From: Bacillus marasmi
Lineage (GTDB): Bacteria > Bacillota > Bacilli > Bacillales > Cytobacillaceae
NCBI RefSeq assembly: GCF_902168435.1
Contig: NZ_LR656166.1
Location: 1-64,000 of the forward strand
DNA length: 64,000 nucleotides
Direction: 5' to 3'
In this document: positions 1 through 64,000 of the stretch, one piece after another
Layout of the letters: each line of letters starts with the position of its first letter
Numbering within the stretch: the stretch's first letter is position 1
Made by a program: the position numbers and the translations under genes
The notes under the pieces: generated by a model
The model's input: only the letters and a program-made list of their open reading frames with translations
Database searches by the model: none
Told to the model about the DNA's origin: nothing

Positions 1-1
1 T

Positions 2-70
2 GCTCCTTTTGTAGAAGATGAGGGAACAAGTATGGTCTATCTCTTCTACAATAGGAGCCTTTTTATTTTT
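2..70 (+). terminator. Rho-independent terminator of an upstream gene
   Basis: Bases 2-18 and 42-58 form a 17-bp stem with one mismatch around a 23-nt loop. A run of T with one A follows at 60-70. The gene it serves lies left of the window, so only the end of that transcription unit is seen. Confidence 0.8.
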
Positions 71-214
71 TAGAAATTAATTAAGTCACTTTTACATATT
101 TTTCAAGTCGTGCAACGCTAGTGGGACAGTCCCCCACTGCTTTACTGCGTTAAAAGAGATGGAATGTTGTAAATTTTCTTTGTTTTAATTCCTAGTAAAC
201 TAATAGAAATAATG

Positions 215-242
215 TTGACATGGAATCAAACTGTGTTAAAAT
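215..242 (+). promoter_or_regulatory. Sigma-A promoter of the cysH operon
   Basis: A consensus -35 TTGACA at 215-220 and a -10 TAAAAT at 237-242 are separated by 16 nt. A TG lies one base before the -10, giving an extended -10. No SAM (S-box) riboswitch or T-box is visible between this promoter and cysH. A short hairpin of the type GTGGG/CCCAC at 120-136 lies upstream and is not explained. Confidence 0.7.
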
Positions 243-287
243 TTAAAATATTAAAAGAGAGTTAACAGAGGAATGGAGGAGGAACGC

Positions 288-1004
288 TTGACCGAAAAGC
301 TGACATTCGACAAGTTTGAGGCTTATCCTCAAATTGATATTGTTGAAGATGACCAGACAAAAGGAGCTTTAAACGTTTTAACCTGGGCGTACGAACATTA
401 TAATGATGATGAATTAGTGTATGCTTGTAGCTTTGGGATTGAAGGAATTGTGTTAATTGACTTAATCTCAAAGGTAAATGACACTGCTAAAATCGTATTT
501 CTTGACACTGACCTTCACTTTGAAGAAACGTACAAGCTGATTGATGAAGTTAAAAAACGTTATCCCAAGTTAAGAATTGAGCTAAGAAAGCCTAGTTTGA
601 CACTTGAGCAGCAAGCAGCAGAATATGGTGATGAGCTTTGGAAGCGCGAGCCAAATAAGTGCTGTGAAATTAGGAAGGTCATTCCACTAAATGACGTTCT
701 ATCAGGAACAACCGCTTGGTTGTCTGGACTGAGAAGAGAGCAATCAGAAACCCGCAAAAGCACAAATTTCTTTAATCAAGACAAAAAATTTCAATCAATT
801 AAAATTTGTCCTCTAATTCATTGGACGTGGAAGGATATTTGGAGATACGCTCATAAAAATGATTTACCGTACAATATTTTGCACGACAATGGCTATCCAA
901 GCATTGGTTGCAAACCTTGTACACAGCCAGCCTTCAATGCCGATGATATGCGTTCTGGTCGTTGGACTGGTTCTGGTAAAACAGAGTGTGGTCTTCATTT
1001 ATAA
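288..1004 (+). CDS. cysH: Phosphoadenylyl-/adenylyl-sulfate reductase CysH
   Basis: CysH reduces PAPS or APS to sulfite in assimilatory sulfate reduction, in the cytoplasm. The protein is close in sequence and length to B. subtilis CysH. A CC pair (about residues 125-126) and a CxxC (about 208-211) are the usual ligands of the [4Fe-4S] cluster found in APS-reducing members. The C-terminal ECGLH motif carries the catalytic Cys. The open frame begins at an ATG at 273, but that codon lies inside the sequence that forms a GGAGGAGG ribosome binding site (275-282). The TTG at 288 sits five bases after it and is the better start. It is the first gene of the operon; cysP follows after 13 nt. Confidence 0.95.
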
Positions 1005-1017
1005 GGGGTAGCGACCG

Positions 1018-2097
1018 ATGACCTTAACATATTTAGCTGGAGCAATTGCGTTATTTTTTGCGATGAATATTGGAGCAAGTGGCGCTGCTGCTTCAGTCAG
1101 TGTTGCCTATGGTTCTGGTGCTATATCCAGTCGTAAAAAAGCACTTCTATTATGCGGCGTGGCTATTTTTGCCGGAGCGTTCATAGGTGGAGCAGAAGTA
1201 ACGAAAACGATTGGTTCAGGGTTAATTCCACAGTCATTATTGACTGCAAAAGTCGTGCTAATTATTTTATCTTCAGCGGCCTTATCATTATTTATCGCTA
1301 ATTTGATTGGAATTCCACTTTCAACAAGTGAAATAACGGTTGGATCTGTAGTAGGCGTAGGTGTTGCCTATAAGGCGTTATTTATTGACAATATTTTGGT
1401 TATCGTCAGCTTTTGGTTTCTCGTCCCAGCAATCGCCTTTGTCATTGCGATTATTTTGGGTAAGGCAATCAAAAGGTTAGAGATACGATTTCCAAGTCTA
1501 AATGGCAGCAAGCACCAGCGAGCACTTTCAATATTTGTTATTGTTGTTGGATTTTTCGAAGCATTTTCAGCCGGTATGAATAATGTTGCAAACGCTGCCG
1601 GACCAATGGTCGGTGCGGGATTAATATCCCTTAATACAGGTACAATTGTTGGCGGAATCTTTATCGCGATTGGCGCGATGACACTCGGTGGCCGAGTCTT
1701 AGAAACCAATGGGAAAAAGATTACCAAGTTTACTTTGCTTGAAGGTGGCGCTGTATCGGGCACCGGAGCATTTTTGGTTACAGTGGCATCCATTTTTGGT
1801 TTACCAGTTCCGCTTACACAAGTAACAAGCACTGCGATCATCGGTATTAGCACCGTGCAAAATGGTGCAAATGCCTTAAAAAAGAATATTATTAGTAAAA
1901 TTTTAAAAGTATGGATTGTTTCACCGATTCTTTCGTTAGTAATATCCTACGGACTTGTGAAGTTATTCGTCGATAGTGACATCTATTCAATTGTTGTTCT
2001 TGTTAGTGTATGCGCAGCAACCCTTGGGATTATTAGTTTAATGAAAACAATTAGGGAGGACTCCCGTACCATTTACGAAGAGGGTGGAGGCATCTAA
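1018..2097 (+). CDS. cysP: PiT-family sulfate permease CysP
   Basis: This is an integral membrane permease of the inorganic phosphate transporter (PiT) family. The B. subtilis homologue in the same position, CysP, imports sulfate rather than phosphate. The 359-residue protein consists almost entirely of hydrophobic helices. It shows the two inverted family repeats, the first near the N-terminus and the second near residue 190 (FSAGMNNVANAAGPMVGAG). Its place between cysH and sat argues for sulfate as substrate; the sequence alone does not separate sulfate from phosphate. An AAGGGG ribosome binding site at the end of cysH precedes the ATG. Confidence 0.88.
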   Translation: MTLTYLAGAIALFFAMNIGASGAAASVSVAYGSGAISSRKKALLLCGVAIFAGAFIGGAEVTKTIGSGLIPQSLLTAKVVLIILSSAALSLFIANLIGIPLSTSEITVGSVVGVGVAYKALFIDNILVIVSFWFLVPAIAFVIAIILGKAIKRLEIRFPSLNGSKHQRALSIFVIVVGFFEAFSAGMNNVANAAGPMVGAGLISLNTGTIVGGIFIAIGAMTLGGRVLETNGKKITKFTLLEGGAVSGTGAFLVTVASIFGLPVPLTQVTSTAIIGISTVQNGANALKKNIISKILKVWIVSPILSLVISYGLVKLFVDSDIYSIVVLVSVCAATLGIISLMKTIREDSRTIYEEGGGI

Positions 2098-2206
2098 GTC
2101 TTAACCCTACTATTGTGATAAGAATAGTGAAGTATTTTTGTGTATAAATCATACTTAAAATATAGGATTAATAAATCATATAAACTTTATTTGGAGGTAT
2201 TTTAAC

Positions 2207-3355
2207 ATGGCTTTAAGTACACCACATGGCGGAACTTTAATCAATCGTTGGAACCCGGAGTATAACGTTGAAAATATTAGTAAGGAAATTCAAATTGATA
2301 ATATGGCATTAAGTGACCTAGAGTTGATTGCGACAGGTGCTTATAGCCCAATTGAAGGATTCTTATCTCAAGCGGATTATGAATCAGTTGTTAGCAGCAT
2401 GAGATTAGCTGATGGCAGTGTTTGGAGTATTCCAATTACACTACCTGTTACAGAAACCCAAGCAAACACAATTGAAATCGGGGAAGAGTATCGACTTGTT
2501 TTTCAAAACGAAACCTATGGAGTCATTACTGTTTCTGATAAATTCATACCAAATAAGGAAGTTGAAGCAGAAAATGTTTATCGCACAACTGATTTAGCTC
2601 ATCCTGGTGTGAAAAAGATGTTTGATCGCGGTAATGTGTACATTGGTGGAAAAATCATTCTTGTAAAACGCTTAGAAAGAGAACAATTCAAAAGCTACTA
2701 TTTAGACCCAGTTGAAACAAGAGCCATTTTTGAAGAAAAGGGTTGGAACACAGTTGTTGGCTTCCAAACGCGAAATCCAGTGCACCGTGCCCATGAATAC
2801 ATTCAAAAGACAGCTTTGGAAACGGTAGATGGACTTTTCTTAAATCCGCTTGTTGGTGAAACAAAATCTGATGATATTCCTGCGGATGTTCGAATGGAGA
2901 GCTATGAAGTACTGCTTGAAAATTATTACCCACAAGACCGTGTCTATTTAGCGGTATTCCCAGCAGCAATGCGTTATGCAGGCCCGCGAGAAGCGATTTT
3001 CCATGCGATGGTGCGTAAAAACTACGGCTGCACACATTTCATCGTTGGTCGTGATCATGCTGGTGTCGGTGATTACTACGGAACATATGATGCTCAACTT
3101 ATCTTTAGCAATTTTACACCAGAAGAGCTTGGCATTAATTTAATGTTCTTCGAGCATAGCTTTTATTGTGCAAAATGCGAAAACATGGCTTCAACAAAAA
3201 CTTGCCCGCACGGGAAGGAACACCATGCCATTCTTTCTGGTACAAAGGTCCGTGAATTACTAAGAAATGGTGAAATTCCACCAAGTACATTCAGCCGTAA
3301 AGAGGTTGTTGAAGTATTAATCAAAGGTTTGCGTCAGCATGCTGTAAAGGCATAA
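2207..3355 (+). CDS. sat: Sulfate adenylyltransferase (ATP sulfurylase)
   Basis: Sat makes adenylyl sulfate (APS) and pyrophosphate from ATP and sulfate, the activation step before CysC and CysH. The ATP-binding QxRNP and HxxH motifs appear together as [11 protein letters not shown] at residues 187-197, and GRDHAGVG follows near 283. A C-terminal cluster (CAKC, then CPHGKEHH) matches the zinc site of the bacterial monofunctional type. The 382-residue length is normal for that type. A GGAGGT site lies before the ATG. The 109-nt gap after cysP is the longest in the operon and could hold a secondary promoter, though none is obvious. Confidence 0.96.
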
Positions 3356-3377
3356 TCTAGAATAGGAGGAAAACATT

Positions 3378-3977
3378 GTGGGAAAAAGTACTAATATTAC
3401 ATGGCATGAGTTATCCTTATCTAAGGAAGCACGACGCAAGCAAAATGGTCACCAAAGCTTCGTGCTATGGTTTACTGGACTTTCGGGTTCAGGTAAATCA
3501 ACAGTTGCAAATGCTGTTGCACAAAAACTGTTTGAAACAGGTATACGTAATTATGTATTGGATGGAGATAATATTCGCCACGGATTAAATAAGGACTTAG
3601 GCTTTTCTGATGAAGATCGGACTGAGAATATTCGCCGTATTGGTGAGGTATCGAAATTATTTGTTGATAGCGGTCAAGTGGTCCTTACTGCATTTATTTC
3701 ACCATTTATTGCAGATCGTGAATTGGTTCGTAATCTGCTCGAAAAAGAAGAGTTTATTGAGGTTTTTGTGAATTGCCCACTTGAGGAATGTGAAAAACGA
3801 GATCCAAAAGGGTTATATGATAAAGCACGAAAAGGTTTGATCCCTGATTTCACGGGAATTCATTCTCCATACGAGGAGCCATTAAGTCCAGAAATTGTTG
3901 TGAATACAAGTGAGTCATCTGTGGAAGAATGTGTGGAGCAAATCATTCAATATTTATCTGTTAGAAACGCTATATAA
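3378..3977 (+). CDS. cysC: Adenylyl-sulfate kinase CysC
   Basis: CysC phosphorylates APS to PAPS using ATP. A Walker A motif GLSGSGKST lies near residue 35, followed by the APS-binding [15 protein letters not shown] and a [12 protein letters not shown] stretch, all standard for the family. The length of 199 residues is normal. The start is GTG at 3378, eight bases after an AGGAGG site. An overlapping open frame in another phase in the same place is a shadow. The gene lies 22 nt after sat and 29 nt before sirB, consistent with one transcript. Confidence 0.96.
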
Positions 3978-4006
3978 TAAGAAACTAAAAAAATGGGGGT
4001 GTTCAA

Positions 4007-4765
4007 ATGGAAGCTGTTTTATATATTTGTCACGGGAGTCGTCTAAAAAAAGCGCAAGCTGAAGCAGCTGCCTTTGTTCACCAATGCATGCTCGAGAATT
4101 CGTATCGGATTCAGGAATACGGTTTCCTCGAGCTTGCATCCCCTAGTATTGAACAAGCTTATCGTAACTGCGTGGAGAAGGGTGCGACAAAAATTATTGC
4201 AGTACCTGTCTTGCTCCTTTCAGCAGGACATGCAAAGCATGATATTCCCTTTGAATTGGAAACACTAAATAAGTTGTTTCCGGAAACGGAAGTGGTGCTG
4301 GGTAATCCAATCGGAGTTCATCCGGCAATAAGTGATGTGTTAATTGAAAGAATCAATGAAACACATACTCATATTAGTGAAGATACGATGATTCTATTAG
4401 TAGGGAGAGGGAGCAGCGATCCAGATATCAAAAGAGATTTGTACAAAATAGCCAGTCAATTACAGGGAAAAAGTGGCATTTCAAAAGTTGAAACAAGTTT
4501 TTTAGTTGGGACGAGTCCAAGCTTTGAGGACGGACTTGAAAAGGCCATAAATAGCTCCTACAACAAAATTATTGTAGTCCCATACATCCTTTTTACAGGT
4601 ATTTTAATGGGTAAAATTGCAAAAACGATACAGCTTTACAGTAAGGATAACCGGAAGGAAGTCATTCTCTCCAATTATCTTGGCTATCACCCGATTTTGA
4701 AAAATATATTATTAGACCGAGTAAAAGAAGCCAATCGAAAAATTGCACATGTCAGAATGTGTTGA
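4007..4765 (+). CDS. sirB: Sirohydrochlorin ferrochelatase (SirB/CbiX family)
   Basis: The enzyme inserts iron into sirohydrochlorin to give siroheme, the cofactor of sulfite reductase. Two CbiX repeats are visible: the first has a catalytic His in YICHGSR (residue 9) and a second His in GHAKHDIP, and the C-terminal half repeats the fold without clear catalytic histidines. In B. subtilis the orthologue (YlnE) lies between sumT and sirC at the end of the cysH operon. Here both neighbours are missing, so the other siroheme steps must be encoded elsewhere. A GGGGGTG site precedes the ATG, and a strong terminator follows directly. Confidence 0.9.
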   Translation: MEAVLYICHGSRLKKAQAEAAAFVHQCMLENSYRIQEYGFLELASPSIEQAYRNCVEKGATKIIAVPVLLLSAGHAKHDIPFELETLNKLFPETEVVLGNPIGVHPAISDVLIERINETHTHISEDTMILLVGRGSSDPDIKRDLYKIASQLQGKSGISKVETSFLVGTSPSFEDGLEKAINSSYNKIIVVPYILFTGILMGKIAKTIQLYSKDNRKEVILSNYLGYHPILKNILLDRVKEANRKIAHVRMC

Positions 4766-4802
4766 AAGCATGTTCCTTATAAAGGGAGCATGCTTTTTTT
4801 AT
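4764..4802 (+). terminator. Terminator of the cysH operon
   Basis: The stem pairs AAGCATGTTCC (4768 onward) with GGGAGCATGCTT around a short AT loop, and eight T follow. It begins at the sirB stop codon. Confidence 0.9.
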
Positions 4803-4891
4803 AACATGGCATTAATCTCCATCAATAATTTATTAATAATTGAAGAAAATGATAAAGTACAACTTTCTAGAGGCTAATTGGAGGTAGAACC

Positions 4892-5515
4892 ATGCTCAAA
4901 AAAATTGTCCTTTCCGTGTTACTAATGTGTATGTCAGCACCTGCATTTTCACAAGCTCAAATAAAAATGTTTAAGGAGCCGCCGTTTGAATTTTATAAGG
5001 TTTCCCCAGGGGATTCCTTTTGGTTTATTGCTCAACGCTATGGGTTAGATTATAAGCAATTGATGACGTTAAATCCGAATGTTGATCCAATGAACATGCA
5101 TGTTGGCGAAATCATTCGCTTAAAGCCTTCAGCAGGAAGTCCGAGTAACTTCCAGGACCAAGTCGTACAATTAGTTAATCAAGAACGGGCTAAGAATGGC
5201 CTAGCTCCATTAACTCATCGAGCCGACTTGAAAAACGTCGCACAGAAAAAAGCTGAGGATATGATTAACTCAAATTATTTTTCACATACGAGTCCAAACT
5301 ATGGGTCGCCATTTGATATGATGAAGACGTTTGGGATTTCGTATGCTAGTGCAGGTGAAAACATTGCTAAAGGGCAAACAACACCGCAGCAAGTCATGAA
5401 TTCTTGGATGAATTCTTCTGGTCACCGCGCCAATATTCTGAACCGTGATTATAATGCCATTGGTGTCGGTTTTTATCATGGTGCCTGGGTACAAATGTTC
5501 ATTAAAACAAGATAA
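4892..5515 (+). CDS. Exported LysM plus CAP/SCP domain protein
   Basis: A signal peptide of about 21 residues ends near ASAPAFS-Q, so the protein is secreted. Residues about 35-78 form one LysM peptidoglycan-binding module (YKVSPGDSFWFIAQRYG). The C-terminal half is a CAP/SCP domain of the YkwD type (VNQERAKNGLAPL, then FSHTSP, GENIAKG and SGHRANIL). SafA-like LysM proteins and YkwD-like CAP proteins are often linked to the spore coat or cortex, but nothing here fixes a role. The gene is monocistronic, with a GGAGGT site and its own terminator. Confidence 0.87.
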   Translation: MLKKIVLSVLLMCMSAPAFSQAQIKMFKEPPFEFYKVSPGDSFWFIAQRYGLDYKQLMTLNPNVDPMNMHVGEIIRLKPSAGSPSNFQDQVVQLVNQERAKNGLAPLTHRADLKNVAQKKAEDMINSNYFSHTSPNYGSPFDMMKTFGISYASAGENIAKGQTTPQQVMNSWMNSSGHRANILNRDYNAIGVGFYHGAWVQMFIKTR

Positions 5516-5539
5516 TAAATCAGCTCAATAACGAAAAAT

Positions 5540-5593
5540 GGTCTGGCATCGCTTCTCCACAAAAATGGATAAAGCGATTCAGGCCTTTTTTTT
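5540..5593 (+). terminator. Terminator of the LysM/CAP gene
   Basis: GGTCTGGCATCGCTT (from 5540) pairs with AAGCGATTCAGGCC, and a run of eight T follows. Confidence 0.85.
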
Positions 5594-5712
5594 GCTTTGG
5601 AAATGGATAATTGTTGATTTTTGTTCACGTTGATTGTAGCGGAAGGCACGAAGACTCCTATGGGAGTAGCTGGCATTGGAGACCCCACAGGCGCAAAGCT
5701 CCGAGGAGAACG

Positions 5713-5828
5713 AAAAGTGGAAGCGGCTTGCTCAGGAGCGACAGGCATAAGACGAATCGGGCAAGAGACGTTAGTCTCTGGAGTGATTTGGTTTATGCCC
5801 CCGAGCTCCTAGCCGCTGGAGATAGACA
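5713..5828 (-). repeat. Palindromic intergenic element, copy A
   Basis: This 116-bp copy has the outer arms of the family: read on the minus strand it opens TGTCTATCTCC and closes CCGCTTCCACTTTTC. The inner arms (CATAAG-type and CTTATG-type) are present, and the centre is its own sequence. It is a direct neighbour of copy B in the same orientation. Confidence 0.75.
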
Positions 5829-5833
5829 GTCAG

Positions 5834-5954
5834 AAAAGCGGAAGCGGCTTGCTCAGGAGCGACAGGCACAAGGCGAGCCGACTAGAAGGTTGTCCTTTAA
5901 CCTTCTGGGCGGATTGACTTGTGACCCCGAGCTCCTAGCCGATGGAGCTAGACA
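5834..5954 (-). repeat. Palindromic intergenic element, copy B
   Basis: This 121-bp copy, read on the minus strand, opens TGTCTAGCTCCATCGGCTAG and closes GCCGCTTCCGCTTTTC. It has an inner GGTCACAAGTC / GCCTTGTGCC pair and a central hairpin made of AGAAGGTT and AACCTTCT. It closely matches copy F at 47634-47748 apart from the centre. Confidence 0.8.
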
Positions 5955-6163
5955 GGCTCCCAGTTAGCCCCATGAACCGCACGTGTCTGAAGTGGAAATC
6001 AACATCCAATTTTTACACAGCCTTGTTTATTGAAGTAAAAAGTGAAAAGGAAAAAGTCAAGCATCTCCCTTTTAAAAATTAAGGTCATTTTTCCCTGCTC
6101 TCCGCATAAATTAATTTGGATAAAAAACAATTTAAAATTTTCAAAAAGCAGAGGAGAGCTAAT

Positions 6164-6463
6164 GTGGAAACAAATAAGGTCGAGGAACAATCATTACGCT
6201 TCATTAAAACAAAAATACTTATATTATTACTGTTATTGGCCGGCCTTGTTGTCGCCATCCATTATTATCTTAAAAGCCAAATCCAAATTGAAGCACCTAA
6301 AGTTGAGCTAGGGCGTAAAGTAATTGTTCAACTCCCAGATGGAAAGGAAATCCAAACCTATGAGAACTTACTTGTGGAAGAGGATGGAAAACTCTATTAC
6401 GATGGTGAATTTAATACGATCGATATTACAAATGGGATTGTCGTCATCCAAAATTGGGAATAA
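6164..6463 (+). CDS. Small single-pass membrane protein, function unknown
   Basis: No family was recognised. The protein has a basic N-terminal segment, one hydrophobic helix (ILILLLLLAGLVVAIHYYL, about residues 18-36) and an extracytoplasmic part of about 60 residues rich in beta-forming and acidic residues. The open frame can be extended to a TTG at 6116, but no ribosome binding site precedes that codon. GTG at 6164 follows GAGGAGA by six bases and gives 99 residues. An ATG two bases earlier reads a different frame and is less likely. The gene lies just after the repeat block and about 300 nt before ltaS. Confidence 0.6.
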   Translation: METNKVEEQSLRFIKTKILILLLLLAGLVVAIHYYLKSQIQIEAPKVELGRKVIVQLPDGKEIQTYENLLVEEDGKLYYDGEFNTIDITNGIVVIQNWE

Positions 6464-6534
6464 TCCATGTGACAAACGTATAGCCAAGTTCTAGTTCTAA
6501 TAGCACATTTTTCCTAGTAGTAAGTCGAATTTAC

Positions 6535-6562
6535 TTGAAGTTTACATTAATAATGATAAAAT
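6535..6562 (+). promoter_or_regulatory. Possible sigma-A promoter upstream of ltaS
   Basis: TTGAAG at 6535-6540 and TAAAAT at 6557-6562 are 16 nt apart, and a TGA precedes the -10. It is about 200 nt before the ltaS start. Confidence 0.45.
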
Positions 6563-6616
6563 CATTTAGGAGACTATCAAAAAATTTCTTATAACGAACA
6601 AAAATATAAATAAAAG

Positions 6617-6642
6617 TGAAACTTTTCATGGGTTTATTCGTC
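6617..6642 (+). promoter_or_regulatory. Possible ECF sigma (SigM/SigX-type) promoter of ltaS
   Basis: TGAAAC at 6617-6622 and CGTC at 6639-6642 are separated by exactly 16 nt. This matches the B. subtilis SigM/SigX consensus for cell-envelope stress genes. It lies 127 nt before the ltaS start. Confidence 0.55.
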
Positions 6643-6768
6643 TAATATATAGTAAGGAAAAAACGACACATTCATGAATTGCTAGCAATCTTCGTTTAAA
6701 TCCGCAAAAGATTATGTTAATGTAGTATTCATTCAATTAGCTTATATGTAATAATCGAGGTGCAAAAA

Positions 6769-8715
6769 ATGAAAAAGTTTATAAAGTCTCCTAAAACTCT
6801 TCTAAGCGGAACACTTTCGTTGTTCTTCTTAGCGGTATTCCTTTTTTGGATAAAGACATACATTGCGTACCAAATTGAATTTGATTTAGGAATAGATAAT
6901 AGTATACAAAAATTCTTGTTGTTTATTAATCCGTTAAGCTCGACATTATTGTTTTTAGGATTTGCATTGCTATTTAAGAAACGTGGTCAAAATGCAATGC
7001 TATTAATAATCAACTTTTTAATGTCATTCCTATTATACGCAAACGTCGTATATTATCGTTTCTTCAGTGATTTCATTACGGTTCCCGTTTTGTTACAGAC
7101 TAAAACAAATGCAGGACAGCTCGGAGATAGTGTATTGTCGCTTATGTCGTATTGGGATGTATTTTATTTTACTGATACGATTCTATTAATCTTGTTATTA
7201 GTCTTTAAACAGGTAAAACCATTAAGTGGTAACAATCGTAGACCAGCTGGTTTTATTTTAGCAGCAGCTGTTATTGTTTTCTTATTCAACTTAGGCTTAG
7301 CAGAAAAAGATCGACCAGATTTGTTAACCCGTTCATTTGATAGAAACTATTTGGTTAAGTATCTTGGTGCCTATAACTTTACCATCTATGATATCGTTCA
7401 GAATGCTAGGTCATCTAGTCAACGAGCAATGGCAGACAGCAGTGATATAGTAGATGTTGAAAACTATATTAAAGCGAATCACGCCGCACCTAATCCTGAA
7501 TACTTTGGGAAGGCAGCAGGTAAGAATGTTATCTATATTTCATTGGAATCACTGCAATCCTTTATTATTGACTATAAAATTAATAATTTAGAAGTAACGC
7601 CATTCATGAATTCACTTGTTCATAGCGGAGAGGCTTTTTATTTCAATAACCTGTTCCATCAAACTGGACAAGGGAAAACATCTGATGCTGAATTTATGAT
7701 GGAAACTTCATTATTCCCAATGTCACAGGGCTCTGTCTTTGTCAATAAAGCGCAAAATACGTATCAAGCCATGCCGGGAATTTTGAAAGGAAGCGGCTAT
7801 ACATCTGCAGCATTCCATGGAAACTATAAGACGTTCTGGAACCGCAATGTAATTTATAAAGCATTTGGCTACGATCATTTCTTTGACGCAGAATATTATG
7901 ATATGAGCGAAGAGAATACAAAGTATTACGGAATGAAGGATATTCCTTTCTTTGAACAATCAATGCCGTTATTAACTAGTCTAAAACAACCATTCTATTC
8001 TAAATTTATTATGCTTTCAAACCACTTCCCATTCGGAATGGATGAAGGCGATACGGACTTCCCTAAGGGTGATTTTGGAAATAACGATGTTGTAAATAGC
8101 TATTTCCAATCTGCCAATTATATGGATAGAGCCATTGAAATGTTCTTTAATGATTTAAAAGAAGCTGGACTTTATGAAAACTCAATCATTGTCATGTACG
8201 GTGACCATTATGGTATTTCAGAGAATCATAATGAAGCTATGGCTGAGGTTATCGGAAAAGAGATTACACCTTTTGAAAGTACACAGCTACAACGTGTACC
8301 GGTGTTTATCGTAGCACCAGGCGTTCAAGGTGGAGTAGTAGACGCATACGGTGGTCAAGTCGATGTAATGCCGACAGTTCTTCACTTGTTAGGTATTGAT
8401 ACGAAGGATTATATGCAAATGGGTACAGACTTGCTTTCACCAGCACATCAACAGGTTGTACCATTTAGAAATGGCGACTTTGTAACACCAGAATACACTG
8501 TTGTAAGCGGAAAAACCTACAGCAATACGACAGGTGAACAAGTGGATGGTGAAGTAACAAAAGAACTAATCGATCAAGTGAGCACAAAGCTAAGTATTTC
8601 TGATGAAATTGTCACGAAGGACTTGCTGCGATTCTACACACCAGAAGGTTTTACACCAATTGACCCAAAGGATTATGAGTACATCAAAGGCAAAGAATCC
8701 AAATCTGAGAAATAA
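6769..8715 (+). CDS. ltaS: Lipoteichoic acid synthase, LtaS family
   Basis: LtaS polymerises glycerol phosphate from phosphatidylglycerol onto the glycolipid anchor at the outer face of the membrane. Five N-terminal membrane helices (about residues 1-190) are followed by a linker with an AMA sequence near 222 that resembles the signal-peptidase cleavage site of LtaS proteins. A sulfatase-fold extracellular domain follows, with the catalytic Thr in GKTSDAEF (about residue 304) and metal-site motifs such as YGDHYG. The length of 648 residues fits the family. The frame extends to a GTG at 6760, but that codon lies inside the GAGGTG ribosome binding site; ATG 6769 is chosen. Bacilli carry several LtaS paralogues; which one this is cannot be decided here. 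Confidence 0.92.
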   Translation: MKKFIKSPKTLLSGTLSLFFLAVFLFWIKTYIAYQIEFDLGIDNSIQKFLLFINPLSSTLLFLGFALLFKKRGQNAMLLIINFLMSFLLYANVVYYRFFSDFITVPVLLQTKTNAGQLGDSVLSLMSYWDVFYFTDTILLILLLVFKQVKPLSGNNRRPAGFILAAAVIVFLFNLGLAEKDRPDLLTRSFDRNYLVKYLGAYNFTIYDIVQNARSSSQRAMADSSDIVDVENYIKANHAAPNPEYFGKAAGKNVIYISLESLQSFIIDYKINNLEVTPFMNSLVHSGEAFYFNNLFHQTGQGKTSDAEFMMETSLFPMSQGSVFVNKAQNTYQAMPGILKGSGYTSAAFHGNYKTFWNRNVIYKAFGYDHFFDAEYYDMSEENTKYYGMKDIPFFEQSMPLLTSLKQPFYSKFIMLSNHFPFGMDEGDTDFPKGDFGNNDVVNSYFQSANYMDRAIEMFFNDLKEAGLYENSIIVMYGDHYGISENHNEAMAEVIGKEITPFESTQLQRVPVFIVAPGVQGGVVDAYGGQVDVMPTVLHLLGIDTKDYMQMGTDLLSPAHQQVVPFRNGDFVTPEYTVVSGKTYSNTTGEQVDGEVTKELIDQVSTKLSISDEIVTKDLLRFYTPEGFTPIDPKDYEYIKGKESKSEK

Positions 8716-8722
8716 ATTTATA

Positions 8723-8767
8723 AGAGAAGCTTAAATTACTTATAAGTAAATTAAGCTTCTCTTTTTG
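8723..8767 (+). terminator. Terminator of ltaS
   Basis: AGAGAAGCTTAA and TTAAGCTTCTCT form a perfect 12-bp stem. The loop contains a smaller palindrome, and five T follow. Confidence 0.92.
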
Positions 8768-8792
8768 CATTAAAAATACGATTTAGTATAAT
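8765..8792 (+). promoter_or_regulatory. Sigma-A promoter of the 77-residue gene
   Basis: TTGCAT at 8765-8770 and TATAAT at 8787-8792 are 16 nt apart. The -35 overlaps the T tail of the ltaS terminator. Confidence 0.55.
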
Positions 8793-8823
8793 AAGTATTG
8801 ATACGTGAAGGGGGGCAACAGAG

Positions 8824-9057
8824 ATGAGTCAATGTAATTTAGATCATTCTCTTGAAGATGTTAAAAAGAAATATGAATCACAGCGTTCATTTTTACCAGA
8901 TGAGCTCAATCAACCATTTGAACAGTTCTTTCAAAAAGAACACACACAAGAACTACTAAACGAAGTATTTCATCTATTAAAAAAATACGATTTAGCTTCA
9001 AAGGATGAACAGCAAAGCCGAAACCAAAAACTAATGTTAATCTTAAAAAATACATAA
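8824..9057 (+). CDS. Small hypothetical cytosolic protein
   Basis: The family was not recognised. The 77-residue product is soluble, charged and probably all-helical. It has two Phe-rich amphipathic stretches (LNQPFEQFFQKEHTQELL) and a helical C-terminus. A GGGGGG-containing ribosome binding site, its own promoter and a following terminator make it a convincing monocistronic gene. The single Cys near the N-terminus (MSQCNLDHS) is the only notable residue. It is convergent with the downstream GGDEF/EAL gene. Confidence 0.65.
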   Translation: MSQCNLDHSLEDVKKKYESQRSFLPDELNQPFEQFFQKEHTQELLNEVFHLLKKYDLASKDEQQSRNQKLMLILKNT

Positions 9058-9078
9058 GGATAAGCCGTAAGGACAATG

Positions 9079-9120
9079 AAAGCTCAGCTCAAGCATTTTA
9101 GGCTTGAACTGAGCTTTTCT
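9079..9120. terminator. Bidirectional terminator between convergent genes
   Basis: AAGCTCAGCTCAAGC and GCTTGAACTGAGCTT form a long stem with one mismatch. T runs to the right, and A-rich sequence to the left serves the opposite strand only weakly. Confidence 0.8.
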
Positions 9121-9139
9121 GTTGGATGGTAATGGTTTA

Positions 9140-11335
9140 TTACATTAATTGGTCGCTCTCTAAAAATTGGACGAAATCGTGAGCAGTGACAGGCTTACTA
9201 AAAATAAAACCTTGGAATTCATCACATGATGTCTTTACTAATTCATCCATTTGTGACTGTGTTTCGATTCCCTCAGCAACGACCTTTTTATTTAATCGCT
9301 TTGCCAGATTAATAATTGCATTGGCGATTTCAAAAGTATGAGGTTCCTCATGGATATTTTCAAATATACTTCTATCGATTTTAATCACATCAAAATCATA
9401 TTTAATTAAATAATTAAAAGCAGAATAGCCAGCTCCGAAGTTATCAAGTGTTATTGATATACCTTGCTTCTTTAAATCCTGAAGAGAGAGGATTGCTTGA
9501 CCTTCCTTATGAAGTAATACGCCTTCTGTAATCTCAATTTCCAGCCATTTTGGATCGAGTCCTGTCTCATCAAGAATTTGTTTCACCCTTTGGCTGAATT
9601 TTGGGTGAATTAATTGCTTTACGGAAATGTTCACGGATACCTTAATTGGGGGTAATCCGATTGATTGCCATCGCTTCAACTGTAAGCAGACATCTTTAAT
9701 AATCCAATTTCCAAGCGGGATAATAAAGCCTGATTCCTCTGCAAATGGGATAAATTCAGAATGTGAGACTAGTCCTAATTTTGGATGATCCCAGCGGATT
9801 AATGCCTCTGCTCCGACAATTTTATTCGTTTTCGTATGGATTCTTGGTTGATACATGACGAAGAGCTGATTCTTTTCGATTGCATAGTTTAAATCATTTT
9901 TAATAATAAATGATTTATAACTATTTTGATCCATTGAAGGTATGTACATTTGAAAATGATTCTTGCCGTCATGCTTAGCTTGATACATCGCTACATCCGC
10001 ATTTTTCACTAAGGTTTTCATATCTTCTCCAGCCATTGGATATGTACTGATTCCGATGCTAGCTGATATATTTAAATGATATTCATCGACTGTGAAAGGT
10101 TGATTAATCGCATTAATTAATTTGTCAGCTAAGTCGTTTAACTGATTGAAATCATCTGAGTTTGGCATTACAATCGCAAATTCATCTCCACCGAGCCGAG
10201 CCACAAAGGCTTTTCCTTCAAAAAATTGTTGAATGCGCTTTCCTACCTCTGATAATAGCCCATCACCGATGTCATGGCCAAGCGTATCATTAATATGTTT
10301 AAAGCCGTCTAAATCGCAAAACCAAACTGAAATCATTGAATCTGTATTCTTGGTTGAAAGGAGTGATTCTTGTAAATAGTGCTCAAAATGTCTCCGATTA
10401 GGTAAACCTGTCAAAAAATCAAAATGGGCTAAGTGATTAATTCTATCATTTGCTTCTTTTTGATTGGTAATATCTCGGAAATTAAAAACAATCCCTTTGA
10501 TATGTGGATCGTCTAAGTAATTTGTAAAAGCAACATCACACCAACGAATTGAACCGCTTTTGTGCTTTATTTTGAGTTGATGTCGAATTGGATCGGTGGG
10601 CTGTTTAATGATTTCTTTGAGCATCTTCGACCAAAACGGTAAATCATCGTCCACTAAAAAAGACACAAGATTTGAGCCAATCGTTTCAAAAGAAGGAAAG
10701 CCTAAAACCCGTTCGAAAGCCGGATTTAAATAAGTGATTTCCCCATATTGATTGATAATACCTACAATATCGTAGGAGTTATAGGTCAGTGCACTTAGCT
10801 GTTTATCTTTTTGAGCAAGCTGAAACTCGATTTCCTTTTTTTCAGTAATATCTTCCTTCAGGGCAACAAACTGGTACGGTACACCATCATTGTTTAACAA
10901 TGGAGTTATGATTAAGCGGACCCAAATAATCGCTCCATCTTTTCGTTTATTTTTCAAGTCACCTCGCCAGATTTTCCCGGACTTTATCGTGTTCCACATT
11001 TCTTGAAAAAATTCTTTTGAATGGTAGTTGGCGTTAAAGATTCGTGTGTGTCCTCCGATTAATTCAGCAGGTGAATATAGCGTTAAATCGAAAATATTTT
11101 GATTGCCATAAAGGACATAGCCATTTGCGTCGGTAATGACAACGTTCATTGCTTGGTCAACTGCATAAACGGTTTTTTCATTTATGAGGATTTTTTCTGG
11201 ATCAAGTTCTTGTGTATGTGCCCAATCATCTTGTCCTGGTTTAATATTGTATTTTACATTCTGGGGATTGATAATGTTGGCTTCGATCATGTTTAGTTCC
11301 ACATTACTGTTATCAAGTAAACCGTCGTGGTTCAT
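9140..11335 (-). CDS. PAS-PAS-GGDEF-EAL c-di-GMP turnover protein
   Basis: Two PAS domains (about residues 55-170 and 180-300, each with a PAC-type end) precede a GGDEF domain and an EAL domain. The diguanylate cyclase signature is intact (RLGGDEF), and no RxxD inhibitory site is seen at the usual place before it. The EAL domain keeps GAEALIRW and EITEG, but its loop-6 motif reads DNFGAGYS instead of DDFGTGYS, so one of the two adjacent acidic residues is Asn. Phosphodiesterase activity may therefore be reduced. No membrane helix is present. The frame extends to a TTG at 11353, but GGAGGAG lies between; ATG 11335 follows it by six bases. Confidence 0.9.
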   Translation of the reverse strand: MNHDGLLDNSNVELNMIEANIINPQNVKYNIKPGQDDWAHTQELDPEKILINEKTVYAVDQAMNVVITDANGYVLYGNQNIFDLTLYSPAELIGGHTRIFNANYHSKEFFQEMWNTIKSGKIWRGDLKNKRKDGAIIWVRLIITPLLNNDGVPYQFVALKEDITEKKEIEFQLAQKDKQLSALTYNSYDIVGIINQYGEITYLNPAFERVLGFPSFETIGSNLVSFLVDDDLPFWSKMLKEIIKQPTDPIRHQLKIKHKSGSIRWCDVAFTNYLDDPHIKGIVFNFRDITNQKEANDRINHLAHFDFLTGLPNRRHFEHYLQESLLSTKNTDSMISVWFCDLDGFKHINDTLGHDIGDGLLSEVGKRIQQFFEGKAFVARLGGDEFAIVMPNSDDFNQLNDLADKLINAINQPFTVDEYHLNISASIGISTYPMAGEDMKTLVKNADVAMYQAKHDGKNHFQMYIPSMDQNSYKSFIIKNDLNYAIEKNQLFVMYQPRIHTKTNKIVGAEALIRWDHPKLGLVSHSEFIPFAEESGFIIPLGNWIIKDVCLQLKRWQSIGLPPIKVSVNISVKQLIHPKFSQRVKQILDETGLDPKWLEIEITEGVLLHKEGQAILSLQDLKKQGISITLDNFGAGYSAFNYLIKYDFDVIKIDRSIFENIHEEPHTFEIANAIINLAKRLNKKVVAEGIETQSQMDELVKTSCDEFQGFIFSKPVTAHDFVQFLESDQLM

Positions 11336-11480
11336 ACCATTCTCCTCCGACAAAAAACATTATTCTAATATTCAGTTTACATTAACGAATATTTCATAAT
11401 GAGATATTATTTTACATTATTATGACCATTCTATGAACATTCTTAACTAAATTAGCGTTTGATTATCTTTTGCGAAGATA

Positions 11481-11509
11481 CTGACATTAAATTTTTATAA
11501 TGATATAAT
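11481..11509 (+). promoter_or_regulatory. Promoter of the first thiamine operon
   Basis: CTGACA at 11481-11486 and TATAAT at 11504-11509 are 17 nt apart, with TGA directly before the -10. The THI-box begins about 30 nt later. Confidence 0.7.
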
Positions 11510-11536
11510 ATGAATGATTTGAAAATCAAAATATCT

Positions 11537-11628
11537 ATGTAGGGGAACTGGTGAGCCAGTTGAGAAATTATCTCGAAGATAATGACCCTTTGAACCTGAT
11601 CTGGTTAGTGCCAGCGGAGGGAACATAT
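11537..11628 (+). ncRNA. TPP riboswitch (THI element)
   Basis: The conserved core is present in order: GGGGAACTGG, the TGAGA of the pyrimidine-sensing arm (11571 on), a variable hairpin (TTATCTCGAAGATAA), then ACCCTTTGAACCTGATCTGG, the AGTGCCAGCG arm and GGAGGGAA. It binds thiamine pyrophosphate and controls the thiY operon downstream. The sequence agrees at every landmark with the known bacterial TPP class. Confidence 0.95.
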
Positions 11629-11649
11629 TTTAACAAATATTTGTTGGTA

Positions 11650-11685
11650 TGCGCCCATGCTTTTAGCTAGGCGTTTTTATTTTAG
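11650..11685 (+). terminator. Attenuator terminator of TPP riboswitch 1
   Basis: GCGCC and GGCGT flank a 14-nt loop, and TTTTTATTTT follows. The stem is short, so the complete terminator may recruit upstream AT pairs (AAATATTTG region). The position between riboswitch and thiY is as expected for transcription attenuation. Confidence 0.5.
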
Positions 11686-11740
11686 GGATAGTCCATACAT
11701 ACTTTTTTGGTCTTGACGGAGTGAAGAAAGGGGAAAAATC

Positions 11741-12745
11741 ATGAAAAAATGGATGCTATTTTTGGTCGTCGCAATGTTAGTTATGTCGGGTTGCGGTACG
11801 AAAAAAGAAGAAGGAAATGATTCAAAAGACAAGGATAAGGGAAAACAGCTAGAAAAAGCAACGGTCGTACTCGATTGGACACCTAATACAAATCATACGG
11901 GTTTATACGTCGCGAAAGCAAAAGGCTATTTTGAAGAAGCGGGCTTAGATGTCAAAATCATTATGCCAGGGGAAGCGGGTGCTGACCAGTTAGTCGCTTC
12001 AGGAAAAGCTCAGTTTGGTGTCGGTTATCAAGAAGGTGTCACTCAGGCGCGGATTCAAGGGGTACCACTAGTTTCGATTGCCGCTGTCATACAGCATAAT
12101 ACATCTGGTTTTGCATCACCAGCCGCCAAAAATATTAAGTCACCGAAGGATTTTGAAGGAAAATCATATGGAGGCTGGGGTTCACCTGCTGAGAAATCAG
12201 TCATTGACTCTTTAATGAAAACTGAAAATGCGGATGTTAACAAAGTTAATATTGTGAATATTGGAGATGCTGACTTTTTTACGGCTATTAAAAGGGATAT
12301 TGATTTTACCTGGATTTATTATGGATGGACAGGCATTGAAGCGGAGTTACGGGGCGAAAAAATCAATATGATGTATTTGACCGACTACTCGGAAAAACTA
12401 GATTATTATACGCCTGTTTTAACAACGAACGAAAAAATGATCGCTAACAATCCTGATGTAGTTAAAGCGTTCATCAAGGCAACATCGAAAGGCTACGAAT
12501 ATGCGATTGAAAATCCCGAAGATGCAGCGAACATCCTTATAAAGGAAGTTCCAGATTTGGATGCTGAACTTGTAAAAGAAAGCCAGAAATGGCTTGCAGC
12601 AAAATATAAGGATGATGCTGAGCAGTGGGGTGAACAAAAACTAGAGATTTGGGAAAACTATGCATCATGGATGTTTGAGAACGGATTATTAGAAAAAGAG
12701 CTTGATGCAAAAAAAGCGTTTACGAATGATTTTTTGCCAGAATAG
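11741..12745 (+). CDS. thiY: ThiY-like substrate-binding lipoprotein
   Basis: This is the extracytoplasmic binding component of an ABC importer of the NMT1/THI5-like family. In Bacillus the ThiXYZ system brings in N-formyl-4-amino-5-aminomethyl-2-methylpyrimidine, a thiamine breakdown product. A lipoprotein signal ends in MSGC (Cys about residue 18). A DWTPNTNHTGLYVAKAKGYF motif follows, typical of the family. The gene is directly under a TPP riboswitch and precedes its own permease and ATPase. A second, diverged ThiY is encoded at 51858-52871. The true ligand could also be hydroxymethylpyrimidine. Confidence 0.87.
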   Translation: MKKWMLFLVVAMLVMSGCGTKKEEGNDSKDKDKGKQLEKATVVLDWTPNTNHTGLYVAKAKGYFEEAGLDVKIIMPGEAGADQLVASGKAQFGVGYQEGVTQARIQGVPLVSIAAVIQHNTSGFASPAAKNIKSPKDFEGKSYGGWGSPAEKSVIDSLMKTENADVNKVNIVNIGDADFFTAIKRDIDFTWIYYGWTGIEAELRGEKINMMYLTDYSEKLDYYTPVLTTNEKMIANNPDVVKAFIKATSKGYEYAIENPEDAANILIKEVPDLDAELVKESQKWLAAKYKDDAEQWGEQKLEIWENYASWMFENGLLEKELDAKKAFTNDFLPE

Positions 12746-12757
12746 GGGGGAGTATGA

Positions 12758-13048
12758 ATGGCTAATGCATTAGTAAGTATTCAAATTATTCCGAAGCCAG
12801 CTGATGGTGGAGATGTGATTCCGTACGTTGATGAAGCAATTGCAATCATTCATGAATCTGGTGTGAAATATGAAGTCCACCCGCTAGAAACAACGATGGA
12901 AGGTGAACTGACACATTTATTTTCAATCATTGAGAAAATGAATGTGCGGATGATGGAAATAGGCAGTACAAATGTTATTTCACAAATTAAAGTATTATAT
13001 CAGCCGCAAGGAATTACGATGGATACCTTGACGGAGAAATATCGATGA
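12758..13048 (+). CDS. Thiamine-binding MTH1187/YkoF-type small protein
   Basis: The 96-residue protein belongs to the MTH1187 (COG0011) family of small ferredoxin-like-fold proteins, several of which bind thiamine. Visible family features are the N-terminal strand VSIQIIPKP, the turn HESGVKYEVHPLETTMEGE, and a C-terminal helix after VLYQPQG. It sits between thiY and thiX in a TPP-controlled operon and overlaps thiX by 4 nt. It may hold or deliver the imported pyrimidine or thiamine in the cytoplasm, but that is inference. Confidence 0.8.
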   Translation: MANALVSIQIIPKPADGGDVIPYVDEAIAIIHESGVKYEVHPLETTMEGELTHLFSIIEKMNVRMMEIGSTNVISQIKVLYQPQGITMDTLTEKYR

Positions 13049-13818
13049 AGCTTAAATATTTTTTAATAAAAGGTTGGAGACCGGTAGCGGTACTCCTCCT
13101 TTTATTCATTTTCTGGGAAATTATAGCAATAAAATATTTAGTGGATGATTGGATTTTGCCAGCACCTTCAAAAATTCTGACTGAAGCATTTGTGGGCTGG
13201 AACCAATTTTATCCTGACTTACTGGCAACAGTTTGGATTTCTATTGAAGGTTATGCAATTGGGGTGGCTGTCGGTTTACTGGTAGCGATATTCCTTCATT
13301 TGTTGCCTTGGGTACGCGATGCGGTGTATCCGCTCCTGATTCTATCACAAAACGTTCCGATTATTGTACTTGCACCATTGTTAGTGATTTGGTTTGGTTT
13401 TGGTCTATTGCCGAAGCTAATTGTGATAACACTTGTTTGCTTCTTCCCAATAACGGTTGCAGCTTTAGATGGATTTAGGCAAGTCCCCCAATCCTACAAG
13501 CACTATATGCTTATGGCCGGCGCAACAAGAGGGCAATTATTCTGGAAGCTAGAGTGGCCTTATGCTCTACCTGCGATATTCTCTGGGCTCAAAATATCTG
13601 CAACGTATAGTGTGATGGGGGCGGTTATTTCTGAATGGCTAGGTTCTGAAAAAGGTATCGGTGTGTACATGACCTTAGCTTCATCTTCGTTTCGAACAGA
13701 TAAGGTATTTGTAGCGATATTAGCGATTATGCTCTTAAGCTTACTTTTTTTCCTCGTGATCATCGCTTTGGAAAAATATTTCATTCGCTGGAACGGTAAA
13801 GGAGGGAAGAGAGAGTGA
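13045..13818 (+). CDS. thiX: ThiX-like ABC transporter permease
   Basis: This is the membrane subunit of the pyrimidine importer, from the family that also includes SsuC/TauC permeases. About six hydrophobic helices are seen. The cytoplasmic EAA loop that contacts the ATPase lies near residue 155 (YMLMAGATRGQLFWKLEWPY). The ATG overlaps the stop of the preceding gene, and its own stop overlaps the GTG of thiZ, so translation is coupled along the operon. Substrate assignment rests on the riboswitch and on thiY. Confidence 0.87.
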   Translation: MKLKYFLIKGWRPVAVLLLLFIFWEIIAIKYLVDDWILPAPSKILTEAFVGWNQFYPDLLATVWISIEGYAIGVAVGLLVAIFLHLLPWVRDAVYPLLILSQNVPIIVLAPLLVIWFGFGLLPKLIVITLVCFFPITVAALDGFRQVPQSYKHYMLMAGATRGQLFWKLEWPYALPAIFSGLKISATYSVMGAVISEWLGSEKGIGVYMTLASSSFRTDKVFVAILAIMLLSLLFFLVIIALEKYFIRWNGKGGKRE

Positions 13819-14546
13819 GTCATTTAACAATATCTCATGTAAGTAAACGTTTTTCTGCAAATGAGGTTCTAGGAGATCTTAACTTTTCAGTAGGAAAAGA
13901 AGAATTTATTTCAATACTTGGTCCATCAGGCAGTGGGAAAAGTACAATTTTTAATTTAATAGGCGGACTATTAACACCAGATTCCGGTGAAATTTGGCTT
14001 GAAGGAATTAATATTGTCGGAGCTCGTGGTGCCATAAGTTATATGCCGCAATCACCTAGCTTGCTTCCTTGGCGTACCGTTCTTCAAAATGTCTTATTGG
14101 CTGCTGAGATAAAGGGGAAAAAAGATCCAGTCAAAGCGATAGAAATGCTGAATAAGGCTGGATTAGGGGACTACATACATGCACTTCCTGACCAGCTATC
14201 AGGTGGAATGCAGCAAAGAGTTGCGTTTATTCGCGCTTTATTAAGTCCACAATCTCTCATTTGCCTTGATGAACCTTTTTCGGCATTAGATGAACTAACC
14301 AGGCTGGAAATGCAAAAATGGCTGCTAGCGATTTGGGAGGAATACCGGCGGACAATCATTTTTGTTACCCACTCGATTGAAGAGGCCTTGTTTCTTTCTG
14401 ATCGAATTATCGTTCTTTCACAAAAACCAGCATCCATTATCGCAGAGTTTCAGGTTCCTTTTAATCGTCCACGCGATGAGAGTCTATTTTTTGATGAAGA
14501 ATTCTTGAAATGGAAAAGAAAGATATACTACAGACTGGAAAAATAA
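13815..14546 (+). CDS. thiZ: ThiZ-like ABC transporter ATPase
   Basis: This is the energy-coupling ATPase of the importer. Walker A GPSGSGKST lies near residue 38, the Q-loop region contains YMPQSPSLLPWRTV, the ABC signature is LSGGMQQR and Walker B is LICLDEPFSALDE, followed by a switch His in VTHSIEEALFLSDR. The start is GTG at 13815 after a GGAGGG/AGAGAG stretch within thiX. A bidirectional terminator follows. It is paralogous to the ATPase at 50331-51113. Confidence 0.9.
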   Translation: MSHLTISHVSKRFSANEVLGDLNFSVGKEEFISILGPSGSGKSTIFNLIGGLLTPDSGEIWLEGINIVGARGAISYMPQSPSLLPWRTVLQNVLLAAEIKGKKDPVKAIEMLNKAGLGDYIHALPDQLSGGMQQRVAFIRALLSPQSLICLDEPFSALDELTRLEMQKWLLAIWEEYRRTIIFVTHSIEEALFLSDRIIVLSQKPASIIAEFQVPFNRPRDESLFFDEEFLKWKRKIYYRLEK

Positions 14547-14548
14547 AG

Positions 14549-14576
14549 AAAGGCTATCGCGGTTGATAGCCTTTTT
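14549..14576. terminator. Bidirectional terminator after thiZ
   Basis: AAAGGCTATC and GATAGCCTTT form a 10-bp perfect stem with a 6-nt loop. T follows on the plus strand, and TTTCTTTATTT on the minus strand serves the convergent chemoreceptor gene. Confidence 0.9.
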
Positions 14577-14583
14577 GCTTTGT

Positions 14584-16737
14584 TTATCCCAGTGTCTTAA
14601 CTTGATCGTTTACTTCGTTGATGGCGATTGCGACATCTTCCACTTCTTTCGTTTGTGTTTCAATGCTAGCTTCGAGCTCGCTTGTCTGCTTACGAACATT
14701 TCCAACCTCTAAGGCGATGTCCTGTCCATAACGAGCTTGTTCATTTGTAGCTACCATCATTTGCTGAACCATTTCTTTAATTTTGCTAACATTCTTTACG
14801 ATTTCCTCAGAAGTAAAGGCCTGTTCCTTCGTTGCATTCGTCACGGAGCTAGTTTGGCTAGTTACATTGCCAACTGCTTCTACAATAGCATGGCCACCTT
14901 TTGATTGTTCATTAGTCGCAATTGATATTTGCTGAACCATGTCTTTAGTTGAGGTAATGCCTTTAACAATTTCTTCTGCAGTAATAGATTGTTCTTTCGT
15001 TGAATGGGTCATAGCTTCTGATTGGTTTAGTACATTTTTCACAGCTTTTGTAATCAGTTCACTATTTTTTTGTTGTTCTTCTGTTGCTTGAGCGATTTGG
15101 TCCATTTCCTCGGTTACTTGAGTAATTCCTTCAGTAATTTTTTCAATTGCTTGCTTTGTCTTATCTGCAAGTTGATTTCCAATCATAACCTTTTGCGCGC
15201 CTTCATTGATAGATGTGACAGCAACGGTTGTTTCAGCTTGAATACCTTTAATGAGAAAAGAAATTTCTTTTGTTGCTTGTGCAGAGCGTTCTGCCAGCTT
15301 TCTAACTTCCTCAGCAACTACTGAAAATCCTTTTCCATGTTCACCAGCGCGCGCCGCCTCAATTGCAGCATTAAGAGCTAATAGATTGGTTTGATCAGCG
15401 ATTTCATCGATTACGGCAATAATGCTACCGATTTCTTCAGAGCTTTTGCCAAGGCTTTGCATCACGTCACTTGCATGGTTTATGACTTGAGAAATTTCTT
15501 TCATACCATTTAAGGTTTCATTTAGCGATAGGGTACCTTCATGTGCGTCATGCATTACGGAGTTACTTAATTTATTTACGGTTTGAGCTCTTTCATCAAC
15601 TTGTTTAATAGAATGAATCATTTGTTGGATCGCGTCTGATGCTTGACCTGCAGTGTTAGTTAATCCACGCGCATTTTCACTAACAATTTTAATCGATTGA
15701 CTCATTTCTTCAATTGCAGCTGAGATTTGCTCAATGCCAGTGCTAGCGCTTCCGGCATTGTCTGCTACTTGTTCAACGGAAGCCATCATTTGCTGGATAG
15801 CTGAAGATGTTTCTTCAGCTGAAATTCCAAGCGTACTTGCACTTCCAGCCACTAAAGAAATTGACGCGCTCATTTGTTCAATTGCAGCTGAGATTTCGTC
15901 TACACCAGATGCAGTTACATTTGTACTTACCGCAACATGTTGAATCGACTCAACTAATTCAGTAATTGAATGATTGGCATTGTTCATGGATGCGTCAAGC
16001 TGCTGTGCGCTTTCGGAAGTTTTATCGATTGATTTTTTGATTTCTGCAACTGATTTATTCGTTTTATCAACATTTTGTGCAAATCGTCTAACCGTTCTTG
16101 AAATTAATCGGGTTGTAAAATATGCAATTATCGTACTAAAAATGGAAGCTGTAACGGCAAGAATCAATATTTCATAATTGAACTTATTTGAATCTTTGTA
16201 GGAATTAGCCAAGGTCACTTCTGCCTCGTCCTGTGCGGACTTATATAGCTTTTCGAGTGTAGCAGTCCCATTGTTTGAAATAATACTTAATTTGTCTAGC
16301 TGTGCCTTGGTTTCATTGTATTGATTTTTCTTGGACTCCGTTAAAAAGAGGTTAAGTTGATTATTGTAATCTACAACTTTTTGGTTCAAATCAGCTAATA
16401 GCTGACGATCAGCTTTTGTATAGTTAAGTTTCTCAGCTTCTTTTAAGTTCTTTTTAACCGCGCTAATATCTTTTGAAATTGCTTCTCCAATTTTGTTTTT
16501 TTCATTCACGTTCTGCTCAAATGCATGCTTCGTCGTGGATTGACCTATACGTGCAAAATCCTCCTTTAATTCTCCTGTTAGTACAATTTTCGGGACATCT
16601 TGCTCTCCGATTGATACGGTCTGGTCTCTAAGGTGATTGACATTGTTGTAGGAAGTGTTCGTAATGACAATAAAGAATAGAATGATAATAATATAACTTC
16701 CCATTTGTTTCACATTCATTGACACATTCTTTAGCAT
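14584..16737 (-). CDS. Methyl-accepting chemotaxis protein
   Basis: Two membrane helices (about residues 13-28 and 188-208) bracket a helical extracytoplasmic sensor of roughly 155 residues. A very long cytoplasmic coiled coil follows. The kinase-contacting hairpin tip is canonical ([30 protein letters not shown] split around residues 445-475). Heptad blocks ending in EQ repeat many times on both sides of the tip, as in class 44H-type receptors. No clear HAMP signature is seen after the second helix. The ligand is unknown. An AAGGAG-like site precedes the ATG. Confidence 0.9.
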
Positions 16738-16873
16738 AAATGTTATTCTCCTTTTCTAGTTGTGCTGTATGTAAAAATGAGTTTAATATATGAAGACAAA
16801 CATAATTTTAATATATAGATAATTATTATTGTATTGTTATGACGAAAGTCACACTTTAACGTGACCAAAAGAA

Positions 16874-16887
16874 ATTTCATATGAAAT
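16874..16887. promoter_or_regulatory. 14-bp perfect palindrome upstream of the chemoreceptor
   Basis: ATTTCATATGAAAT is perfectly self-complementary. It lies between the desaturase terminator and the chemoreceptor gene, about 135 nt before the start codon. It could be an operator, but no regulator is indicated. Confidence 0.3.
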
Positions 16888-16890
16888 GAC

Positions 16891-16935
16891 AAAAAAACGC
16901 CTAAATCACTCAATGATGAATGTTTAGCCGTTTTT
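16891..16935 (-). terminator. Terminator of the desaturase operon
   Basis: Read on the minus strand, AAAAACGGCTAAACA pairs with an almost complementary GATTTAGGCGTTTTT (one mismatch), and T follows. It lies 10 nt after the desaturase stop. Confidence 0.8.
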
Positions 16936-16944
16936 ACGTTTTGA

Positions 16945-18039
16945 TTAGGTGGTTTGTTTAGGGGAGATTTTTCCTGGGATTGCATGTTCAGTATCGATTT
17001 TTTGGTAATTGATATGATCAGGATTTAGCCCATTTCCTAATGAACCATATATCTTTCCTTTTTGAAAATCAATTAAATGTCGTTCTTCTAGATAGATTCT
17101 TGGTGTTTTAATTAGCGTAAGCATCGCTTTCCAATATGACATTTCATGATAGCGTTCTGGCCACATCTTTTTGATATGTGCTTGAACTAACGGATAGTAT
17201 TTTGGATTCATACTTGGAAACATGTGATGCTCAGTGTGTAACGAGAATTGATAATGCAGGACATCAATCCATTTCGGTACAGTTATTGTTAGGCTATTTG
17301 CTAACGGATCATTTGTGTCAGTTTGCGGGTTTAAATTGTGATTTGTAGCAATGTAGCTGCTAACAATAAAGTTGGCGATTAAAGCTGGTATGAGATACAC
17401 GAAGCACCATTTTGCAGGGCCAATGATAAAAGCTAAACCTATCCATGTAACCCACGGTAACAGAAATTGAAACCAAACAGAGCGCCGATTTTCTGGTTTG
17501 AATTCCTTAATGAATCGAAGGAACATTCGAGTTGAATGAGTATTAAAATTAATAAATAGAAACAAACAGTAACTGATGGACCGAAAAAGCTTCGGTAGGC
17601 GAAACAGTGCCTTTAATATTGGTTTTCGCATAATCACCTCTGCGGTCGACCACGTATCTGGATCTTTCTCCGTATGCTGAGTATGAACATGATGTGTGCT
17701 ATTGTGCCATTTACGCCAAAGGAGGGGACCGGTTGTAAATGGCCAGAAGCAAATCGCACCAATCATATTCCTCAGCTTGGCGTTTTTAACCACGGACCCA
17801 TGTAACACTTCATGCCCTAAGAATCCAATTCCGGAAAAGCTAAAACCAATTACGAGCGAAAGTAACATGTTTATCCATATATTGAAATGAAATAAACTAA
17901 TTGAAATCATACATGTGATAATAATAATTAAATATGCTAGACCTCCAAGCAATCTGGAGGGAACGGGCTGAAAAGCCTCTTTAGGAAGATAAGGAGAAAT
18001 TCTTGCTGCGTACCAACCAAATGTTTGAAATTCTTTCAT
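16945..18039 (-). CDS. Membrane fatty acid desaturase
   Basis: This is a di-iron, oxygen-dependent acyl-lipid desaturase of the membrane-bound family (COG3239 type). The three histidine boxes are complete: HEVLH near residue 80, HNSTHH near 115 and HTEHH near 271. Hydrophobic segments lie before the first box and between the second and third. It introduces a double bond into lipid acyl chains, usually to keep membranes fluid in the cold; regiospecificity cannot be read. The frame extends to a TTG inside the preceding gene, but AAAGGAG precedes ATG 18039. The gap to the upstream GGDEF/EAL gene is a single base, so they share a transcript. Confidence 0.88.
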   Translation of the reverse strand: MKEFQTFGWYAARISPYLPKEAFQPVPSRLLGGLAYLIIIITCMISISLFHFNIWINMLLSLVIGFSFSGIGFLGHEVLHGSVVKNAKLRNMIGAICFWPFTTGPLLWRKWHNSTHHVHTQHTEKDPDTWSTAEVIMRKPILKALFRLPKLFRSISYCLFLFINFNTHSTRMFLRFIKEFKPENRRSVWFQFLLPWVTWIGLAFIIGPAKWCFVYLIPALIANFIVSSYIATNHNLNPQTDTNDPLANSLTITVPKWIDVLHYQFSLHTEHHMFPSMNPKYYPLVQAHIKKMWPERYHEMSYWKAMLTLIKTPRIYLEERHLIDFQKGKIYGSLGNGLNPDHINYQKIDTEHAIPGKISPKQTT

Positions 18040-18040
18040 G

Positions 18041-19798
18041 TTAACTCCTTTCAAGATTTTGCATATTTTTATTAAGAAATTGTTCCTCTAATTCCCCAGC
18101 GAGCATTGGGACTCCAAACATAAAACCTTGAACTTGATTACAGTTGCGCTCCTTTAAGAATTGTAATTGAGTGGGTTCTTCTACACCTTCGGCAAGAACA
18201 TTCAATTTAAGATTGTGCGCCAAAGCAATGATCGAACTAATTATTGCTTCATTACCTGCATCTTGCCCAATTTTTTCAATAAATTCACGAGCAATTTTTA
18301 AAGTATCAACAGGATAATTCGATAAATAAGAAAGTGAAGAATATCCTGTGCCAAAATCATCAATTGAAATGTTAATACCGATAGCCTTTAAAGCGTTAAG
18401 CTTTTGAATGGATAGATGAATATCTTTCATCGCAATACCTTCAGTAATTTCTAAATCTAAATATTTTGGCTTAAGCTCATACTTATGTAATACCTCTTTT
18501 ACAAGCTCGACAAGATCCTTTTGTCGAAATTGCCGTGGAGATAAATTTACTGCCATTTTTAATGGGAAACCGTTTTGGTGCCATATTTTTGCTTGTTGAC
18601 AAGCGGTTTTTAATACCCATTCACCAATCGGAACAATCATTCCAGCTTGTTCGGCCACTGGAATAAAATCAACAGGTGAAATCATACCGAGATCAGGGTG
18701 GTGCCATCTTAATAGAGCCTCAACCCCAATCATTTTCCCTGTTGGTATATCGAATTGCGGTTGATAAAAAACGGTAAATTCTTTTTTTTCTAAAGCTTTG
18801 CGAAGTTCCTTTTCTAGTAGATATTGTTTTGAATAATCATGGTGTTTCTCCTTTGAATATAAGCGGAAATGATTTCTTCCCTGCTCCTTTACAGCATACA
18901 TAGCGAAATCAGCCTTTTGCAAAAGGTCAGCTGAAGTTTCACCATCAATTGGATAAACAGCTATGCCCATACTTGGTGTTGTAATTACTTCATTGTCATT
19001 AATGATGTACGGCTTATTTAAAGAATGGAGGATTTTTGAAGCAATAATCATTACATCCTCAGGCCGGTTAATCCCTTTTAGTAAAATACTGAATTCGTCG
19101 CCTCCCTGTCTACATACAGTATCATTTTTGCGAAGTGACGCAACTAATCGCTTGGCCGTTTGCTTGAGAAGTTGATCACCGACATCATGTCCTAAAATGT
19201 CATTGATGGTTTTGAATCGATCTAAATCAAGCAACATAATTGCCAGCATTTCTTTATTTCTTTCTGCGTCTGCCAACGCCAGCTGAATAATTTCTGAAAA
19301 CAAGACACGATTTGGTAAGCCTGTCAATGAATCGTGTAGGGCCATCTGTTTAATTTTTTCTTCATTTATCTTGTTTTCAGTTATATCTTTCCCAATTCCA
19401 TAAATTCCTACAATTTCATTTTTTACATATATCGGTATATTAGTAAATTGTATGTGACACATTTTTCCTTCTTTATTAATAAAGGAAAGCTCGTATCTTT
19501 CTTTACTGCCATTTATCGTTTTTGTAAAATGATTCACAAACACATAGTGATTGTCTCTGTCGGGGATTACGTCAAGAAAAGGCTTCCCGATTAATTCCAT
19601 TGGGGAAAATCCAACCCAATCGCCCCATGGTGTATTACTACTAATAAAATTTCCTTTAAGGTCTAAGGAAAATACACCGTCAGGATGATGCTCAAATAAG
19701 GATTTATACCTTTCTTCATTCAGCGCTAATTCATTTTTTCGTTGCATAAAGGTAAATTGAGAATCTATCCATTTTTTGATCTTCTTAAATATATTCAT
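18041..19798 (-). CDS. PAS-GGDEF-EAL c-di-GMP turnover protein
   Basis: One PAS domain (about residues 25-150) is followed by a GGDEF domain with an intact RQGGDEF site and an EAL domain with GVEALLRW, EITEG and [10 protein letters not shown]. The next conserved motif, normally KIDRSF, reads KIAREF, so the Asp of the KxD pair is Ala and phosphodiesterase activity may be impaired. The frame extends to a TTG at 19882 without a ribosome binding site, and a TATAAT-like -10 lies just before that codon, so transcription probably starts inside the extension. ATG 19798 follows AAGGGAG. It is the first gene of a two-gene unit with the desaturase. Confidence 0.88.
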   Translation of the reverse strand: MNIFKKIKKWIDSQFTFMQRKNELALNEERYKSLFEHHPDGVFSLDLKGNFISSNTPWGDWVGFSPMELIGKPFLDVIPDRDNHYVFVNHFTKTINGSKERYELSFINKEGKMCHIQFTNIPIYVKNEIVGIYGIGKDITENKINEEKIKQMALHDSLTGLPNRVLFSEIIQLALADAERNKEMLAIMLLDLDRFKTINDILGHDVGDQLLKQTAKRLVASLRKNDTVCRQGGDEFSILLKGINRPEDVMIIASKILHSLNKPYIINDNEVITTPSMGIAVYPIDGETSADLLQKADFAMYAVKEQGRNHFRLYSKEKHHDYSKQYLLEKELRKALEKKEFTVFYQPQFDIPTGKMIGVEALLRWHHPDLGMISPVDFIPVAEQAGMIVPIGEWVLKTACQQAKIWHQNGFPLKMAVNLSPRQFRQKDLVELVKEVLHKYELKPKYLDLEITEGIAMKDIHLSIQKLNALKAIGINISIDDFGTGYSSLSYLSNYPVDTLKIAREFIEKIGQDAGNEAIISSIIALAHNLKLNVLAEGVEEPTQLQFLKERNCNQVQGFMFGVPMLAGELEEQFLNKNMQNLERS

Positions 19799-19969
19799 AT
19801 GATAATCTCCCTTAAACGCGGGAATGATAGAGCGCTTTATAGAATCAATCGTTCTGAATAAATGAACTAGATTTACAAACAATATTATATCAGAAAATTA
19901 TTTATTTTAGTACAAATTAGGAAATATGAAGGAGAGCAAGTACTTGGCTTATGGGTTAAGCGTTTTGCA

Positions 19970-20020
19970 CAAAAAAAACTGTCCTCATCCATTTAATGAT
20001 AGATGAGGACAGCTTTTTGT
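19970..20020. terminator. Bidirectional terminator
   Basis: CTGTCCTCATC and GATGAGGACAG form a perfect 11-bp stem. Eight A precede it and five T follow, so it can stop transcription in both directions. On the minus strand it ends the YhdH/glnS unit, whose last stop is at 20031. Confidence 0.9.
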
Positions 20021-20030
20021 TATAAAAGAA

Positions 20031-21023
20031 TTAAAAGACGACGACATTTCGACCGCGCGATTGTCCTTGAAGGATTTCAGATAAAGACTTGTTTAAATCT
20101 GGAAATGAAATTTCGCGCTTGATAAGCTCTAGTTTTTCTGCTGGGTTCATATCTGTGGCCATTCTATTCCAAACCTTTAGTCTAGTTTCCATTGGGCAGT
20201 AAACAGAATCAATGCCTAATAAACTAACTCCTCGCAAGATAAAGGGAAACACAGTGGTTGGTAAATCGGTACCACCAGTTAATCCACTTACTGCAACTGA
20301 ACCGCCGTATTGAAGTTTGCTCAAAATAGCTGCTAACGTATTTCCGCCAACTGGATCAATTGCTGCAGCCCATAGTTGTTGATCTAATGGTTTTATTTTT
20401 TCACCTGTAATTTCCTCACGTGAGAGAATTTCCTTTGCACCAAGGTTCTTTAGAAATTCATGTTCGGTTTGCTTGCCTGTACTTGCTACAACATGGTAGC
20501 CGCGTTTTGCGAGAATGGCAACGGCAATGCTGCCAACTCCACCCGTTGCTCCGGTGACTAGTACTTTGCCAGACTCAGGTGTTAAACCGCGATTTTCTAA
20601 CGCATCAACCGAAAGGGCAGCTGTTAAACCGGCCGTACCAAATATCATCGCATCCTTTAAAGTTAATCCTACAGGTAGTGGTACAATCCAATCACCAGGA
20701 ATTCTTGCATATTCGCTAAATCCACCAAAGTGAGATACACCGATTTCATAGCTGGTGGCAATCACCTCGTCACCCACTTTAAAACGGGGATCGGTTGAGT
20801 GAGCGACCACTCCTGCTAAATCAATGCCAGGAATGAATGGGTAAGAGCGAACAATTTTCCCATTTGGAATACTCGCCAATCCATCCTTGAAATTCACACT
20901 GGAATAATGAACTTTAATTAATACATCCCCAGCAGGTAGGTCGTCCGTTGACATTATACGTACCTCGGCCGAGAAATTTTCATCTGATTTATTTACTACA
21001 AAAGCCTTAAACGATTTATCCAT
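20031..21023 (-). CDS. YhdH/YhfP-family NADPH:quinone (acrylyl-CoA) reductase
   Basis: This is a medium-chain zinc-free dehydrogenase of the YhdH/AcuI family. Some members reduce acrylyl-CoA to propionyl-CoA with NADPH. The NADP-binding Rossmann motif is VTGATGGVGS near residue 157. The N-terminal YSSVNFKDGLA and FIPGIDLAG stretches are family-typical. The length of 330 residues equals B. subtilis YhfP. The gene lies 21 nt after glnS, probably on the same transcript, a pairing without an obvious metabolic link. Confidence 0.85.
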   Translation of the reverse strand: MDKSFKAFVVNKSDENFSAEVRIMSTDDLPAGDVLIKVHYSSVNFKDGLASIPNGKIVRSYPFIPGIDLAGVVAHSTDPRFKVGDEVIATSYEIGVSHFGGFSEYARIPGDWIVPLPVGLTLKDAMIFGTAGLTAALSVDALENRGLTPESGKVLVTGATGGVGSIAVAILAKRGYHVVASTGKQTEHEFLKNLGAKEILSREEITGEKIKPLDQQLWAAAIDPVGGNTLAAILSKLQYGGSVAVSGLTGGTDLPTTVFPFILRGVSLLGIDSVYCPMETRLKVWNRMATDMNPAEKLELIKREISFPDLNKSLSEILQGQSRGRNVVVF

Positions 21024-21044
21024 CTGTTTTTCTCCTTGAAGAAT

Positions 21045-22712
21045 TTATAGTTTAAACGAGCTTTTTAATGAAACAATTAAATTAAAGACTGCTTTATCGC
21101 TGGTGAATAGTTTTGGGTCCACATTGAAATAGCCATGACGGAAGAATTGGTATTTGTCGTGTGGTTTAACATCCTTCATGTTTGGCTCAATGAAACCTTG
21201 AATGATTTGTTGGGAATTTGGATTCACTAGCTCAAGGAAGGACTTCTCTTCACCAGTTTCCTGTTCTTCCTCATTAGGATCATTATCTAAAATTAACGGC
21301 TCATAAAGACGAAATTCAGCTGGGACAGCTTGACTTGCTTCAACCCAATGTAGAGTACCTTTTACTTTTCGTCCTGTGAAGCCAGTGCCACTCTTTGTTT
21401 CAGGATCATAAGTGCAACGAAGTTCAATTACGTTTCCTGCTTCATCCTTGACAACTTCTTCACACTTAATGAAATACGCGTGCTTTAAACGGACTTCATT
21501 TCCAGGGAAGAGACGGAAATATTTCTTGGGCGGATTTTCCATGAAGTCATCTTGTTCAACGTAAATTTCGCGTGAAAAAGGAATTTTTCTCATTCCCATT
21601 TCAGGGACCTCAGGATTGATTTCTGCATCAAGCCACTCAACTTGACCCTCTGGATAATTTGTAATGACCACTTTAAGTGGACGTAGAATTCCCATTGTCC
21701 GAGGTGCTTTCAATTTTAAATCCTCACGGACAAAATGTTCAAGCATAGCTGAATCCGCTGTTCCAGAACTTTTTGAAACACCCGTTTCTTTAACGAATTC
21801 ACGAATTGACTCAGGTGTGTAACCTTTTCTTCTTAAACCAGAAATGGTCGGCATGCGTGGGTCATCCCAGCCATCAACAAATCCTTCATCGACTAGAAGT
21901 TTTAGTTTGCGTTTACTCATCACCGTATTTGTAATGTTTAAACGACCAAATTCAGTTTGTTCTGGTTTACTTTCTGTTTCGCATTCTTCGATAACCCAAT
22001 TATAAAGGGGACGATGGTCCTCAAATTCAGTTGTGCATAGTGAGTGTGTAACACCCTCAATTGCATCTTCGAGCGGATGGGCGAAATCATACATAGGATA
22101 AATACACCACTTGTCACCAGTGTTATGGTGTGTAGCGTGAGAGATACGGTATAATACTGGGTCACGTAAATTTAAATTAGGAGAAGTCATATCAATTTTG
22201 GCACGAAGAACTTTCTCTCCATTTCCAAATTCACCGTTCTTCATCCGTTCAAATAAGTCTAAATTTTCCTCGACAGAACGATTACGATAAGGACTTTCTT
22301 TGCCTGGCTCTGTAAGTGTCCCGCGAAGGCTTCGAATTTCTTCAGCCGACAAATCATCCACATAAGCTTTTCCTTTTTTAATTAATAGCACTGCGCGATT
22401 AAACATTTCATCAAAATAGTCAGATGCAAAAAATAAGCCGTCCCATTCATAGCCAAGCCATCTTACGTCTTCTTTTATCGAATCAACATACTCTTGGTCT
22501 TCCTTTAAAGGATTTGTGTCGTCAAAACGTAAATTGGTTTTTCCGTTAAATTCATCTGCAAGACCAAAGTTTATTACGATTGATTTTGCATGACCAATAT
22601 GTAAATATCCGTTTGGCTCTGGAGGGAAGCGGGTAATAACATGATCTCTTTTCCCGGATTCTAAATCTTCTTTAATAATACTCTTGATAAAATTTGAGGA
22701 ATTATGTTCCAA
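21045..22712 (-). CDS. glnS: Glutaminyl-tRNA synthetase
   Basis: GlnRS charges tRNA-Gln directly with glutamine. The class I HIGH motif lies at residues 38-41 after FPPEPNGYL, and the KMSKS-type motif is VMSKRK near 270. The C-terminal anticodon-binding beta barrels are full length (555 residues). The start is TTG at 22712, ten bases after an AAAGG site; the next residues match normal GlnRS N-termini. No T-box leader is visible. Most Bacillus species lack GlnRS and make Gln-tRNA through a non-discriminating GltX plus GatCAB, so the gene was probably acquired. Confidence 0.93.
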
Positions 22713-22908
22713 AAGTAATCAACCTTTCTATATGTACGCTTTTACTTATTTTATATGTATTTTCACTATTTTTCCACTGTCTAATCCAAGCTATTGCATT
22801 TATCCCATCTTAACGGACAGTAGTCCTCATACAGATGGAAGTTTCACTTAATAGGATAAACATTGAAAACGAGGGAATATTATCAAAAAACAAACGGAGT
22901 CTGGGAAT

Positions 22909-24477
22909 ATGAGAAAACTATTAAGACCGAAGCCAATATCAAAGCTCATCGAACCTACAACAGACACATCAACAAAATTTTCAAGTGAGCTAGAATTAAA
23001 TAAGAAGATATTACAGGATGTTTTCCAACATTGTTCTGATATTGTATTCCGTTCGCTTCGCATCGGAGGACATGAAGCTGTACTTATTTTTATTGAAGGG
23101 ATTGTAGAAACGAAGGACATTGAGCTACACGGTTTAATGAATTTACAAGATTTTGCTCTCGGTGAACGGATTGAGCTTGAACAGTTAAAAGAAAAAATAG
23201 TTTCGATTGCGCAAGTTGATACGACAGATAATTTACAAGATGTGATTAATAAGGTTCTTCTAGGGGAAACGCTGTTGGTAGTTGATGGCATACGAGAAGC
23301 ATTGGTGTTGAGTGCCAAGGGAGGAATTCGTCGAGGAGTCTCAGAGCCGGAAACGGAAACATCAATTCGTGGACCACGCGAGGGATTTACCGAAAATATA
23401 CGTGTTAATACTGCTTTGGTACGACAAAAAATCCGTTCTAGTCATCTGAAAATGATTAGCAAAGAGGTGGGGACGGAAACAAAAACCTCTTTGGTGATCC
23501 TATATATGGATCACTTAGCTCCTAAGGAGTTGGTTGATGAGGTTCTCAATCGGATTGATCGAATTAAAATAGATGGGATTTTAGAGAGTGGTTATATTGA
23601 GGAACTAATCGAAGATAATCCATGGAGTATTTTCCCACAGATACAAAACAGCGAAAGGCCGGATACTGTTGCTGCCAATCTCCTAGAAGGTAGGGTATGC
23701 ATCTTAATAAATGGTACACCATTTTCGCTCATCTTACCGGCAACATTTTGGATGTTTTTACAGGCTAGTGAAGATTATTATCAACGTTTCCATATTTCAT
23801 TTTTCTTAAGATGGCTCCGCATCATTCTCATATTTTTGGCATTAGCGTTACCAGCTTTCTATATTGCGATTACGACCTATCATCAAGAAATGATTCCGAC
23901 GACATTGCTGTATAGTATTGCAGCGAGTCGTGAAGCCATACCGTTTCCAGCTTTTATTGAGGCAATGATTATGGAACTAGCCTTTGAAGCATTACGAGAA
24001 GCAGGAGTCCGTCTGCCAAAAGTTATTGGTCAAGCAGTCAGCATTTTGGGTGCTTTGGTAATCGGTTCTGCTGCTGTTGAGGCCGGAATTGTCTCTGCAC
24101 CGATGGTCATTGTAGTATCACTTACTGGGATTGCTTCATTCACAATTCCGAGGTTTAATATGGCGATCTCGATTCGCTTGCTCCGTTTCCCGATGATGAT
24201 GCTTGCGGCAGCGTTCGGTTTACTTGGAATTGTGATTGGCTCAATCTTTTTGCTTACCCACCTTTGTAAACTACGCTCATTTGGCGTACCATATTTTTCG
24301 CCTGTTGGACCTTTAAAGTGGGATGAATTAAAGGATGTTTTTATTCGTGCACCGTGGTGGGCTTTAGATAAGCGTCCGACTCAGGTGATAAAAGAGAATG
24401 TAGTCAGACAAGCATTTGGCCTATTTCCTGGAACAAGTGGAAGTTCAACTAATGATAAAAAGGGGAACGAGTCATGA
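22909..24477 (+). CDS. Spore germinant receptor A subunit (GerA family), operon 1
   Basis: This is the A subunit of a nutrient germinant receptor in the spore inner membrane. A cytoplasmic N-terminal domain of about 280 residues is followed by hydrophobic helices from about residue 290 (IILIFLALALPAFYIAITTYHQEMIP is the first, positions about 300-325) and a short basic tail. GPREGF near 155 and the DRIKIDGILESGYIEELI stretch are hallmarks. Its stop overlaps the start of the C subunit. The order A-C-D-B and sequence resemble gerK/gerU-type operons; the germinant is unknown. Confidence 0.93.
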   Translation: MRKLLRPKPISKLIEPTTDTSTKFSSELELNKKILQDVFQHCSDIVFRSLRIGGHEAVLIFIEGIVETKDIELHGLMNLQDFALGERIELEQLKEKIVSIAQVDTTDNLQDVINKVLLGETLLVVDGIREALVLSAKGGIRRGVSEPETETSIRGPREGFTENIRVNTALVRQKIRSSHLKMISKEVGTETKTSLVILYMDHLAPKELVDEVLNRIDRIKIDGILESGYIEELIEDNPWSIFPQIQNSERPDTVAANLLEGRVCILINGTPFSLILPATFWMFLQASEDYYQRFHISFFLRWLRIILIFLALALPAFYIAITTYHQEMIPTTLLYSIAASREAIPFPAFIEAMIMELAFEALREAGVRLPKVIGQAVSILGALVIGSAAVEAGIVSAPMVIVVSLTGIASFTIPRFNMAISIRLLRFPMMMLAAAFGLLGIVIGSIFLLTHLCKLRSFGVPYFSPVGPLKWDELKDVFIRAPWWALDKRPTQVIKENVVRQAFGLFPGTSGSSTNDKKGNES

Positions 24478-25631
24478 AGCGGTGGAGGGTGCAATTCACA
24501 CTGTGGATGAGTGTACTAATATTGTCAGGTTGTTGGGACCGGATCGAGGTCAATGATTTAGCTTTCATAAACGGAACAGGATTTGATTTATTAAAAGAAA
24601 ATCAAATCCGCGTGTCTGTTCAAGTTCCTCTCCCAAGTGCTTTGGGGGGAGCGGGTTCAAGCGGAGGTGGGGGAGGTACTGGCGGTAACAAACCATACTA
24701 TATTGATTCAACTGTAGGCAGGAATGTACGAGAAGCCAATGATTTATTACAAGGTAGGATGTCCCGGAAAAATTACTTTGCACATCGTAGAGTGATTGTA
24801 TTTGGTGAGGAACTGGCACGAGCGGGCTTAAAGAAATCAATGGATGTAATTGTTGAACAGCCTCAATCACGATTAACAACTTTTGTTTTAGTAACGAAGG
24901 GTGATGCGATTGATGTACTAAATGCTTCGCCTCATTTGGAGAAGCTCCCTGCTGAAGCAATTCGAGAATTAACGAAGGCGGGTTTTCATCGCGATGTACG
25001 TGATATTTTGAACGATTATTCGAGACCTGGTAAGGATCCCGTTATCCCATTGGTTGAGGTGAGTCTTACAAATAATAAAAAAGGACAAAAACAACAAGAA
25101 GTCTCAATCAATAAATTAGCTATTTTTAAAGATGATAAATTAAAGTTCATTACTAATAAGAAAGAATCCACAGGAGTTTATTGGTTGCTTGAACAAATGC
25201 GTCGGCGTGGTTATACATTTACGATTAAAGATGATGGTGAAATAAATGTCGGCATTATTAAATCGAAGGTTCGTCCTAAGTATAAGCTGAAAAATAATTT
25301 GCCAAATTTTACAGTTAATGTGAATGTCTCAGCCACTATGATGCAAAATGAGGCAAATCTAGAAATGAATGACCCAAAAAATTATCGAAAAGTAATAAAA
25401 ATCATGGAGGAACAGATAAAAAGTGAAATAGAAGCAATTCTTACACACTCCAAATCAGAGGGAATTGATATTTTTGGTTTTGGCTGGTATTTATCAAGGA
25501 AGGAAAGTAAATTATGGAAACAAAAATGGGAGAAGAATTGGGACAAGCTGTTAACTGAGCTTGACGTAAAGATTAACGTTGATGCAGAAATTGATGAAGC
25601 GATAAATTCAGCTTTAAAAATAAAGGAATGA
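24474..25631 (+). CDS. Spore germinant receptor C subunit (GerC family), operon 1
   Basis: This is the lipoprotein subunit of the germinant receptor. The signal peptide ends in a LSGC lipobox (Cys about residue 20), followed by WDRIEVNDLAFING, which is typical of Ger(x)C proteins. A Gly-rich stretch (LGGAGSSGGGGGTGGNK, about residues 57-73) is longer than in the second copy here, where a Gly/Ser/Arg stretch occupies the same place. The ATG overlaps the end of the A gene by 4 nt, so the two are translationally coupled. Confidence 0.93.
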   Translation: MKRWRVQFTLWMSVLILSGCWDRIEVNDLAFINGTGFDLLKENQIRVSVQVPLPSALGGAGSSGGGGGTGGNKPYYIDSTVGRNVREANDLLQGRMSRKNYFAHRRVIVFGEELARAGLKKSMDVIVEQPQSRLTTFVLVTKGDAIDVLNASPHLEKLPAEAIRELTKAGFHRDVRDILNDYSRPGKDPVIPLVEVSLTNNKKGQKQQEVSINKLAIFKDDKLKFITNKKESTGVYWLLEQMRRRGYTFTIKDDGEINVGIIKSKVRPKYKLKNNLPNFTVNVNVSATMMQNEANLEMNDPKNYRKVIKIMEEQIKSEIEAILTHSKSEGIDIFGFGWYLSRKESKLWKQKWEKNWDKLLTELDVKINVDAEIDEAINSALKIKE

Positions 25632-25635
25632 TCAT

Positions 25636-25857
25636 ATGTTTGGGACGATTGGGGTCATCATAAGTCTTATTATGTATATCGTTATTTTGAAGAATAGCTC
25701 CACCTTAGAGAAAAAACTATGGGTTTTAGTCCTATTCATGGTAATAGCAACAATCGGTGTTTCAATATTGATGGGATTTCACGTTTCTTTAGGAGCAAGT
25801 GCAAAATACCTTAATGAAACGGTGGGAAGTTGGACAAAGAGGGTGATTGCCCAATGA
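25636..25857 (+). CDS. Small D-type germinant receptor subunit, operon 1
   Basis: The 73-residue protein has two membrane helices (about residues 3-18 and 28-50) and a basic C-terminal tail. Small two-helix D proteins in gerA-type operons (such as gerKD and gerUD) modulate receptor output in Bacillus. They are distinct from the GerD lipoprotein. The gene lies 4 nt after the C subunit and its TGA overlaps the ATG of the B subunit. Identification rests on size, topology and position. Confidence 0.75.
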   Translation: MFGTIGVIISLIMYIVILKNSSTLEKKLWVLVLFMVIATIGVSILMGFHVSLGASAKYLNETVGSWTKRVIAQ

Positions 25858-26951
25858 GAGAACAAATTTCTTTATTTCAGTATATAGCGTTAATCGTAAA
25901 TTTCTTAATATCAGGGATTCTGAATACCTTGCCACAAATTATCGCACAAGTTGGAGAACAAAATACATGGATGGCGCCAATCCTTGTTTTTCCAATCATT
26001 TCTTTTTTGCTTATTTTTGTGATGGGGAATAGTGATAGAGTCAGAAAGCTCCAAAAATCGTTTCAAGGAAGTGATAAAACAATTTTACAAAAAAGCTTTA
26101 TTGTGTTGATGGGTTTGTTTTTAGTATTTGTTTATGTAAAAGATTTTCGGGCTATTCTTGATTTTATAACGACAGTATTACTTCCGAATACACCACGAGA
26201 TGCCATCATGATCATTCTGTCACTTGCATTAATATACATGGCGGTTAGTGGCTTGGAGGTAATAAGTCGCGTTACGGTAATCCAAATCATTATCTTTGGA
26301 GGAATCATCCTTCTGCTACCATTTATGCTTTTAAATGAAATTAAACTAGAAAATTTGGAGCCAATCGGTGGTCCAGGCTTTGGTACATCGATGCTAAAGT
26401 CTACATTTTTAATGTTTTCCTGGATTGGGGAGGCTATCATCGCCTTAATTCTTTTACTTGATGTTAAATCTCCAGAAAAAATAAAACGTGGAACGGTTTT
26501 GGGGATTGGAATTGGCACATTATTATTTGTTATCCTTACATTTTTGGACATCACAGTACTTGGAGTTAATCTTGTTAAAGAAACGACATATCCGAATTTG
26601 GCGCTCATTCAACAAATAAATATAACGGATTTTTTGGATCGCCTTGATTTAGTCATTGTAACGGTGTGGCTTCCAACATTTATTGCACGATTGGCCATCA
26701 CCCTATACGGGATAAACAAGGTATTCGGTCTATTTTTTCAAAATGACGAAGTACCTTTTAATATTGTCATCACTCCTCTGTGCCTGTTACTGGGAATTTT
26801 CTCTGTTATACTTTTTAAAAATAATCTCGACCATTTAGAGTACTCTTTTTTTTCGTGGGCCACAGAGGGATTGGTGCTAGAATGTTTGCTCCTTGGCTTA
26901 TTTTTAATTGTTGGAGTTACAAGTAAATCAAACAAGAAGATGGAAAACTAG
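25854..26951 (+). CDS. Spore germinant receptor B subunit (GerB family permease), operon 1
   Basis: This is the amino acid permease-like (APC superfamily) subunit that binds germinant. About ten hydrophobic helices span nearly the whole protein. The N-terminal REQISLFQYIALIVNFLIS segment and the WIGEAIIALILLLD region near 180 fit the spore permease family. The frame extends to a TTG at 25830, but ATG 25854 overlaps the previous stop (ATGA) and follows GAGGGTG, so it is chosen, giving 365 residues. A possible terminator was not found before the next gene 44 nt later. Confidence 0.92.
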   Translation: MREQISLFQYIALIVNFLISGILNTLPQIIAQVGEQNTWMAPILVFPIISFLLIFVMGNSDRVRKLQKSFQGSDKTILQKSFIVLMGLFLVFVYVKDFRAILDFITTVLLPNTPRDAIMIILSLALIYMAVSGLEVISRVTVIQIIIFGGIILLLPFMLLNEIKLENLEPIGGPGFGTSMLKSTFLMFSWIGEAIIALILLLDVKSPEKIKRGTVLGIGIGTLLFVILTFLDITVLGVNLVKETTYPNLALIQQINITDFLDRLDLVIVTVWLPTFIARLAITLYGINKVFGLFFQNDEVPFNIVITPLCLLLGIFSVILFKNNLDHLEYSFFSWATEGLVLECLLLGLFLIVGVTSKSNKKMEN

Positions 26952-26995
26952 GCTAAGGCGGATTTAATATATTCTAATAATTTGAGGTGAACTAA

Positions 26996-27757
26996 ATGAT
27001 TGATTCAAAAGTGATAGAAACCTTAAAGGAAAAAATCATGGTCATTCCCAATAATGAAAAATCAGTATATCTTGTTGGTCCGATCAATTTACCTGTAAAT
27101 TTAGATGGTGAAACGAGCATTTTTCAATGGTACTGCTGGTTAAAATGTGAAAATATGGCTGGTCATTTTTGTGGGGATGGCACTTATGATACTGAAAAAA
27201 TCATTGAAACCTTATCTTCATCAAATTTAGCAGAAATGCAGCAATCAAGTGTATTGATTTATGGAGATTTTGCAGGCGCAGAAGAGGCTTTAATTCGCTT
27301 ACATAGTATTTGCCATACGGGTGATATTTTTGGAAGCAAACGTTGTGATTGTGGGTTCCAATTAAAGCAAGCGATGAAGATGATTGTCAACCATGGTGCT
27401 GGTGCATTATTTTATTTAGCCAATCATGAGGGGAGGGGAATAGGTTTATTTTCAAAGGCGATGGCTTATATTTTACAGGAAAATGGCCTCGATACCGTTG
27501 AAGCTAATTTACAGCTAGGATTTGTAGATGACGCCCGAAATTATTTTGATGCCATTCAAGTATTAAAAAAATTAAGAACGAAGCCAGTTACACTCATAAC
27601 CAACAACCCTCGTAAAATGGACGCGTTAATTAATACGGGTGCAAACGTTGATAAACGAGTGGCGTTATGGGGTGATGTGTCTGAATATAACCGGAAGTAC
27701 TTAGAAACGAAAATTGTTCGTTCAGGGCATTTGCGGAATCAGGACGATCAAGTCTAA
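26996..27757 (+). CDS. Stand-alone GTP cyclohydrolase II (RibA-like)
   Basis: The GCH2 fold is clear: the zinc ligands are in CHTGDIFGSKRCDC, the nucleotide-binding HEGRGIG follows, and VEANLQLGF and ITNNPRKM complete the signature. The enzyme opens GTP to the first riboflavin precursor. Bacillus normally has a bifunctional RibA fused to DHBP synthase in the rib operon; here only the cyclohydrolase part is present, with an unusual N-terminal 60 residues. It follows the germinant operon by 44 nt. It may be a paralogue with another role, since several RibA-like proteins have altered products. Confidence 0.8.
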   Translation: MIDSKVIETLKEKIMVIPNNEKSVYLVGPINLPVNLDGETSIFQWYCWLKCENMAGHFCGDGTYDTEKIIETLSSSNLAEMQQSSVLIYGDFAGAEEALIRLHSICHTGDIFGSKRCDCGFQLKQAMKMIVNHGAGALFYLANHEGRGIGLFSKAMAYILQENGLDTVEANLQLGFVDDARNYFDAIQVLKKLRTKPVTLITNNPRKMDALINTGANVDKRVALWGDVSEYNRKYLETKIVRSGHLRNQDDQV

Positions 27758-27759
27758 AA

Positions 27760-27813
27760 AAAGAGAGATTGAAAAAATGATATAGGCTAATCTTTAATCA
27801 TTTTTTCAATCTC
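27760..27813 (-). terminator. Terminator of the sortase operon, overlapping the sortase end
   Basis: GAGATTGAAAAAATGAT at 27765-27781 is the perfect 17-bp inverse complement of 27797-27813. On the minus strand a T run (CTCTTTTTTT) follows the stem. The first arm is inside the last codons of the sortase gene. Confidence 0.75.
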
Positions 27814-28413
27814 ATGTCCATCAAGAACTTTTTCTGAAACCAACTCACAGGATACAATCAATCTTTGTTTATCTGAACGTTCCGGGTGACAAGTAATCAG
27901 TGTGACCATTGATTTTTCCTTGATCGGATATATGACTTCAACATTGGAGGGGTCAACGATTTTTTTATCAATCACTTTATAAGTTAATACTTTGTTTTGT
28001 GTGTATAACGTCATTTTGTCATTTTTACCCAGTTCGTCTAAACGATTGAAAAACTGTCCGTAAGTAAAGGAGCGGTGGCCGGCAATTGCGAAATTTGTGT
28101 TCATTTTGCCAAGTTCATGGGTGGAGGAGCTTGATGGAAGATGTCCAACCGCAAATTTTATTTGTTCTGGTCCAGCTCCTTCTGTCATTGGAGTTTTTAA
28201 TTCGATTTTTGGAATTTCTAAAATGCCAATCGTATCGCCTTCTTTTGGTGCCACACCTGTTTTTTCATTTGGCGCTGTCTCGGTAAAAGATAATGATGTG
28301 TATTCCTCTACTAATTGCTTCTGTTCAAAATATGTCTTTCCTTTTACATAAACAATAAAGATTAACACTGCTATTCCTGTAAAAATAAATAAGTTTCCTA
28401 GTTTCTTCATCAT
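27787..28413 (-). CDS. srtD: Class D sortase
   Basis: This is a cell-envelope transpeptidase that cleaves LPxTG-like signals and joins proteins to peptidoglycan. An N-terminal membrane helix (about residues 6-24) is followed by the sortase barrel. The active-site triad is visible as His in FAIAGHRS, Cys in LITCHP and Arg in KQRLIV. The compact size of about 208 residues and TLITCHP sequence suit class D. The frame extends to a GTG at 28422 that lies in the AAGGTGG ribosome binding site; ATG 28413 is preferred. It lies downstream of two exported repeat proteins, one with an LPKTG signal, its likely substrate. Confidence 0.9.
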   Translation of the reverse strand: MMKKLGNLFIFTGIAVLIFIVYVKGKTYFEQKQLVEEYTSLSFTETAPNEKTGVAPKEGDTIGILEIPKIELKTPMTEGAGPEQIKFAVGHLPSSSSTHELGKMNTNFAIAGHRSFTYGQFFNRLDELGKNDKMTLYTQNKVLTYKVIDKKIVDPSNVEVIYPIKEKSMVTLITCHPERSDKQRLIVSCELVSEKVLDGHEIEKMIKD

Positions 28414-28426
28414 TTTCACCACCTTA

Positions 28427-28457
28427 TTAAAAAAAAGGAGGGTGATCAGCCCTCCTG
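28427..28457 (-). terminator. Partial terminator between the LPKTG gene and the sortase
   Basis: On the minus strand GGAGGGC and CCCTCC form a GC-rich stem around a 6-nt loop, and eight T follow. It precedes the sortase ribosome binding site, so the sortase is probably expressed by read-through at a lower level than the surface proteins. Confidence 0.8.
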
Positions 28458-28503
28458 GATGTAAAAATTAATCCTTATTACACAAATGAAAAATTAAACT
28501 TGA

Positions 28504-29868
28504 TTAGCAAGCTTTACTTACATTAAATCTTCTTAAAGCGATACCAACGGATAATAACAATGCAGAAAGCATTAATAGAATGCTAGCGTCCATTACAGAA
28601 CCTGTTTTAGGTAATGTGTTGTCAGCGTTGTCAGTTTTCACTTCATTGTTATTCTTGTTGTTATCGTTTTTAGTATCGTTGTTAGGAGTTTGTTGTTGAT
28701 CTCCTGGGTTATTGTTGTCGTCACCAGGGTTTTGATTGTCATCACCAGGGTTGTTGTTGTCATCACCAGGGTTGTTGTTGTCATCACCAGGGTTGTTGTT
28801 GTCATCACCAGGGTTTTGATTGTCGTCACCAGGGTTTTGATTGTCATCACCAGGGTTTTGGTTGTCATCACCAGGGTTTTGATTGTCGTCACCCGGATTT
28901 TGGTTGTCATCACCAGGGTTTTGATTGTCGTCACCGTTTGTTGGGTTTTTAGTATAATTCTCTTCTTCAAGAACACCAATATGTTGATCGCCAATGATTG
29001 GAGTGTCTTTAGTATCAACGATTACTAAACCGCCATGTTCCCAAGTGTACTCATCAGTAACAACTTTTTCCTTTTCAATAACACCAACATGAGCATCTCC
29101 GATAGGAGTATCCTTTGCATCTACGATTACTACACCAGTATGAGTATATTCATAGTCTTCAGTAATGATTTCTGTTCCTTCAAGAACTCCTGCGTGAAGG
29201 TCACCAAGAACTGGTGATTCAACGTCAGCAATTACTAAACCGCCGTGAGTATATTCTACATCTTCAGTTTGATAGTGTTCAAGTTCACCAACACCAGCGT
29301 GAACATCACCAACAACTGGAAGGCTTGTATCTACAGTTACTAGTCCACTCTTAGTATGAGTAGCATCTTCAGTAGTAGAGTTATTAGCTTCAATTACACC
29401 TACATGAGTATCACCGATTAGTGAATCCTTTAGGTCAACTCCTAGTACACCACCAGAAGTAGTTGTACCATCTTCAGTTACAACTTCTTCTTTCCCAAGA
29501 AGATCTAAACCTAAGTTTCCAACGATAGGAAGGTTTAAGTCGACATTAACTAAAGAGCTTTTAGAAAAGCTAGTAACACTTGGGTCAATTCCTTCAGGAT
29601 TTCCAGTAACAACTGGTGCACTTGTAGGGATAACTGGCGTTTCTAGAGCTGTAGCAGCTACTTCTTCAGTAGCAGCAACTGGTGCTGCAAGTGTTGATAA
29701 CACGTTTTGTGCTGCAACCTGTTCAACTACAGGAGTAACATTTGTTAATTCTTTTGTTACATCAAGCTCTTCTGCGCCTGCATGACCTCCGAATAATGAT
29801 AGACCTAAAGCAAATGCTCCAGTATAGACAATACTTTTTAACGATTTAACAACAGTTTGTTTTTTCAT
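28504..29868 (-). CDS. LPKTG-anchored surface protein with 35-residue repeats
   Basis: The family was not recognised. A signal peptide ends near GGHAGA-EE. Residues about 105-310 contain six tandem repeats of about 35 residues built on GDxHxGVxE followed by TEDxxxxxHxG and LVIVD. A low-complexity stalk of NPGDDNQ and NPGDDNN heptads follows, then an Asn/Asp/Lys-rich stretch. The C-terminus has LPKTG, a hydrophobic helix and a basic tail (RRFNVSKAC), a complete sorting signal. It is in one operon with a second repeat protein upstream and the class D sortase downstream. Its job at the surface is unknown. Confidence 0.85.
   Translation of the reverse strand: MKKQTVVKSLKSIVYTGAFALGLSLFGGHAGAEELDVTKELTNVTPVVEQVAAQNVLSTLAAPVAATEEVAATALETPVIPTSAPVVTGNPEGIDPSVTSFSKSSLVNVDLNLPIVGNLGLDLLGKEEVVTEDGTTTSGGVLGVDLKDSLIGDTHVGVIEANNSTTEDATHTKSGLVTVDTSLPVVGDVHAGVGELEHYQTEDVEYTHGGLVIADVESPVLGDLHAGVLEGTEIITEDYEYTHTGVVIVDAKDTPIGDAHVGVIEKEKVVTDEYTWEHGGLVIVDTKDTPIIGDQHIGVLEEENYTKNPTNGDDNQNPGDDNQNPGDDNQNPGDDNQNPGDDNQNPGDDNQNPGDDNNNPGDDNNNPGDDNNNPGDDNQNPGDDNNNPGDQQQTPNNDTKNDNNKNNNEVKTDNADNTLPKTGSVMDASILLMLSALLLSVGIALRRFNVSKAC
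28700..28935 (-). repeat. 21-bp tandem repeats coding for NPGDDNQ/N heptads
   Basis: About eleven in-frame copies of a 21-bp unit encode NPGDDNQ or NPGDDNN. Copies differ mainly at third positions and at Q versus N. Such repeats vary in number between strains by slippage. Confidence 0.85.
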
Positions 29869-29894
29869 GATTATCTCCTTCTTCTTAATTATTT

Positions 29895-31655
29895 TTATAT
29901 GGCTAAGAAGAAGGGAGCTATCGGTGGCTGAACTGGTGGAGACTCAGTCCACTGTGTAGACAAGGTTTTTAAAACGCCCTGTGTCTCGTTGTTTTTTGAC
30001 ACTTCAAGGTTATAGCCAAAGATTAGGTCTGCAAATGTTCCTGAACCTCCGCTAAGACCTGCAGTACTTGAAGAAGTGCTGCTGCTTGAAGCAGAAGGAG
30101 CGGATACCGCTACAGTGATACCTGTTGAATCGGCTGTTTTTTTGTTTAATTTCTCTATCTCTAATCCTAATTGCGCCGTTTCATCAACATCTTGATATAA
30201 TACTGAATGATTTCCATCATCTTGTAATGCTTGTAAGAATTCACCAACAGGAGAATTGATTACGTCTAATAAGTCAAGACTTTGACTATCAGTAGAAACG
30301 GTATTATCTGCTAAATCAGTTTGTGTAGCATCCTGTTGTGATTGAGATTCATTACCGCCAATCTCTTTTCCTGGAACAGTTTTTCCTGGATCGCTACCTT
30401 TTTCACTAGGAGTAGGAGTGCCTGTACCTGGTAATGAAGGACCGATCACGACTGGCGGAATATATTTATCGCCAGGATTCTCGAATTCCCCAACACCAAC
30501 GTGGACATCACCTACAGGTGAATCCTCTACATCAACGATAACAAGACCTCCTGAAGAAGTTTTACCTTCATCAGTGACGACTTCGTTATACTCACCGACG
30601 CCAATGTGTTGATTGCCCAATATGTCGTTATTAACATCAGCTACTATTAATCCTGTATGAATTTCAGTTCGTTCAGGGCTGATTAGTCCGGATACTTCGC
30701 CAATACCTGTGTGAATATCACCAATTAATGGAGCACTAACCCCAGCCGATACTATGCTTCCTGCATAGGTCGTAGTGTCGCCTGAAACAGTTTTGCTACT
30801 TTCAAGTACGCCAACATTGGTTGTTAATAACGAGTTATTAATACCTAAATTGACAAGGCTTGCACTTGAAGCAAATCCATCTTCTGTAAGATTCTTCGTA
30901 TTAGAGAGCAATCCGACATTCAAGTTACCTAAAAGTGCTGAATCAGTTACAGCGAGTCCAAGTAATCCAGCTTGAACTGATGATTCACCATTACCAGCTT
31001 GAACTGATGGTCCTGAAAATAAATCCAATCCAACGTTACCAAGTGAGCCTAATCCTAGATTAAGATTTAGTAAATTTGAACCGGGTTCAGAAGCATCGAT
31101 GCTTAATAATGATGTTGGCATACTAGAGTTACTGCTTTGGCCGCCTAACAGATTAATATTTAAGCCTAACAAACCAATACTTAATAACGGCTTTGGTCTT
31201 GGTACATCAGTTGATGGTCCTTCGTCAACCGAAGTTACGTTAGTAGGGGTATTAGGAATCACAGAATTTGAAACTGTGTAGGTTGGAGCAGCTTGTGCTT
31301 CAGTTTCACGAATAACATTTCCCGATTTGACCTCTTGAGTAACAGCTTGTGAAGTTTCAACTACTGCTGTTTCAACCACTTGAGCTGCGGCGTCCAAATT
31401 TTCAGATGTTACTTCAACTTGGTTAGCCTGTTCATTGGTTGAGCTTGACTCTGAATCTGAATCTTTCACCAATAAGCTTCCTAGTCCATCAATAATATTT
31501 GTAAGTTTATGTAAGCCTAACAAAGATTGATGAGAAGAATATGAATTTGAATTAGGGATAGAGTCAACGGTTCCTCCTTTTTCTTCAGCTTGTACCATTG
31601 AAGGAGCGGTAAAGATAAACAAGGTAGACAAAACGTAAAAAATCCGTTTTTTCAT
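29895..31655 (-). CDS. Secreted protein with the same 35-residue repeats, no cell-wall anchor
   Basis: The family was not recognised. A signal peptide ends near SMVQA-EE. After a Ser/Thr-rich region, residues about 190-400 hold degenerate then regular copies of the repeat seen in the next gene (LIGDIHTGIGE, ILGNQHIGVGE, SPVGDVHVGVGE). A Pro/Gly/Thr linker and a Ser-rich segment follow. The C-terminus is PPVQPPIAPFFLAI, with no LPxTG and no membrane helix. GGAGGTG precedes the ATG. It is the first gene of the operon, 26 nt before the LPKTG protein. It may bind the anchored partner or the wall. Confidence 0.75.
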   Translation of the reverse strand: MKKRIFYVLSTLFIFTAPSMVQAEEKGGTVDSIPNSNSYSSHQSLLGLHKLTNIIDGLGSLLVKDSDSESSSTNEQANQVEVTSENLDAAAQVVETAVVETSQAVTQEVKSGNVIRETEAQAAPTYTVSNSVIPNTPTNVTSVDEGPSTDVPRPKPLLSIGLLGLNINLLGGQSSNSSMPTSLLSIDASEPGSNLLNLNLGLGSLGNVGLDLFSGPSVQAGNGESSVQAGLLGLAVTDSALLGNLNVGLLSNTKNLTEDGFASSASLVNLGINNSLLTTNVGVLESSKTVSGDTTTYAGSIVSAGVSAPLIGDIHTGIGEVSGLISPERTEIHTGLIVADVNNDILGNQHIGVGEYNEVVTDEGKTSSGGLVIVDVEDSPVGDVHVGVGEFENPGDKYIPPVVIGPSLPGTGTPTPSEKGSDPGKTVPGKEIGGNESQSQQDATQTDLADNTVSTDSQSLDLLDVINSPVGEFLQALQDDGNHSVLYQDVDETAQLGLEIEKLNKKTADSTGITVAVSAPSASSSSTSSSTAGLSGGSGTFADLIFGYNLEVSKNNETQGVLKTLSTQWTESPPVQPPIAPFFLAI

Positions 31656-31723
31656 CTTTTTTCACCTCCTCTTCAATTAAATAAAGTTAAATGCCAAAAT
31701 GTGACATTAATCACTTTGATACA

Positions 31724-31752
31724 AGTCTAATAAAAAATTTGATAATTTTCAA
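31724..31752 (-). promoter_or_regulatory. Sigma-A promoter of the sortase/repeat-protein operon
   Basis: On the minus strand TTGAAA (31752-31747) and TAGACT (31729-31724) are 17 nt apart. It lies about 70 nt before the first start codon. Confidence 0.55.
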
Positions 31753-31921
31753 CATAAAAAATTGTTTTAATTTTTTAGTGTGTAAAAGTTTCGTGATTTT
31801 CTGCGAAAAATGTTTATATTTGTAAAAAATCTTTAAAATTCAATGAACTGTTTTCATAACAGAGAAATGGTAAAATAAATCATGTTGTACTTGCAGTCTA
31901 TTATGTTTGGAGATGGTAATC

Positions 31922-32665
31922 ATGAACAATCAAAAAGAAATTAAACTCATCGCATTAGATATGGATGGTACACTGCTAAATGAAAATGGGGAAGTGTCGG
32001 CTGCTAATCGAGAAACAATCAAAGCAGCTCAAGCTAAAGGTGTGCATGTTATCTGTAGTACTGGTAGATCGATTATTACTTCGCGTGATTATATAAAGGA
32101 TTTAAACCTAAGTTCTTACCATATCGCCGTAAATGGAAGCGAAATATGGGATGAAAATGGAGAGCTGATTTTGCGCAAAATGATCGATTGGGAGCATATA
32201 AGTTGGATGTACAATCTAGCAAAAGAATATCGTGTGCATTATTGGGCAGCAGCAACCGATCGCGTTTGGCGAAGAGAAATGCCAGACGATATTGAAAATC
32301 ACACTTGGCTGAAATTTGGATACGAAATTCCAGACGATAATATTCGTGGGCAAATTATTAAACAGCTACAAAACAAGGGAGATTTATTTGAAATAAGTAA
32401 TTCCAGCCCAATTAATTTAGAGATTAATACAAAAGGTGTAAATAAAGCTTTTGGAGTGGAAGTGGTTTGCCGGCAATTGGGGATTTCTATGGGGGAGGTA
32501 TTGGCAATCGGTGACAGCTTAAATGATTTGTCGATGATTAAAGCTTGTGGTATCGGGGTAGCGATGGGGAACGCGCAGGATGCTGTGAAAAAGGAAGCAG
32601 ATTGGATTACCGAAACCAATCGTGAGGATGGAGTGGCAGTAGCCATTCGAAGATGGGTATTGTAG
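31922..32665 (+). CDS. Cof-type HAD-superfamily phosphatase
   Basis: This is a cytoplasmic hydrolase of the HAD type IIB (Cof) group, acting on small phosphorylated molecules. The nucleophile motif DMDGTLLNENGEVS lies near residue 12. The cap domain and the acidic motif GDSLNDLSMI near 193 follow, then GNAQDAVKKEADWIT, all standard. The substrate is unknown. The longest frame starts with TTG at 31907, but ATG 31922 follows a GGAG at a nine-base distance and is more likely. Confidence 0.87.
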   Translation: MNNQKEIKLIALDMDGTLLNENGEVSAANRETIKAAQAKGVHVICSTGRSIITSRDYIKDLNLSSYHIAVNGSEIWDENGELILRKMIDWEHISWMYNLAKEYRVHYWAAATDRVWRREMPDDIENHTWLKFGYEIPDDNIRGQIIKQLQNKGDLFEISNSSPINLEINTKGVNKAFGVEVVCRQLGISMGEVLAIGDSLNDLSMIKACGIGVAMGNAQDAVKKEADWITETNREDGVAVAIRRWVL

Positions 32666-32683
32666 TCATTTAACCAACAGATG

Positions 32684-32956
32684 TTATTTGTCCTTTTTAA
32701 CAAGCTTGACGATTCTGTAACCTGGTTTCATTTTTATTTTTTCTGTCCCTGAGTTGGTTTTCACTTGAAAAATCGTGAACTGTTTCGGTTGATAATCTAG
32801 GACATCAATTTTAATTACACCTTGTTTGGCAAAGCGTTTCTCAAGTTTTTTTAGCTGCTTATCACGCTTTTCACCAAAGAGAAGGTCGTAAGTGTACATA
32901 ACTATGATGAGCAAAGGAATTCCAACGATTATCGTATACAGGATAGAGGTTATCAT
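32684..32956 (-). CDS. Small membrane protein, function unknown
   Basis: The 90-residue product has one N-terminal membrane helix (about residues 3-26), a strongly basic helical stretch (EKRDKQLKKLEKRFAKQG) and a beta-rich C-terminal part. No family was recognised. The ribosome binding site is not ideal: GGAAG lies about 14 bases before the ATG. It converges with the HAD gene at a distance of 18 nt. Confidence 0.55.
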   Translation of the reverse strand: MITSILYTIIVGIPLLIIVMYTYDLLFGEKRDKQLKKLEKRFAKQGVIKIDVLDYQPKQFTIFQVKTNSGTEKIKMKPGYRIVKLVKKDK

Positions 32957-33037
32957 GGCTATTAGAAGTCTTCCTTTCTAAATGATCTCGATTTGTTAAC
33001 TAGTGCTATATTCTTACCAAAAACTCATAATACTATA

Positions 33038-33081
33038 AGAAAAAGCAGTAAAAATCCACAATTGGAATTTTACTGCTTTTC
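33038..33081. terminator. Bidirectional hairpin, terminator of the qox operon
   Basis: GAAAAAGCAGTAAAAATCC and GGAATTTTACTGCTTTTC are nearly complementary. On the minus strand the stem is followed by a TTTTTCTT tract. It is the first terminator met after qoxD and lies beyond three tandem repeats. Confidence 0.7.
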
Positions 33082-33083
33082 TA

Positions 33084-33206
33084 TGTCTAGCTGCAGGCGC
33101 CATCGGCTCGAGGTCATAAGCCAATCCGACTAGATGGTTAAAAAGCAAACCCTCTAGTCGGCCCGTCTTATGCTTGTCGCCGATAAACGGGCGCCTTCCG
33201 CTTTTC
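33084..33206 (+). repeat. Palindromic intergenic element, copy C
   Basis: This 123-bp copy opens TGTCTAGCTGCAGGCGCC and closes GGGCGCCTTCCGCTTTTC. Inner arms CATAAG/CTTATG and a central CGACTAGA/TCTAGTCG hairpin can stack into one long folded structure. It is almost identical to copy E; three substitutions were noticed. Confidence 0.85.
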
Positions 33207-33208
33207 TA

Positions 33209-33328
33209 TTTCTAGCTGCAGTGGCTAGCCCCTCGAACGCTTCGGTCAATCAGTTGAAGTCAAAAAGCCGACTTCAGCTGCTTGACCTCCAGCGTTGGTC
33301 GGGGCTGAGCAAGCCACTTCCGCTTTTC
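33209..33328 (+). repeat. Palindromic intergenic element, copy D
   Basis: This 120-bp copy has the same ends (TCTAGCTGCAGTGGC and GCCACTTCCGCTTTTC) but a different interior, with GTTGAAGTC / GACTTCAGC forming the central hairpin. It is the most diverged of the six copies. Confidence 0.8.
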
Positions 33329-33330
33329 TA

Positions 33331-33453
33331 TGTCTAGCTGCAGGCGCCATCGGCTCGAGGTCATAAGCCAATCCGACTAGATGGTTAAAAAGCAAACCTT
33401 CTAGTCGGCTCGTCTTATGCTTGTCGCCGATAAACGGGCACCTTCCGCTTTTC
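33331..33453 (+). repeat. Palindromic intergenic element, copy E
   Basis: This 123-bp copy is nearly the same as copy C and ends three bases before the qoxD stop codon. The order C-D-E is head to tail. Confidence 0.85.
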
Positions 33454-33456
33454 TAT

Positions 33457-33756
33457 TTACATATGATGTCCGAATGACATGACCCAGATGGAGCCGGCTA
33501 CAGTGACAATTGCGATGAAAAAGGCATATGCAATATTGATAACATTGGCTTTTCCATCTTCACCTTCATTCATATGCATGAACATATATAGTTGAAGACC
33601 AGCTTGAATTACAGCTAAAGTACCGATTACCCCAATAATCGCTTTAACAGGGAGCGATGTTTTAAATGCTAAAAATACAGCGGCAAATGTTAGTATCAGG
33701 GAAGTCAAAAAGCCGATGACGTGATTAATCGGAAAGCCCTTTGCATTTTGTTCCAT
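33457..33756 (-). CDS. qoxD: Cytochrome aa3 quinol oxidase subunit IV
   Basis: This small subunit of the aa3-type menaquinol oxidase has three membrane helices in 99 residues and the Gly-rich FPINHVIGFLTSLILT start typical of the family. It assists assembly of the CuB site in related enzymes. It is shorter than B. subtilis QoxD (124 residues), mainly at the N-terminus. It starts one base after the qoxC stop region and is last in the operon. Confidence 0.92.
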   Translation of the reverse strand: MEQNAKGFPINHVIGFLTSLILTFAAVFLAFKTSLPVKAIIGVIGTLAVIQAGLQLYMFMHMNEGEDGKANVINIAYAFFIAIVTVAGSIWVMSFGHHM

Positions 33757-33757
33757 G

Positions 33758-34363
33758 TTAAGACACCATCCTTGCTAAATAAACAAATGTAAAAATAAAA
33801 ATCCAGACAACATCTAGAAAATGCCAATATAAACCAATAATAAACACTTTACGAGCAGTAACTGGAGTTAATCCTCTTTGCAAAAGCTGGATGATAATTA
33901 ACACTGCCCAACCAATTCCTAAGCTGACATGTAATCCATGTGTTCCTAGGAGGACAAAGAAGCTTGATAGGAAGGCACTTGTTTGCATTGTAGCACCTTC
34001 ACTCACATAATGAATAAATTCTGTGACTTCCATATAAATAAAACCAGCACCGAGCAGCAATGTTATCACTAACCACGTTAATAAACCTTTAAGGTTAGCT
34101 CTGCGCATTTCATAGATTGCTAGACCGCAAGTGAAACTACTCGTAAGCAGAAGAACCGTTTCAATCAGGATATCTTTTAAAATAAAGATATCTTGTGGGG
34201 TAGGTCCTCCAGCATGTCGCTCACCTAAAACACCGTATACTGCGAAAAGGGTAGCAAACAGGACGATTTCAGCACCTAAGAAAATCCAAAAACCAAAGAT
34301 ATTTAAGCGATTTTGTTCCGTCTGATATTCTAATGGTAATGTTGCATCAAGCTTAGCTGACAT
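33758..34363 (-). CDS. qoxC: Cytochrome aa3 quinol oxidase subunit III
   Basis: Subunit III is a five-helix membrane protein needed for stability of the oxidase. Typical stretches are NIFGFWIFLGAEIVLFATLFA near the start (residues about 18-38) and FVLLGTHGLHVSLGI in the second half. The length of 201 residues is normal. Its ATG overlaps the end of qoxB, and a GAGGTG site lies within that gene. Confidence 0.95.
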   Translation of the reverse strand: MSAKLDATLPLEYQTEQNRLNIFGFWIFLGAEIVLFATLFAVYGVLGERHAGGPTPQDIFILKDILIETVLLLTSSFTCGLAIYEMRRANLKGLLTWLVITLLLGAGFIYMEVTEFIHYVSEGATMQTSAFLSSFFVLLGTHGLHVSLGIGWAVLIIIQLLQRGLTPVTARKVFIIGLYWHFLDVVWIFIFTFVYLARMVS

Positions 34364-36332
34364 GATTTTTCACCTCTTCATCAACCTTTTTCCATTTGCC
34401 CTCAGTTTGGATGATTTCATCGATTTGTACATGGTAGCCATCGTTATAATCGAAGGAACGAGCTATTAGGCATGCGATAATTCCAATAGAGGCAACTGCA
34501 GCTGCAATTTTCCACTCAAAAACAAGGAAGAAACCAGCTACTCCAAAGACGACACTCATAATGAATGGCAAGCCAGTATTACTTGGCATGTGGATTTCTT
34601 TGTATTCTTTGTCTTCATAATGCATGTCGATATTGTTTTTCTTCATATACCAAAACGCATCGAGTGAATTTACTTCCGGTTGAATCGCAAAGTTGTAATG
34701 CTGAACAGGGGAAGCGGTAGCCCATTCAAGCGTGCGTGCATTCCAAGGGTCAGAGGAAATATTGCGATCTGCAAAACGAGCGCTCCAGTAAATGTTATAG
34801 ACTAAAGCAGCGAATCCAGCAGCAAGGATAACAGAGCCAATCGCTGAAACTAAGAACAATGGTGCGAAGCCTGACTCAGCCGAATAAGTGTAAGCACGGC
34901 GGACAGCACCATCAAGACCTAAGAAGAACATTGGCATAAACGTCACATTAAACCCAATTGTGAATAACCAAAAATGCCATTTTCCAATTTTTTCATTTAA
35001 CATAAAGCCAAACATTTTAGGCCACCAGTAATAAAGCCCAGCAAATACCGCAAATACAACACCAGGAATTAATACGTAGTGGAAGTGGGCAACTAGAAAC
35101 AGCGTATTATGATATTGATAGTCGGCTGCACCCATCGCAAGCATAACACCCGTAACCCCACCAATTATAAAGCAAGGTACAAATGCTAGTGCCCAAAGCA
35201 TAGCAGTTGAGAATTGAATCCGTCCTTTTCTCATTGTGAAAAGCCAATTGAAAACCTTAACACCAGTAGGAATCGCAATCATCATCGTAGTTATTGAGAA
35301 TACAGAGTTAACAGCAGGTCCTGCGCCCATTGTATAGAAATGATGAACCCAAACGAGCATGCTCAAAACAGCAATTGCAACGATCGAAACGACCATTGAT
35401 TTATAACCATATAAAGTTTTGCGCGAGAATGTTGATATGACTTCAGAAAACATACCAAATGCAGGGAGGACAACGATATATACTTCAGGATGTCCCCATA
35501 GCCAAAATAGATTTGCCCAAAGCATATCAAGACCGCCACCAGATAAAGTGAAAAAGTGTGTACCAAAAATACGGTCAAAGGTCATGAGTGCTAATGCAAC
35601 CGTGAAGATAGGGAATGAAGCAACAATAATAACCGAAGCGATAAATGATGTCCAAGTAAACATCGGCATTCTCATCAAGGTCATGCCTTTTGTTCTCATT
35701 TTTAGAATTGTCACAATAAAGTTAATTCCGGTCATTAATGTACCAATACCGGCTATTTGCAAGGCGATTGCATAATAGTTATTTCCAATGCCTGGTGTGA
35801 ATTCTTTACCGGCCAGTGGGAAATAAGAAGTCCAGCCTGCGTCAGGTGAACCGCCGACTACAAAGGAAATGTTGAAAAGCATCGCTCCGACAAAGAAAAG
35901 CCAAAAGCTTAGCGCGTTCAGTTGCGGGAAAGCGACGTCCCGCGCACCAATTTGCAGAGGTATTACCACGTTCATAATTCCGATTAAGAGTGGCATAGCT
36001 GCAAACAGTATCATAATAACGCCATGTGTTGTGAAAATTTCGTTATAGTGCTGAGCATCTAAAAATTGCATATCGGGACGTGAAGTTTGGGCCTTCATTA
36101 ATAGCCCATCAACTCCACCGCGGAAAAACATTAAGACGCCAGAAAGGATATACATAATCCCGATTTTTTTATGGTCTACAGTCGTAATCCATTCTGTCCA
36201 TAACCAGCGCCATTTTTTAAAATAAGTAACACCAGCAACAATTCCAACCATTGATAGTAAAATCGAAATCTGGGATCCAATAATTAACGGATCACCATTC
36301 AGCATGAAAAATTCCTTCCAATTAATGTCCAT
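34353..36332 (-). CDS. qoxB: Cytochrome aa3 quinol oxidase subunit I
   Basis: This is the catalytic subunit carrying haem a and the haem a3-CuB site where oxygen is reduced. The CuB ligands and cross-linked Tyr region is WGHPEVYIVVLP, followed by HHFYTMG and the haem ligands in HFHYVLIPG. About fourteen membrane helices are seen. The longest frame begins earlier, but ATG 36332 follows GGAGGTG and matches family N-termini (MDINWKEFF). It overlaps the end of qoxA by 11 nt. Confidence 0.96.
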   Translation of the reverse strand: MDINWKEFFMLNGDPLIIGSQISILLSMVGIVAGVTYFKKWRWLWTEWITTVDHKKIGIMYILSGVLMFFRGGVDGLLMKAQTSRPDMQFLDAQHYNEIFTTHGVIMILFAAMPLLIGIMNVVIPLQIGARDVAFPQLNALSFWLFFVGAMLFNISFVVGGSPDAGWTSYFPLAGKEFTPGIGNNYYAIALQIAGIGTLMTGINFIVTILKMRTKGMTLMRMPMFTWTSFIASVIIVASFPIFTVALALMTFDRIFGTHFFTLSGGGLDMLWANLFWLWGHPEVYIVVLPAFGMFSEVISTFSRKTLYGYKSMVVSIVAIAVLSMLVWVHHFYTMGAGPAVNSVFSITTMMIAIPTGVKVFNWLFTMRKGRIQFSTAMLWALAFVPCFIIGGVTGVMLAMGAADYQYHNTLFLVAHFHYVLIPGVVFAVFAGLYYWWPKMFGFMLNEKIGKWHFWLFTIGFNVTFMPMFFLGLDGAVRRAYTYSAESGFAPLFLVSAIGSVILAAGFAALVYNIYWSARFADRNISSDPWNARTLEWATASPVQHYNFAIQPEVNSLDAFWYMKKNNIDMHYEDKEYKEIHMPSNTGLPFIMSVVFGVAGFFLVFEWKIAAAVASIGIIACLIARSFDYNDGYHVQIDEIIQTEGKWKKVDEEVKNHVS

Positions 36333-37293
36333 GCTGTACACCTCCATCATCGTGGTTCATATCATGTTTCTCAGAGCTTTCAGATTCATCTTCTTCTTTA
36401 AAAATTTCACCTTGGTAACCATGTGTTTTATAGAGCTCTGGGTTTGTGTAGGTTTTAGAGTCCATTTCAGCGTGGTTAACCCATTCTAAATGCGTATTTG
36501 AATAAGTAAGTCTACCTAAATGAGTCGGCTCTAATAATTCTTCATATTTCTTTTCTGTAAGCTTAGGAGCAGTTTTTTTAACGTCCTTCACCCAGTTTTC
36601 GAAATCTATTTCTGTTTGCGCCAGAACCTCAAATTCCATTTCAGCGTAGCCACGACCATTAAAATTTGTGTTTCTGCCAAAGTAAGAGCCAGGATGATCA
36701 GCGACAACGTACATTTGCGTTTCCATTTTATTCATTGTGTATTTTTGACCTGCAAGGGCAGGAATCCAAAATGATTGCATTGTTCCGGCTGAGGTCAATT
36801 TAAATTGAACAGGGCGATCTTCGGGTATATTTACGTAGTTTACTGTTTCAATGCCTTGTTCAGGGTAACTAAAAATCCATTTCCAATCAGCAGAAGTAAC
36901 ATGAACGATAAGGGGCTCTTTTTCTTCATATCCTTCTGGTACCTTTTCGAGAGCATAGATGGTTTTTACAGTAGGAATTGTTAAGGCGATCACAATAAGA
37001 ATGGGTATTGCGGTCCAAATAATTTCGAGAAGGGTACTGCCGTGTTCCTCAGGGGGCTCATAATCCTTGTTTTCTGGCTTCTCTCGATATTTCCAAACAA
37101 TGTACCCAAATAGACCAAAAACAACAACAACGACGAGTAACATAAATATTAGTGACCAGTTGATTAAATCTAAAATGCTTCGTGCGACTGGACCCTGTGG
37201 GTCAAATACGACCATTTTAGAATCACATCCACTTAGTAGCAACAAGGATGTGATGGTAAGGAATGCAATGAATATCAGTTTGGGGGCTTTCAT
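36322..37293 (-). CDS. qoxA: Cytochrome aa3 quinol oxidase subunit II
   Basis: Subunit II is a lipoprotein (LLLLSGC lipobox near residue 23) with two further membrane helices and an extracytoplasmic cupredoxin domain. The Cys and His ligands of the CuA centre are absent (the region reads GRNTNFNGRGYAEMEF), which marks a quinol oxidase rather than a cytochrome c oxidase. An acidic, His-rich tail (EKHDMNHDDGGVQHGH) closes the protein. It is first in qoxABCD. Confidence 0.95.
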   Translation of the reverse strand: MKAPKLIFIAFLTITSLLLLSGCDSKMVVFDPQGPVARSILDLINWSLIFMLLVVVVVFGLFGYIVWKYREKPENKDYEPPEEHGSTLLEIIWTAIPILIVIALTIPTVKTIYALEKVPEGYEEKEPLIVHVTSADWKWIFSYPEQGIETVNYVNIPEDRPVQFKLTSAGTMQSFWIPALAGQKYTMNKMETQMYVVADHPGSYFGRNTNFNGRGYAEMEFEVLAQTEIDFENWVKDVKKTAPKLTEKKYEELLEPTHLGRLTYSNTHLEWVNHAEMDSKTYTNPELYKTHGYQGEIFKEEDESESSEKHDMNHDDGGVQHGH

Positions 37294-37394
37294 TTTGTTT
37301 CTCCTTTCATTAATGTAAAGTAGTTATTTTTAAATTTTAAATATTAAATAAAAATTATTATTACTGAATAATAACTATTAACACTATACGTACG

Positions 37395-37403
37395 ATGATA
37401 ACA
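37395..37403 (-). promoter_or_regulatory. Possible extended -10 of the qox promoter
   Basis: On the minus strand TGT precedes TATCAT, an extended -10 box about 100 nt before qoxA. No good -35 is present 17 nt further, which would fit an activated promoter. Confidence 0.35.
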
Positions 37404-37450
37404 TAAAAAACCAGGCAATAAAGGAGGAAAAGTGAACAAAGTTTGACTAA

Positions 37451-37470
37451 TTTGTGACAAAGGTCACAAA
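37451..37470. promoter_or_regulatory. Rex/Fnr-like operator between qoxA and mscS
   Basis: TTTGTGACAAAGGTCACAAA is a perfect dyad in its outer eight bases. It fits both TTGTGA-N6-TCACAA (Rex-like) and TGTGA-N6-TCACA (Fnr/Crp-like). GTTTG and CAAAC extend the symmetry on both sides. It lies 158 nt before qoxA and 145 nt before the MscS gene. Confidence 0.55.
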
Positions 37471-37614
37471 TGACAAACTTGGAAATTTGGAATAATGTTG
37501 CAGTGGTGATAAAACAGGAAAAAGATGAGGAATGATAACAAAAAGGTAACCTAGGACACTCAAAATGCATTATAATTTTCTCTATAAAAATAAACCTGGG
37601 AGAGGATTTTACAA

Positions 37615-38508
37615 GTGGATAATTGGACTGATACAATATTAGGTTTCTTTGATATAAATTGGGAAACTGTAAAGGACTATTTCGTTTCATTAATCATGAC
37701 AGGAATTATCTCCTATATAATCATACGACTGCTCCGTTTTTTTCTTTATCAGTTTTTTAAAAGGACCAATATTATTGATGAGAAAAAAGAAAGTACAATT
37801 TTAAGTGTTGTACGAAACACTGCGAACTATGTTTTGTTTTTTTTAGTTCTTTTTGCGGCAATTCAACCGTTTGTTGGTAACTTAAAAGATTTCATCATGG
37901 CAGGGGGGATTATTGCCGCGGTTGTTGGTTTTGGTGCTCAAAAGGTCATAAATGATTTGTTAAGCGGTATGTTTATTATTTTTGAGCGAACGATTCAAAA
38001 AGGAGATTTTATTCAGATTAATGAAGAGCAAGAGGGCGGAACTGTTGAGGAATTAGGCTTTAGGGTAGTCAAAATACGATTAATAAATGGGAAGCTAGTG
38101 ACCGTTTCCAATGGTGAAATTCGTAAGCTTGTGAATGGTTCAGTTGAAATGAGGCGCGTGTTTGAAAGTGTTATTGTCTCATTTAACGAAAACCCACGAA
38201 AGGTAAAAGAGTTGTTGCAAGCAGTTTGTGATGAGTTAAATGAAAAACACCAGGACTTTTTGTTAGTTGATCAAGTGACGGGAACCTATCGTGAGCCCTA
38301 TCAATTATATGGTCTGCACTCATTGGACGCGAGTCCGATTGGGTATAAATTTACGATTACGGCGACTGTAAAGGATGTCAATTACTTGTTGGTAGCACGG
38401 GAAGCGAAGGAATTGCTTGCACAAAAAATGTATGATCATCGAATTTTAATGCCGGCTCAGCTAATAACAATGCAACAACACGAACGAGAAACTTCTTATA
38501 TAAAGTGA
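37615..38508 (+). CDS. MscS-family small-conductance mechanosensitive channel
   Basis: The protein releases solutes during hypo-osmotic shock. Three N-terminal helices are seen: residues about 20-45, 62-85 and the pore helix with AGGIIAAVVGFGAQKVINDL. A beta domain and a C-terminal alpha/beta domain follow in the cytoplasm. The length of 297 residues suits the YfkC/YkuT type. The start is GTG at 37615 after GGGAGAGG. It is divergent from qoxABCD. Confidence 0.88.
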   Translation: MDNWTDTILGFFDINWETVKDYFVSLIMTGIISYIIIRLLRFFLYQFFKRTNIIDEKKESTILSVVRNTANYVLFFLVLFAAIQPFVGNLKDFIMAGGIIAAVVGFGAQKVINDLLSGMFIIFERTIQKGDFIQINEEQEGGTVEELGFRVVKIRLINGKLVTVSNGEIRKLVNGSVEMRRVFESVIVSFNENPRKVKELLQAVCDELNEKHQDFLLVDQVTGTYREPYQLYGLHSLDASPIGYKFTITATVKDVNYLLVAREAKELLAQKMYDHRILMPAQLITMQQHERETSYIK

Positions 38509-38509
38509 A

Positions 38510-38638
38510 ACTACCATCAGTGGGTTTTTCTTCAACCCCACTGATGGTTAGTTGAACTAACCGGACCTCTATGGGCAGTTTATCCCCCACCAATCTTCTT
38601 TGTATACTCATAATCTTGAGGTGGGGGTATTACTGCCC
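38510..38638. repeat. Compound hairpin element between mscS and gltP
   Basis: CCATCAGTGGG (38513 on) pairs with CCCACTGATGG, GGTTAGTT with AACTAACC at 38546-38562, and GGGCAGT plus TCCCCCACC (38573-38590) with GGTGGGGGTA plus ACTGCCC (38620-38638). There is no T run after the last stem. It has the look of a mobile-element end or a structured RNA, with no coding sequence. Confidence 0.6.
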
Positions 38639-38654
38639 GTTAAGGCGGGATAAA

Positions 38655-38690
38655 ATAAAAAAGCTGCAAAATTGCAGCTTTTTTATTTTA
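38655..38690. terminator. Bidirectional terminator
   Basis: AAAAAAGCTGCAA and TTGCAGCTTTTTT form a perfect stem with a 2-nt centre region AA/TT. It overlaps the end of the gltP gene on the minus strand. Confidence 0.85.
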
Positions 38691-39947
38691 TGATACTTTT
38701 TCGACATCTTGGACAAAGGCTTTTTGAGGTCTAAACTCGCCTTCCCATTTGGAGATAACCGCTGCTGATAACGAATTTCCAACAACGTTAACGGCCGTCC
38801 TTCCCATGTCAAGAATCCGGTCAATACCCGCAATAAAGGCAAGTCCTTCTACAGGAATGCCGACCGTTCCAAGCGTTGCCAATAAGACTACAAATGAAAC
38901 GCCTGGTACGCCCGCAATCCCTTTTGATGTAAGCATTAACACTAACATAAGCGTAATTTGATCTATGATCGACATATCAATTCCGTACATTTGCGCAATA
39001 AATATTGCTGCTAATGCCTGGTACAATGTTGAGCCATCAAGATTAAAAGAATATCCTGTAGGAATTACGAAAGAGGTAATTGATTTTGGACAACCGAATT
39101 TTTCCATCTTTTCTATTAATTTTGGAAGGACCGTTTCAGAACTTGCTGTACTAAATGAGAGAATTAATTCATCTTTTAACATTCTAATCATGCTAAAGAA
39201 GGGAATTCCATGCAATTTTGCAATACCACCCAGTACGACAAAAACAAAAAACAACATTGTTCCATAAACAACAATAATAAGTTTTCCAAGGGGAATAAGT
39301 GATGTGACGCCGAATTTAGATACAGTTACACCAATTAAAGCAAAAACGCCAAACGGTGCAAACTTCATAATTTGGTTCGTAACGTAAAACATTGCATCAG
39401 CTGTGCCTCGGAAGAAATTCAACACAGGCTTTCCTTTTTCACCAACGGCAGCAATTCCAATTCCGAAAAAGACAGAAAAGAAGATGATTGCAAGCATGTC
39501 GCCGTCCATTAGTGATTGAAAAATATTTGTTGGGACAATATTTACAAAAGTATCCATAAAACTGTGTTGGGCTGTAGTTTCTGTCGTTTCGACATATTTG
39601 GTAATATCGGTTTTCGTTAGCTCACCCATATCAATGCCTTTTCCGGGCTGAAAAATATTTGCGGCCAATAAACCAACTATAATGGCAATGGTTGTTACAA
39701 TTTCGAAATAAAGAAGTGTTTTGCCACCAAGTTTTCCGAGCTTTTTCATGTCACCCGTTCCAGCAACACCAACAATTAGACTTGCAACTACGATTGGAAT
39801 TACAATCATCTTTATCAGTCGGAGGAAAATATCGCCGATTGGCTGTAAATAGGTTTGTACCGCAGGATTACCGTAAAAAGCTGCCCCTACCGCAATACCC
39901 AATATTAGTCCAATGAAAATTTGAATGGCTAATCCATATTTTTTCAA
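38688..39947 (-). CDS. Dicarboxylate/amino acid:cation symporter (GltP/GltT family)
   Basis: This is a secondary transporter for glutamate, aspartate or C4-dicarboxylates driven by protons or sodium. Eight helices and two re-entrant loops are expected for the family; visible hallmarks are the Ser-rich loop FSTASSETVLPKLIEKM, the TM7 motif in SFNLDGSTLYQ and the GIDRILDMGRTAVNVVGN near the end. The start is TTG at 39947 after AAGGAAGTGA. Sequence alone does not tell GltP from GltT or DctP. Confidence 0.9.
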   Translation of the reverse strand: MKKYGLAIQIFIGLILGIAVGAAFYGNPAVQTYLQPIGDIFLRLIKMIVIPIVVASLIVGVAGTGDMKKLGKLGGKTLLYFEIVTTIAIIVGLLAANIFQPGKGIDMGELTKTDITKYVETTETTAQHSFMDTFVNIVPTNIFQSLMDGDMLAIIFFSVFFGIGIAAVGEKGKPVLNFFRGTADAMFYVTNQIMKFAPFGVFALIGVTVSKFGVTSLIPLGKLIIVVYGTMLFFVFVVLGGIAKLHGIPFFSMIRMLKDELILSFSTASSETVLPKLIEKMEKFGCPKSITSFVIPTGYSFNLDGSTLYQALAAIFIAQMYGIDMSIIDQITLMLVLMLTSKGIAGVPGVSFVVLLATLGTVGIPVEGLAFIAGIDRILDMGRTAVNVVGNSLSAAVISKWEGEFRPQKAFVQDVEKVS

Positions 39948-40241
39948 CTAATCACTTCCTTTTATATGTTTGATTTTATTATTCTACAAAAATATATCCT
40001 ATCAGAAAATAGTTGTTTTTCAAATGCAAGAATTGGCAAAAACGGCTAGACAAATAAATAAAATTATTCAGAACAAATAGGTAGTTGGCGCAATTCTAAC
40101 TAATTGTAAATAAATCTTCATATGTTTTTGTATAATTTAAGAATATTTAAAAACTATCGTAAGAATAATTTTTCAAATTTTATAATTTAAATTGAAAAGT
40201 ATTGTCAAAAAAAATTATTTAGTTTAGGAGGAGCCACTTAT

Positions 40242-40733
40242 TTGAAATCTAGGGGAAATTATTTAATTAATGAACACACTGTTTGTATTGAAGGTAGGAA
40301 TGACGAGCAAAATCAACCATACTCATGTGTAATAGAAGGAGACCAAAGTTTTGTCGTAAACATGAGTCCTGTGGAAATCATTGATTATAGTCTGCAATAC
40401 TATTGCTCTAGCCTAAAAGGAGCCTGTGAAGGATCAAAGTCAGTTTTGGGAAATATAAGCATGCTTCCACTCGTTATTTATGCACCATTGGATCTCTATT
40501 GGTTTCCATGCTTTTCTCCTTATCGTTCAGACTGTACTTGGTTTGCATTAAGGAATATCCGAAACTATGAAGCGTTAGATCAAAAGACAACGATTGTACA
40601 TATGAAATATGGCCATACAATTTGCTTAGCAATGAAGCGGGATCGTTTTGAAAGAAAATGGCAAAGGGCTACACATCTTCGTTACATAACTGAAGCGCGT
40701 ATCGAAAAGGCTTCAACGATAAATTTTGAATAG
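40242..40733 (+). CDS. comK: ComK-family competence transcription factor, short form
   Basis: ComK is the master activator of DNA-uptake genes in Bacillus. The core FVVNMSPVEIIDYSLQYYCSS (split over residues 44-64), PLVIYAPLDLYWFPCFSP and CTWFALRNIRNY match it. The product has 163 residues against 192 in B. subtilis; the missing part is the C-terminal end that MecA/ClpCP recognises. The start is TTG at 40242, eight bases after GGAGGAG. Many Bacillaceae carry a ComK of this kind without demonstrated transformation. A terminator follows. Confidence 0.85.
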   Translation: MKSRGNYLINEHTVCIEGRNDEQNQPYSCVIEGDQSFVVNMSPVEIIDYSLQYYCSSLKGACEGSKSVLGNISMLPLVIYAPLDLYWFPCFSPYRSDCTWFALRNIRNYEALDQKTTIVHMKYGHTICLAMKRDRFERKWQRATHLRYITEARIEKASTINFE

Positions 40734-40810
40734 ATTAAAGGTATAAAATAGCAAAGGTCAAGATTTTTTGATATTGCCTTAATTAACGTATAAAGGAATA
40801 ATAATCTGAG

Positions 40811-40844
40811 GAAAATCTGGTCCCTGACTGGATTTTCTTTTTTC
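40811..40844 (+). terminator. Terminator of comK
   Basis: GAAAATC and GATTTTC, extended by TGGTC/GACTG with a bulge, form the stem. TTTTTTC follows. Confidence 0.7.
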
Positions 40845-40943
40845 TAAAATCGACACATGTTGTAAAAAAGATATATCGTAATAATGTTAATATTGTTTGT
40901 AAATGGTGAAAATATAGTAAACCGAATTGGTGAGGTGATGTGA

Positions 40944-43028
40944 ATGAACAAAATAAAAGATGTATGGGATAACCTCAATGGATCTTATTACAGTGAATTA
41001 GCAGATTTTAAATTTGCCTTAGACCAATCCTCCATACTGGCCATCACTGACCAAAAAGGAATTATTAAATACGCAAATGACAAATTTTGTGAGATATCGA
41101 AATATTCCAAAGAAGAATTGCTCGGTCAGGATCACCGTATCATAAACTCGGGATTGCATTCAAAACAGTTCTTTCAAAACTTATGGAAAACAATCAGTAG
41201 CGGTCACGTTTGGAAGGGTGAGATTAGAAATCGAGCAAAAGATGGTCGGTTGTATTGGGTACATACAACAATCGTTCCGTTTCTAAATGACGAAGGGAAG
41301 CCTTATCAATATGTTGTAATTAGAACGGATATAACTGAGCAGAAAAAAGCAGAAGAAGAATTGAAAATCGCCTTTGAAAACGATTTTCGTACAACCGTCA
41401 AACACCTCCAAAATGCATTATTCAAACTACGTAAAAATGATCAGGGAAAGATTGTTTATACTTTTTTTGAAGGAAAACTAACAGAAAAGTTCGGGATGAC
41501 TACTGAAAATGTTGCAAATAAAACACCTGATGAATTATTTGGTAATGAATTAGGTGATAACTTAGTGGGGAATTTTGAAAAAGCATTTCTTGGACAACCA
41601 AGTACTTTTGAATATAAAAGCCAAACAAACGATTTTTTTGTAGAGCTTTCCCCAATTGAAAAATCAGGTGTAATCATTGAAGTAGTTGGAACGGTAACAG
41701 ATATTACCGACCTAAAAAAAACACAGGAAACAAACGAGTATTTAGCTTTTCACGATGCACTTACAGGTTTACCTAATCGCAGATCGCTAGTAAAACAACT
41801 AAAATCTTTCATTCTATCTAATCGGAATATCTGTCAAAATATAGCATTGCTTTATTTGGATTTTGACCGTTTTAAATATATTAATGACACATTCGGCCAT
41901 CCATTTGGTGATAAAGTGTTAAAGGAGATATCTGGAAGATTTGGGCAAACCTTAAGTGAAAATGCAATACTATATCGGATGGGTGGAGATCAATTCGCCA
42001 TATTACAAACGCATATAGAGGATAAAAATGAAGTGCTTTTGACTGCCAGAAATTTATTGGAAAGAGCGAAAATGCCTGTTATAATCGAAGAATATGAATT
42101 GTTCCTAACGGCAAGTATCGGCATTAGCTTTTTTCCAGATGATTGCAGCACTGCTGAAAAACTGATCTTAAATGCTGGATTGGCATTGAATCGGGCAAAG
42201 GATAATAAGCGAGATCATTTCGAACTTTATCAGCCAGAATGGGATGGATTGAATAAAAAAAATATCATATTTGAAAATAAGCTACGTAAAGCGATAAAGG
42301 AACAGCATTTTGAATTGTATTATCAACCGATTTATGAGTTGAAAACTAACACTATTGTTGGAGCCGAGGCGCTTATTAGATGGCATGAACCAGGTAGAGG
42401 ACTCGTTTCTCCGTTAGAATTTATCCCGATTGCAGAAGAGACTGGTCTTATTATTCCAATAGGTGAATGGGTTATTAATGAAGCGTGTAAGCAAAATAAA
42501 CAATGGCAGACTGGCGGGTATTCACCGTTAATACTTGGAATCAACCTTTCAGTTCGTCAATTCCTTGGGGATAATTTAATTGGAGTAATTGAAAACGCGT
42601 TAATAGAAAATGCATTAGATCCAAAATATTTTAATATAGAAATTACTGAAAGCATGACTATCCAAAATATTGAGGGTTACATGGAAAAACTAGTCAGACT
42701 GAAAGAAATTGGATTAAGTTTATCATTAGATGACTTTGGAACAGGCTATTCATCTTTAAGCTATTTAAAGAATATTCCAGTTGATTATTTAAAAATAGAC
42801 CGATCTTTTATTAAAGATTTGGAACATAGTCCTCAAGATGCCGAAATTGTAAAGGGGATTATCGGGATAGCACATAGCTTACAATTAATTGTAATTGCTG
42901 AAGGTGTTGAGACGATAGCGCAAGCCGAGATTTTAACATCACTTAACTGCGATGAAACCCAAGGCTATTATTTTTCTAAACCATTGCCAGCTGTGGAATT
43001 TGAGCAGCTATTAAAACTCCAAAATTAA
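40944..43028 (+). CDS. PAS-PAS-GGDEF(degenerate)-EAL protein, likely phosphodiesterase
   Basis: An N-terminal PAS/PAC (about residues 25-140) and a second PAS-like region (150-260) precede the GGDEF and EAL domains. The cyclase site reads MGGDQF instead of GGDEF, so cyclase activity is probably lost and the domain may only bind GTP. The EAL domain is complete: [29 protein letters not shown] and AEGVET. It is therefore expected to cleave c-di-GMP. The start ATG follows GTGAGGTGATGTG. It is monocistronic and resembles the protein at 9140-11335 over the first PAS domain. Confidence 0.9.
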
Positions 43029-43031
43029 ATT

Positions 43032-43071
43032 GAACAAAGGACTGGCTCATATCAGAGACAGTCCTTTGTTC
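43032..43071. terminator. Shared terminator between convergent genes
   Basis: GAACAAAGGACTG and CAGTCCTTTGTTC form a perfect 13-bp stem. It covers the end of the germinant-permease gene on the other strand. The T run is weak. Confidence 0.7.
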
Positions 43072-44197
43072 ATGACACTGGATTCGATACCTCTTGGTTT
43101 TTATTTTTCTGAAATTTAGACCGTGCAAAATCAACGAATAATAGCAGAAGCGGTATAACCAAGCCAAGAATGAAGGTAAACGGTGTCCAAACATGAATAA
43201 TAAAGTCGTGAAAATATATGATATTTGGATAAAAAGTTATTGAAAATGCTTGAACAAAGAAGGCAAGGGGGAAAGTCAATATTTTATAATTATTTAATCG
43301 CAATGTTTGCGCGATACTTAAAGTGCATGCAAAGAAGGATACAACCGTTTTTAAAAAAAGCGTAATAAAAATTAACCCTCCAGAAATTACCTCAATCCTT
43401 TGAATAAAATTACCAATATCTATTTTTTGAGCTAACATAAAAGGGGCAAAGTTTAACCGAGACGTGGTATCTGCACCAAGCACTGATATAGATAAAGTGG
43501 TTATGACAATAATGATAATGCCGCCGATTATGGTTGAGATGACAAAATTCCAAGTGAATTTTTTTCGTTCATTTACAAATGGTGTAATCATTAGAAAAAT
43601 AATGATATTTAAATAGGGAGCACCGAGAATGTCAAACGTCCCATGGAAAACTGGAGCCATCCCATTTTCTAAAACGGGAGTTAAATTATCGATTTCTATA
43701 TGGGGTAAAAGGAAGAGCACCGCAAATAGTACAAATAAAATGATATGAGGAAAGAGCATTTCTGATGTTCTTCCAATTGGTTCTAATCCCAACTTTACGG
43801 CCATGATGATGGTTAGTAAAAATAATATTTCAATCGCCTGTATCGGTGTTTCGGGTAATATATGAGTCGTAATTAAATCGCCCACCACCCGAAGAAATGT
43901 AGTGGTTAATAATAAAAAAAACAGGAAATAAAGAATTGATATCGGGATTCCTAGCCATTTACCTAAAATTTTTTCAATCGTTTGGGGTAAGGTTAAGCTA
44001 GGGTATCGTTCAGCTAACACACCATTAATATAAGCAATTAATACGCCAATACCTAGTGCCAGAATTGCAGATAGCCAGCCGTCCTGTTTAGCGGTTATAG
44101 TGACAGTGGATGGCACAGTTATGATAGATGTACCGATTATATAGGTAATGATCAGGACAGATAGTTGCAAATTAGAAATTTTTCCATGTTCAATCAT
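43070..44197 (-). CDS. Spore germinant receptor B subunit (GerB family), operon 2
   Basis: This is the permease-like germinant-binding subunit. About ten membrane helices and the N-terminal KISNLQLSVLIITYIIGTSI are typical. It is the last gene of the second A-C-D-B receptor operon and shares only family-level similarity with the B subunit at 25854-26951, so the two receptors likely differ in germinant. It starts 16 nt after the D subunit. Confidence 0.92.
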   Translation of the reverse strand: MIEHGKISNLQLSVLIITYIIGTSIITVPSTVTITAKQDGWLSAILALGIGVLIAYINGVLAERYPSLTLPQTIEKILGKWLGIPISILYFLFFLLLTTTFLRVVGDLITTHILPETPIQAIEILFLLTIIMAVKLGLEPIGRTSEMLFPHIILFVLFAVLFLLPHIEIDNLTPVLENGMAPVFHGTFDILGAPYLNIIIFLMITPFVNERKKFTWNFVISTIIGGIIIIVITTLSISVLGADTTSRLNFAPFMLAQKIDIGNFIQRIEVISGGLIFITLFLKTVVSFFACTLSIAQTLRLNNYKILTFPLAFFVQAFSITFYPNIIYFHDFIIHVWTPFTFILGLVIPLLLLFVDFARSKFQKNKNQEVSNPVS

Positions 44198-44213
44198 GAT
44201 ACTACCTCCTTTC

Positions 44214-44447
44214 TTACGCTAACATTCTTTCAATCCACAAACTGATAGGTTTAAATACTACAATGAGCCAATCGACTGGATTGGGAATCTTAACTCTTAA
44301 AGCCGATAATATTCCAAGAACCGTTCCGTTGACTAAGAAAAAGCAAAACACAAAAAGTTCTTTGTATGCTTTTTCTTTTTTTAGTTTTGGGACTTCAAAA
44401 AGTGCTATTACTAGACTTGTTAAGACAATGCCGGCTGAAGGTATCAA
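44214..44447 (-). CDS. Small D-type germinant receptor subunit, operon 2
   Basis: Two membrane helices (about residues 3-17 and 30-50) in 77 residues match the D subunits of gerA-type operons. The longest frame starts with GTG at 44495 inside the C gene. TTG 44447 follows GGGAGAG, which lies on the last codons of the C gene, by seven bases, and it starts just after the C stop codon. That start gives the normal D length. Confidence 0.72.
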   Translation of the reverse strand: MIPSAGIVLTSLVIALFEVPKLKKEKAYKELFVFCFFLVNGTVLGILSALRVKIPNPVDWLIVVFKPISLWIERMLA

Positions 44448-44451
44448 ATTG

Positions 44452-45648
44452 TTACTCTCCCTGTATTTTGTTAGTGTAAGATTCGTTTGAAACACCTGTA
44501 CGTCTAATGTTAAAAGTGGAATCGACGCTTACTTCTAGTTCTTGGAAATGCTCATCCCAATTATTTTTAAGTTTTTTCCATGCTTTTGGATCTGCTCGAT
44601 GGATGACTTCGCCAAATCCATAAATATCGACACCGAGTTCTTGGGCTTTTTTTATGGAAGAAGTTATGATGTCCTCATTTACCATATTTACTGCTTTTTC
44701 TAGTTTTTTAATGGATTCAGGGTTTGTTAGATTAATTCTACAGGCAACCTCTCCAATATTGGCCTCTGCATTGATTTTAATATCTATATTTGGCTTCCCG
44801 TTGATTACTTTCCCGGATACCTTTGACTTCGAACGAACAATCTCAATCACGAGGCTTTTACCATCAGGACAGGGTATATCACCAACTGTATTCGTTACAT
44901 TGTCAGTAATATAATTCAATCCTTTACTTTCTTTTTCATTAAGCCAGCCAACTAGCTTATCTGTTTTGAAAACAGCAATGTTTTTATACTGGAGGCGAGC
45001 GTATGGTTCAATTCTTGTTACATTATCCATAGTAGCTGCCTTATCAACATTTCCCTTTATCGTAATACCCGTTAAGACAGCATTCTTTCCTGCAGCGGTT
45101 ATGTCCGCGATTAGTTCATCCATTTGCACTGCGACAGTAGGAGCCCAAGCTGATTCTGATGATTCTAATGAAGCATGTAGCTTGTTAGCAGGAATTTTTT
45201 CAAGTGATGTAAGATTTTCAAGAACATCTTTTGCTTTTATGTCCTTTGACACGACAATATAAAAGTCCTTACGAAATTCCGGGTCCCTCGTTAACATTTC
45301 CAGTGGTTTACTAATCCCTTCCTTGGCCAGCTCCTCTCCGACCACGAGCATTTGAAGATGAGAGAAATAAAGTTTACGTGGACTGATGGTTGTCATTCTT
45401 CGTATAGCTTCAAAAATATATTGACCTTTTTCTGAATATGTTGTGACAGGGGTGCGTCCACTTCCACCTTTTTGAGAAGCAACTTCACTAGGCTCTACAA
45501 CTTGAGCTGTAATCTCATATCCTGCATCACCTTTATCGATAGACATGGCTACTACTAAGGCGAGCTCGTTTAATTCTCGACGGTTCCAGCATCCTGTAAG
45601 AATGAGGAGACAAGGAATAAAAATCAGGAAAAATAATATGTTTTTCAT
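44452..45648 (-). CDS. Spore germinant receptor C subunit (GerC family), operon 2
   Basis: The lipoprotein signal ends in LTGC (Cys about residue 20), followed by WNRRELNELALVVAMSIDK. The rest follows Ger(x)C proteins, including the C-terminal helical region with GVDIYGFGEVIHR. In the stretch equivalent to the Gly-rich insert of operon 1 it has EVASQKGGSGRTP. It is 33 nt after the A gene. Confidence 0.93.
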   Translation of the reverse strand: MKNILFFLIFIPCLLILTGCWNRRELNELALVVAMSIDKGDAGYEITAQVVEPSEVASQKGGSGRTPVTTYSEKGQYIFEAIRRMTTISPRKLYFSHLQMLVVGEELAKEGISKPLEMLTRDPEFRKDFYIVVSKDIKAKDVLENLTSLEKIPANKLHASLESSESAWAPTVAVQMDELIADITAAGKNAVLTGITIKGNVDKAATMDNVTRIEPYARLQYKNIAVFKTDKLVGWLNEKESKGLNYITDNVTNTVGDIPCPDGKSLVIEIVRSKSKVSGKVINGKPNIDIKINAEANIGEVACRINLTNPESIKKLEKAVNMVNEDIITSSIKKAQELGVDIYGFGEVIHRADPKAWKKLKNNWDEHFQELEVSVDSTFNIRRTGVSNESYTNKIQGE

Positions 45649-45680
45649 TCATTTCGTCCCTTTCCTTCGAACTCAAACCT

Positions 45681-47249
45681 TTAATGTTTTTGCCGTTTTA
45701 GGTTGTTTTGATTGATTAAACGTGGTCGTGACAGCATTTTCCAATGTGGAAATCTTAATAATGTATCGCGCTGATCCTCTAAAATAAATGGTCCAAATGG
45801 GGACATGTAAGGAATGCCAAATGATCTTAAGCTATTTAAATGTAGTAGAAGTGCCAAAAGACCAAGTGTAATTCCATATAACCCGAAGGATGCCGCTAAC
45901 CCCATCATTCCAAATCGAAGCATCCGAACAGAAATTGCCATATTATAGGCCGGAAATACGAAATTAGCTATGGCTGTAATGGATACCACGATGACCATTG
46001 AGGCTGAAACAATCCCCGCTTCAACAGCCGCCTGTCCCAAGACCAATGCGCCAACGATGGATACAGCTTGCCCAACTGCTCTCGGCATTCTAATTCCAGC
46101 TTCTCGCAAAATTTCAAAGGTTACTTCCATCATGATTGCTTCAACAAAAGCAGGAAATGGAACACCTTCACGTTGAGCCGCCAAGCTAATTAGTAATGGC
46201 GTTGGCAGCATTTCTTGATGATAGGTAGTGACAGCTATGTAGAAGGAAGGTCCAATTAATGCGATTAAAAAACAAGTAATTCGCAGAATTCTTAAAAGCG
46301 TTGCAATATCGGCGCGTTGATAATAATCCTCTGCGACTTGAAAGCTTTGGATAAACAGAGATGGTACAATGAGGACAAATGGAGTACCATCAACAACGAT
46401 GGCGACACGGCCTTCTAACAGACAGCCTGCCACTACATCTGGACGTTCTGTATTATAAATGGTTGGAAAAGGTGTATAGGTTTCATCCTGTATCAATTCC
46501 TCGATATATCCGCTTTCTAAAATTCCGTCAATATCAATCCTATCTAAGCGACGATGTACTTCTTCGACAATACTATCGGTGACAATTCCTTTTATGTACA
46601 TCACTGCCACATTTGTTTTTGTCACTTTACCAATCTTTTTCTGCTCGCAAAGAAGATTAGCATCGTTTATTTTTCTTCTAATTAGTGCTGTGTTAGTCCG
46701 GAAATTTTCAGAAAAACCTTCTCGTGGACCTCGAACAACGGTTTGAGAGGCTGGTTCGGTAACGCCGCGGTCTTCCCAACCGAGCGTTGATGCTGAAATC
46801 GCCATTTTGTTTCCATCGATAATAATTACGGTATTCCCTGTTAAAACGGCATTATTAAGCTCGTGAAAGTCCGGTATTTCCTTAATATCACCAATTGTTA
46901 ATTTGCTTTTTTCAAACCATCTCAAAATATTATTAGATTCCAGTGTGTGATTTGCTAGCACTTCATCGAACGGCTCATTCATCAGCGGGTCCAGGATGAA
47001 ATGCTGTATCATATTCGAATCGGCTAGGCCGTCAGTATAAATAATCGCTGCATTGAGCTTGTTTTCTTGACCAATTTTGAATTCCCGAATAATAACATCT
47101 TTACTTTTTTCAAAGGTACTGCGAATGATTTGTATGTCATAATCGAAATCACCTGTAATTTGCAAAGCAACAGAAAGTTCCTTTGATCGTGAGGGTTTCT
47201 CTTGATTTTTTAATTTAATATTTTTACGGATTCTACGAAATGTTCGCAT
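45681..47249 (-). CDS. Spore germinant receptor A subunit (GerA family), operon 2
   Basis: It has the same 522-residue length as the A subunit at 22909-24477 and the same landmarks: VVRGPREGFSENFRTNTALIRR (positions about 163-184), DRIDIDGILESGYIEELI and TYHQEMLPTPLL at the first helix. It heads operon 2. The start is ATG with a weak site (AAAGGACTTAGCTTG). A convincing SigG promoter was not identified upstream. Confidence 0.93.
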   Translation of the reverse strand: MRTFRRIRKNIKLKNQEKPSRSKELSVALQITGDFDYDIQIIRSTFEKSKDVIIREFKIGQENKLNAAIIYTDGLADSNMIQHFILDPLMNEPFDEVLANHTLESNNILRWFEKSKLTIGDIKEIPDFHELNNAVLTGNTVIIIDGNKMAISASTLGWEDRGVTEPASQTVVRGPREGFSENFRTNTALIRRKINDANLLCEQKKIGKVTKTNVAVMYIKGIVTDSIVEEVHRRLDRIDIDGILESGYIEELIQDETYTPFPTIYNTERPDVVAGCLLEGRVAIVVDGTPFVLIVPSLFIQSFQVAEDYYQRADIATLLRILRITCFLIALIGPSFYIAVTTYHQEMLPTPLLISLAAQREGVPFPAFVEAIMMEVTFEILREAGIRMPRAVGQAVSIVGALVLGQAAVEAGIVSASMVIVVSITAIANFVFPAYNMAISVRMLRFGMMGLAASFGLYGITLGLLALLLHLNSLRSFGIPYMSPFGPFILEDQRDTLLRFPHWKMLSRPRLINQNNLKRQKH

Positions 47250-47431
47250 TCAAGCTAAGTCCTTTCACAACATCTATAATGTTAGCAGTTCCCACTATTC
47301 ACCTTTTTCATGCTAAAATATTGGTTAAAAAACAAAGCTTACCAATTTGCTTGTAAGAAATAGTAGAAAAAGCTTGAAAGATGTCAAAATTATGATATTG
47401 TATAAAATAATTAAATAAATCAATCATTTCA

Positions 47432-47524
47432 CACTGGGGGTGCCGGGCAATGGCCGGCTGAGATAAAGATCCAATATCTTTGACCCTTAAACTTGATCTG
47501 GGTAATACCAGCGTAGGGAAGTGT
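47432..47524 (+). ncRNA. TPP riboswitch (THI element)
   Basis: The core is present: GGGGGTGCCGG, GGCCGGCTGAGATAA, a hairpin AAGATCCAATATCTT, then TGACCCTTAAACTTGATCTGG, the AATACCAGCG arm and TAGGGAAG (motifs given in pieces). Compared with riboswitch 1, ACCCTTTGAACCTGATC is replaced by ACCCTTAAACTTGATC, a normal variant. It controls thiW and the salvage genes after it. Confidence 0.95.
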
Positions 47525-47543
47525 ATTCATTCTTGTATACATA

Positions 47544-47574
47544 AACAGATTCCTTTTGCTGGAGTCTGTTTTTC
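47544..47574 (+). terminator. Attenuator terminator of TPP riboswitch 2
   Basis: AACAGATTCC and GGAGTCTGTT form a 10-bp stem with one G-T type mismatch and a 7-nt loop. TTTTTC follows. The position is right for ligand-controlled termination. Confidence 0.85.
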
Positions 47575-47633
47575 TGATAGTATAGGAATTTATAAAATTT
47601 TACGTTGTGAATAACTTTTTCAACGTTAAATTA

Positions 47634-47748
47634 GTCCAGCTACAGCGCCTAGGGGCTCGGGGTCACAAGTCAATCCCTTCCGGAAATCAGGATTTCCTGC
47701 AGGGCTCGCCTTGTGCCTGTCGCCCCTGAGCAAGGTGCTTGCGCTTTT
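47634..47748 (+). repeat. Palindromic intergenic element, copy F
   Basis: This 115-bp copy opens GTCCAGCTACAGCGCC and closes GGTGCTTGCGCTTTTG, with GGTCACAAGTC / GCCTTGTGCC inner arms and a central GGAAATC/GATTTCC hairpin. It lies in the thiW leader between the riboswitch terminator and the thiW ribosome binding site. Confidence 0.8.
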
Positions 47749-47773
47749 GTTCCTTCAATGCAGATTTAGTTTG

Positions 47774-47799
47774 CCTCCCAGTGTGTAGATACTGGGAGG
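47774..47799 (+). promoter_or_regulatory. Hairpin covering the thiW ribosome binding site
   Basis: CCTCCCAGT and ACTGGGAGG are a perfect 9-bp stem with an 8-nt loop. The right arm is the Shine-Dalgarno sequence of thiW, and TTATTTTTTT follows. It could act as a translation block or as a terminator. Confidence 0.6.
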
Positions 47800-47807
47800 T
47801 TATTTTT

Positions 47808-48326
47808 TTGAGAAAAACTCAGAAGTTAACACTAACTGCAATGCTGATTGCAATTGGAACATTGACTAGTCATGTGTTTTTTATTCCATTAGGGGTTGTA
47901 AAGGTGTTTCCGATGCAACATTTTATTAATGTTTTGTCAGCTGTGCTATTAGGGCCATATTATGCAGTGGCACAAGCTTTGTCTGTATCGTTATTACGAA
48001 ATATTATGGGGACTGGTTCGGTATTTGCTTTTCCAGGGAGCATAGTTGGTGCGTTCCTAGCCGCTTACTTATATAAAAAATCTGGTAAAGTATTGCTCGC
48101 TTATGCTGGGGAAGTGGTTGGTACAGGCATTATTGGCGCTATATTGTGCTACCCGATTTCAATTCTTTTTCTTGGCAAGGAAGCAACTTTATTCGGTTTT
48201 ATTCCTGCATTTATTATTAGTTCTTTCGCAGGAGCTACAATTGGGTATGTCATATTGAAGGTATTTATGAAAAATCCTGCGGCAGCTCGGAAAATAGCTG
48301 AGGCAAACTTGAATCAAAGAAGTTAA
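47808..48326 (+). CDS. thiW: ThiW, thiazole/thiamine-precursor ECF substrate component
   Basis: ThiW is a small membrane S component of energy-coupling factor transporters, predicted to bind hydroxyethylthiazole. About five to six helices are seen in 172 residues; typical stretches are GVVKVFPMQHFINVLSAVLLGP and MGTGSVFAFPGSIVGAFLAAY (both split among helices). The ECF ATPases and T component are not encoded here. The longest frame begins at 47739 inside the repeat, but TTG 47808 follows GGGAGGT by seven bases. It is the first gene behind the riboswitch. Confidence 0.87.
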   Translation: MRKTQKLTLTAMLIAIGTLTSHVFFIPLGVVKVFPMQHFINVLSAVLLGPYYAVAQALSVSLLRNIMGTGSVFAFPGSIVGAFLAAYLYKKSGKVLLAYAGEVVGTGIIGAILCYPISILFLGKEATLFGFIPAFIISSFAGATIGYVILKVFMKNPAAARKIAEANLNQRS

Positions 48327-48366
48327 TGTTTATGAAATGTTGTAACAATAAGGAGGAAAAACGTCA

Positions 48367-49674
48367 ATGAATACAACCATTAACCCTGATTTAGAAAAGT
48401 TAATTGGTCAGGTCGATGTACGACAAAATGAATTGATAGAGTTAGTCAAAGCGCTTATTTCTTATAAAACACCTGCTCCTCCGGCACGAAATACGGCCCA
48501 GGCGCAGCAGTTTATTGCCAATTATTTAGAAAAACTAGGATTTTCCATTGATATGTGGGATGTGTATCACAATGACCCAAACGTGGTTGGGACCTTAACT
48601 GGAAGTGTCCCAGATAAATATCAGAGCTTAATTATTAACGGTCATGTCGATGTTGCGGAAGTTAGTGAAGATGAAGAGTGGGAAGTTGATCCGTTTACTC
48701 CAATTGTAAAAAATGGAGCCATAATTGGTAGGGGAGCGGCAGACATGAAGGGTGGTCTTGCCGGTGCGTTATTTGCGATTAAAATATTGCGTGATGCAGG
48801 TGTGGACTTGCCGGGTAATCTATTATTTCAATCGGTAATAGGTGAAGAAGTAGGAGAAGCGGGGACTTTGCAGTGCTGTGAACGTGGATATAATGCTGAT
48901 TTTGCTGTCGTTGTCGATACGAGTGATCTTCAGATTCAAGGTCAGGGTGGAGTCATCACTGGATGGATTACGGTAAAAAGTAAGCAAACCTATCACGATG
49001 CGACGCGGAGAAATATGATTCATGCCGGTGGAGGCTTAGTTGCTGCAAGTGCAATCGAAAAAATGATGAAAATTATTACAGGATTACAGGAATTGGAGCG
49101 ACACTGGTCGATTACAAAAAGCTATCCAGGCTTCCCGCCAGGTACAAATACGATTAATCCTGCGGTGATTGAAGGTGGAAGACACGCAGCATTTATTGCC
49201 GATGAATGTCGTTTATGGATTACTGTTCATTACTATCCAAATGAACATCATGAGCAAATTACAAAAGAAATCGAAGAGCATATTATACAGGTTGCAAATG
49301 CTGACCTGTGGTTGAGAGAAAATCCGCCTACATTTAAGTGGGGTGGAACTTCAATGATTGAAGATCGTGGTGAAATTTTTCCTTCATTAGAATTAGATCC
49401 AAGTCACGCAGGTGTGCAATTGTTGGCCCATTCACATCAAGCAGTCACAAAAGCTCCTGCCAAGCTGGATGTATCGCCATCGGTCACTGATGGAGGTTGG
49501 TTTGGTGTTGCGGGTATTCCTGCTGCGATATATGGTCCTGGGGATTTAGACAATGCGCATCGTATGAATGAGCAGGTTTCGATTGAACAATTACTAGACT
49601 TCACAAAGGTAATGGTGAAATTCATTTATCAATGGTGCCATACAGAAAAAGAGGAGAAGAATGATGAAATTTAG
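48367..49674 (+). CDS. ylmB: YlmB-type formylaminopyrimidine deformylase (M20 family)
   Basis: YlmB removes the formyl group from N-formyl-4-amino-5-aminomethyl-2-methylpyrimidine in the salvage of degraded thiamine. The M20 dizinc peptidase fold is clear: NGHVDVAEV, GRGAADMKGG and the GEEVGEAG catalytic Glu motif. The enzyme could be annotated as acetylornithine deacetylase by similarity, but the gene lies under a TPP riboswitch and overlaps tenA, which supports the pyrimidine role. An AAGGAGG site precedes the ATG. Confidence 0.88.
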   Translation: MNTTINPDLEKLIGQVDVRQNELIELVKALISYKTPAPPARNTAQAQQFIANYLEKLGFSIDMWDVYHNDPNVVGTLTGSVPDKYQSLIINGHVDVAEVSEDEEWEVDPFTPIVKNGAIIGRGAADMKGGLAGALFAIKILRDAGVDLPGNLLFQSVIGEEVGEAGTLQCCERGYNADFAVVVDTSDLQIQGQGGVITGWITVKSKQTYHDATRRNMIHAGGGLVAASAIEKMMKIITGLQELERHWSITKSYPGFPPGTNTINPAVIEGGRHAAFIADECRLWITVHYYPNEHHEQITKEIEEHIIQVANADLWLRENPPTFKWGGTSMIEDRGEIFPSLELDPSHAGVQLLAHSHQAVTKAPAKLDVSPSVTDGGWFGVAGIPAAIYGPGDLDNAHRMNEQVSIEQLLDFTKVMVKFIYQWCHTEKEEKNDEI

Positions 49675-50341
49675 TGAACGATTATACGAAAAATTACAAC
49701 ATATTTGGCGGAAAAATCATGCACATCCGTTTGTCAAAGGAATGGGGGACGGTAGCTTAGACCCACAGAAATTCCGGTTTTATATGATTCAAGACTATGT
49801 ATATTTAATTGATTATGCAAAATTATTTGCGTTAGGTGCGGTAAAAGCTACAGATGTGGCAACAATGGCTAAATTTGCTAGATTACTAGATTCTACTTTA
49901 CATGAAGAAATGGCGCTCCATCGTAGCTATGCTGAAAAATTCGGCATCAGTGAATCTGAATTGGAGACAGCAAAGCCTTCACCCATCACATTAGCTTACT
50001 CTCACTATATGCTTCATGTGGCCAATAATGGAACACTGTCAGAGCTAGTCGCAGCATTATTACCGTGCATGTGGAGTTACTGGGAAATTGGCAAGGAATT
50101 AAGTGGAAATCCAGGTGCTAGTGAACACGAGTTGTATGGTGAATGGATAAAAAATTACGCATCAGATGAATTCGGCACACTTGCACTATGGTGCATTGAC
50201 TTACTCGATGAACTTACTGTTGGAAAACCTGAGCAGGAACTGGCGCGTTTAGAAGAGATTTTTCTTAACACAACTCGTTATGAGTATATGTTTTGGGATA
50301 TGGCATGGAATGAAGCGATGTGGCCAACAGATGAACAGTAA
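49664..50341 (+). CDS. tenA: Aminopyrimidine aminohydrolase TenA
   Basis: TenA (thiaminase II fold) hydrolyses aminopyrimidine to hydroxymethylpyrimidine, the step after YlmB. The nucleophile Cys is in AALLPCMWSYWEIG, and the substrate-site residues FYMIQDYVYLIDY and YEYMFWDMAW are recognisable. Two ATGs are adjacent; the second, 49664, has the better distance to GAGGAG and gives the family N-terminus MKFSE. It overlaps the end of ylmB. Confidence 0.93.
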   Translation: MKFSERLYEKLQHIWRKNHAHPFVKGMGDGSLDPQKFRFYMIQDYVYLIDYAKLFALGAVKATDVATMAKFARLLDSTLHEEMALHRSYAEKFGISESELETAKPSPITLAYSHYMLHVANNGTLSELVAALLPCMWSYWEIGKELSGNPGASEHELYGEWIKNYASDEFGTLALWCIDLLDELTVGKPEQELARLEEIFLNTTRYEYMFWDMAWNEAMWPTDEQ

Positions 50342-51113
50342 TCTCGCAGTTGAGTTTGCGAATGTGACATTCCGATATAAACAACAACAATCTAACATGG
50401 ACCAAAGCCCGATATTGAAGGATTTTAATCTTCAAATCAACAACAATGAATTTGTCAGTATTATCGGACCGAGTGGATGTGGGAAAAGTACATTATTTCG
50501 AATTATCACCGGACTTGAAGAACCCGAACAGGGTAACGTACTAATCAATGGTCAGACGTACCAATCGCGTCTTGGTCAAGTCGGTTATATGCCACAGCAA
50601 GACTTACTTATGCCATGGCGAACAATACTTGAAAATGCGAAACTCCCGCTTGAATTAAAGGGAATGAAAAAGGAGTATGCTGAATCCTTGGTGCTGCCAC
50701 TGTTTGAAGAATTTGGTTTAAATGGTGTCCAGGATAAATATCCTAGTGATTTATCAGGTGGAATGAAGCAAAGGGTTTCATTTTTACGAACAAATCTCAC
50801 AGGGAGTAATGTCCTACTCTTGGATGAACCGTTTAGTGCGCTAGATGCTATTACTAGATTAAGCATGCAGGAATGGCTCCTAGCACAGTGGGAGAAAAGG
50901 AAAAAAACAGTGCTTTTTATTACGCATGATGTTGATGAAGCGTTATTCCTATCAGATCGAATCCTGATTTTTACGGAAACTCCAGTTGCAAGTTTACGAG
51001 AAATCGTGGTGCCGATAAATCGCCAACGCTCGCTTCATGATTTACATAGTCCAGAAATGATTGATTTGAAGCAAAATCTTATTGAACAGCTTCGATTGAA
51101 GGTGGCGCTATGA
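50331..51113 (+). CDS. thiZ: ThiZ-like ABC transporter ATPase, second set
   Basis: Walker A is GPSGCGKST, the Q-loop region contains YMPQQDLLMPWRTI, the signature is LSGGMKQR and Walker B is VLLLDEPFSALDA. The long upstream extension of the frame lies inside tenA; ATG 50331 overlaps the tenA stop and gives an N-terminus equal to other family members. No clear ribosome binding site is present, so it is probably coupled to tenA. It is a paralogue of the ATPase at 13815-14546. Confidence 0.88.
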   Translation: MNSNLAVEFANVTFRYKQQQSNMDQSPILKDFNLQINNNEFVSIIGPSGCGKSTLFRIITGLEEPEQGNVLINGQTYQSRLGQVGYMPQQDLLMPWRTILENAKLPLELKGMKKEYAESLVLPLFEEFGLNGVQDKYPSDLSGGMKQRVSFLRTNLTGSNVLLLDEPFSALDAITRLSMQEWLLAQWEKRKKTVLFITHDVDEALFLSDRILIFTETPVASLREIVVPINRQRSLHDLHSPEMIDLKQNLIEQLRLKVAL

Positions 51114-51856
51114 AGTCGCAGAACCACTTTATGGCTCCTGTATTGTTGGTGCTTGTGCTCGGAATGGGTTGGGAAATCGGCGCGCGTATCATCGCCATGC
51201 CATTTATTTTGCCGGCACCAACAGAAATTGCCAGTAAGCTTTGGGAGCTCCGAACGACACTCCTGCTCGAGCATTTACCCGCAACGTTAATGATCGTATT
51301 GATAGGACTTTTGATATCAATTGTTTTAGGTGTTGGGTTGGCGATATCGATGCACGCAAGTAAAACAGTCCAGCGGGCTTTTTACCCACTAATGATCGTC
51401 TCACAAACGATTCCGACAATTGCCCTAGCACCAATCTTCGTGCTGTGGTTTGGTTATTCGATTTGGAGCAAGGTGGTCGTGACGGTTTTGATTACCTTTT
51501 TCCCGATTGTGGTGAATACGTTTGACGGATTGCGGTCGAGCAATAAGGAATTGCGGGAATTGATGCTGACAATGGGGGCGAAGAAAAAGGACATTTTCCT
51601 AAAGCTCGATATTCCTTCAGCACTGCCATTCTTTTATTCTGGCTTGAAGGTGGCGTTTCCGTTAAGCGTCATTGGCGCAGCGATTGGTGAATGGCTCGGT
51701 GCTCAAGCAGGTCTTGGTTATTTTAGTAGAAGGATGATGACGCAGTTTGATGGCGCAGGAGTATTCGCACCGATTATTCTCCTGTCATTACTTGGAATTG
51801 TTTTGTTTTTATTGGTTATTTTGATGGAAAAAAGAACATTTAGATGGAGGAAATAG
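51110..51856 (+). CDS. thiX: ThiX-like ABC transporter permease, second set
   Basis: This six-helix permease has the EAA loop ELMLTMGAKKKDIFLKLDIP near residue 145. Its ATG overlaps the end of the ATPase gene (ATGA). The pair is clearly related to thiX at 13045-13818 but diverged. Together with the neighbouring ATPase and lipoprotein it forms a complete importer. Confidence 0.88.
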   Translation: MKSQNHFMAPVLLVLVLGMGWEIGARIIAMPFILPAPTEIASKLWELRTTLLLEHLPATLMIVLIGLLISIVLGVGLAISMHASKTVQRAFYPLMIVSQTIPTIALAPIFVLWFGYSIWSKVVVTVLITFFPIVVNTFDGLRSSNKELRELMLTMGAKKKDIFLKLDIPSALPFFYSGLKVAFPLSVIGAAIGEWLGAQAGLGYFSRRMMTQFDGAGVFAPIILLSLLGIVLFLLVILMEKRTFRWRK

Positions 51857-51857
51857 A

Positions 51858-52871
51858 ATGAAAAAGTGGATTTTAGCGTGTATTAGCGTCATGCTTGCTT
51901 TCGTTATGACAGCTTGTGGAGCGAAGCAGCAAGAAGGTGTGTCGAAGGATGAAAAATCAGAGGACCTATCTCAAATTGATATCATGTTAGATTGGTATCC
52001 AAATGCGGTTCATAGCTTCTTATACGTTGCAGAGGAAAAGGGATATTTTAAAGAGGAAGGCGTAAAAGTAAACATTCAGTTTCCGGCGAATCCAACAGAT
52101 CCATTGAATTTGGCAGCTGCCGGGAAAATTACAATTGGTCTTTATTATCAGCCAGATGTCATTATGGCTCGTACTAATGAAGATATTCCAGTAAAATCAA
52201 TCGGAGCAATCGTCCGTTCGCCATTAAATTCAGCGGTTTTCTTAAAGGATAGCTCGATTCATTCTCCAAAGGATTTAGAAGGGAAAACGGTCGGGTATCC
52301 AGGCACGCCATTAAATGAAGTATATCTTGCAGAAATGATTAAGCACGATGGTGGAAATCCCGATAAAGTGAAATTGGTGGATGTTGGTTTTGAGCTTGTA
52401 TCGACTCTTGCTACGAAAAAGACAGACGCTGTGATTGGGGCTTATGTAAATCACGAAGTTCCTATCTTAAATGCGAAAGGAAGTAAAGTTGATTATTTTG
52501 ATCCAACACAATACGGGGTGCCAAGTTATTACGAATTAGTTGCGGTTACTGGTGATAAAACTTGGGAAAAAGAACAAGCTGAGATTAAAGCGTTTTGGCG
52601 CGCAGCTTCAAAAGGCTATGAGTTTATGAAGAAAAACCCGGATGAGGCATTGGCGATTCTCTTGAAATATCAAGACGAAACGAACTATCCTTTAGATGAA
52701 AAAATTGAAAAGGAAAGCTTAGAAATACTGTTACCAAAAATGGAATCAGAAGCGGGCTTTGGAAGTCAAACCGAAGAGTCTTGGCAGGAAACTGCGAATT
52801 GGTTTAAGGATAAAGGTTTGCTTAATAAAACAGCCCAGATCGATGGCATGTTTGTGAACCTGGTAGAATAA
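51858..52871 (+). CDS. thiY: ThiY-like substrate-binding lipoprotein, second set
   Basis: A lipoprotein signal ends in VMTAC (Cys about residue 21). The mature part starts with the family motif MLDWYPNAVHSFLYVAEEKGYF. It follows the permease by one base and closes the operon. Compared with the first ThiY the motif DWTPNTNHTG has become DWYPNAVHSF, so the ligand pocket may differ. No terminator is obvious after it. Confidence 0.88.
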   Translation: MKKWILACISVMLAFVMTACGAKQQEGVSKDEKSEDLSQIDIMLDWYPNAVHSFLYVAEEKGYFKEEGVKVNIQFPANPTDPLNLAAAGKITIGLYYQPDVIMARTNEDIPVKSIGAIVRSPLNSAVFLKDSSIHSPKDLEGKTVGYPGTPLNEVYLAEMIKHDGGNPDKVKLVDVGFELVSTLATKKTDAVIGAYVNHEVPILNAKGSKVDYFDPTQYGVPSYYELVAVTGDKTWEKEQAEIKAFWRAASKGYEFMKKNPDEALAILLKYQDETNYPLDEKIEKESLEILLPKMESEAGFGSQTEESWQETANWFKDKGLLNKTAQIDGMFVNLVE

Positions 52872-52967
52872 TAATGAATATAAGGCTCCAATGTTTATGT
52901 AGCTGATATTATCGATAATCATACTCCGACATGTTGGTTTGAAAAATAGATAATGGAGGCTGACTGC

Positions 52968-53423
52968 ATGATGGATGAGCGTACGTTCAGAAAGGCAATG
53001 GGAAAATTCGCAACAGGCGTAACGGTGATTACAACTGAGGCTGAGGGTGTTATTCATGGAATGACAGCAAATGCATTTATGTCCGTATCATTATCACCGA
53101 TGTTAGTAGTCGTGTCCATTGGTGGAAGAGCGCAGATGCTCTCGAAAATAAAGCAGAGCCAAAAGTTCGCAGTGAATATTTTGGCTGCTGATCAGCAGGA
53201 GCTTTCGATGATTTTTGCCGGCCAAATCAAGGATAAACGAGATGTCGAGTTTAGCAGGTTAGCTGATTTACCAGTCATTGATGGGGCGCTAGCACAGGTG
53301 GTTTGCGAGGTTGTTAACGAGCACGTCGAGGGCGATCACACACTATTTATTGGTAAGGTGATTGATCTATTTGTTCAAGAAGAAGGGGAGCCACTTCTTT
53401 ACGTCAACGGGCAATATCGTTAG
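52968..53423 (+). CDS. Flavin reductase-like domain protein
   Basis: The protein is a small FMN-binding split-barrel flavin reductase (HpaC/RutF type): RKAMGKFATGVTVITT at the start, then GMTANAFMSVSLSPMLVVVSI, the flavin-binding segment, and a C-terminal HTLFIGKVIDL. It probably supplies reduced FMN to a monooxygenase, but no partner is next to it. The first ATG of the frame (52953) lies in the ribosome binding region; ATG 52968 follows GGAGG by eight bases. Confidence 0.85.
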   Translation: MMDERTFRKAMGKFATGVTVITTEAEGVIHGMTANAFMSVSLSPMLVVVSIGGRAQMLSKIKQSQKFAVNILAADQQELSMIFAGQIKDKRDVEFSRLADLPVIDGALAQVVCEVVNEHVEGDHTLFIGKVIDLFVQEEGEPLLYVNGQYR

Positions 53424-53488
53424 AGGTGTTTGAGGGCAAAGGGGTTTACCCACTTATGTGCCCTAAAATCTAGAATAACATTAAAAGA

Positions 53489-53573
53489 GGGTACTTAGGA
53501 GTTTGCTAAGTGCCCTGTTTTTCTACGCATATTGAAAACAGGGCACTAAGAGAGGTAATAAGTGCCCTATTTT
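53489..53573 (+). terminator. Overlapping hairpins with GGGCACTTA-type arms
   Basis: GGGTACTTAG/CTAAGTGCCC (53489-53515, then TGTTTTT) is a normal terminator. AGTGCCCTGTTTT/AAAACAGGGCACT (53509-53548) and GGGCACT/AGTGCCC (53541-53567, then TATTTTT) share the same arms. Only one or two can form at once. The first ends the flavin reductase transcript. Confidence 0.75.
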
Positions 53574-53628
53574 TAATGCTAAATCGAAAAAAGGAAACTT
53601 GTACTAATCAAGCTACATTAATCCACTA

Positions 53629-53889
53629 TTACTCCTCACTATTCTTTTCATCGTGAGGAGGATGGGCGCCGGGATACTGACGAGGAAGATCCTCGTGTAA
53701 ATTCCGATTCTCATAAGTAAATGCGCTATAATATTGCTGCCCTTTTTCCCAAGGCGTCGATTTATTTTCGACGGGTTCACTAACTCCAGTCGGTGACCCA
53801 TATGGCCCCTCTGGAAATTCTTCAGCGGTTAGAAATTCTTGCTGTTTTTCAACATTCTTAAAATCCGAATAATTCTTTTCTTTAGCCAT
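53629..53889 (-). CDS. Small conserved cytosolic protein of Bacillaceae
   Basis: The 86-residue protein is hydrophilic and probably poorly ordered: FLTAEEFPEGPYGSP, ENKSTPWEKGQQYYSAF and LPRQYPGAHPPHDE are its recognisable stretches. From memory, similar short proteins occur in many Bacillus genomes without known function. A GGAGGT site precedes the ATG. It is divergent from the NRDE gene. Confidence 0.75.
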   Translation of the reverse strand: MAKEKNYSDFKNVEKQQEFLTAEEFPEGPYGSPTGVSEPVENKSTPWEKGQQYYSAFTYENRNLHEDLPRQYPGAHPPHDEKNSEE

Positions 53890-54047
53890 TCAGGCAACCT
53901 CCAGCTCTGATAGTGTTAAGCTTAAACGAGTGCGATTTAAGGTGTTTTTTGCTAATATAGCCTTATCATGTCTCTAAATGAAGTGAAGTATGTAGTCATG
54001 GCCGAAGACAAACCTCGGAAAAATTCCTAAAGAGAGTTGTGGTAGTG

Positions 54048-54806
54048 TTGTGTTTAATATTATTTGCCTATAAAGTACATCCGAAATATAAACTGATTGT
54101 TGCAGCAAATCGTGATGAGTTTTACGAAAGACCGACTGCACCCGTCCATTATTGGGAGGATCATCCCGAGATACTGGCTGGTCGGGATTTAAAGCAAATG
54201 GGAACATGGATGGGGATTACGAAATCTGGTCATTTTTCAGCATTAACCAATTATCGTAATCCCAGAGAAAAGACAGAAGGGAAACGTTCACGTGGGGAAC
54301 TTGTTGGGAAATTCCTTATAGAACAGAGTTCTGCGGAGAACTATTTAAGAGAAGTAGCGGAATATAAAGAAATGTATCCTAGTTTTAATTTGCTTGTGGG
54401 GGATACAAATGAGTTGTTTTACTACTCTAATATTGAGGATATCGTAAAAAGATTAGCTCCAGGAGTATACGGCTTAAGTAATCATTTGTTGGATACGGAA
54501 TGGCCGAAAGTAAGGCTTGGTAAGGCAGGTTTGCAGAAAATAATCAAGTTAGGGTCGAACGATTTTGACGAGGAACTTTTTGCGCTGTTGCAAAATGCAG
54601 AACAAGCTTGTGAGCAAGAACTGCCGAAAACAGGGGTTTCTTTGGAGTGGGAGAGGGTTCTCTCGTCGATGTTTATCCAGTCAGAGAATTACGGGACAAG
54701 GAGCTCAACAGTCCTAAAAATGACCGAATCAGAAATATTTTTTAAAGAAAGAGTTTATTCAAATGATGGAACTCAAACGCGAGAGTATGAGTTGCCAATC
54801 AGATAA
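54048..54806 (+). CDS. NRDE-family protein (TANGO2-like)
   Basis: This is a predicted Ntn-hydrolase-fold protein of the NRDE (COG3332) family. The name motif AANRDEFYERPT lies near residue 20, followed by WEDHPEILAGRDLKQMGTW, both hallmarks. Family members start Met-Cys, the Cys being the proposed nucleophile. The open frame begins at GTG 54039, but only TTG 54048 puts Cys (TGT) directly after the initiator, so it is chosen. The biochemical function is not established; the eukaryotic TANGO2 homologue has been linked to haem and lipid handling. Confidence 0.82.
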   Translation: MCLILFAYKVHPKYKLIVAANRDEFYERPTAPVHYWEDHPEILAGRDLKQMGTWMGITKSGHFSALTNYRNPREKTEGKRSRGELVGKFLIEQSSAENYLREVAEYKEMYPSFNLLVGDTNELFYYSNIEDIVKRLAPGVYGLSNHLLDTEWPKVRLGKAGLQKIIKLGSNDFDEELFALLQNAEQACEQELPKTGVSLEWERVLSSMFIQSENYGTRSSTVLKMTESEIFFKERVYSNDGTQTREYELPIR

Positions 54807-54841
54807 AAAAATCCAATTCCTCATTAGGAATTGGATTTTTG
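54805..54841. terminator. Bidirectional terminator
   Basis: AAAAAATCCAATTCC and GGAATTGGATTTTT form a perfect stem with a 6-nt loop. It separates the NRDE gene from the convergent FabK-like gene. Confidence 0.92.
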
Positions 54842-54847
54842 CATAAA

Positions 54848-55813
54848 TTAAGCTGATTGCGTTGCGGCATCGTATTCAGCTGTAAGATTATTAATAATCT
54901 CTTGGACTGGAAGAATATCGTGAATTTCTGTCACACGTGCACCGGCAAATACTAATCCGTGCTCAACATCTCCACCTACAGAAGTAAGAAGTGAGTCAAG
55001 TGTACAGAAGCGATGTGAGCAGCTCTTTAAACAATCGATACATTTTTTAATACGAACCTTTTTATTATCACTAATTGAATCTGTAAACTGATTGATTAAT
55101 GCGCGGCCTTGATAGCCAACAGTTGTTTTAACAAGAACGATATCATCTTCACACGCATCAACATAGCGTTGCTTGAAGACGTCTGGTGCATCACACTCAA
55201 CTGAGGCAACGAAGCGGGTACCCATTTGGACACCAGAAGCGCCCATATCGAGTGCTTTTTTAATATCTGCTCCAGTTAGAATACCGCCAGCTGCGATTAC
55301 AGGAATCTTAACTGCTTCAACTACTTCTGGAAGAATATCAAACATTGGACGGTCGGTTCCTAAGTGACCTCCTGCTTCAAAGCCTTCAACCACGACTGCA
55401 GCAGCACCAAGTTTTTCTGAAATTCTTGCAAGTTTACCAGATGCAACGATTGAGAGAACCGGAATTCCTGCTTCACGACCCCAAGCATACATATCCCTGG
55501 AAATACCTGCTCCAGAAATAATAAAATCTACTTTTTCTTCGATTGCTGCTTTCATTTTATCTGCAAAATCGTTCATTGCGAACAATACATTCACACCTAT
55601 ATATCCTTGCCCATTTGTCAGTTCACGAGCACGTCTAATATGGTAGCGCATTTCTTCAATGGAGATGCCTGTACCGGAAATAATCCCGATTCCGCCTGCG
55701 TTGGATACCGCAGCAGATAATCCACTTAATGAAATGCCAATGCCCATACCACCCTGCATAATTGGAACCTTTGGCGTCATATGTCCTATTTTTAGTTGTG
55801 GAAAGTTCAACAT
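54848..55813 (-). CDS. FabK/nitronate monooxygenase-family flavoprotein
   Basis: This is an FMN-dependent TIM-barrel enzyme of the 2-nitropropane dioxygenase/FabK family. Landmarks are PIMQGGMGIG, the GAGIS segment, EGFEAGGHLG with the catalytic His, AAGGILTG and the phosphate-binding VQMGTRFV. A Cys-rich stretch (CIDCLKSCSHRFC, about residues 257-270) is extra. Nitronate oxidation or enoyl-ACP reduction cannot be told apart by sequence alone. ATG 55813 follows AAAGGGG; the longer frame starts with a TTG lacking a site. A FapR-like site upstream suggests a lipid role. Confidence 0.85.
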   Translation of the reverse strand: MLNFPQLKIGHMTPKVPIMQGGMGIGISLSGLSAAVSNAGGIGIISGTGISIEEMRYHIRRARELTNGQGYIGVNVLFAMNDFADKMKAAIEEKVDFIISGAGISRDMYAWGREAGIPVLSIVASGKLARISEKLGAAAVVVEGFEAGGHLGTDRPMFDILPEVVEAVKIPVIAAGGILTGADIKKALDMGASGVQMGTRFVASVECDAPDVFKQRYVDACEDDIVLVKTTVGYQGRALINQFTDSISDNKKVRIKKCIDCLKSCSHRFCTLDSLLTSVGGDVEHGLVFAGARVTEIHDILPVQEIINNLTAEYDAATQSA

Positions 55814-55889
55814 AATACCCCTTTTCAAAAAAAATAATTGGTAAACTTCCTTCGAACATTGCTGATTTCAACTCAAAAGCAAGCTCCAA

Positions 55890-55906
55890 CTATTACCAGG
55901 TACTAA
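55890..55906 (-). promoter_or_regulatory. FapR-like operator upstream of the FabK-like gene
   Basis: On the minus strand the site reads TTAGTACCTGGTAATAG. It matches the B. subtilis FapR dyad (TTAGTACC with GGTACTAA-like half) as remembered, except at two positions. It lies about 18 nt downstream of the -10 box, where FapR sites usually sit. Confidence 0.55.
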
Positions 55907-55923
55907 AACTTGGTAACATTTTT

Positions 55924-55957
55924 ATTATACCATAAAACGACACTGAATTCGTTTTAT
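55924..55957 (-). promoter_or_regulatory. Promoter of the FabK-like gene with a 9-bp inverted repeat
   Basis: On the minus strand TGG-TATAAT is an extended -10 (TATAAT at 55929-55924). The -35 region lacks a consensus hexamer and is covered by ATAAAACGA and TCGTTTTAT (55932-55940 and 55949-55957), a perfect 9-bp inverted repeat spaced by 8 nt. Confidence 0.55.
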
Positions 55958-56012
55958 CGAAAAAAATTTTGTGAGGAAATTGAGGCAGTTATGAAAACGA
56001 TTTCTTTTCTCG

Positions 56013-56915
56013 TTAACTATATTGCTCGAGTTGATTATAAAATTTTTTTACAAAATCAAAAAAAACTTTCTCTGAAGGTGCAAGCTCTCGCTTCTTTGGA
56101 ACAATTAAACCGACGGATCGTCTTACTTTAGGTGTTGAAATCGGTATTTTTACAGTTAAAGGAGGTGTAGCATCAAATATGGTGCTTTCCGGAAGAAGAG
56201 CCACTCCCATTCCAGCTGAAACAAGGCCTTTTATGGCATCCAGATCCTCCCCAATTGTAGAGGCGTGAGGAACGAATCCAGCCTGTTTACAGGAATCGAT
56301 GACAATACGGTGCAGAATCATTCCCTCTGGAAATAACACAAAATCATCATGACATAATTCATTTAAGCGTAGTTTTTGGCGCTTGGCGAGCCGGTGGTTG
56401 ATTGGTAGAAGAGCAGAAATACTTTCCGAAAAAAGTATATGTCCCTCTATATCTGTATCCTCCAATGGTACCGGACCCAAAAAAGCGATATCAATGTCTC
56501 TATTTTTTACCGAATCTATTAAGAAACGGTAAGAGCCCTGTCTTAATTGGAAGCTGACATTTTCAAAGTTTTCTTTAAAAGCAGAAATAACCGTAGGCAA
56601 AAAGTGACTGGCTAAACTGGTTGGAAATCCAATTTTGATTGTTCCCCGTTCAGGGTCTAAATATTCATCTATCTGTTTTTTCGCATAATCAATTGATTTT
56701 AATGCAGTTTCAGCATGTTCTAAAAAAAGCCTCCCAGCCGGTGTCAACTTTACATTTCGACCTTCCTTTTCGAATAATTGGACCCCAAGCTCTGTTTCTA
56801 AATTTGTAATTTGCCTACTAATAGCGGACTGTGCAATATGTAGAAATTGGGCAGCTTCTGACACGTGTTCCCGATTTGCGACTTCACAAAAATAGCGTAA
56901 TTGTCGAACTTCCAT
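56013..56915 (-). CDS. gltC: LysR-family activator of glutamate synthase, GltC
   Basis: GltC activates gltAB when glutamate is needed. The helix-turn-helix (VSEAAQFLHIAQSAISRQI, about residues 17-35) and the whole effector domain agree closely with B. subtilis GltC, including EYLDPERGTIKIGFPTSLAS and EDLDAIKGLVSAGMGVALLPEST. The length from ATG 56915 is 300 residues, equal to B. subtilis; the frame extends to a GTG that lies at the AAAGGAG site. It is divergent from gltA. Confidence 0.95.
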   Translation of the reverse strand: MEVRQLRYFCEVANREHVSEAAQFLHIAQSAISRQITNLETELGVQLFEKEGRNVKLTPAGRLFLEHAETALKSIDYAKKQIDEYLDPERGTIKIGFPTSLASHFLPTVISAFKENFENVSFQLRQGSYRFLIDSVKNRDIDIAFLGPVPLEDTDIEGHILFSESISALLPINHRLAKRQKLRLNELCHDDFVLFPEGMILHRIVIDSCKQAGFVPHASTIGEDLDAIKGLVSAGMGVALLPESTIFDATPPLTVKIPISTPKVRRSVGLIVPKKRELAPSEKVFFDFVKKFYNQLEQYS

Positions 56916-56971
56916 TACTTCCACTCCTTTATATATATCGTTTTGAGAATGATTTTATCGAAATTATATAT

Positions 56972-56991
56972 TGTTAATATCGATTTTAACA
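56972..56991. promoter_or_regulatory. Dyad in the gltC-gltA intergenic region
   Basis: TGTTAA and TTAACA flank an ATCGAT centre, giving nine of ten symmetric pairs. It overlaps the likely -35 region of gltA (-10 TATTGT at 56997-57002), as expected for a LysR-type activator site. Confidence 0.5.
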
Positions 56992-57036
56992 GATAGTATT
57001 GTTTTAGGAAACAAAAAGTGAAACGGGGGAGAAAAA

Positions 57037-60000
57037 ATGTCATTTAATCAACTTCCATCTGCAACTGGCCTCTACCGACCGGAGTTTGAACACGATGCAT
57101 GTGGAATCGGTCTATATGCAAATGTGAAAGGGAAAGCTTCGCACGATATTGTCAAAAAGGGATTGCAAATGCTCTGTAAGTTGGATCACCGCGGTGGTCA
57201 AGGTAGTGATCCGCTTACTGGAGATGGCGCGGGAATAATGGTTCAAATCCCAGATGAATTTTTTAGGAGAGAATGTCCGGAGCTTAAATTACCTAAAAAG
57301 GGCAGCTACGGAGTCGGAATGATATTTTTTACGAATGATTTACAATCTCGAAATGAGATAGAAGATTATATAAATAATCTAGTTGTTTTTGAGGGGCAGA
57401 CCATACTTGGTTGGAGAGATGTGCCTGTAAATGTCGAAAAACTTGGAACTGTCGGAAAACAGAGTCAACCAGTTATTCGTCAAGTGTTTATTGGAGCTAA
57501 TCCAGAGCTTACCGAGAGATTAGCATTTGAACGAAAATTATATGTAATTCGTAAGCAAGTTGAATTTTTTGCACAAGAAAAGGACTCTCGCTTATATTTC
57601 GCCAGCCTTTCATCACAAACGATCGTTTATAAAGGCTTGTTAACGCCAGATCAGGTTGATGAGTTTTATTTAGACTTAAAGGATGAGTTATTTGTATCAG
57701 CCTTTTCACTAGTACATTCCCGGTTCAGCACGAATACATTTCCGAGCTGGGAAAGAGCTCATCCAAACCGCTATTTAATTCATAATGGTGAGATTAATAC
57801 ATTAAGAGGAAATATCAACTGGATGAAAGCCCGTGAACAACAATTTGTATCTGAAGCGTTTGGCAAGGACTTGCATAAGGTGCTTCCTGTATTAGATACA
57901 ACCGGTAGTGATTCGTCCATGTTGGATAATGCATTCGAATTCTTCGTGCTCGCTGGTCGTTCTCCAGCTCACACAGCAATGATGTTGATTCCAGAGCCTT
58001 GGACTGAAAACCCACATATTTCAGATGAAAAAAGAGCTTTTTACCAATATCACAGCTCACTTATGGAGCCTTGGGATGGACCGACGGCCATTTCATTTAC
58101 AAATGGAAAACAAATCGGGGCTATTTTGGATCGGAACGGTCTTCGTCCTGCACGTTATTATGTGACGAAGGATGATTATATTATTCTATCATCTGAGGTT
58201 GGCGTTATTGATGTAGAAGAAAGTAATATCCTTTATAAAGATCGTTTAAGCCCAGGTAAGATGCTGTTAATCGACTTAGAGCAAGGTCGAATCATTTCCG
58301 ATGAGGAAATAAAAGCTGAAATGGCCAATACCGAAACCTATCAAGAGTGGCTTGATAACAACCTAGTAAAATTAAACGGTGAGTTGAAGGAAACCAATCT
58401 TGAGCCACTTCCAGACTTAAGAGTTCGTAAAAAAGCATTCGGCTATACGCATGAGGATATTAATAAGTATTTAATACCAGTTGTAACTGAAGGTAAAGAT
58501 CCGCTTGGTTCAATGGGAACAGATACACCACTTGCGGTTTTATCGGAACGTCCACAATCATTATTTAATTATTTTAAACAATCATTTGCGCAGGTTACTA
58601 ATCCGCCGATTGATGCGATTCGTGAGCATATTGTAACATCGACGATGACGTTATTGGGGGCTGAAGGGAATCTCCTCCATCCAAATGAAGAAAATGCTCG
58701 CCGCATTGAGCTTGATACATTTGTACTTTCAAATAATCAACTCACACAGATTAAAGAGGGTGTAACGGATTATTTCGTTAGTAGGACCATCGAAACCTTA
58801 TTTACGGAAAGCTTAGAACAACGCTTGGTTGAAATTTGCGAAGAAGCAGAGCAGGCAATTGTGGATGGCGTGAACCTCCTTATTCTTTCAGACCGAAATC
58901 TGGACGAACAAAAGGTGGCAATTCCAGTATTGTTAGCTGCAAGTGCGATTCATCAGCACCTTGTTCATCGCGGAAGCCGTACACAAACTAGCATCCTTGT
59001 AGAATCTGGTGAGGCTAGGGAAGTTCATCATTTTGCAGCATTGATTGGCTACGGTGTAGATGCCATTAATCCTTATCTTGTTTTTGAGGTTTATAAAAAA
59101 GCGATTGCAGATGGAGTTCTAGAACTTAACTATCAAGACGCAGTGGATAAATATATGAAGGCAATAACTGAAGGTGTTGTAAAGGTTATGTCTAAAATGG
59201 GGATTTCCACTGTTCAAAGCTATCGTGGGGCCCAAATTTTTGAAGCTGTTGGTTTAGGTGCCAACTTGATTAATCATTATTTTAATGGAACTGCATCGCA
59301 AATTGGTGGGATTGAAATGGATGTTGTCGCAAAGGAAGCGCTGCTACGACATCAAGACGCTTATGGTGCTTCTGTTGATGACACGCTTGATTCCGGCAGT
59401 GAATTCCAATGGAGAAAAAATGGGGAATTCCATGCTTTTAATCCAAGCACTATTCATACTTTACAATTATCGACTCGAAAGAATGATTATCAAACCTATA
59501 AAAAATTCTCTAATGCTGCAAATGAAGAACGAATGGGCTTTTTGCGTAATATGTTTTCATTTAATGAAAATCGTCAGCCTGTGCCAGTTGAAGAGGTTGA
59601 ATCGGTAGAATCGATTTTACGTCGATTTAAAACAGGAGCCATGTCATTCGGCTCAATCAGCCAAGAAGCTCATGAGGCTTTGGCCATTGCAATGAACCGG
59701 ATTGGAGCAAAAAGCAATAGCGGTGAAGGTGGCGAAAATCCAGCTCGCTATATTCCTGATGCTAATGGGGATTCCCGTCGCAGTGCTATCAAGCAAATTG
59801 CTTCTGGTCGCTTTGGAGTCAAAAGTCATTATCTTGTAAATGCTGATGAACTACAAATTAAAATGGCACAAGGTGCAAAGCCTGGAGAAGGCGGACAGCT
59901 TCCAGGAAATAAAGTTTATCCTTGGGTTGCAGAGGTTCGCGGTTCAACTCCAGGAGTAGGATTAATTTCACCGCCACCACATCACGATATTTATTCTATT

Positions 60001-61602
60001 GAAGATTTAGCGCAGTTAATTCATGATATGAAAAATGCTAATCGCAACGCACGAGTTAGCGTGAAGCTTGTTTCAAAAGCTGGTGTAGGAACAATTGCAG
60101 CTGGAGTTGCAAAGGGTGCAGCAGATGTCATAGTTATTAGTGGTTATGATGGTGGAACCGGGGCATCACCGAAAACAAGTATTAAACATACTGGTATGCC
60201 TTGGGAGCTTGGGTTAGCTGAAGCTCATCAAACTCTGATGCTTAATGGCTTGCGTAATCGTGTTGTCTTAGAAACCGATGGTAAGCTTATGACGGGTCGT
60301 GATGTAGTACTGGCGGCGCTTTTAGGTGCTGAAGAATTTGGCTTTGCAACAGCACCACTTGTTGTACTTGGATGTGTAATGATGCGCGCTTGTCATTTAG
60401 ATACTTGCCCAGTTGGGGTTGCCACTCAAAATCCGGAATTGCGAAGAAAATTCGTTGGCGACCCAGATTATATCGTAAATTACTTTACGTTTGTTGCTCA
60501 AGAGGTAAGAGAAATGATGGCAGAGCTTGGTTTTAGAACGGTTGAAGACATGGTTGGTCGAACTGATATGTTAACGGTAAGTGATCGTGCTCAAAATCAT
60601 TGGAAGGCAAAACACCTTGATTTATCAGCATTGTTGCAGAAACCAGAAGGTCCTCGTACCTTTAGCTCTCCGCAAGATCATAAAATTGAGAAATCCTTGG
60701 ATATGCGTGAGATTTTGCCGGTTGTTCAAACAGCGGTTGTAAACAAAACTAAGATTGATGCAGCTTTTAACATTACCAATATTGATCGAGTTGTAGGAAC
60801 AATTGTTGGAAGTGAAATCTCGAAGAAATATGGGGAAGCGGGACTCCCTGAAGATAGTATTACGCTACGCTTTACCGGTTCAGCGGGCCAAAGCTTTGGC
60901 GCATTCATTCCGAACGGCATGACGATGTATTTAACTGGAGATGCGAACGATTATATTGGTAAAGGTTTATCTGGTGGTAAAATTATCGTTACTTCAAAAC
61001 CTGAACTAGCCCTTGACTCAGCAAATAATGTCATTGCCGGAAATATTGCTTTGTACGGTGCAACAAGTGGAGAAGCATACATTAATGGTCTTGCTGGAGA
61101 ACGTTTTTGTGTTCGAAACAGTGGTGCTGATGCGGTTGTTGAAGGTGTGGGGGACCATGGTTGTGAATATATGACGGGTGGCCGTGCTGTTGTGCTTGGT
61201 CCAGTTGGTAAAAACTTTGCAGCAGGTATGTCGGGTGGTATTGCTTACTTATTATCCGAAAATCATGAAGAAACGAAGAAGCTTTGTAACGATGAGATGA
61301 TTGAATTTGAAACTTTAATAGATAAAAACGAAATTAATGAAGTCAGACAATTAGTTCTCAAGCACCATCAATATACAGGTAGCCCACTGGCAAATCTAGT
61401 GTTGAATCAGTGGGGTGATTTTGAAGGGAAGTTCCTTAAAGTCATTCCGAAAGATTACAAGCGCATGATGGCGCAAATTGAGGAACAAAAGGCAAGTGGA
61501 TTATCGAACGAAGAGGCAGTAATGAAAGCATTTGAAGCAAATGTAATTGAACAAAAAGCCCCTTCAGCAAAAAAAGAATTACTAGAAACAGTAGGAAACT
61601 AA
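57037..61602 (+). CDS. gltA: Glutamate synthase large subunit
   Basis: GltA forms glutamate from glutamine and 2-oxoglutarate. An N-terminal class II glutaminase domain has its nucleophile Cys22 (EHDACGIGL) exposed after propeptide removal. A central domain, an FMN-binding synthase domain and a C-terminal beta-helix ([20 protein letters not shown]) follow. The 3Fe-4S ligands are in [15 protein letters not shown]. The length of 1521 residues is normal. The start has a GGGGGAG site. gltB follows after 16 nt. Confidence 0.98.
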
Positions 61603-61618
61603 GGAAGGGGAGAGGAAG

Positions 61619-63103
61619 ATGGGAAAAGCAACCGGATTTATGGAATATGTGCGTGAAGAAGCAAAGGAACGCAATCCGAGAACACGTCTAAATGATTGGA
61701 AAGAATACTCTGCGCCTTTCTCCGATGACACATTGAAAAGACAGGGTGCCCGCTGCATGGATTGCGGGACTCCTTTCTGTCACATGGGTATGGAGCTAAA
61801 CGGATTCACCTCAGGGTGCCCGCTGCACAATTTAATTCCTGAGTGGAATGACCTAGTTTATCGAGGAAGATGGCAGGAAGCATTAGAACGTTTGAGCAAA
61901 ACCAATAATTTCCCTGAGTTTACTGGAAGAGTTTGTCCTGCGCCATGCGAAGGCTCATGTACCGTTAATTTAACAGATGAACCTGCTGTCGCAATTAAAA
62001 ATATTGAACGTGCTATCATTGATAAAGGTTTCTCGGAAGGCTGGATTACACCGAGAATACCAGCGGTACGTACAGGTAAAAAAGTAGCCGTAATTGGATC
62101 TGGTCCAGCGGGACTCGCTGCTGCAGATCAATTAAATCAAGCAGGTCATAGTGTCACCGTGTATGAAAAGGATGATCGCTTTGGCGGTTTACTCATGTAC
62201 GGTATTCCAAATATGAAGCTCGATAAAGGTGTCGTTGAGCGCCGTGTTGATTTATTAGCACAGGAAGAAATTTCGTTTGCACCAAATGTTGAAGTGGGCA
62301 AAGATATCACAGCCGCAGAACTTCAAGCACAATACGATGCAGTGATTTTGGCGATTGGTGCCCAAAAGCAACGTGACCTAGTTTTGGAAGGTCGTTCAGC
62401 TGATGGTATCCATTTTGCGATGGATTACCTAACTCAAGCAACGAAGAGCTTATTAGGTACAAAATTGGAAGATGAACCATTTATCAGTGCAGAAGGCAAG
62501 GACGTCATAGTCATTGGTGGTGGGGATACTGGTGCTGACTGTATGGCCACTGCGCTTCGCCAAGGCTGTAATAGTGTTGTCCAATTTGGTAAGCATCCTC
62601 AGCTTCCAGGTTCTCGTAATGCAGATAACATGTGGCCTGAACAACCGCAAGTATTTACTATCGACTATGCCCATAAAGAGGCGGAAGCGGCATTCGGCGG
62701 GGATCCTCGCCAATATTGTATCCAAACAAAGAAAATTGTCGCAGATGAATTTGGTCACGTAAAAGAATTGCATACGATTCAGATGGAAAAATCCTTTGAC
62801 GAAAACGGTAAAGCAGTATTCACTGAGCTTCCTGGAACTGAAAAGGTTTGGCCTGCACAGCTCGTGTTAATTGCAATCGGCTTTGAAGGACCAGAACAGC
62901 AATTGCTTTCTCAGTTTGAATTAGAAACTGTTAACAATAAAGTTAAAGCAGAATACGGTAAGTTTACGACAAATGTTGAAGGTGTTTTTGCTGCTGGTGA
63001 TGTTCGTCGTGGTCAAAGTTTAATTGTTTGGGCGATAAATGAAGGCCGAGAAGTAGCGCGCGAAGTTGATCGTTATTTAATGGGAAGTTCTAATTTACCT
63101 TAA
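61619..63103 (+). CDS. gltB: Glutamate synthase small subunit
   Basis: GltB passes electrons from NADPH to GltA. N-terminal Cys motifs ([25 protein letters not shown]) bind two 4Fe-4S clusters. The FAD motif [10 protein letters not shown] is near residue 151 and the NADPH motif GGGDTGADC near 297. The C-terminal [20 protein letters not shown] closes the FAD site. The length is 494 residues. A GGGGAGAGG site precedes the ATG. Confidence 0.97.
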
Positions 63104-63137
63104 AACCATTTCTGAACGAAGCTGGGATAGAACTAAA

Positions 63138-63370
63138 TTGTCCGCTATTAAAACTGAATGATTTTCATGTAGGTATGAAAATGAATAAACGGAAAATTTC
63201 CGCTTATTGAATGTAAGGGAGGCTAATTGAGGTGAAATAAGAGGAGAATTTCCGCTTAACTACTCTCAAAAAGATAAAATCCAGTGATTTTTATGAAATA
63301 AGCGGAAAAACTCCTTTTATTCTTAGGAAAAAACCCATATTTCCCAAAATAAGCGGAATTCTTCCCCTTA
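63138..63370 (+). repeat. Array of AATAAGCGGAA palindromic repeats after gltB
   Basis: Four imperfect copies of a 25-bp palindrome (AATAAGCGGAAAA...TTCCGCTTATT) begin at about 63184, 63235, 63295 and 63346, with a partial one near 63138. The first copy is almost fully symmetric; the others have decayed. Spacing is 51-60 bp. The rest of the 550-nt gap holds one terminator and no gene. Confidence 0.75.
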
Positions 63371-63472
63371 TATCAAGGTTATCAACATTTGGTTAACAGA
63401 TCCACATGAAAAAATTTGGCAGATCAATGTAATTCCCAGTCATTTCAGGGTAGTGGTATTGTAAAAAGAAAA

Positions 63473-63528
63473 AAACTCGAACTATTAGGAAATTCTAAGT
63501 AGAATTTCGCATAATAGTTCGTTTTTTT
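63473..63528. terminator. Terminator downstream of gltB
   Basis: CGAACTATTA and TAATAGTTCG enclose an inner AAATTCT/AGAATTT hairpin, and seven T follow. A stretch of A on the left allows weaker action on the other strand. Confidence 0.85.
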
Positions 63529-63657
63529 GTTTTGCTGATATACTCATTACCCAGCTTCGTTTCTTTAGAATATATTTAATTATCGGGACAAGTATCCACT
63601 CCTCAATTCTTCCTATTTCATATAGTAATGTATAACGAGATTAGGAGGTGGATGGAT

Positions 63658-63921
63658 ATGGAAGAAAGACAATTCTTTGGTGGTTTCGGCGGCTCTGGGG
63701 GCTACGGTGGCTATCACCATGGACATGGAGGCTATTATCCAGGGCACGGCTATCACCATGGTCATGGTGGCTATTATCCAGGACATGGCTATCATCATGG
63801 ACACGGAGGCTACTATCCAGGACACGGCTATCACCATGGACATGGCAGCTATTATCCAGGTCATGGGCATCATGGACATGGATATTGGGGCTATAATCGA
63901 GATGGTCAAAAAGAATCCTAA
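63658..63921 (+). CDS. Gly/His/Tyr-rich tandem repeat protein
   Basis: The protein starts MEERQFFGGFGGSGGYGG and continues with four copies of GYHHGHGGYYPGH, then GHHGHGYWGY and a charged tail, in total 87 residues. No signal peptide or membrane helix is present. Such composition suits a metal-binding or a cross-linked structural protein, for example of the spore coat, but no family could be named. The frame extends to 63628; ATG 63658 has the best distance to AGGAGGTG. A large open frame on the other strand is a shadow of the repeats. Confidence 0.7.
   Translation: MEERQFFGGFGGSGGYGGYHHGHGGYYPGHGYHHGHGGYYPGHGYHHGHGGYYPGHGYHHGHGSYYPGHGHHGHGYWGYNRDGQKES
63709..63864 (+). repeat. Four 39-bp tandem repeats in the Gly/His/Tyr gene
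   Basis: The units begin at 63709, 63748, 63787 and 63826. They are in frame, each coding for 13 residues, and differ at a few synonymous positions plus one Gly to Ser change in the last. Confidence 0.92.
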
Positions 63922-63939
63922 TAGATTAGGTTCTTTTTT
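63908..63939 (+). terminator. Terminator of the Gly/His/Tyr gene
   Basis: AAGAATCCTAAT and ATTAGGTTCTT form a stem with one mismatch, and six T follow. The left arm contains the stop codon. Confidence 0.8.
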
Positions 63940-63950
63940 AACTTTTTATC

Positions 63951-63971
63951 AAAGCTACTATAGTAGCTTTT
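63951..63971. terminator. Second small hairpin at the window end
   Basis: AAAGCTACTATAGTAGCTTT is a perfect palindrome followed by T. It may be a terminator for either strand; what lies beyond is outside the window. Confidence 0.5.
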
Positions 63972-64000
63972 CAAAATGTTGATTCAATTATAGAAACCCT

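Follow-up and report, generated by a model that had tools for sequence, protein, structure and literature searches.

Two neighbouring genes for exported proteins, A and B, and a sortase gene, S, lie together in the 64,000-nucleotide stretch of Bacillus marasmi DNA analysed here (the window). In our judgement, the chances are even that this locus represents a broader two-gene (A-B) surface module of Bacilli in the form that carries a sortase, a reading drawn from the order of A and B and from the pattern of LPXTG motifs and sortase genes. Repeat searches and tail searches, taken together, yielded 52 A loci from 46 genomes of Bacilli, and an exported B-type gene directly follows A in 49 of them. 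The tail of A, and not its repeat, is the most constant part of that protein, and its final twenty residues characterise a large family of surface-protein pairs in bacilli that carries no established name. We consider it highly probable that S anchors B and, to the same degree, that A and B act together; direct binding between A and B is slightly favoured.

Organization of the locus

The three genes are minus-strand open reading frames whose ends coincide exactly with those originally predicted, and the sizes and secretion of A and B, as well as the LPKTG motif of B, were confirmed (Table 1). Germination genes are found near the locus in the window.

Table 1. Features of the A-B-S locus, with positions counted along the window
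Feature	Position	Strand	Description
Gene A	29895..31655	-	ORF, 586 aa, exported, without LPXTG
Signal peptide of A	31584..31655	-	About the first 24 residues; cleavage judged visually
Repeat region of A	30474..31190	-	Six copies of a unit of about 35 residues; strict G[DN]xHxG[VI] in three; similar to B by blastp (E 6e-31)
C-terminal tail of A, QWTESPPVQPPIAPFFLAI	29898..29954	-	Signature QW-x3-PP-x2-PP
Gene B	28504..29868	-	ORF, 454 aa, exported, acidic, LPXTG
Signal peptide of B	29773..29868	-	About the first 32 residues, judged visually
Repeat region of B	28951..29571	-	Six copies of a 35-residue unit; strict motif in five
NPGDDNQ linker of B	28699..28935	-	21-bp DNA repeat x 11.3
LPKTG sorting motif of B	28600..28614	-	Followed by hydrophobic stretch and RR
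Gene S, sortase	27787..28422	-	ORF, 211 aa, subclass unassigned
Candidate promoter of A, TTGAAA-17-TAGACT	31724..31752	-	No enrichment over shuffles
CRP/FNR-like palindrome TGTGACATTAATCACT	31700..31715	.	Between candidate promoter and A
Terminator-like hairpin and T run	28436..28456	-	Between B and S

The original prediction of one promoter for all three genes was not substantiated, with 16 promoter-like sites against 16.9 in shuffled sequences and a terminator-like hairpin splitting B from S. Within the genus, all three sortase-type loci (G000, G004 and G002) retain both the candidate promoter of A and the CRP/FNR-like palindrome; the palindrome was looked for in 26 A loci, and the remaining 23 gave none. 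Between B and S, an inverted repeat with a T run occurs in all 11 close loci examined, window included, against a baseline of 5 among 400 segments of 90 nt drawn at random from the window. When the entire B-S gap is folded, the structures for G492 and G072 omit the hairpin, although its sequence is present, and four distant S-bearing loci offer no room for it. Rfam at the gathering score returned no regulatory RNA between positions 20000 and 40000. Standing before S, the hairpin would keep the enzyme scarcer than its substrate B.

The shared repeat

The blastp alignment of A with B across the repeat region has 37% identity. The 35-residue period stands far above chance, the best local self-match at this shift scoring 114 in B and 83 in A for shuffled maxima of 23 ± 6 and 27 ± 6, respectively. 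About six copies had been announced for each protein; six are indeed recognised by eye, about 35 residues apart, but the strict motif has five occurrences in B and three in A. It appears in no other non-overlapping ORF of at least 100 residues in the window. The absence of a named family was upheld: the repeat has no curated match in Pfam or NCBIfam, and the best result of a repeat profile search of PDB (E 0.48) is at chance level. At E 1, neither Pfam nor NCBIfam matched window A. Scans of other family members yielded scattered weak matches (apolipoprotein-like, phasin-like, LPXTG), which were not taken as a family for the repeat or the tail.

As many of the first matches of a whole-B query were to the low-complexity linker, a repeat-only profile was used. 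B-repeat matches were found in 7 of 193 genomes of the family, 8 of 397 of the order, 7 of 398 of the class and 1 of 398 of the phylum, the window's own being counted in each.

The tail of protein A

The conserved C-terminal tail of A was absent from the original prediction. Among the 52 A proteins, W-x7-PP is present in all, QW in 49 and W-x3-PP-x2-PP in 47, and the distance from the motif to the C-terminus varies from 4 to 29 residues. When window A is compared with its counterparts in six genomes, the tail is more alike than the rest of the protein in every case, the extremes being 92% against 56% (G004) and 40% against 37% (G795). In five distant loci (G300, G763, G859, G842 and G667), A retains the signal peptide and the tail and is unmatched by repeat profiles. 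The tail has no curated Pfam or NCBIfam match either, and a tail profile search of PDB stayed at chance level (best E 0.95). A simple signal-peptide test was passed by 51 of the 52 A genes, the sole failure being cut by a contig end; the test is lax, since 31 of 95 control ORFs also pass.

Distribution and gene pairing

Loci initially recovered by way of B or of the first tail profile supplied the tail profiles, so that finding them again is circular; free of this circularity are only 8 new loci from one tail-profile search and 26 from another, the A frame in these 26 being picked by a motif pattern. Tail matches in G744, G587, G353, G712 and G197 were judged false on account of short frames or an absent A.

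The B-type gene following A was identified as an ORF in 47 loci and read in frames in two, and its product, which is exported, acidic and largely repetitive, varies in type: an LPXTG protein accompanied by a sortase, as in the window, a protein with HASETAK-type repeats, or one with a weak glycosidase-25-like domain. For the latter, PF01183 (GH25) gave 19.5-23.2 bits, below its cut-off of 27, in the three proteins tested out of six such B-type proteins from related loci other than the window. In 26 of the 49 pairs, B is complete, lacks LPXTG and has no neighbouring sortase. A sortase adjoins 15 of the 16 A loci with an LPXTG B and none of the 36 others, including none of the 26 with a complete exported non-LPXTG B; the contrast of 15/16 with 0/26 (Fisher p 1.6e-10) includes close relatives, such as G057/G415 and many g4 genomes, so that its p-value overstates independence.

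Seventeen loci carry an LPXTG repeat B, with A directly upstream in 16, S after B in 16 (two with broken frames) and the complete set in 15; in G025, B and S occur with no A. The co-occurrence survey that had been proposed thus found the genes not scattered, and their outer neighbours differ between families. In three f42 genomes, A has both repeats and tail, with no exported B or sortase adjoining. Given a repeat without a characterised domain and genes that are not scattered, an anchored member with a co-exported partner is reasonable, and to this extent the predicted dedicated surface structure is supported. That the shared repeat defines the system is not supported, since repeat profiles miss the five distant A proteins and over half of the A-B pairs combine a complete non-LPXTG B with no sortase.

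All 47 B-type proteins counted are negatively charged; A has a median charge of +15 in the HASETAK type and +11.5 in the GH25 type and is acidic in all 16 LPXTG-type loci. Both proteins are acidic in the window, as in five pairs of other types, and charge therefore cannot hold the pair together here. The signal peptide of window B matches a HASETAK-type signal-peptide profile at E 0.03, and E below 1 was obtained for 11 of 16 LPXTG-type rows, 6 of 9 other rows (a set that includes three f42 small genes), 2 of 52 A proteins and 9 of 161 controls (one of these nine being the true B of G025). These values no more than suggest that B signal peptides are alike across types, five LPXTG-type rows falling outside.

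Searches of plasmids with tblastn gave no match for window B, one GH25-type B or one HASETAK-type A, and those of phages none for one A; carriage by plasmids or phages was rejected on these results. A scan of viral_contigs found no relative of the repeat.

The sortase and its putative substrate

S is a sortase (PF04203, 101.7 bits for a curated cut-off of 26.6, E 3e-29), but its predicted assignment to class D is ruled out by the curated cut-offs (NF033746, 73.3 against 165 bits; NF058671, 83.4 against 140), which two other sortases of this genome, C25 and C4, pass as positive controls with 200.3 and 180.8 bits. Six further locus sortases reach 61-80 bits on NF033746. S also remains below the cut-offs of class E (NF033747, 116.9 against 160; the six others, 88-137) and class C (NF033745, 114.7 against 160; the six others, 109-136). 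Its highest subclass score is on class E, and two of the six others score higher on class C. H116, C178 and R187, at positions read from the sequence, which we take to be the catalytic His, Cys and Arg, are retained in a six-row alignment except in the broken G002 frame.

The locus sortases cluster on trees and may have a single origin, which is not rejected (p-AU 0.27); the trees include 13 of the 16, G415 and the broken G002 and G072 being left out. The search pattern behind the first tree missed many other sortases; the second has the 34 rows that remained after eight class B-like and four lipoprotein-like sequences were dropped by judgement, together with one that gave no frame.

As a putative substrate, B presents the LPXTG, hydrophobic stretch and basic end of wall-anchored proteins, with 16.2 bits on TIGR01167 (cut-off 15.9). 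PF00746 gave 14.9 bits by hmmscan, below its cut-off of 20, and 19.7 in a genome search, or 20.4 with its neighbours.

Proposed mechanism

S would cleave B at LPKTG and tie it to peptidoglycan, and the B repeats would extend outward, carried by the NPGDDNQ linker. A would be exported simultaneously with B and dock on it, here via the common repeats and elsewhere by different means, such as contact between a basic A and an acidic B. The tail of A, which remains the same as the two proteins vary, would bind a common partner or site, whether wall, membrane or exported factor. A docking role for this tail is plausible, at slightly less than even confidence. More tentatively, QW-x3-PP-x2-PP may be a C-terminal plug on a co-exported carrier, fitting a common receptor while the carrier body and its partner are freely exchanged. 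The partners would then be a sortase-anchored repeat fibre, an unanchored acidic repeat protein or a glycosidase-like protein.

Alternative explanations

A chaplin-like coat, in which anchored B seeds a beta-rich surface sheath and free A extends it through the common repeat in the manner of long and short chaplins, is unlikely, even if one anchored and one free relative sharing a short repeat would suit it. In the excerpted text of PMC13251363, class E, on which S scores highest, anchors hydrophobic surface proteins in Actinoplanes. Sortase-anchored proteins likewise occur among the long and short chaplins of Streptomyces, with their sortase, and as CwpA/CwpB with the class E sortase SrtE in Actinoplanes; the chaplins also resemble A and B in that they include related free proteins that are exported and bear a short beta-type domain (PMC13251363, excerpts). 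The chaplin domain described there, with three GN motifs 12-13 residues apart and two Cys, does not fit an A devoid of Cys and a B with a single one at its extreme end (PMC13251363, excerpts). The Pfam chaplin domain matched neither protein at E 1. Furthermore, A and B are both acidic, S falls short of the class E cut-off while two of six locus sortases lean to class C, A has an extra C-terminal tail, and A of five distant loci goes unmatched by repeat profiles.

It is rather improbable that the tail is a processing or export signal for an unlinked enzyme, A being cut or a peptide freed and B merely co-regulated. Such a signal would explain a short, near-invariant motif close to the extreme C-terminus of proteins with unrelated middles. 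Known sorting signals, however, end in a hydrophobic-plus-basic stretch that the tail lacks, the distance to the C-terminus is variable, and the near-constant presence of B after A is left unexplained.

That the structure belongs to the surface of the spore or sporangium and arises in the course of sporulation is improbable in our view. SpoIVA is present in 20 of 23 carrier genomes tested and germination genes are near the window locus, but the explanation is weakened by the three carriers in which SpoIVA was not found (G842, G859 and G617), to which a stop-interrupted copy in G921 can be added, and the neighbours of the locus differ in other genomes. Finally, it is very improbable that the pair consists of ordinary surface proteins without relation to each other, neighbours by descent with the tail an inherited relic: the patchy distribution of B-repeat matches would agree with this, but the tail is conserved more strongly than the remainder of A, and the A-B order persists in several families and with different B types.

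Comparison with known systems

The strings NAPPSPPP, NAPPSQPP, ESPPVQPP, GDAHVGV and GDVHAGV were found nowhere in the literature corpus searched, of 5.39 million papers; with HASETAK and HASENAK added, the matches listed all came from unrelated fields. Topic searches of titles and abstract starts returned no description of the A-B pair.

Sortase-assembled pili (class C), which comprise two or more LPXTG pilins with a pilin lysine motif, likewise associate a sortase with adjacent substrates. Here, LPXTG is carried by only one of the two exported proteins, and S is below the class C cut-off. YhcS of Bacillus subtilis is a class D sortase, whereas the class D-passing sortases of the present genome are C25 and C4, not S. 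YhcS/YhcR similarly combine a putative Bacillus sortase with an exported sorting-motif protein, and a paired A protein is not mentioned in the excerpts of PMC3222306. The sipW-bsaABCRSD operon of Clostridium perfringens also encodes exported surface proteins and has an internal terminator with read-through; unlike the role proposed for S, BsaA polymerises without the neighbouring sortase SrtB (PMC7395162, excerpts). The SipW-type signal peptidase and two-component genes of that operon have no equivalent among A, B and S.

Implications

A roughly ten-residue motif from which an exported neighbour can be predicted provides a direct handle on genes without a curated family. The series of B proteins, from no anchor to glycosidase-like to LPXTG with sortase, shows how a sortase substrate may join an older pair. 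The tail, provided that a receptor for it exists, would represent a novel means of retaining proteins on the Gram-positive surface. Should the plug reading be true, bacilli would possess a modular surface-display system working beside sortases and sometimes together with them.

Gene layout and the shared repeat

Three consecutive genes of the window encode a secreted protein of 586 residues (A), a secreted LPKTG protein of 454 residues (B) and a sortase of 211 residues (S), with intergenic gaps of 26 nt (A to B) and 81 nt (B to S). Each of the two secreted proteins starts with a signal peptide, its cleavage site judged by eye; the C-terminus of B consists of LPKTG, a hydrophobic stretch and arginines, and A has no LPXTG.

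Positions of the three genes in the window
Gene	Position	Strand
A	29895-31655	minus
B	28504-29868	minus
S	27787-28422	minus

Six units of about 35 residues can be discerned by eye in each exported protein. B has five copies of the strict motif G[DN]xHxG[VI] and A has three; at a shift of 35 the self-match scores 114 for B (shuffled maxima 23 ± 6) and 83 for A (27 ± 6), and the two proteins align with an E value of 6e-31. The original prediction had placed this repeat outside named families, and there it stays: neither Pfam nor NCBIfam matches the window's A at E 1, and a repeat profile finds no relative in the PDB (best E 0.48). In the same family databases B matches the LPXTG anchor only, besides chance-level matches, and other family members give weak, scattered matches; one named relative, Bacillus sp. 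DNRA2, was retrieved with B as query.

Conservation of the three genes

A profile built from the repeat regions of six B proteins matched 7/193 family, 8/397 order, 7/398 class and 1/398 phylum genomes, sets that overlap and each include one match from the window's own genome. Three order-set matches, all in one f42 genus, represent A-type proteins that have the repeats and the tail but lack an adjacent exported B or S. At these f42 loci (L070, L071 and L072) A is followed, in place of B, by a small protein (MQKNR...) failing the signal-peptide test.

As predicted, the three genes are kept together, all being present at 15 of the 17 loci whose B carries repeats and LPXTG, a count that includes G617 and the near copies G057 and G415. 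A lies directly upstream of B in all but G025, and S follows B in all but G617, though it is split between two frames in G002 and G072. The outer neighbours vary from family to family. At the G025 locus, the place expected for A (L025 6110-7813) spans about 1.7 kb and has no clear gene; none of that strand's three frames shows a tail. The split sortase genes of G002 (L022 7228-7934) and G072 (L065 9195-9811) are interrupted near the same part of the protein, through either sequencing error or real inactivation.

An inverted repeat GGAGGG...CCCTCC, or close to it, followed by a T run separates B from S in 11/11 close loci examined; among 400 random 90-nt stretches taken from the window, 5 have such an arrangement. 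A longer hairpin with T run in G300 was missed by the script and seen by eye. In four distant loci (G763, G667, G859 and G842) the start of S coincides with the end of B or lies no more than about 15 bases from it, too close for a hairpin to fit. Where the hairpin is present, we infer that S reaches a lower level than B, being expressed by read-through or from a start of its own.

The sortase

S matches PF04203 (101.7 bits), but the class D label given to it has to be abandoned: it scores 73.3 bits against a cut-off of 165, which two other sortases of the same genome do pass, and also stays below the cut-offs of class E (116.9 against 160) and class C (114.7 against 160). Six further locus sortases likewise fall below every class cut-off. 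In a 34-row tree, the branch with the genome's two class D sortases splits with 100/100 support from the branch holding all 13 included locus sortases and five others, and a single origin of the locus sortases was not rejected (p-AU 0.27). Since the genome has six PF04203 places and nine passing the PF00746 anchor cut-off, B included, S is tied to its locus yet is not the cell's sole sortase.

A constant tail and changing partners

The A proteins of five distant loci (G300, G763, G859, G842 and G667) are unmatched by the repeat profiles, and their ends resemble the C-terminal tail of the window's A, QW-x3-PP-x2-PP, in having a W and following prolines close to an aromatic terminus; the A of G300 has different internal repeats (shifts 33, 35 and 68). 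A profile of 17 tails found 19 places in 18 of 398 class genomes (E 0.01); four were discarded for short frames, and 15 retained (7 training loci, 8 new). Another, of 24 tails, found 34 places in 29 of 101 family genomes; one, in G197, was dropped for having no A, leaving 33 loci (7 training, 26 new). The combined 52 A loci of 46 genomes all have W-x7-PP, while 49 have QW and 47 have W-x3-PP-x2-PP, the A frame of the 26 new loci having been selected by motif pattern at the profile-found place. In each of six comparisons of the window's A with that of another genome, the final 25 residues agree better than the rest of the protein (from 92% vs 56% down to 40% vs 37%). The tail and repeat strings tried in a literature text search were printed in none of the papers searched.

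At 49 of the 52 loci, A is directly followed on its own strand, within about 60 nt, by a gene for an exported protein (47 by ORF; G186 and G031 read by frames); the three others are f42 genomes. The signal-peptide test is lax, passed by 31/95 control ORFs, so this counts as an excess (p 4e-14), relatives not being independent and locus counts inflated by relatedness. Partners comprise 16 LPXTG proteins with GDxHxGV-type repeats, 20 HASETAK-type, 6 GH25-like and 5 other repetitive proteins, and two not read as one ORF; three loci have no partner. A sortase profile matches at 15/16 LPXTG-type loci and 0/36 others. In 26 of these 36 the exported non-LPXTG B is complete and followed by at least 551 nt of sequence, in five B is cut at the sequence end, in two it was not read whole, and three are f42. 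The genomes G300 and G072 each hold one LPXTG-type and one HASETAK-type pair.

The GH25-like domain is weak (19.5-23.2 bits in the three proteins scored, below the cut-off of 27), and 5/6 of these partners also have the HASETAK motif; they are possible wall-active partners of A. FIDVEPA is found in the GH25-like proteins of L176, L178, L180, L186, L187 and L188.

Regulation and surroundings

A candidate promoter and a CRP/FNR-like palindrome precede A, both kept in the genus's three sortase-type loci; at the remaining 23 of the 26 A loci searched for it, the palindrome was not found. The window's only other exact TGTGAN6TCAC[AT] site, a palindrome at 37453-37468, is some 160 nt upstream of an ORF on the minus strand (36322-37293) preceding a COX1-type oxidase gene (34353-36350), so that A and the oxidase locus might share a respiratory regulator. 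Elsewhere in the window are two PAS-GGDEF-EAL proteins of c-di-GMP turnover (9140-11353 and 18041-19882), GerA and permease spore germination genes one gene away from S (22909-26951) and, farther off, a GerAC gene (44452-45648).

SpoIVA is present in 20 of 23 carrier genomes tested and was not found in G842, G859 and G617; in the carrier G921 its frame is interrupted by an internal TAG (G921:C1:504954-505394), which suggests that sporulation was lost. Both observations argue against a purely spore-related role of the locus.

A pair with an optional sortase

The main rival to a dedicated A-B structure is a chaplin-like coat. PMC13251363 describes anchored hydrophobic proteins that depend on a class E sortase and are likened to long chaplins. 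The repeats of A and B are not chaplin domains by Pfam. Returning to the A-B structure, the tail stays constant while the body of A and its partner vary, and we therefore infer a docking motif, which would face something common. The original prediction had an anchored member assembling with the other; for the window, where both proteins are acidic and share the repeat, contact of A with B through the repeats would be the simplest idea. B is acidic in 47/47 counted, and A in 16/16 LPXTG-type and all five other-repetitive loci; in the HASETAK and GH25 types A is near neutral to basic (-1 to +28), and there an acidic B could provide the seat for a basic A. The unit is the A-B pair, and the sortase accompanies LPXTG.
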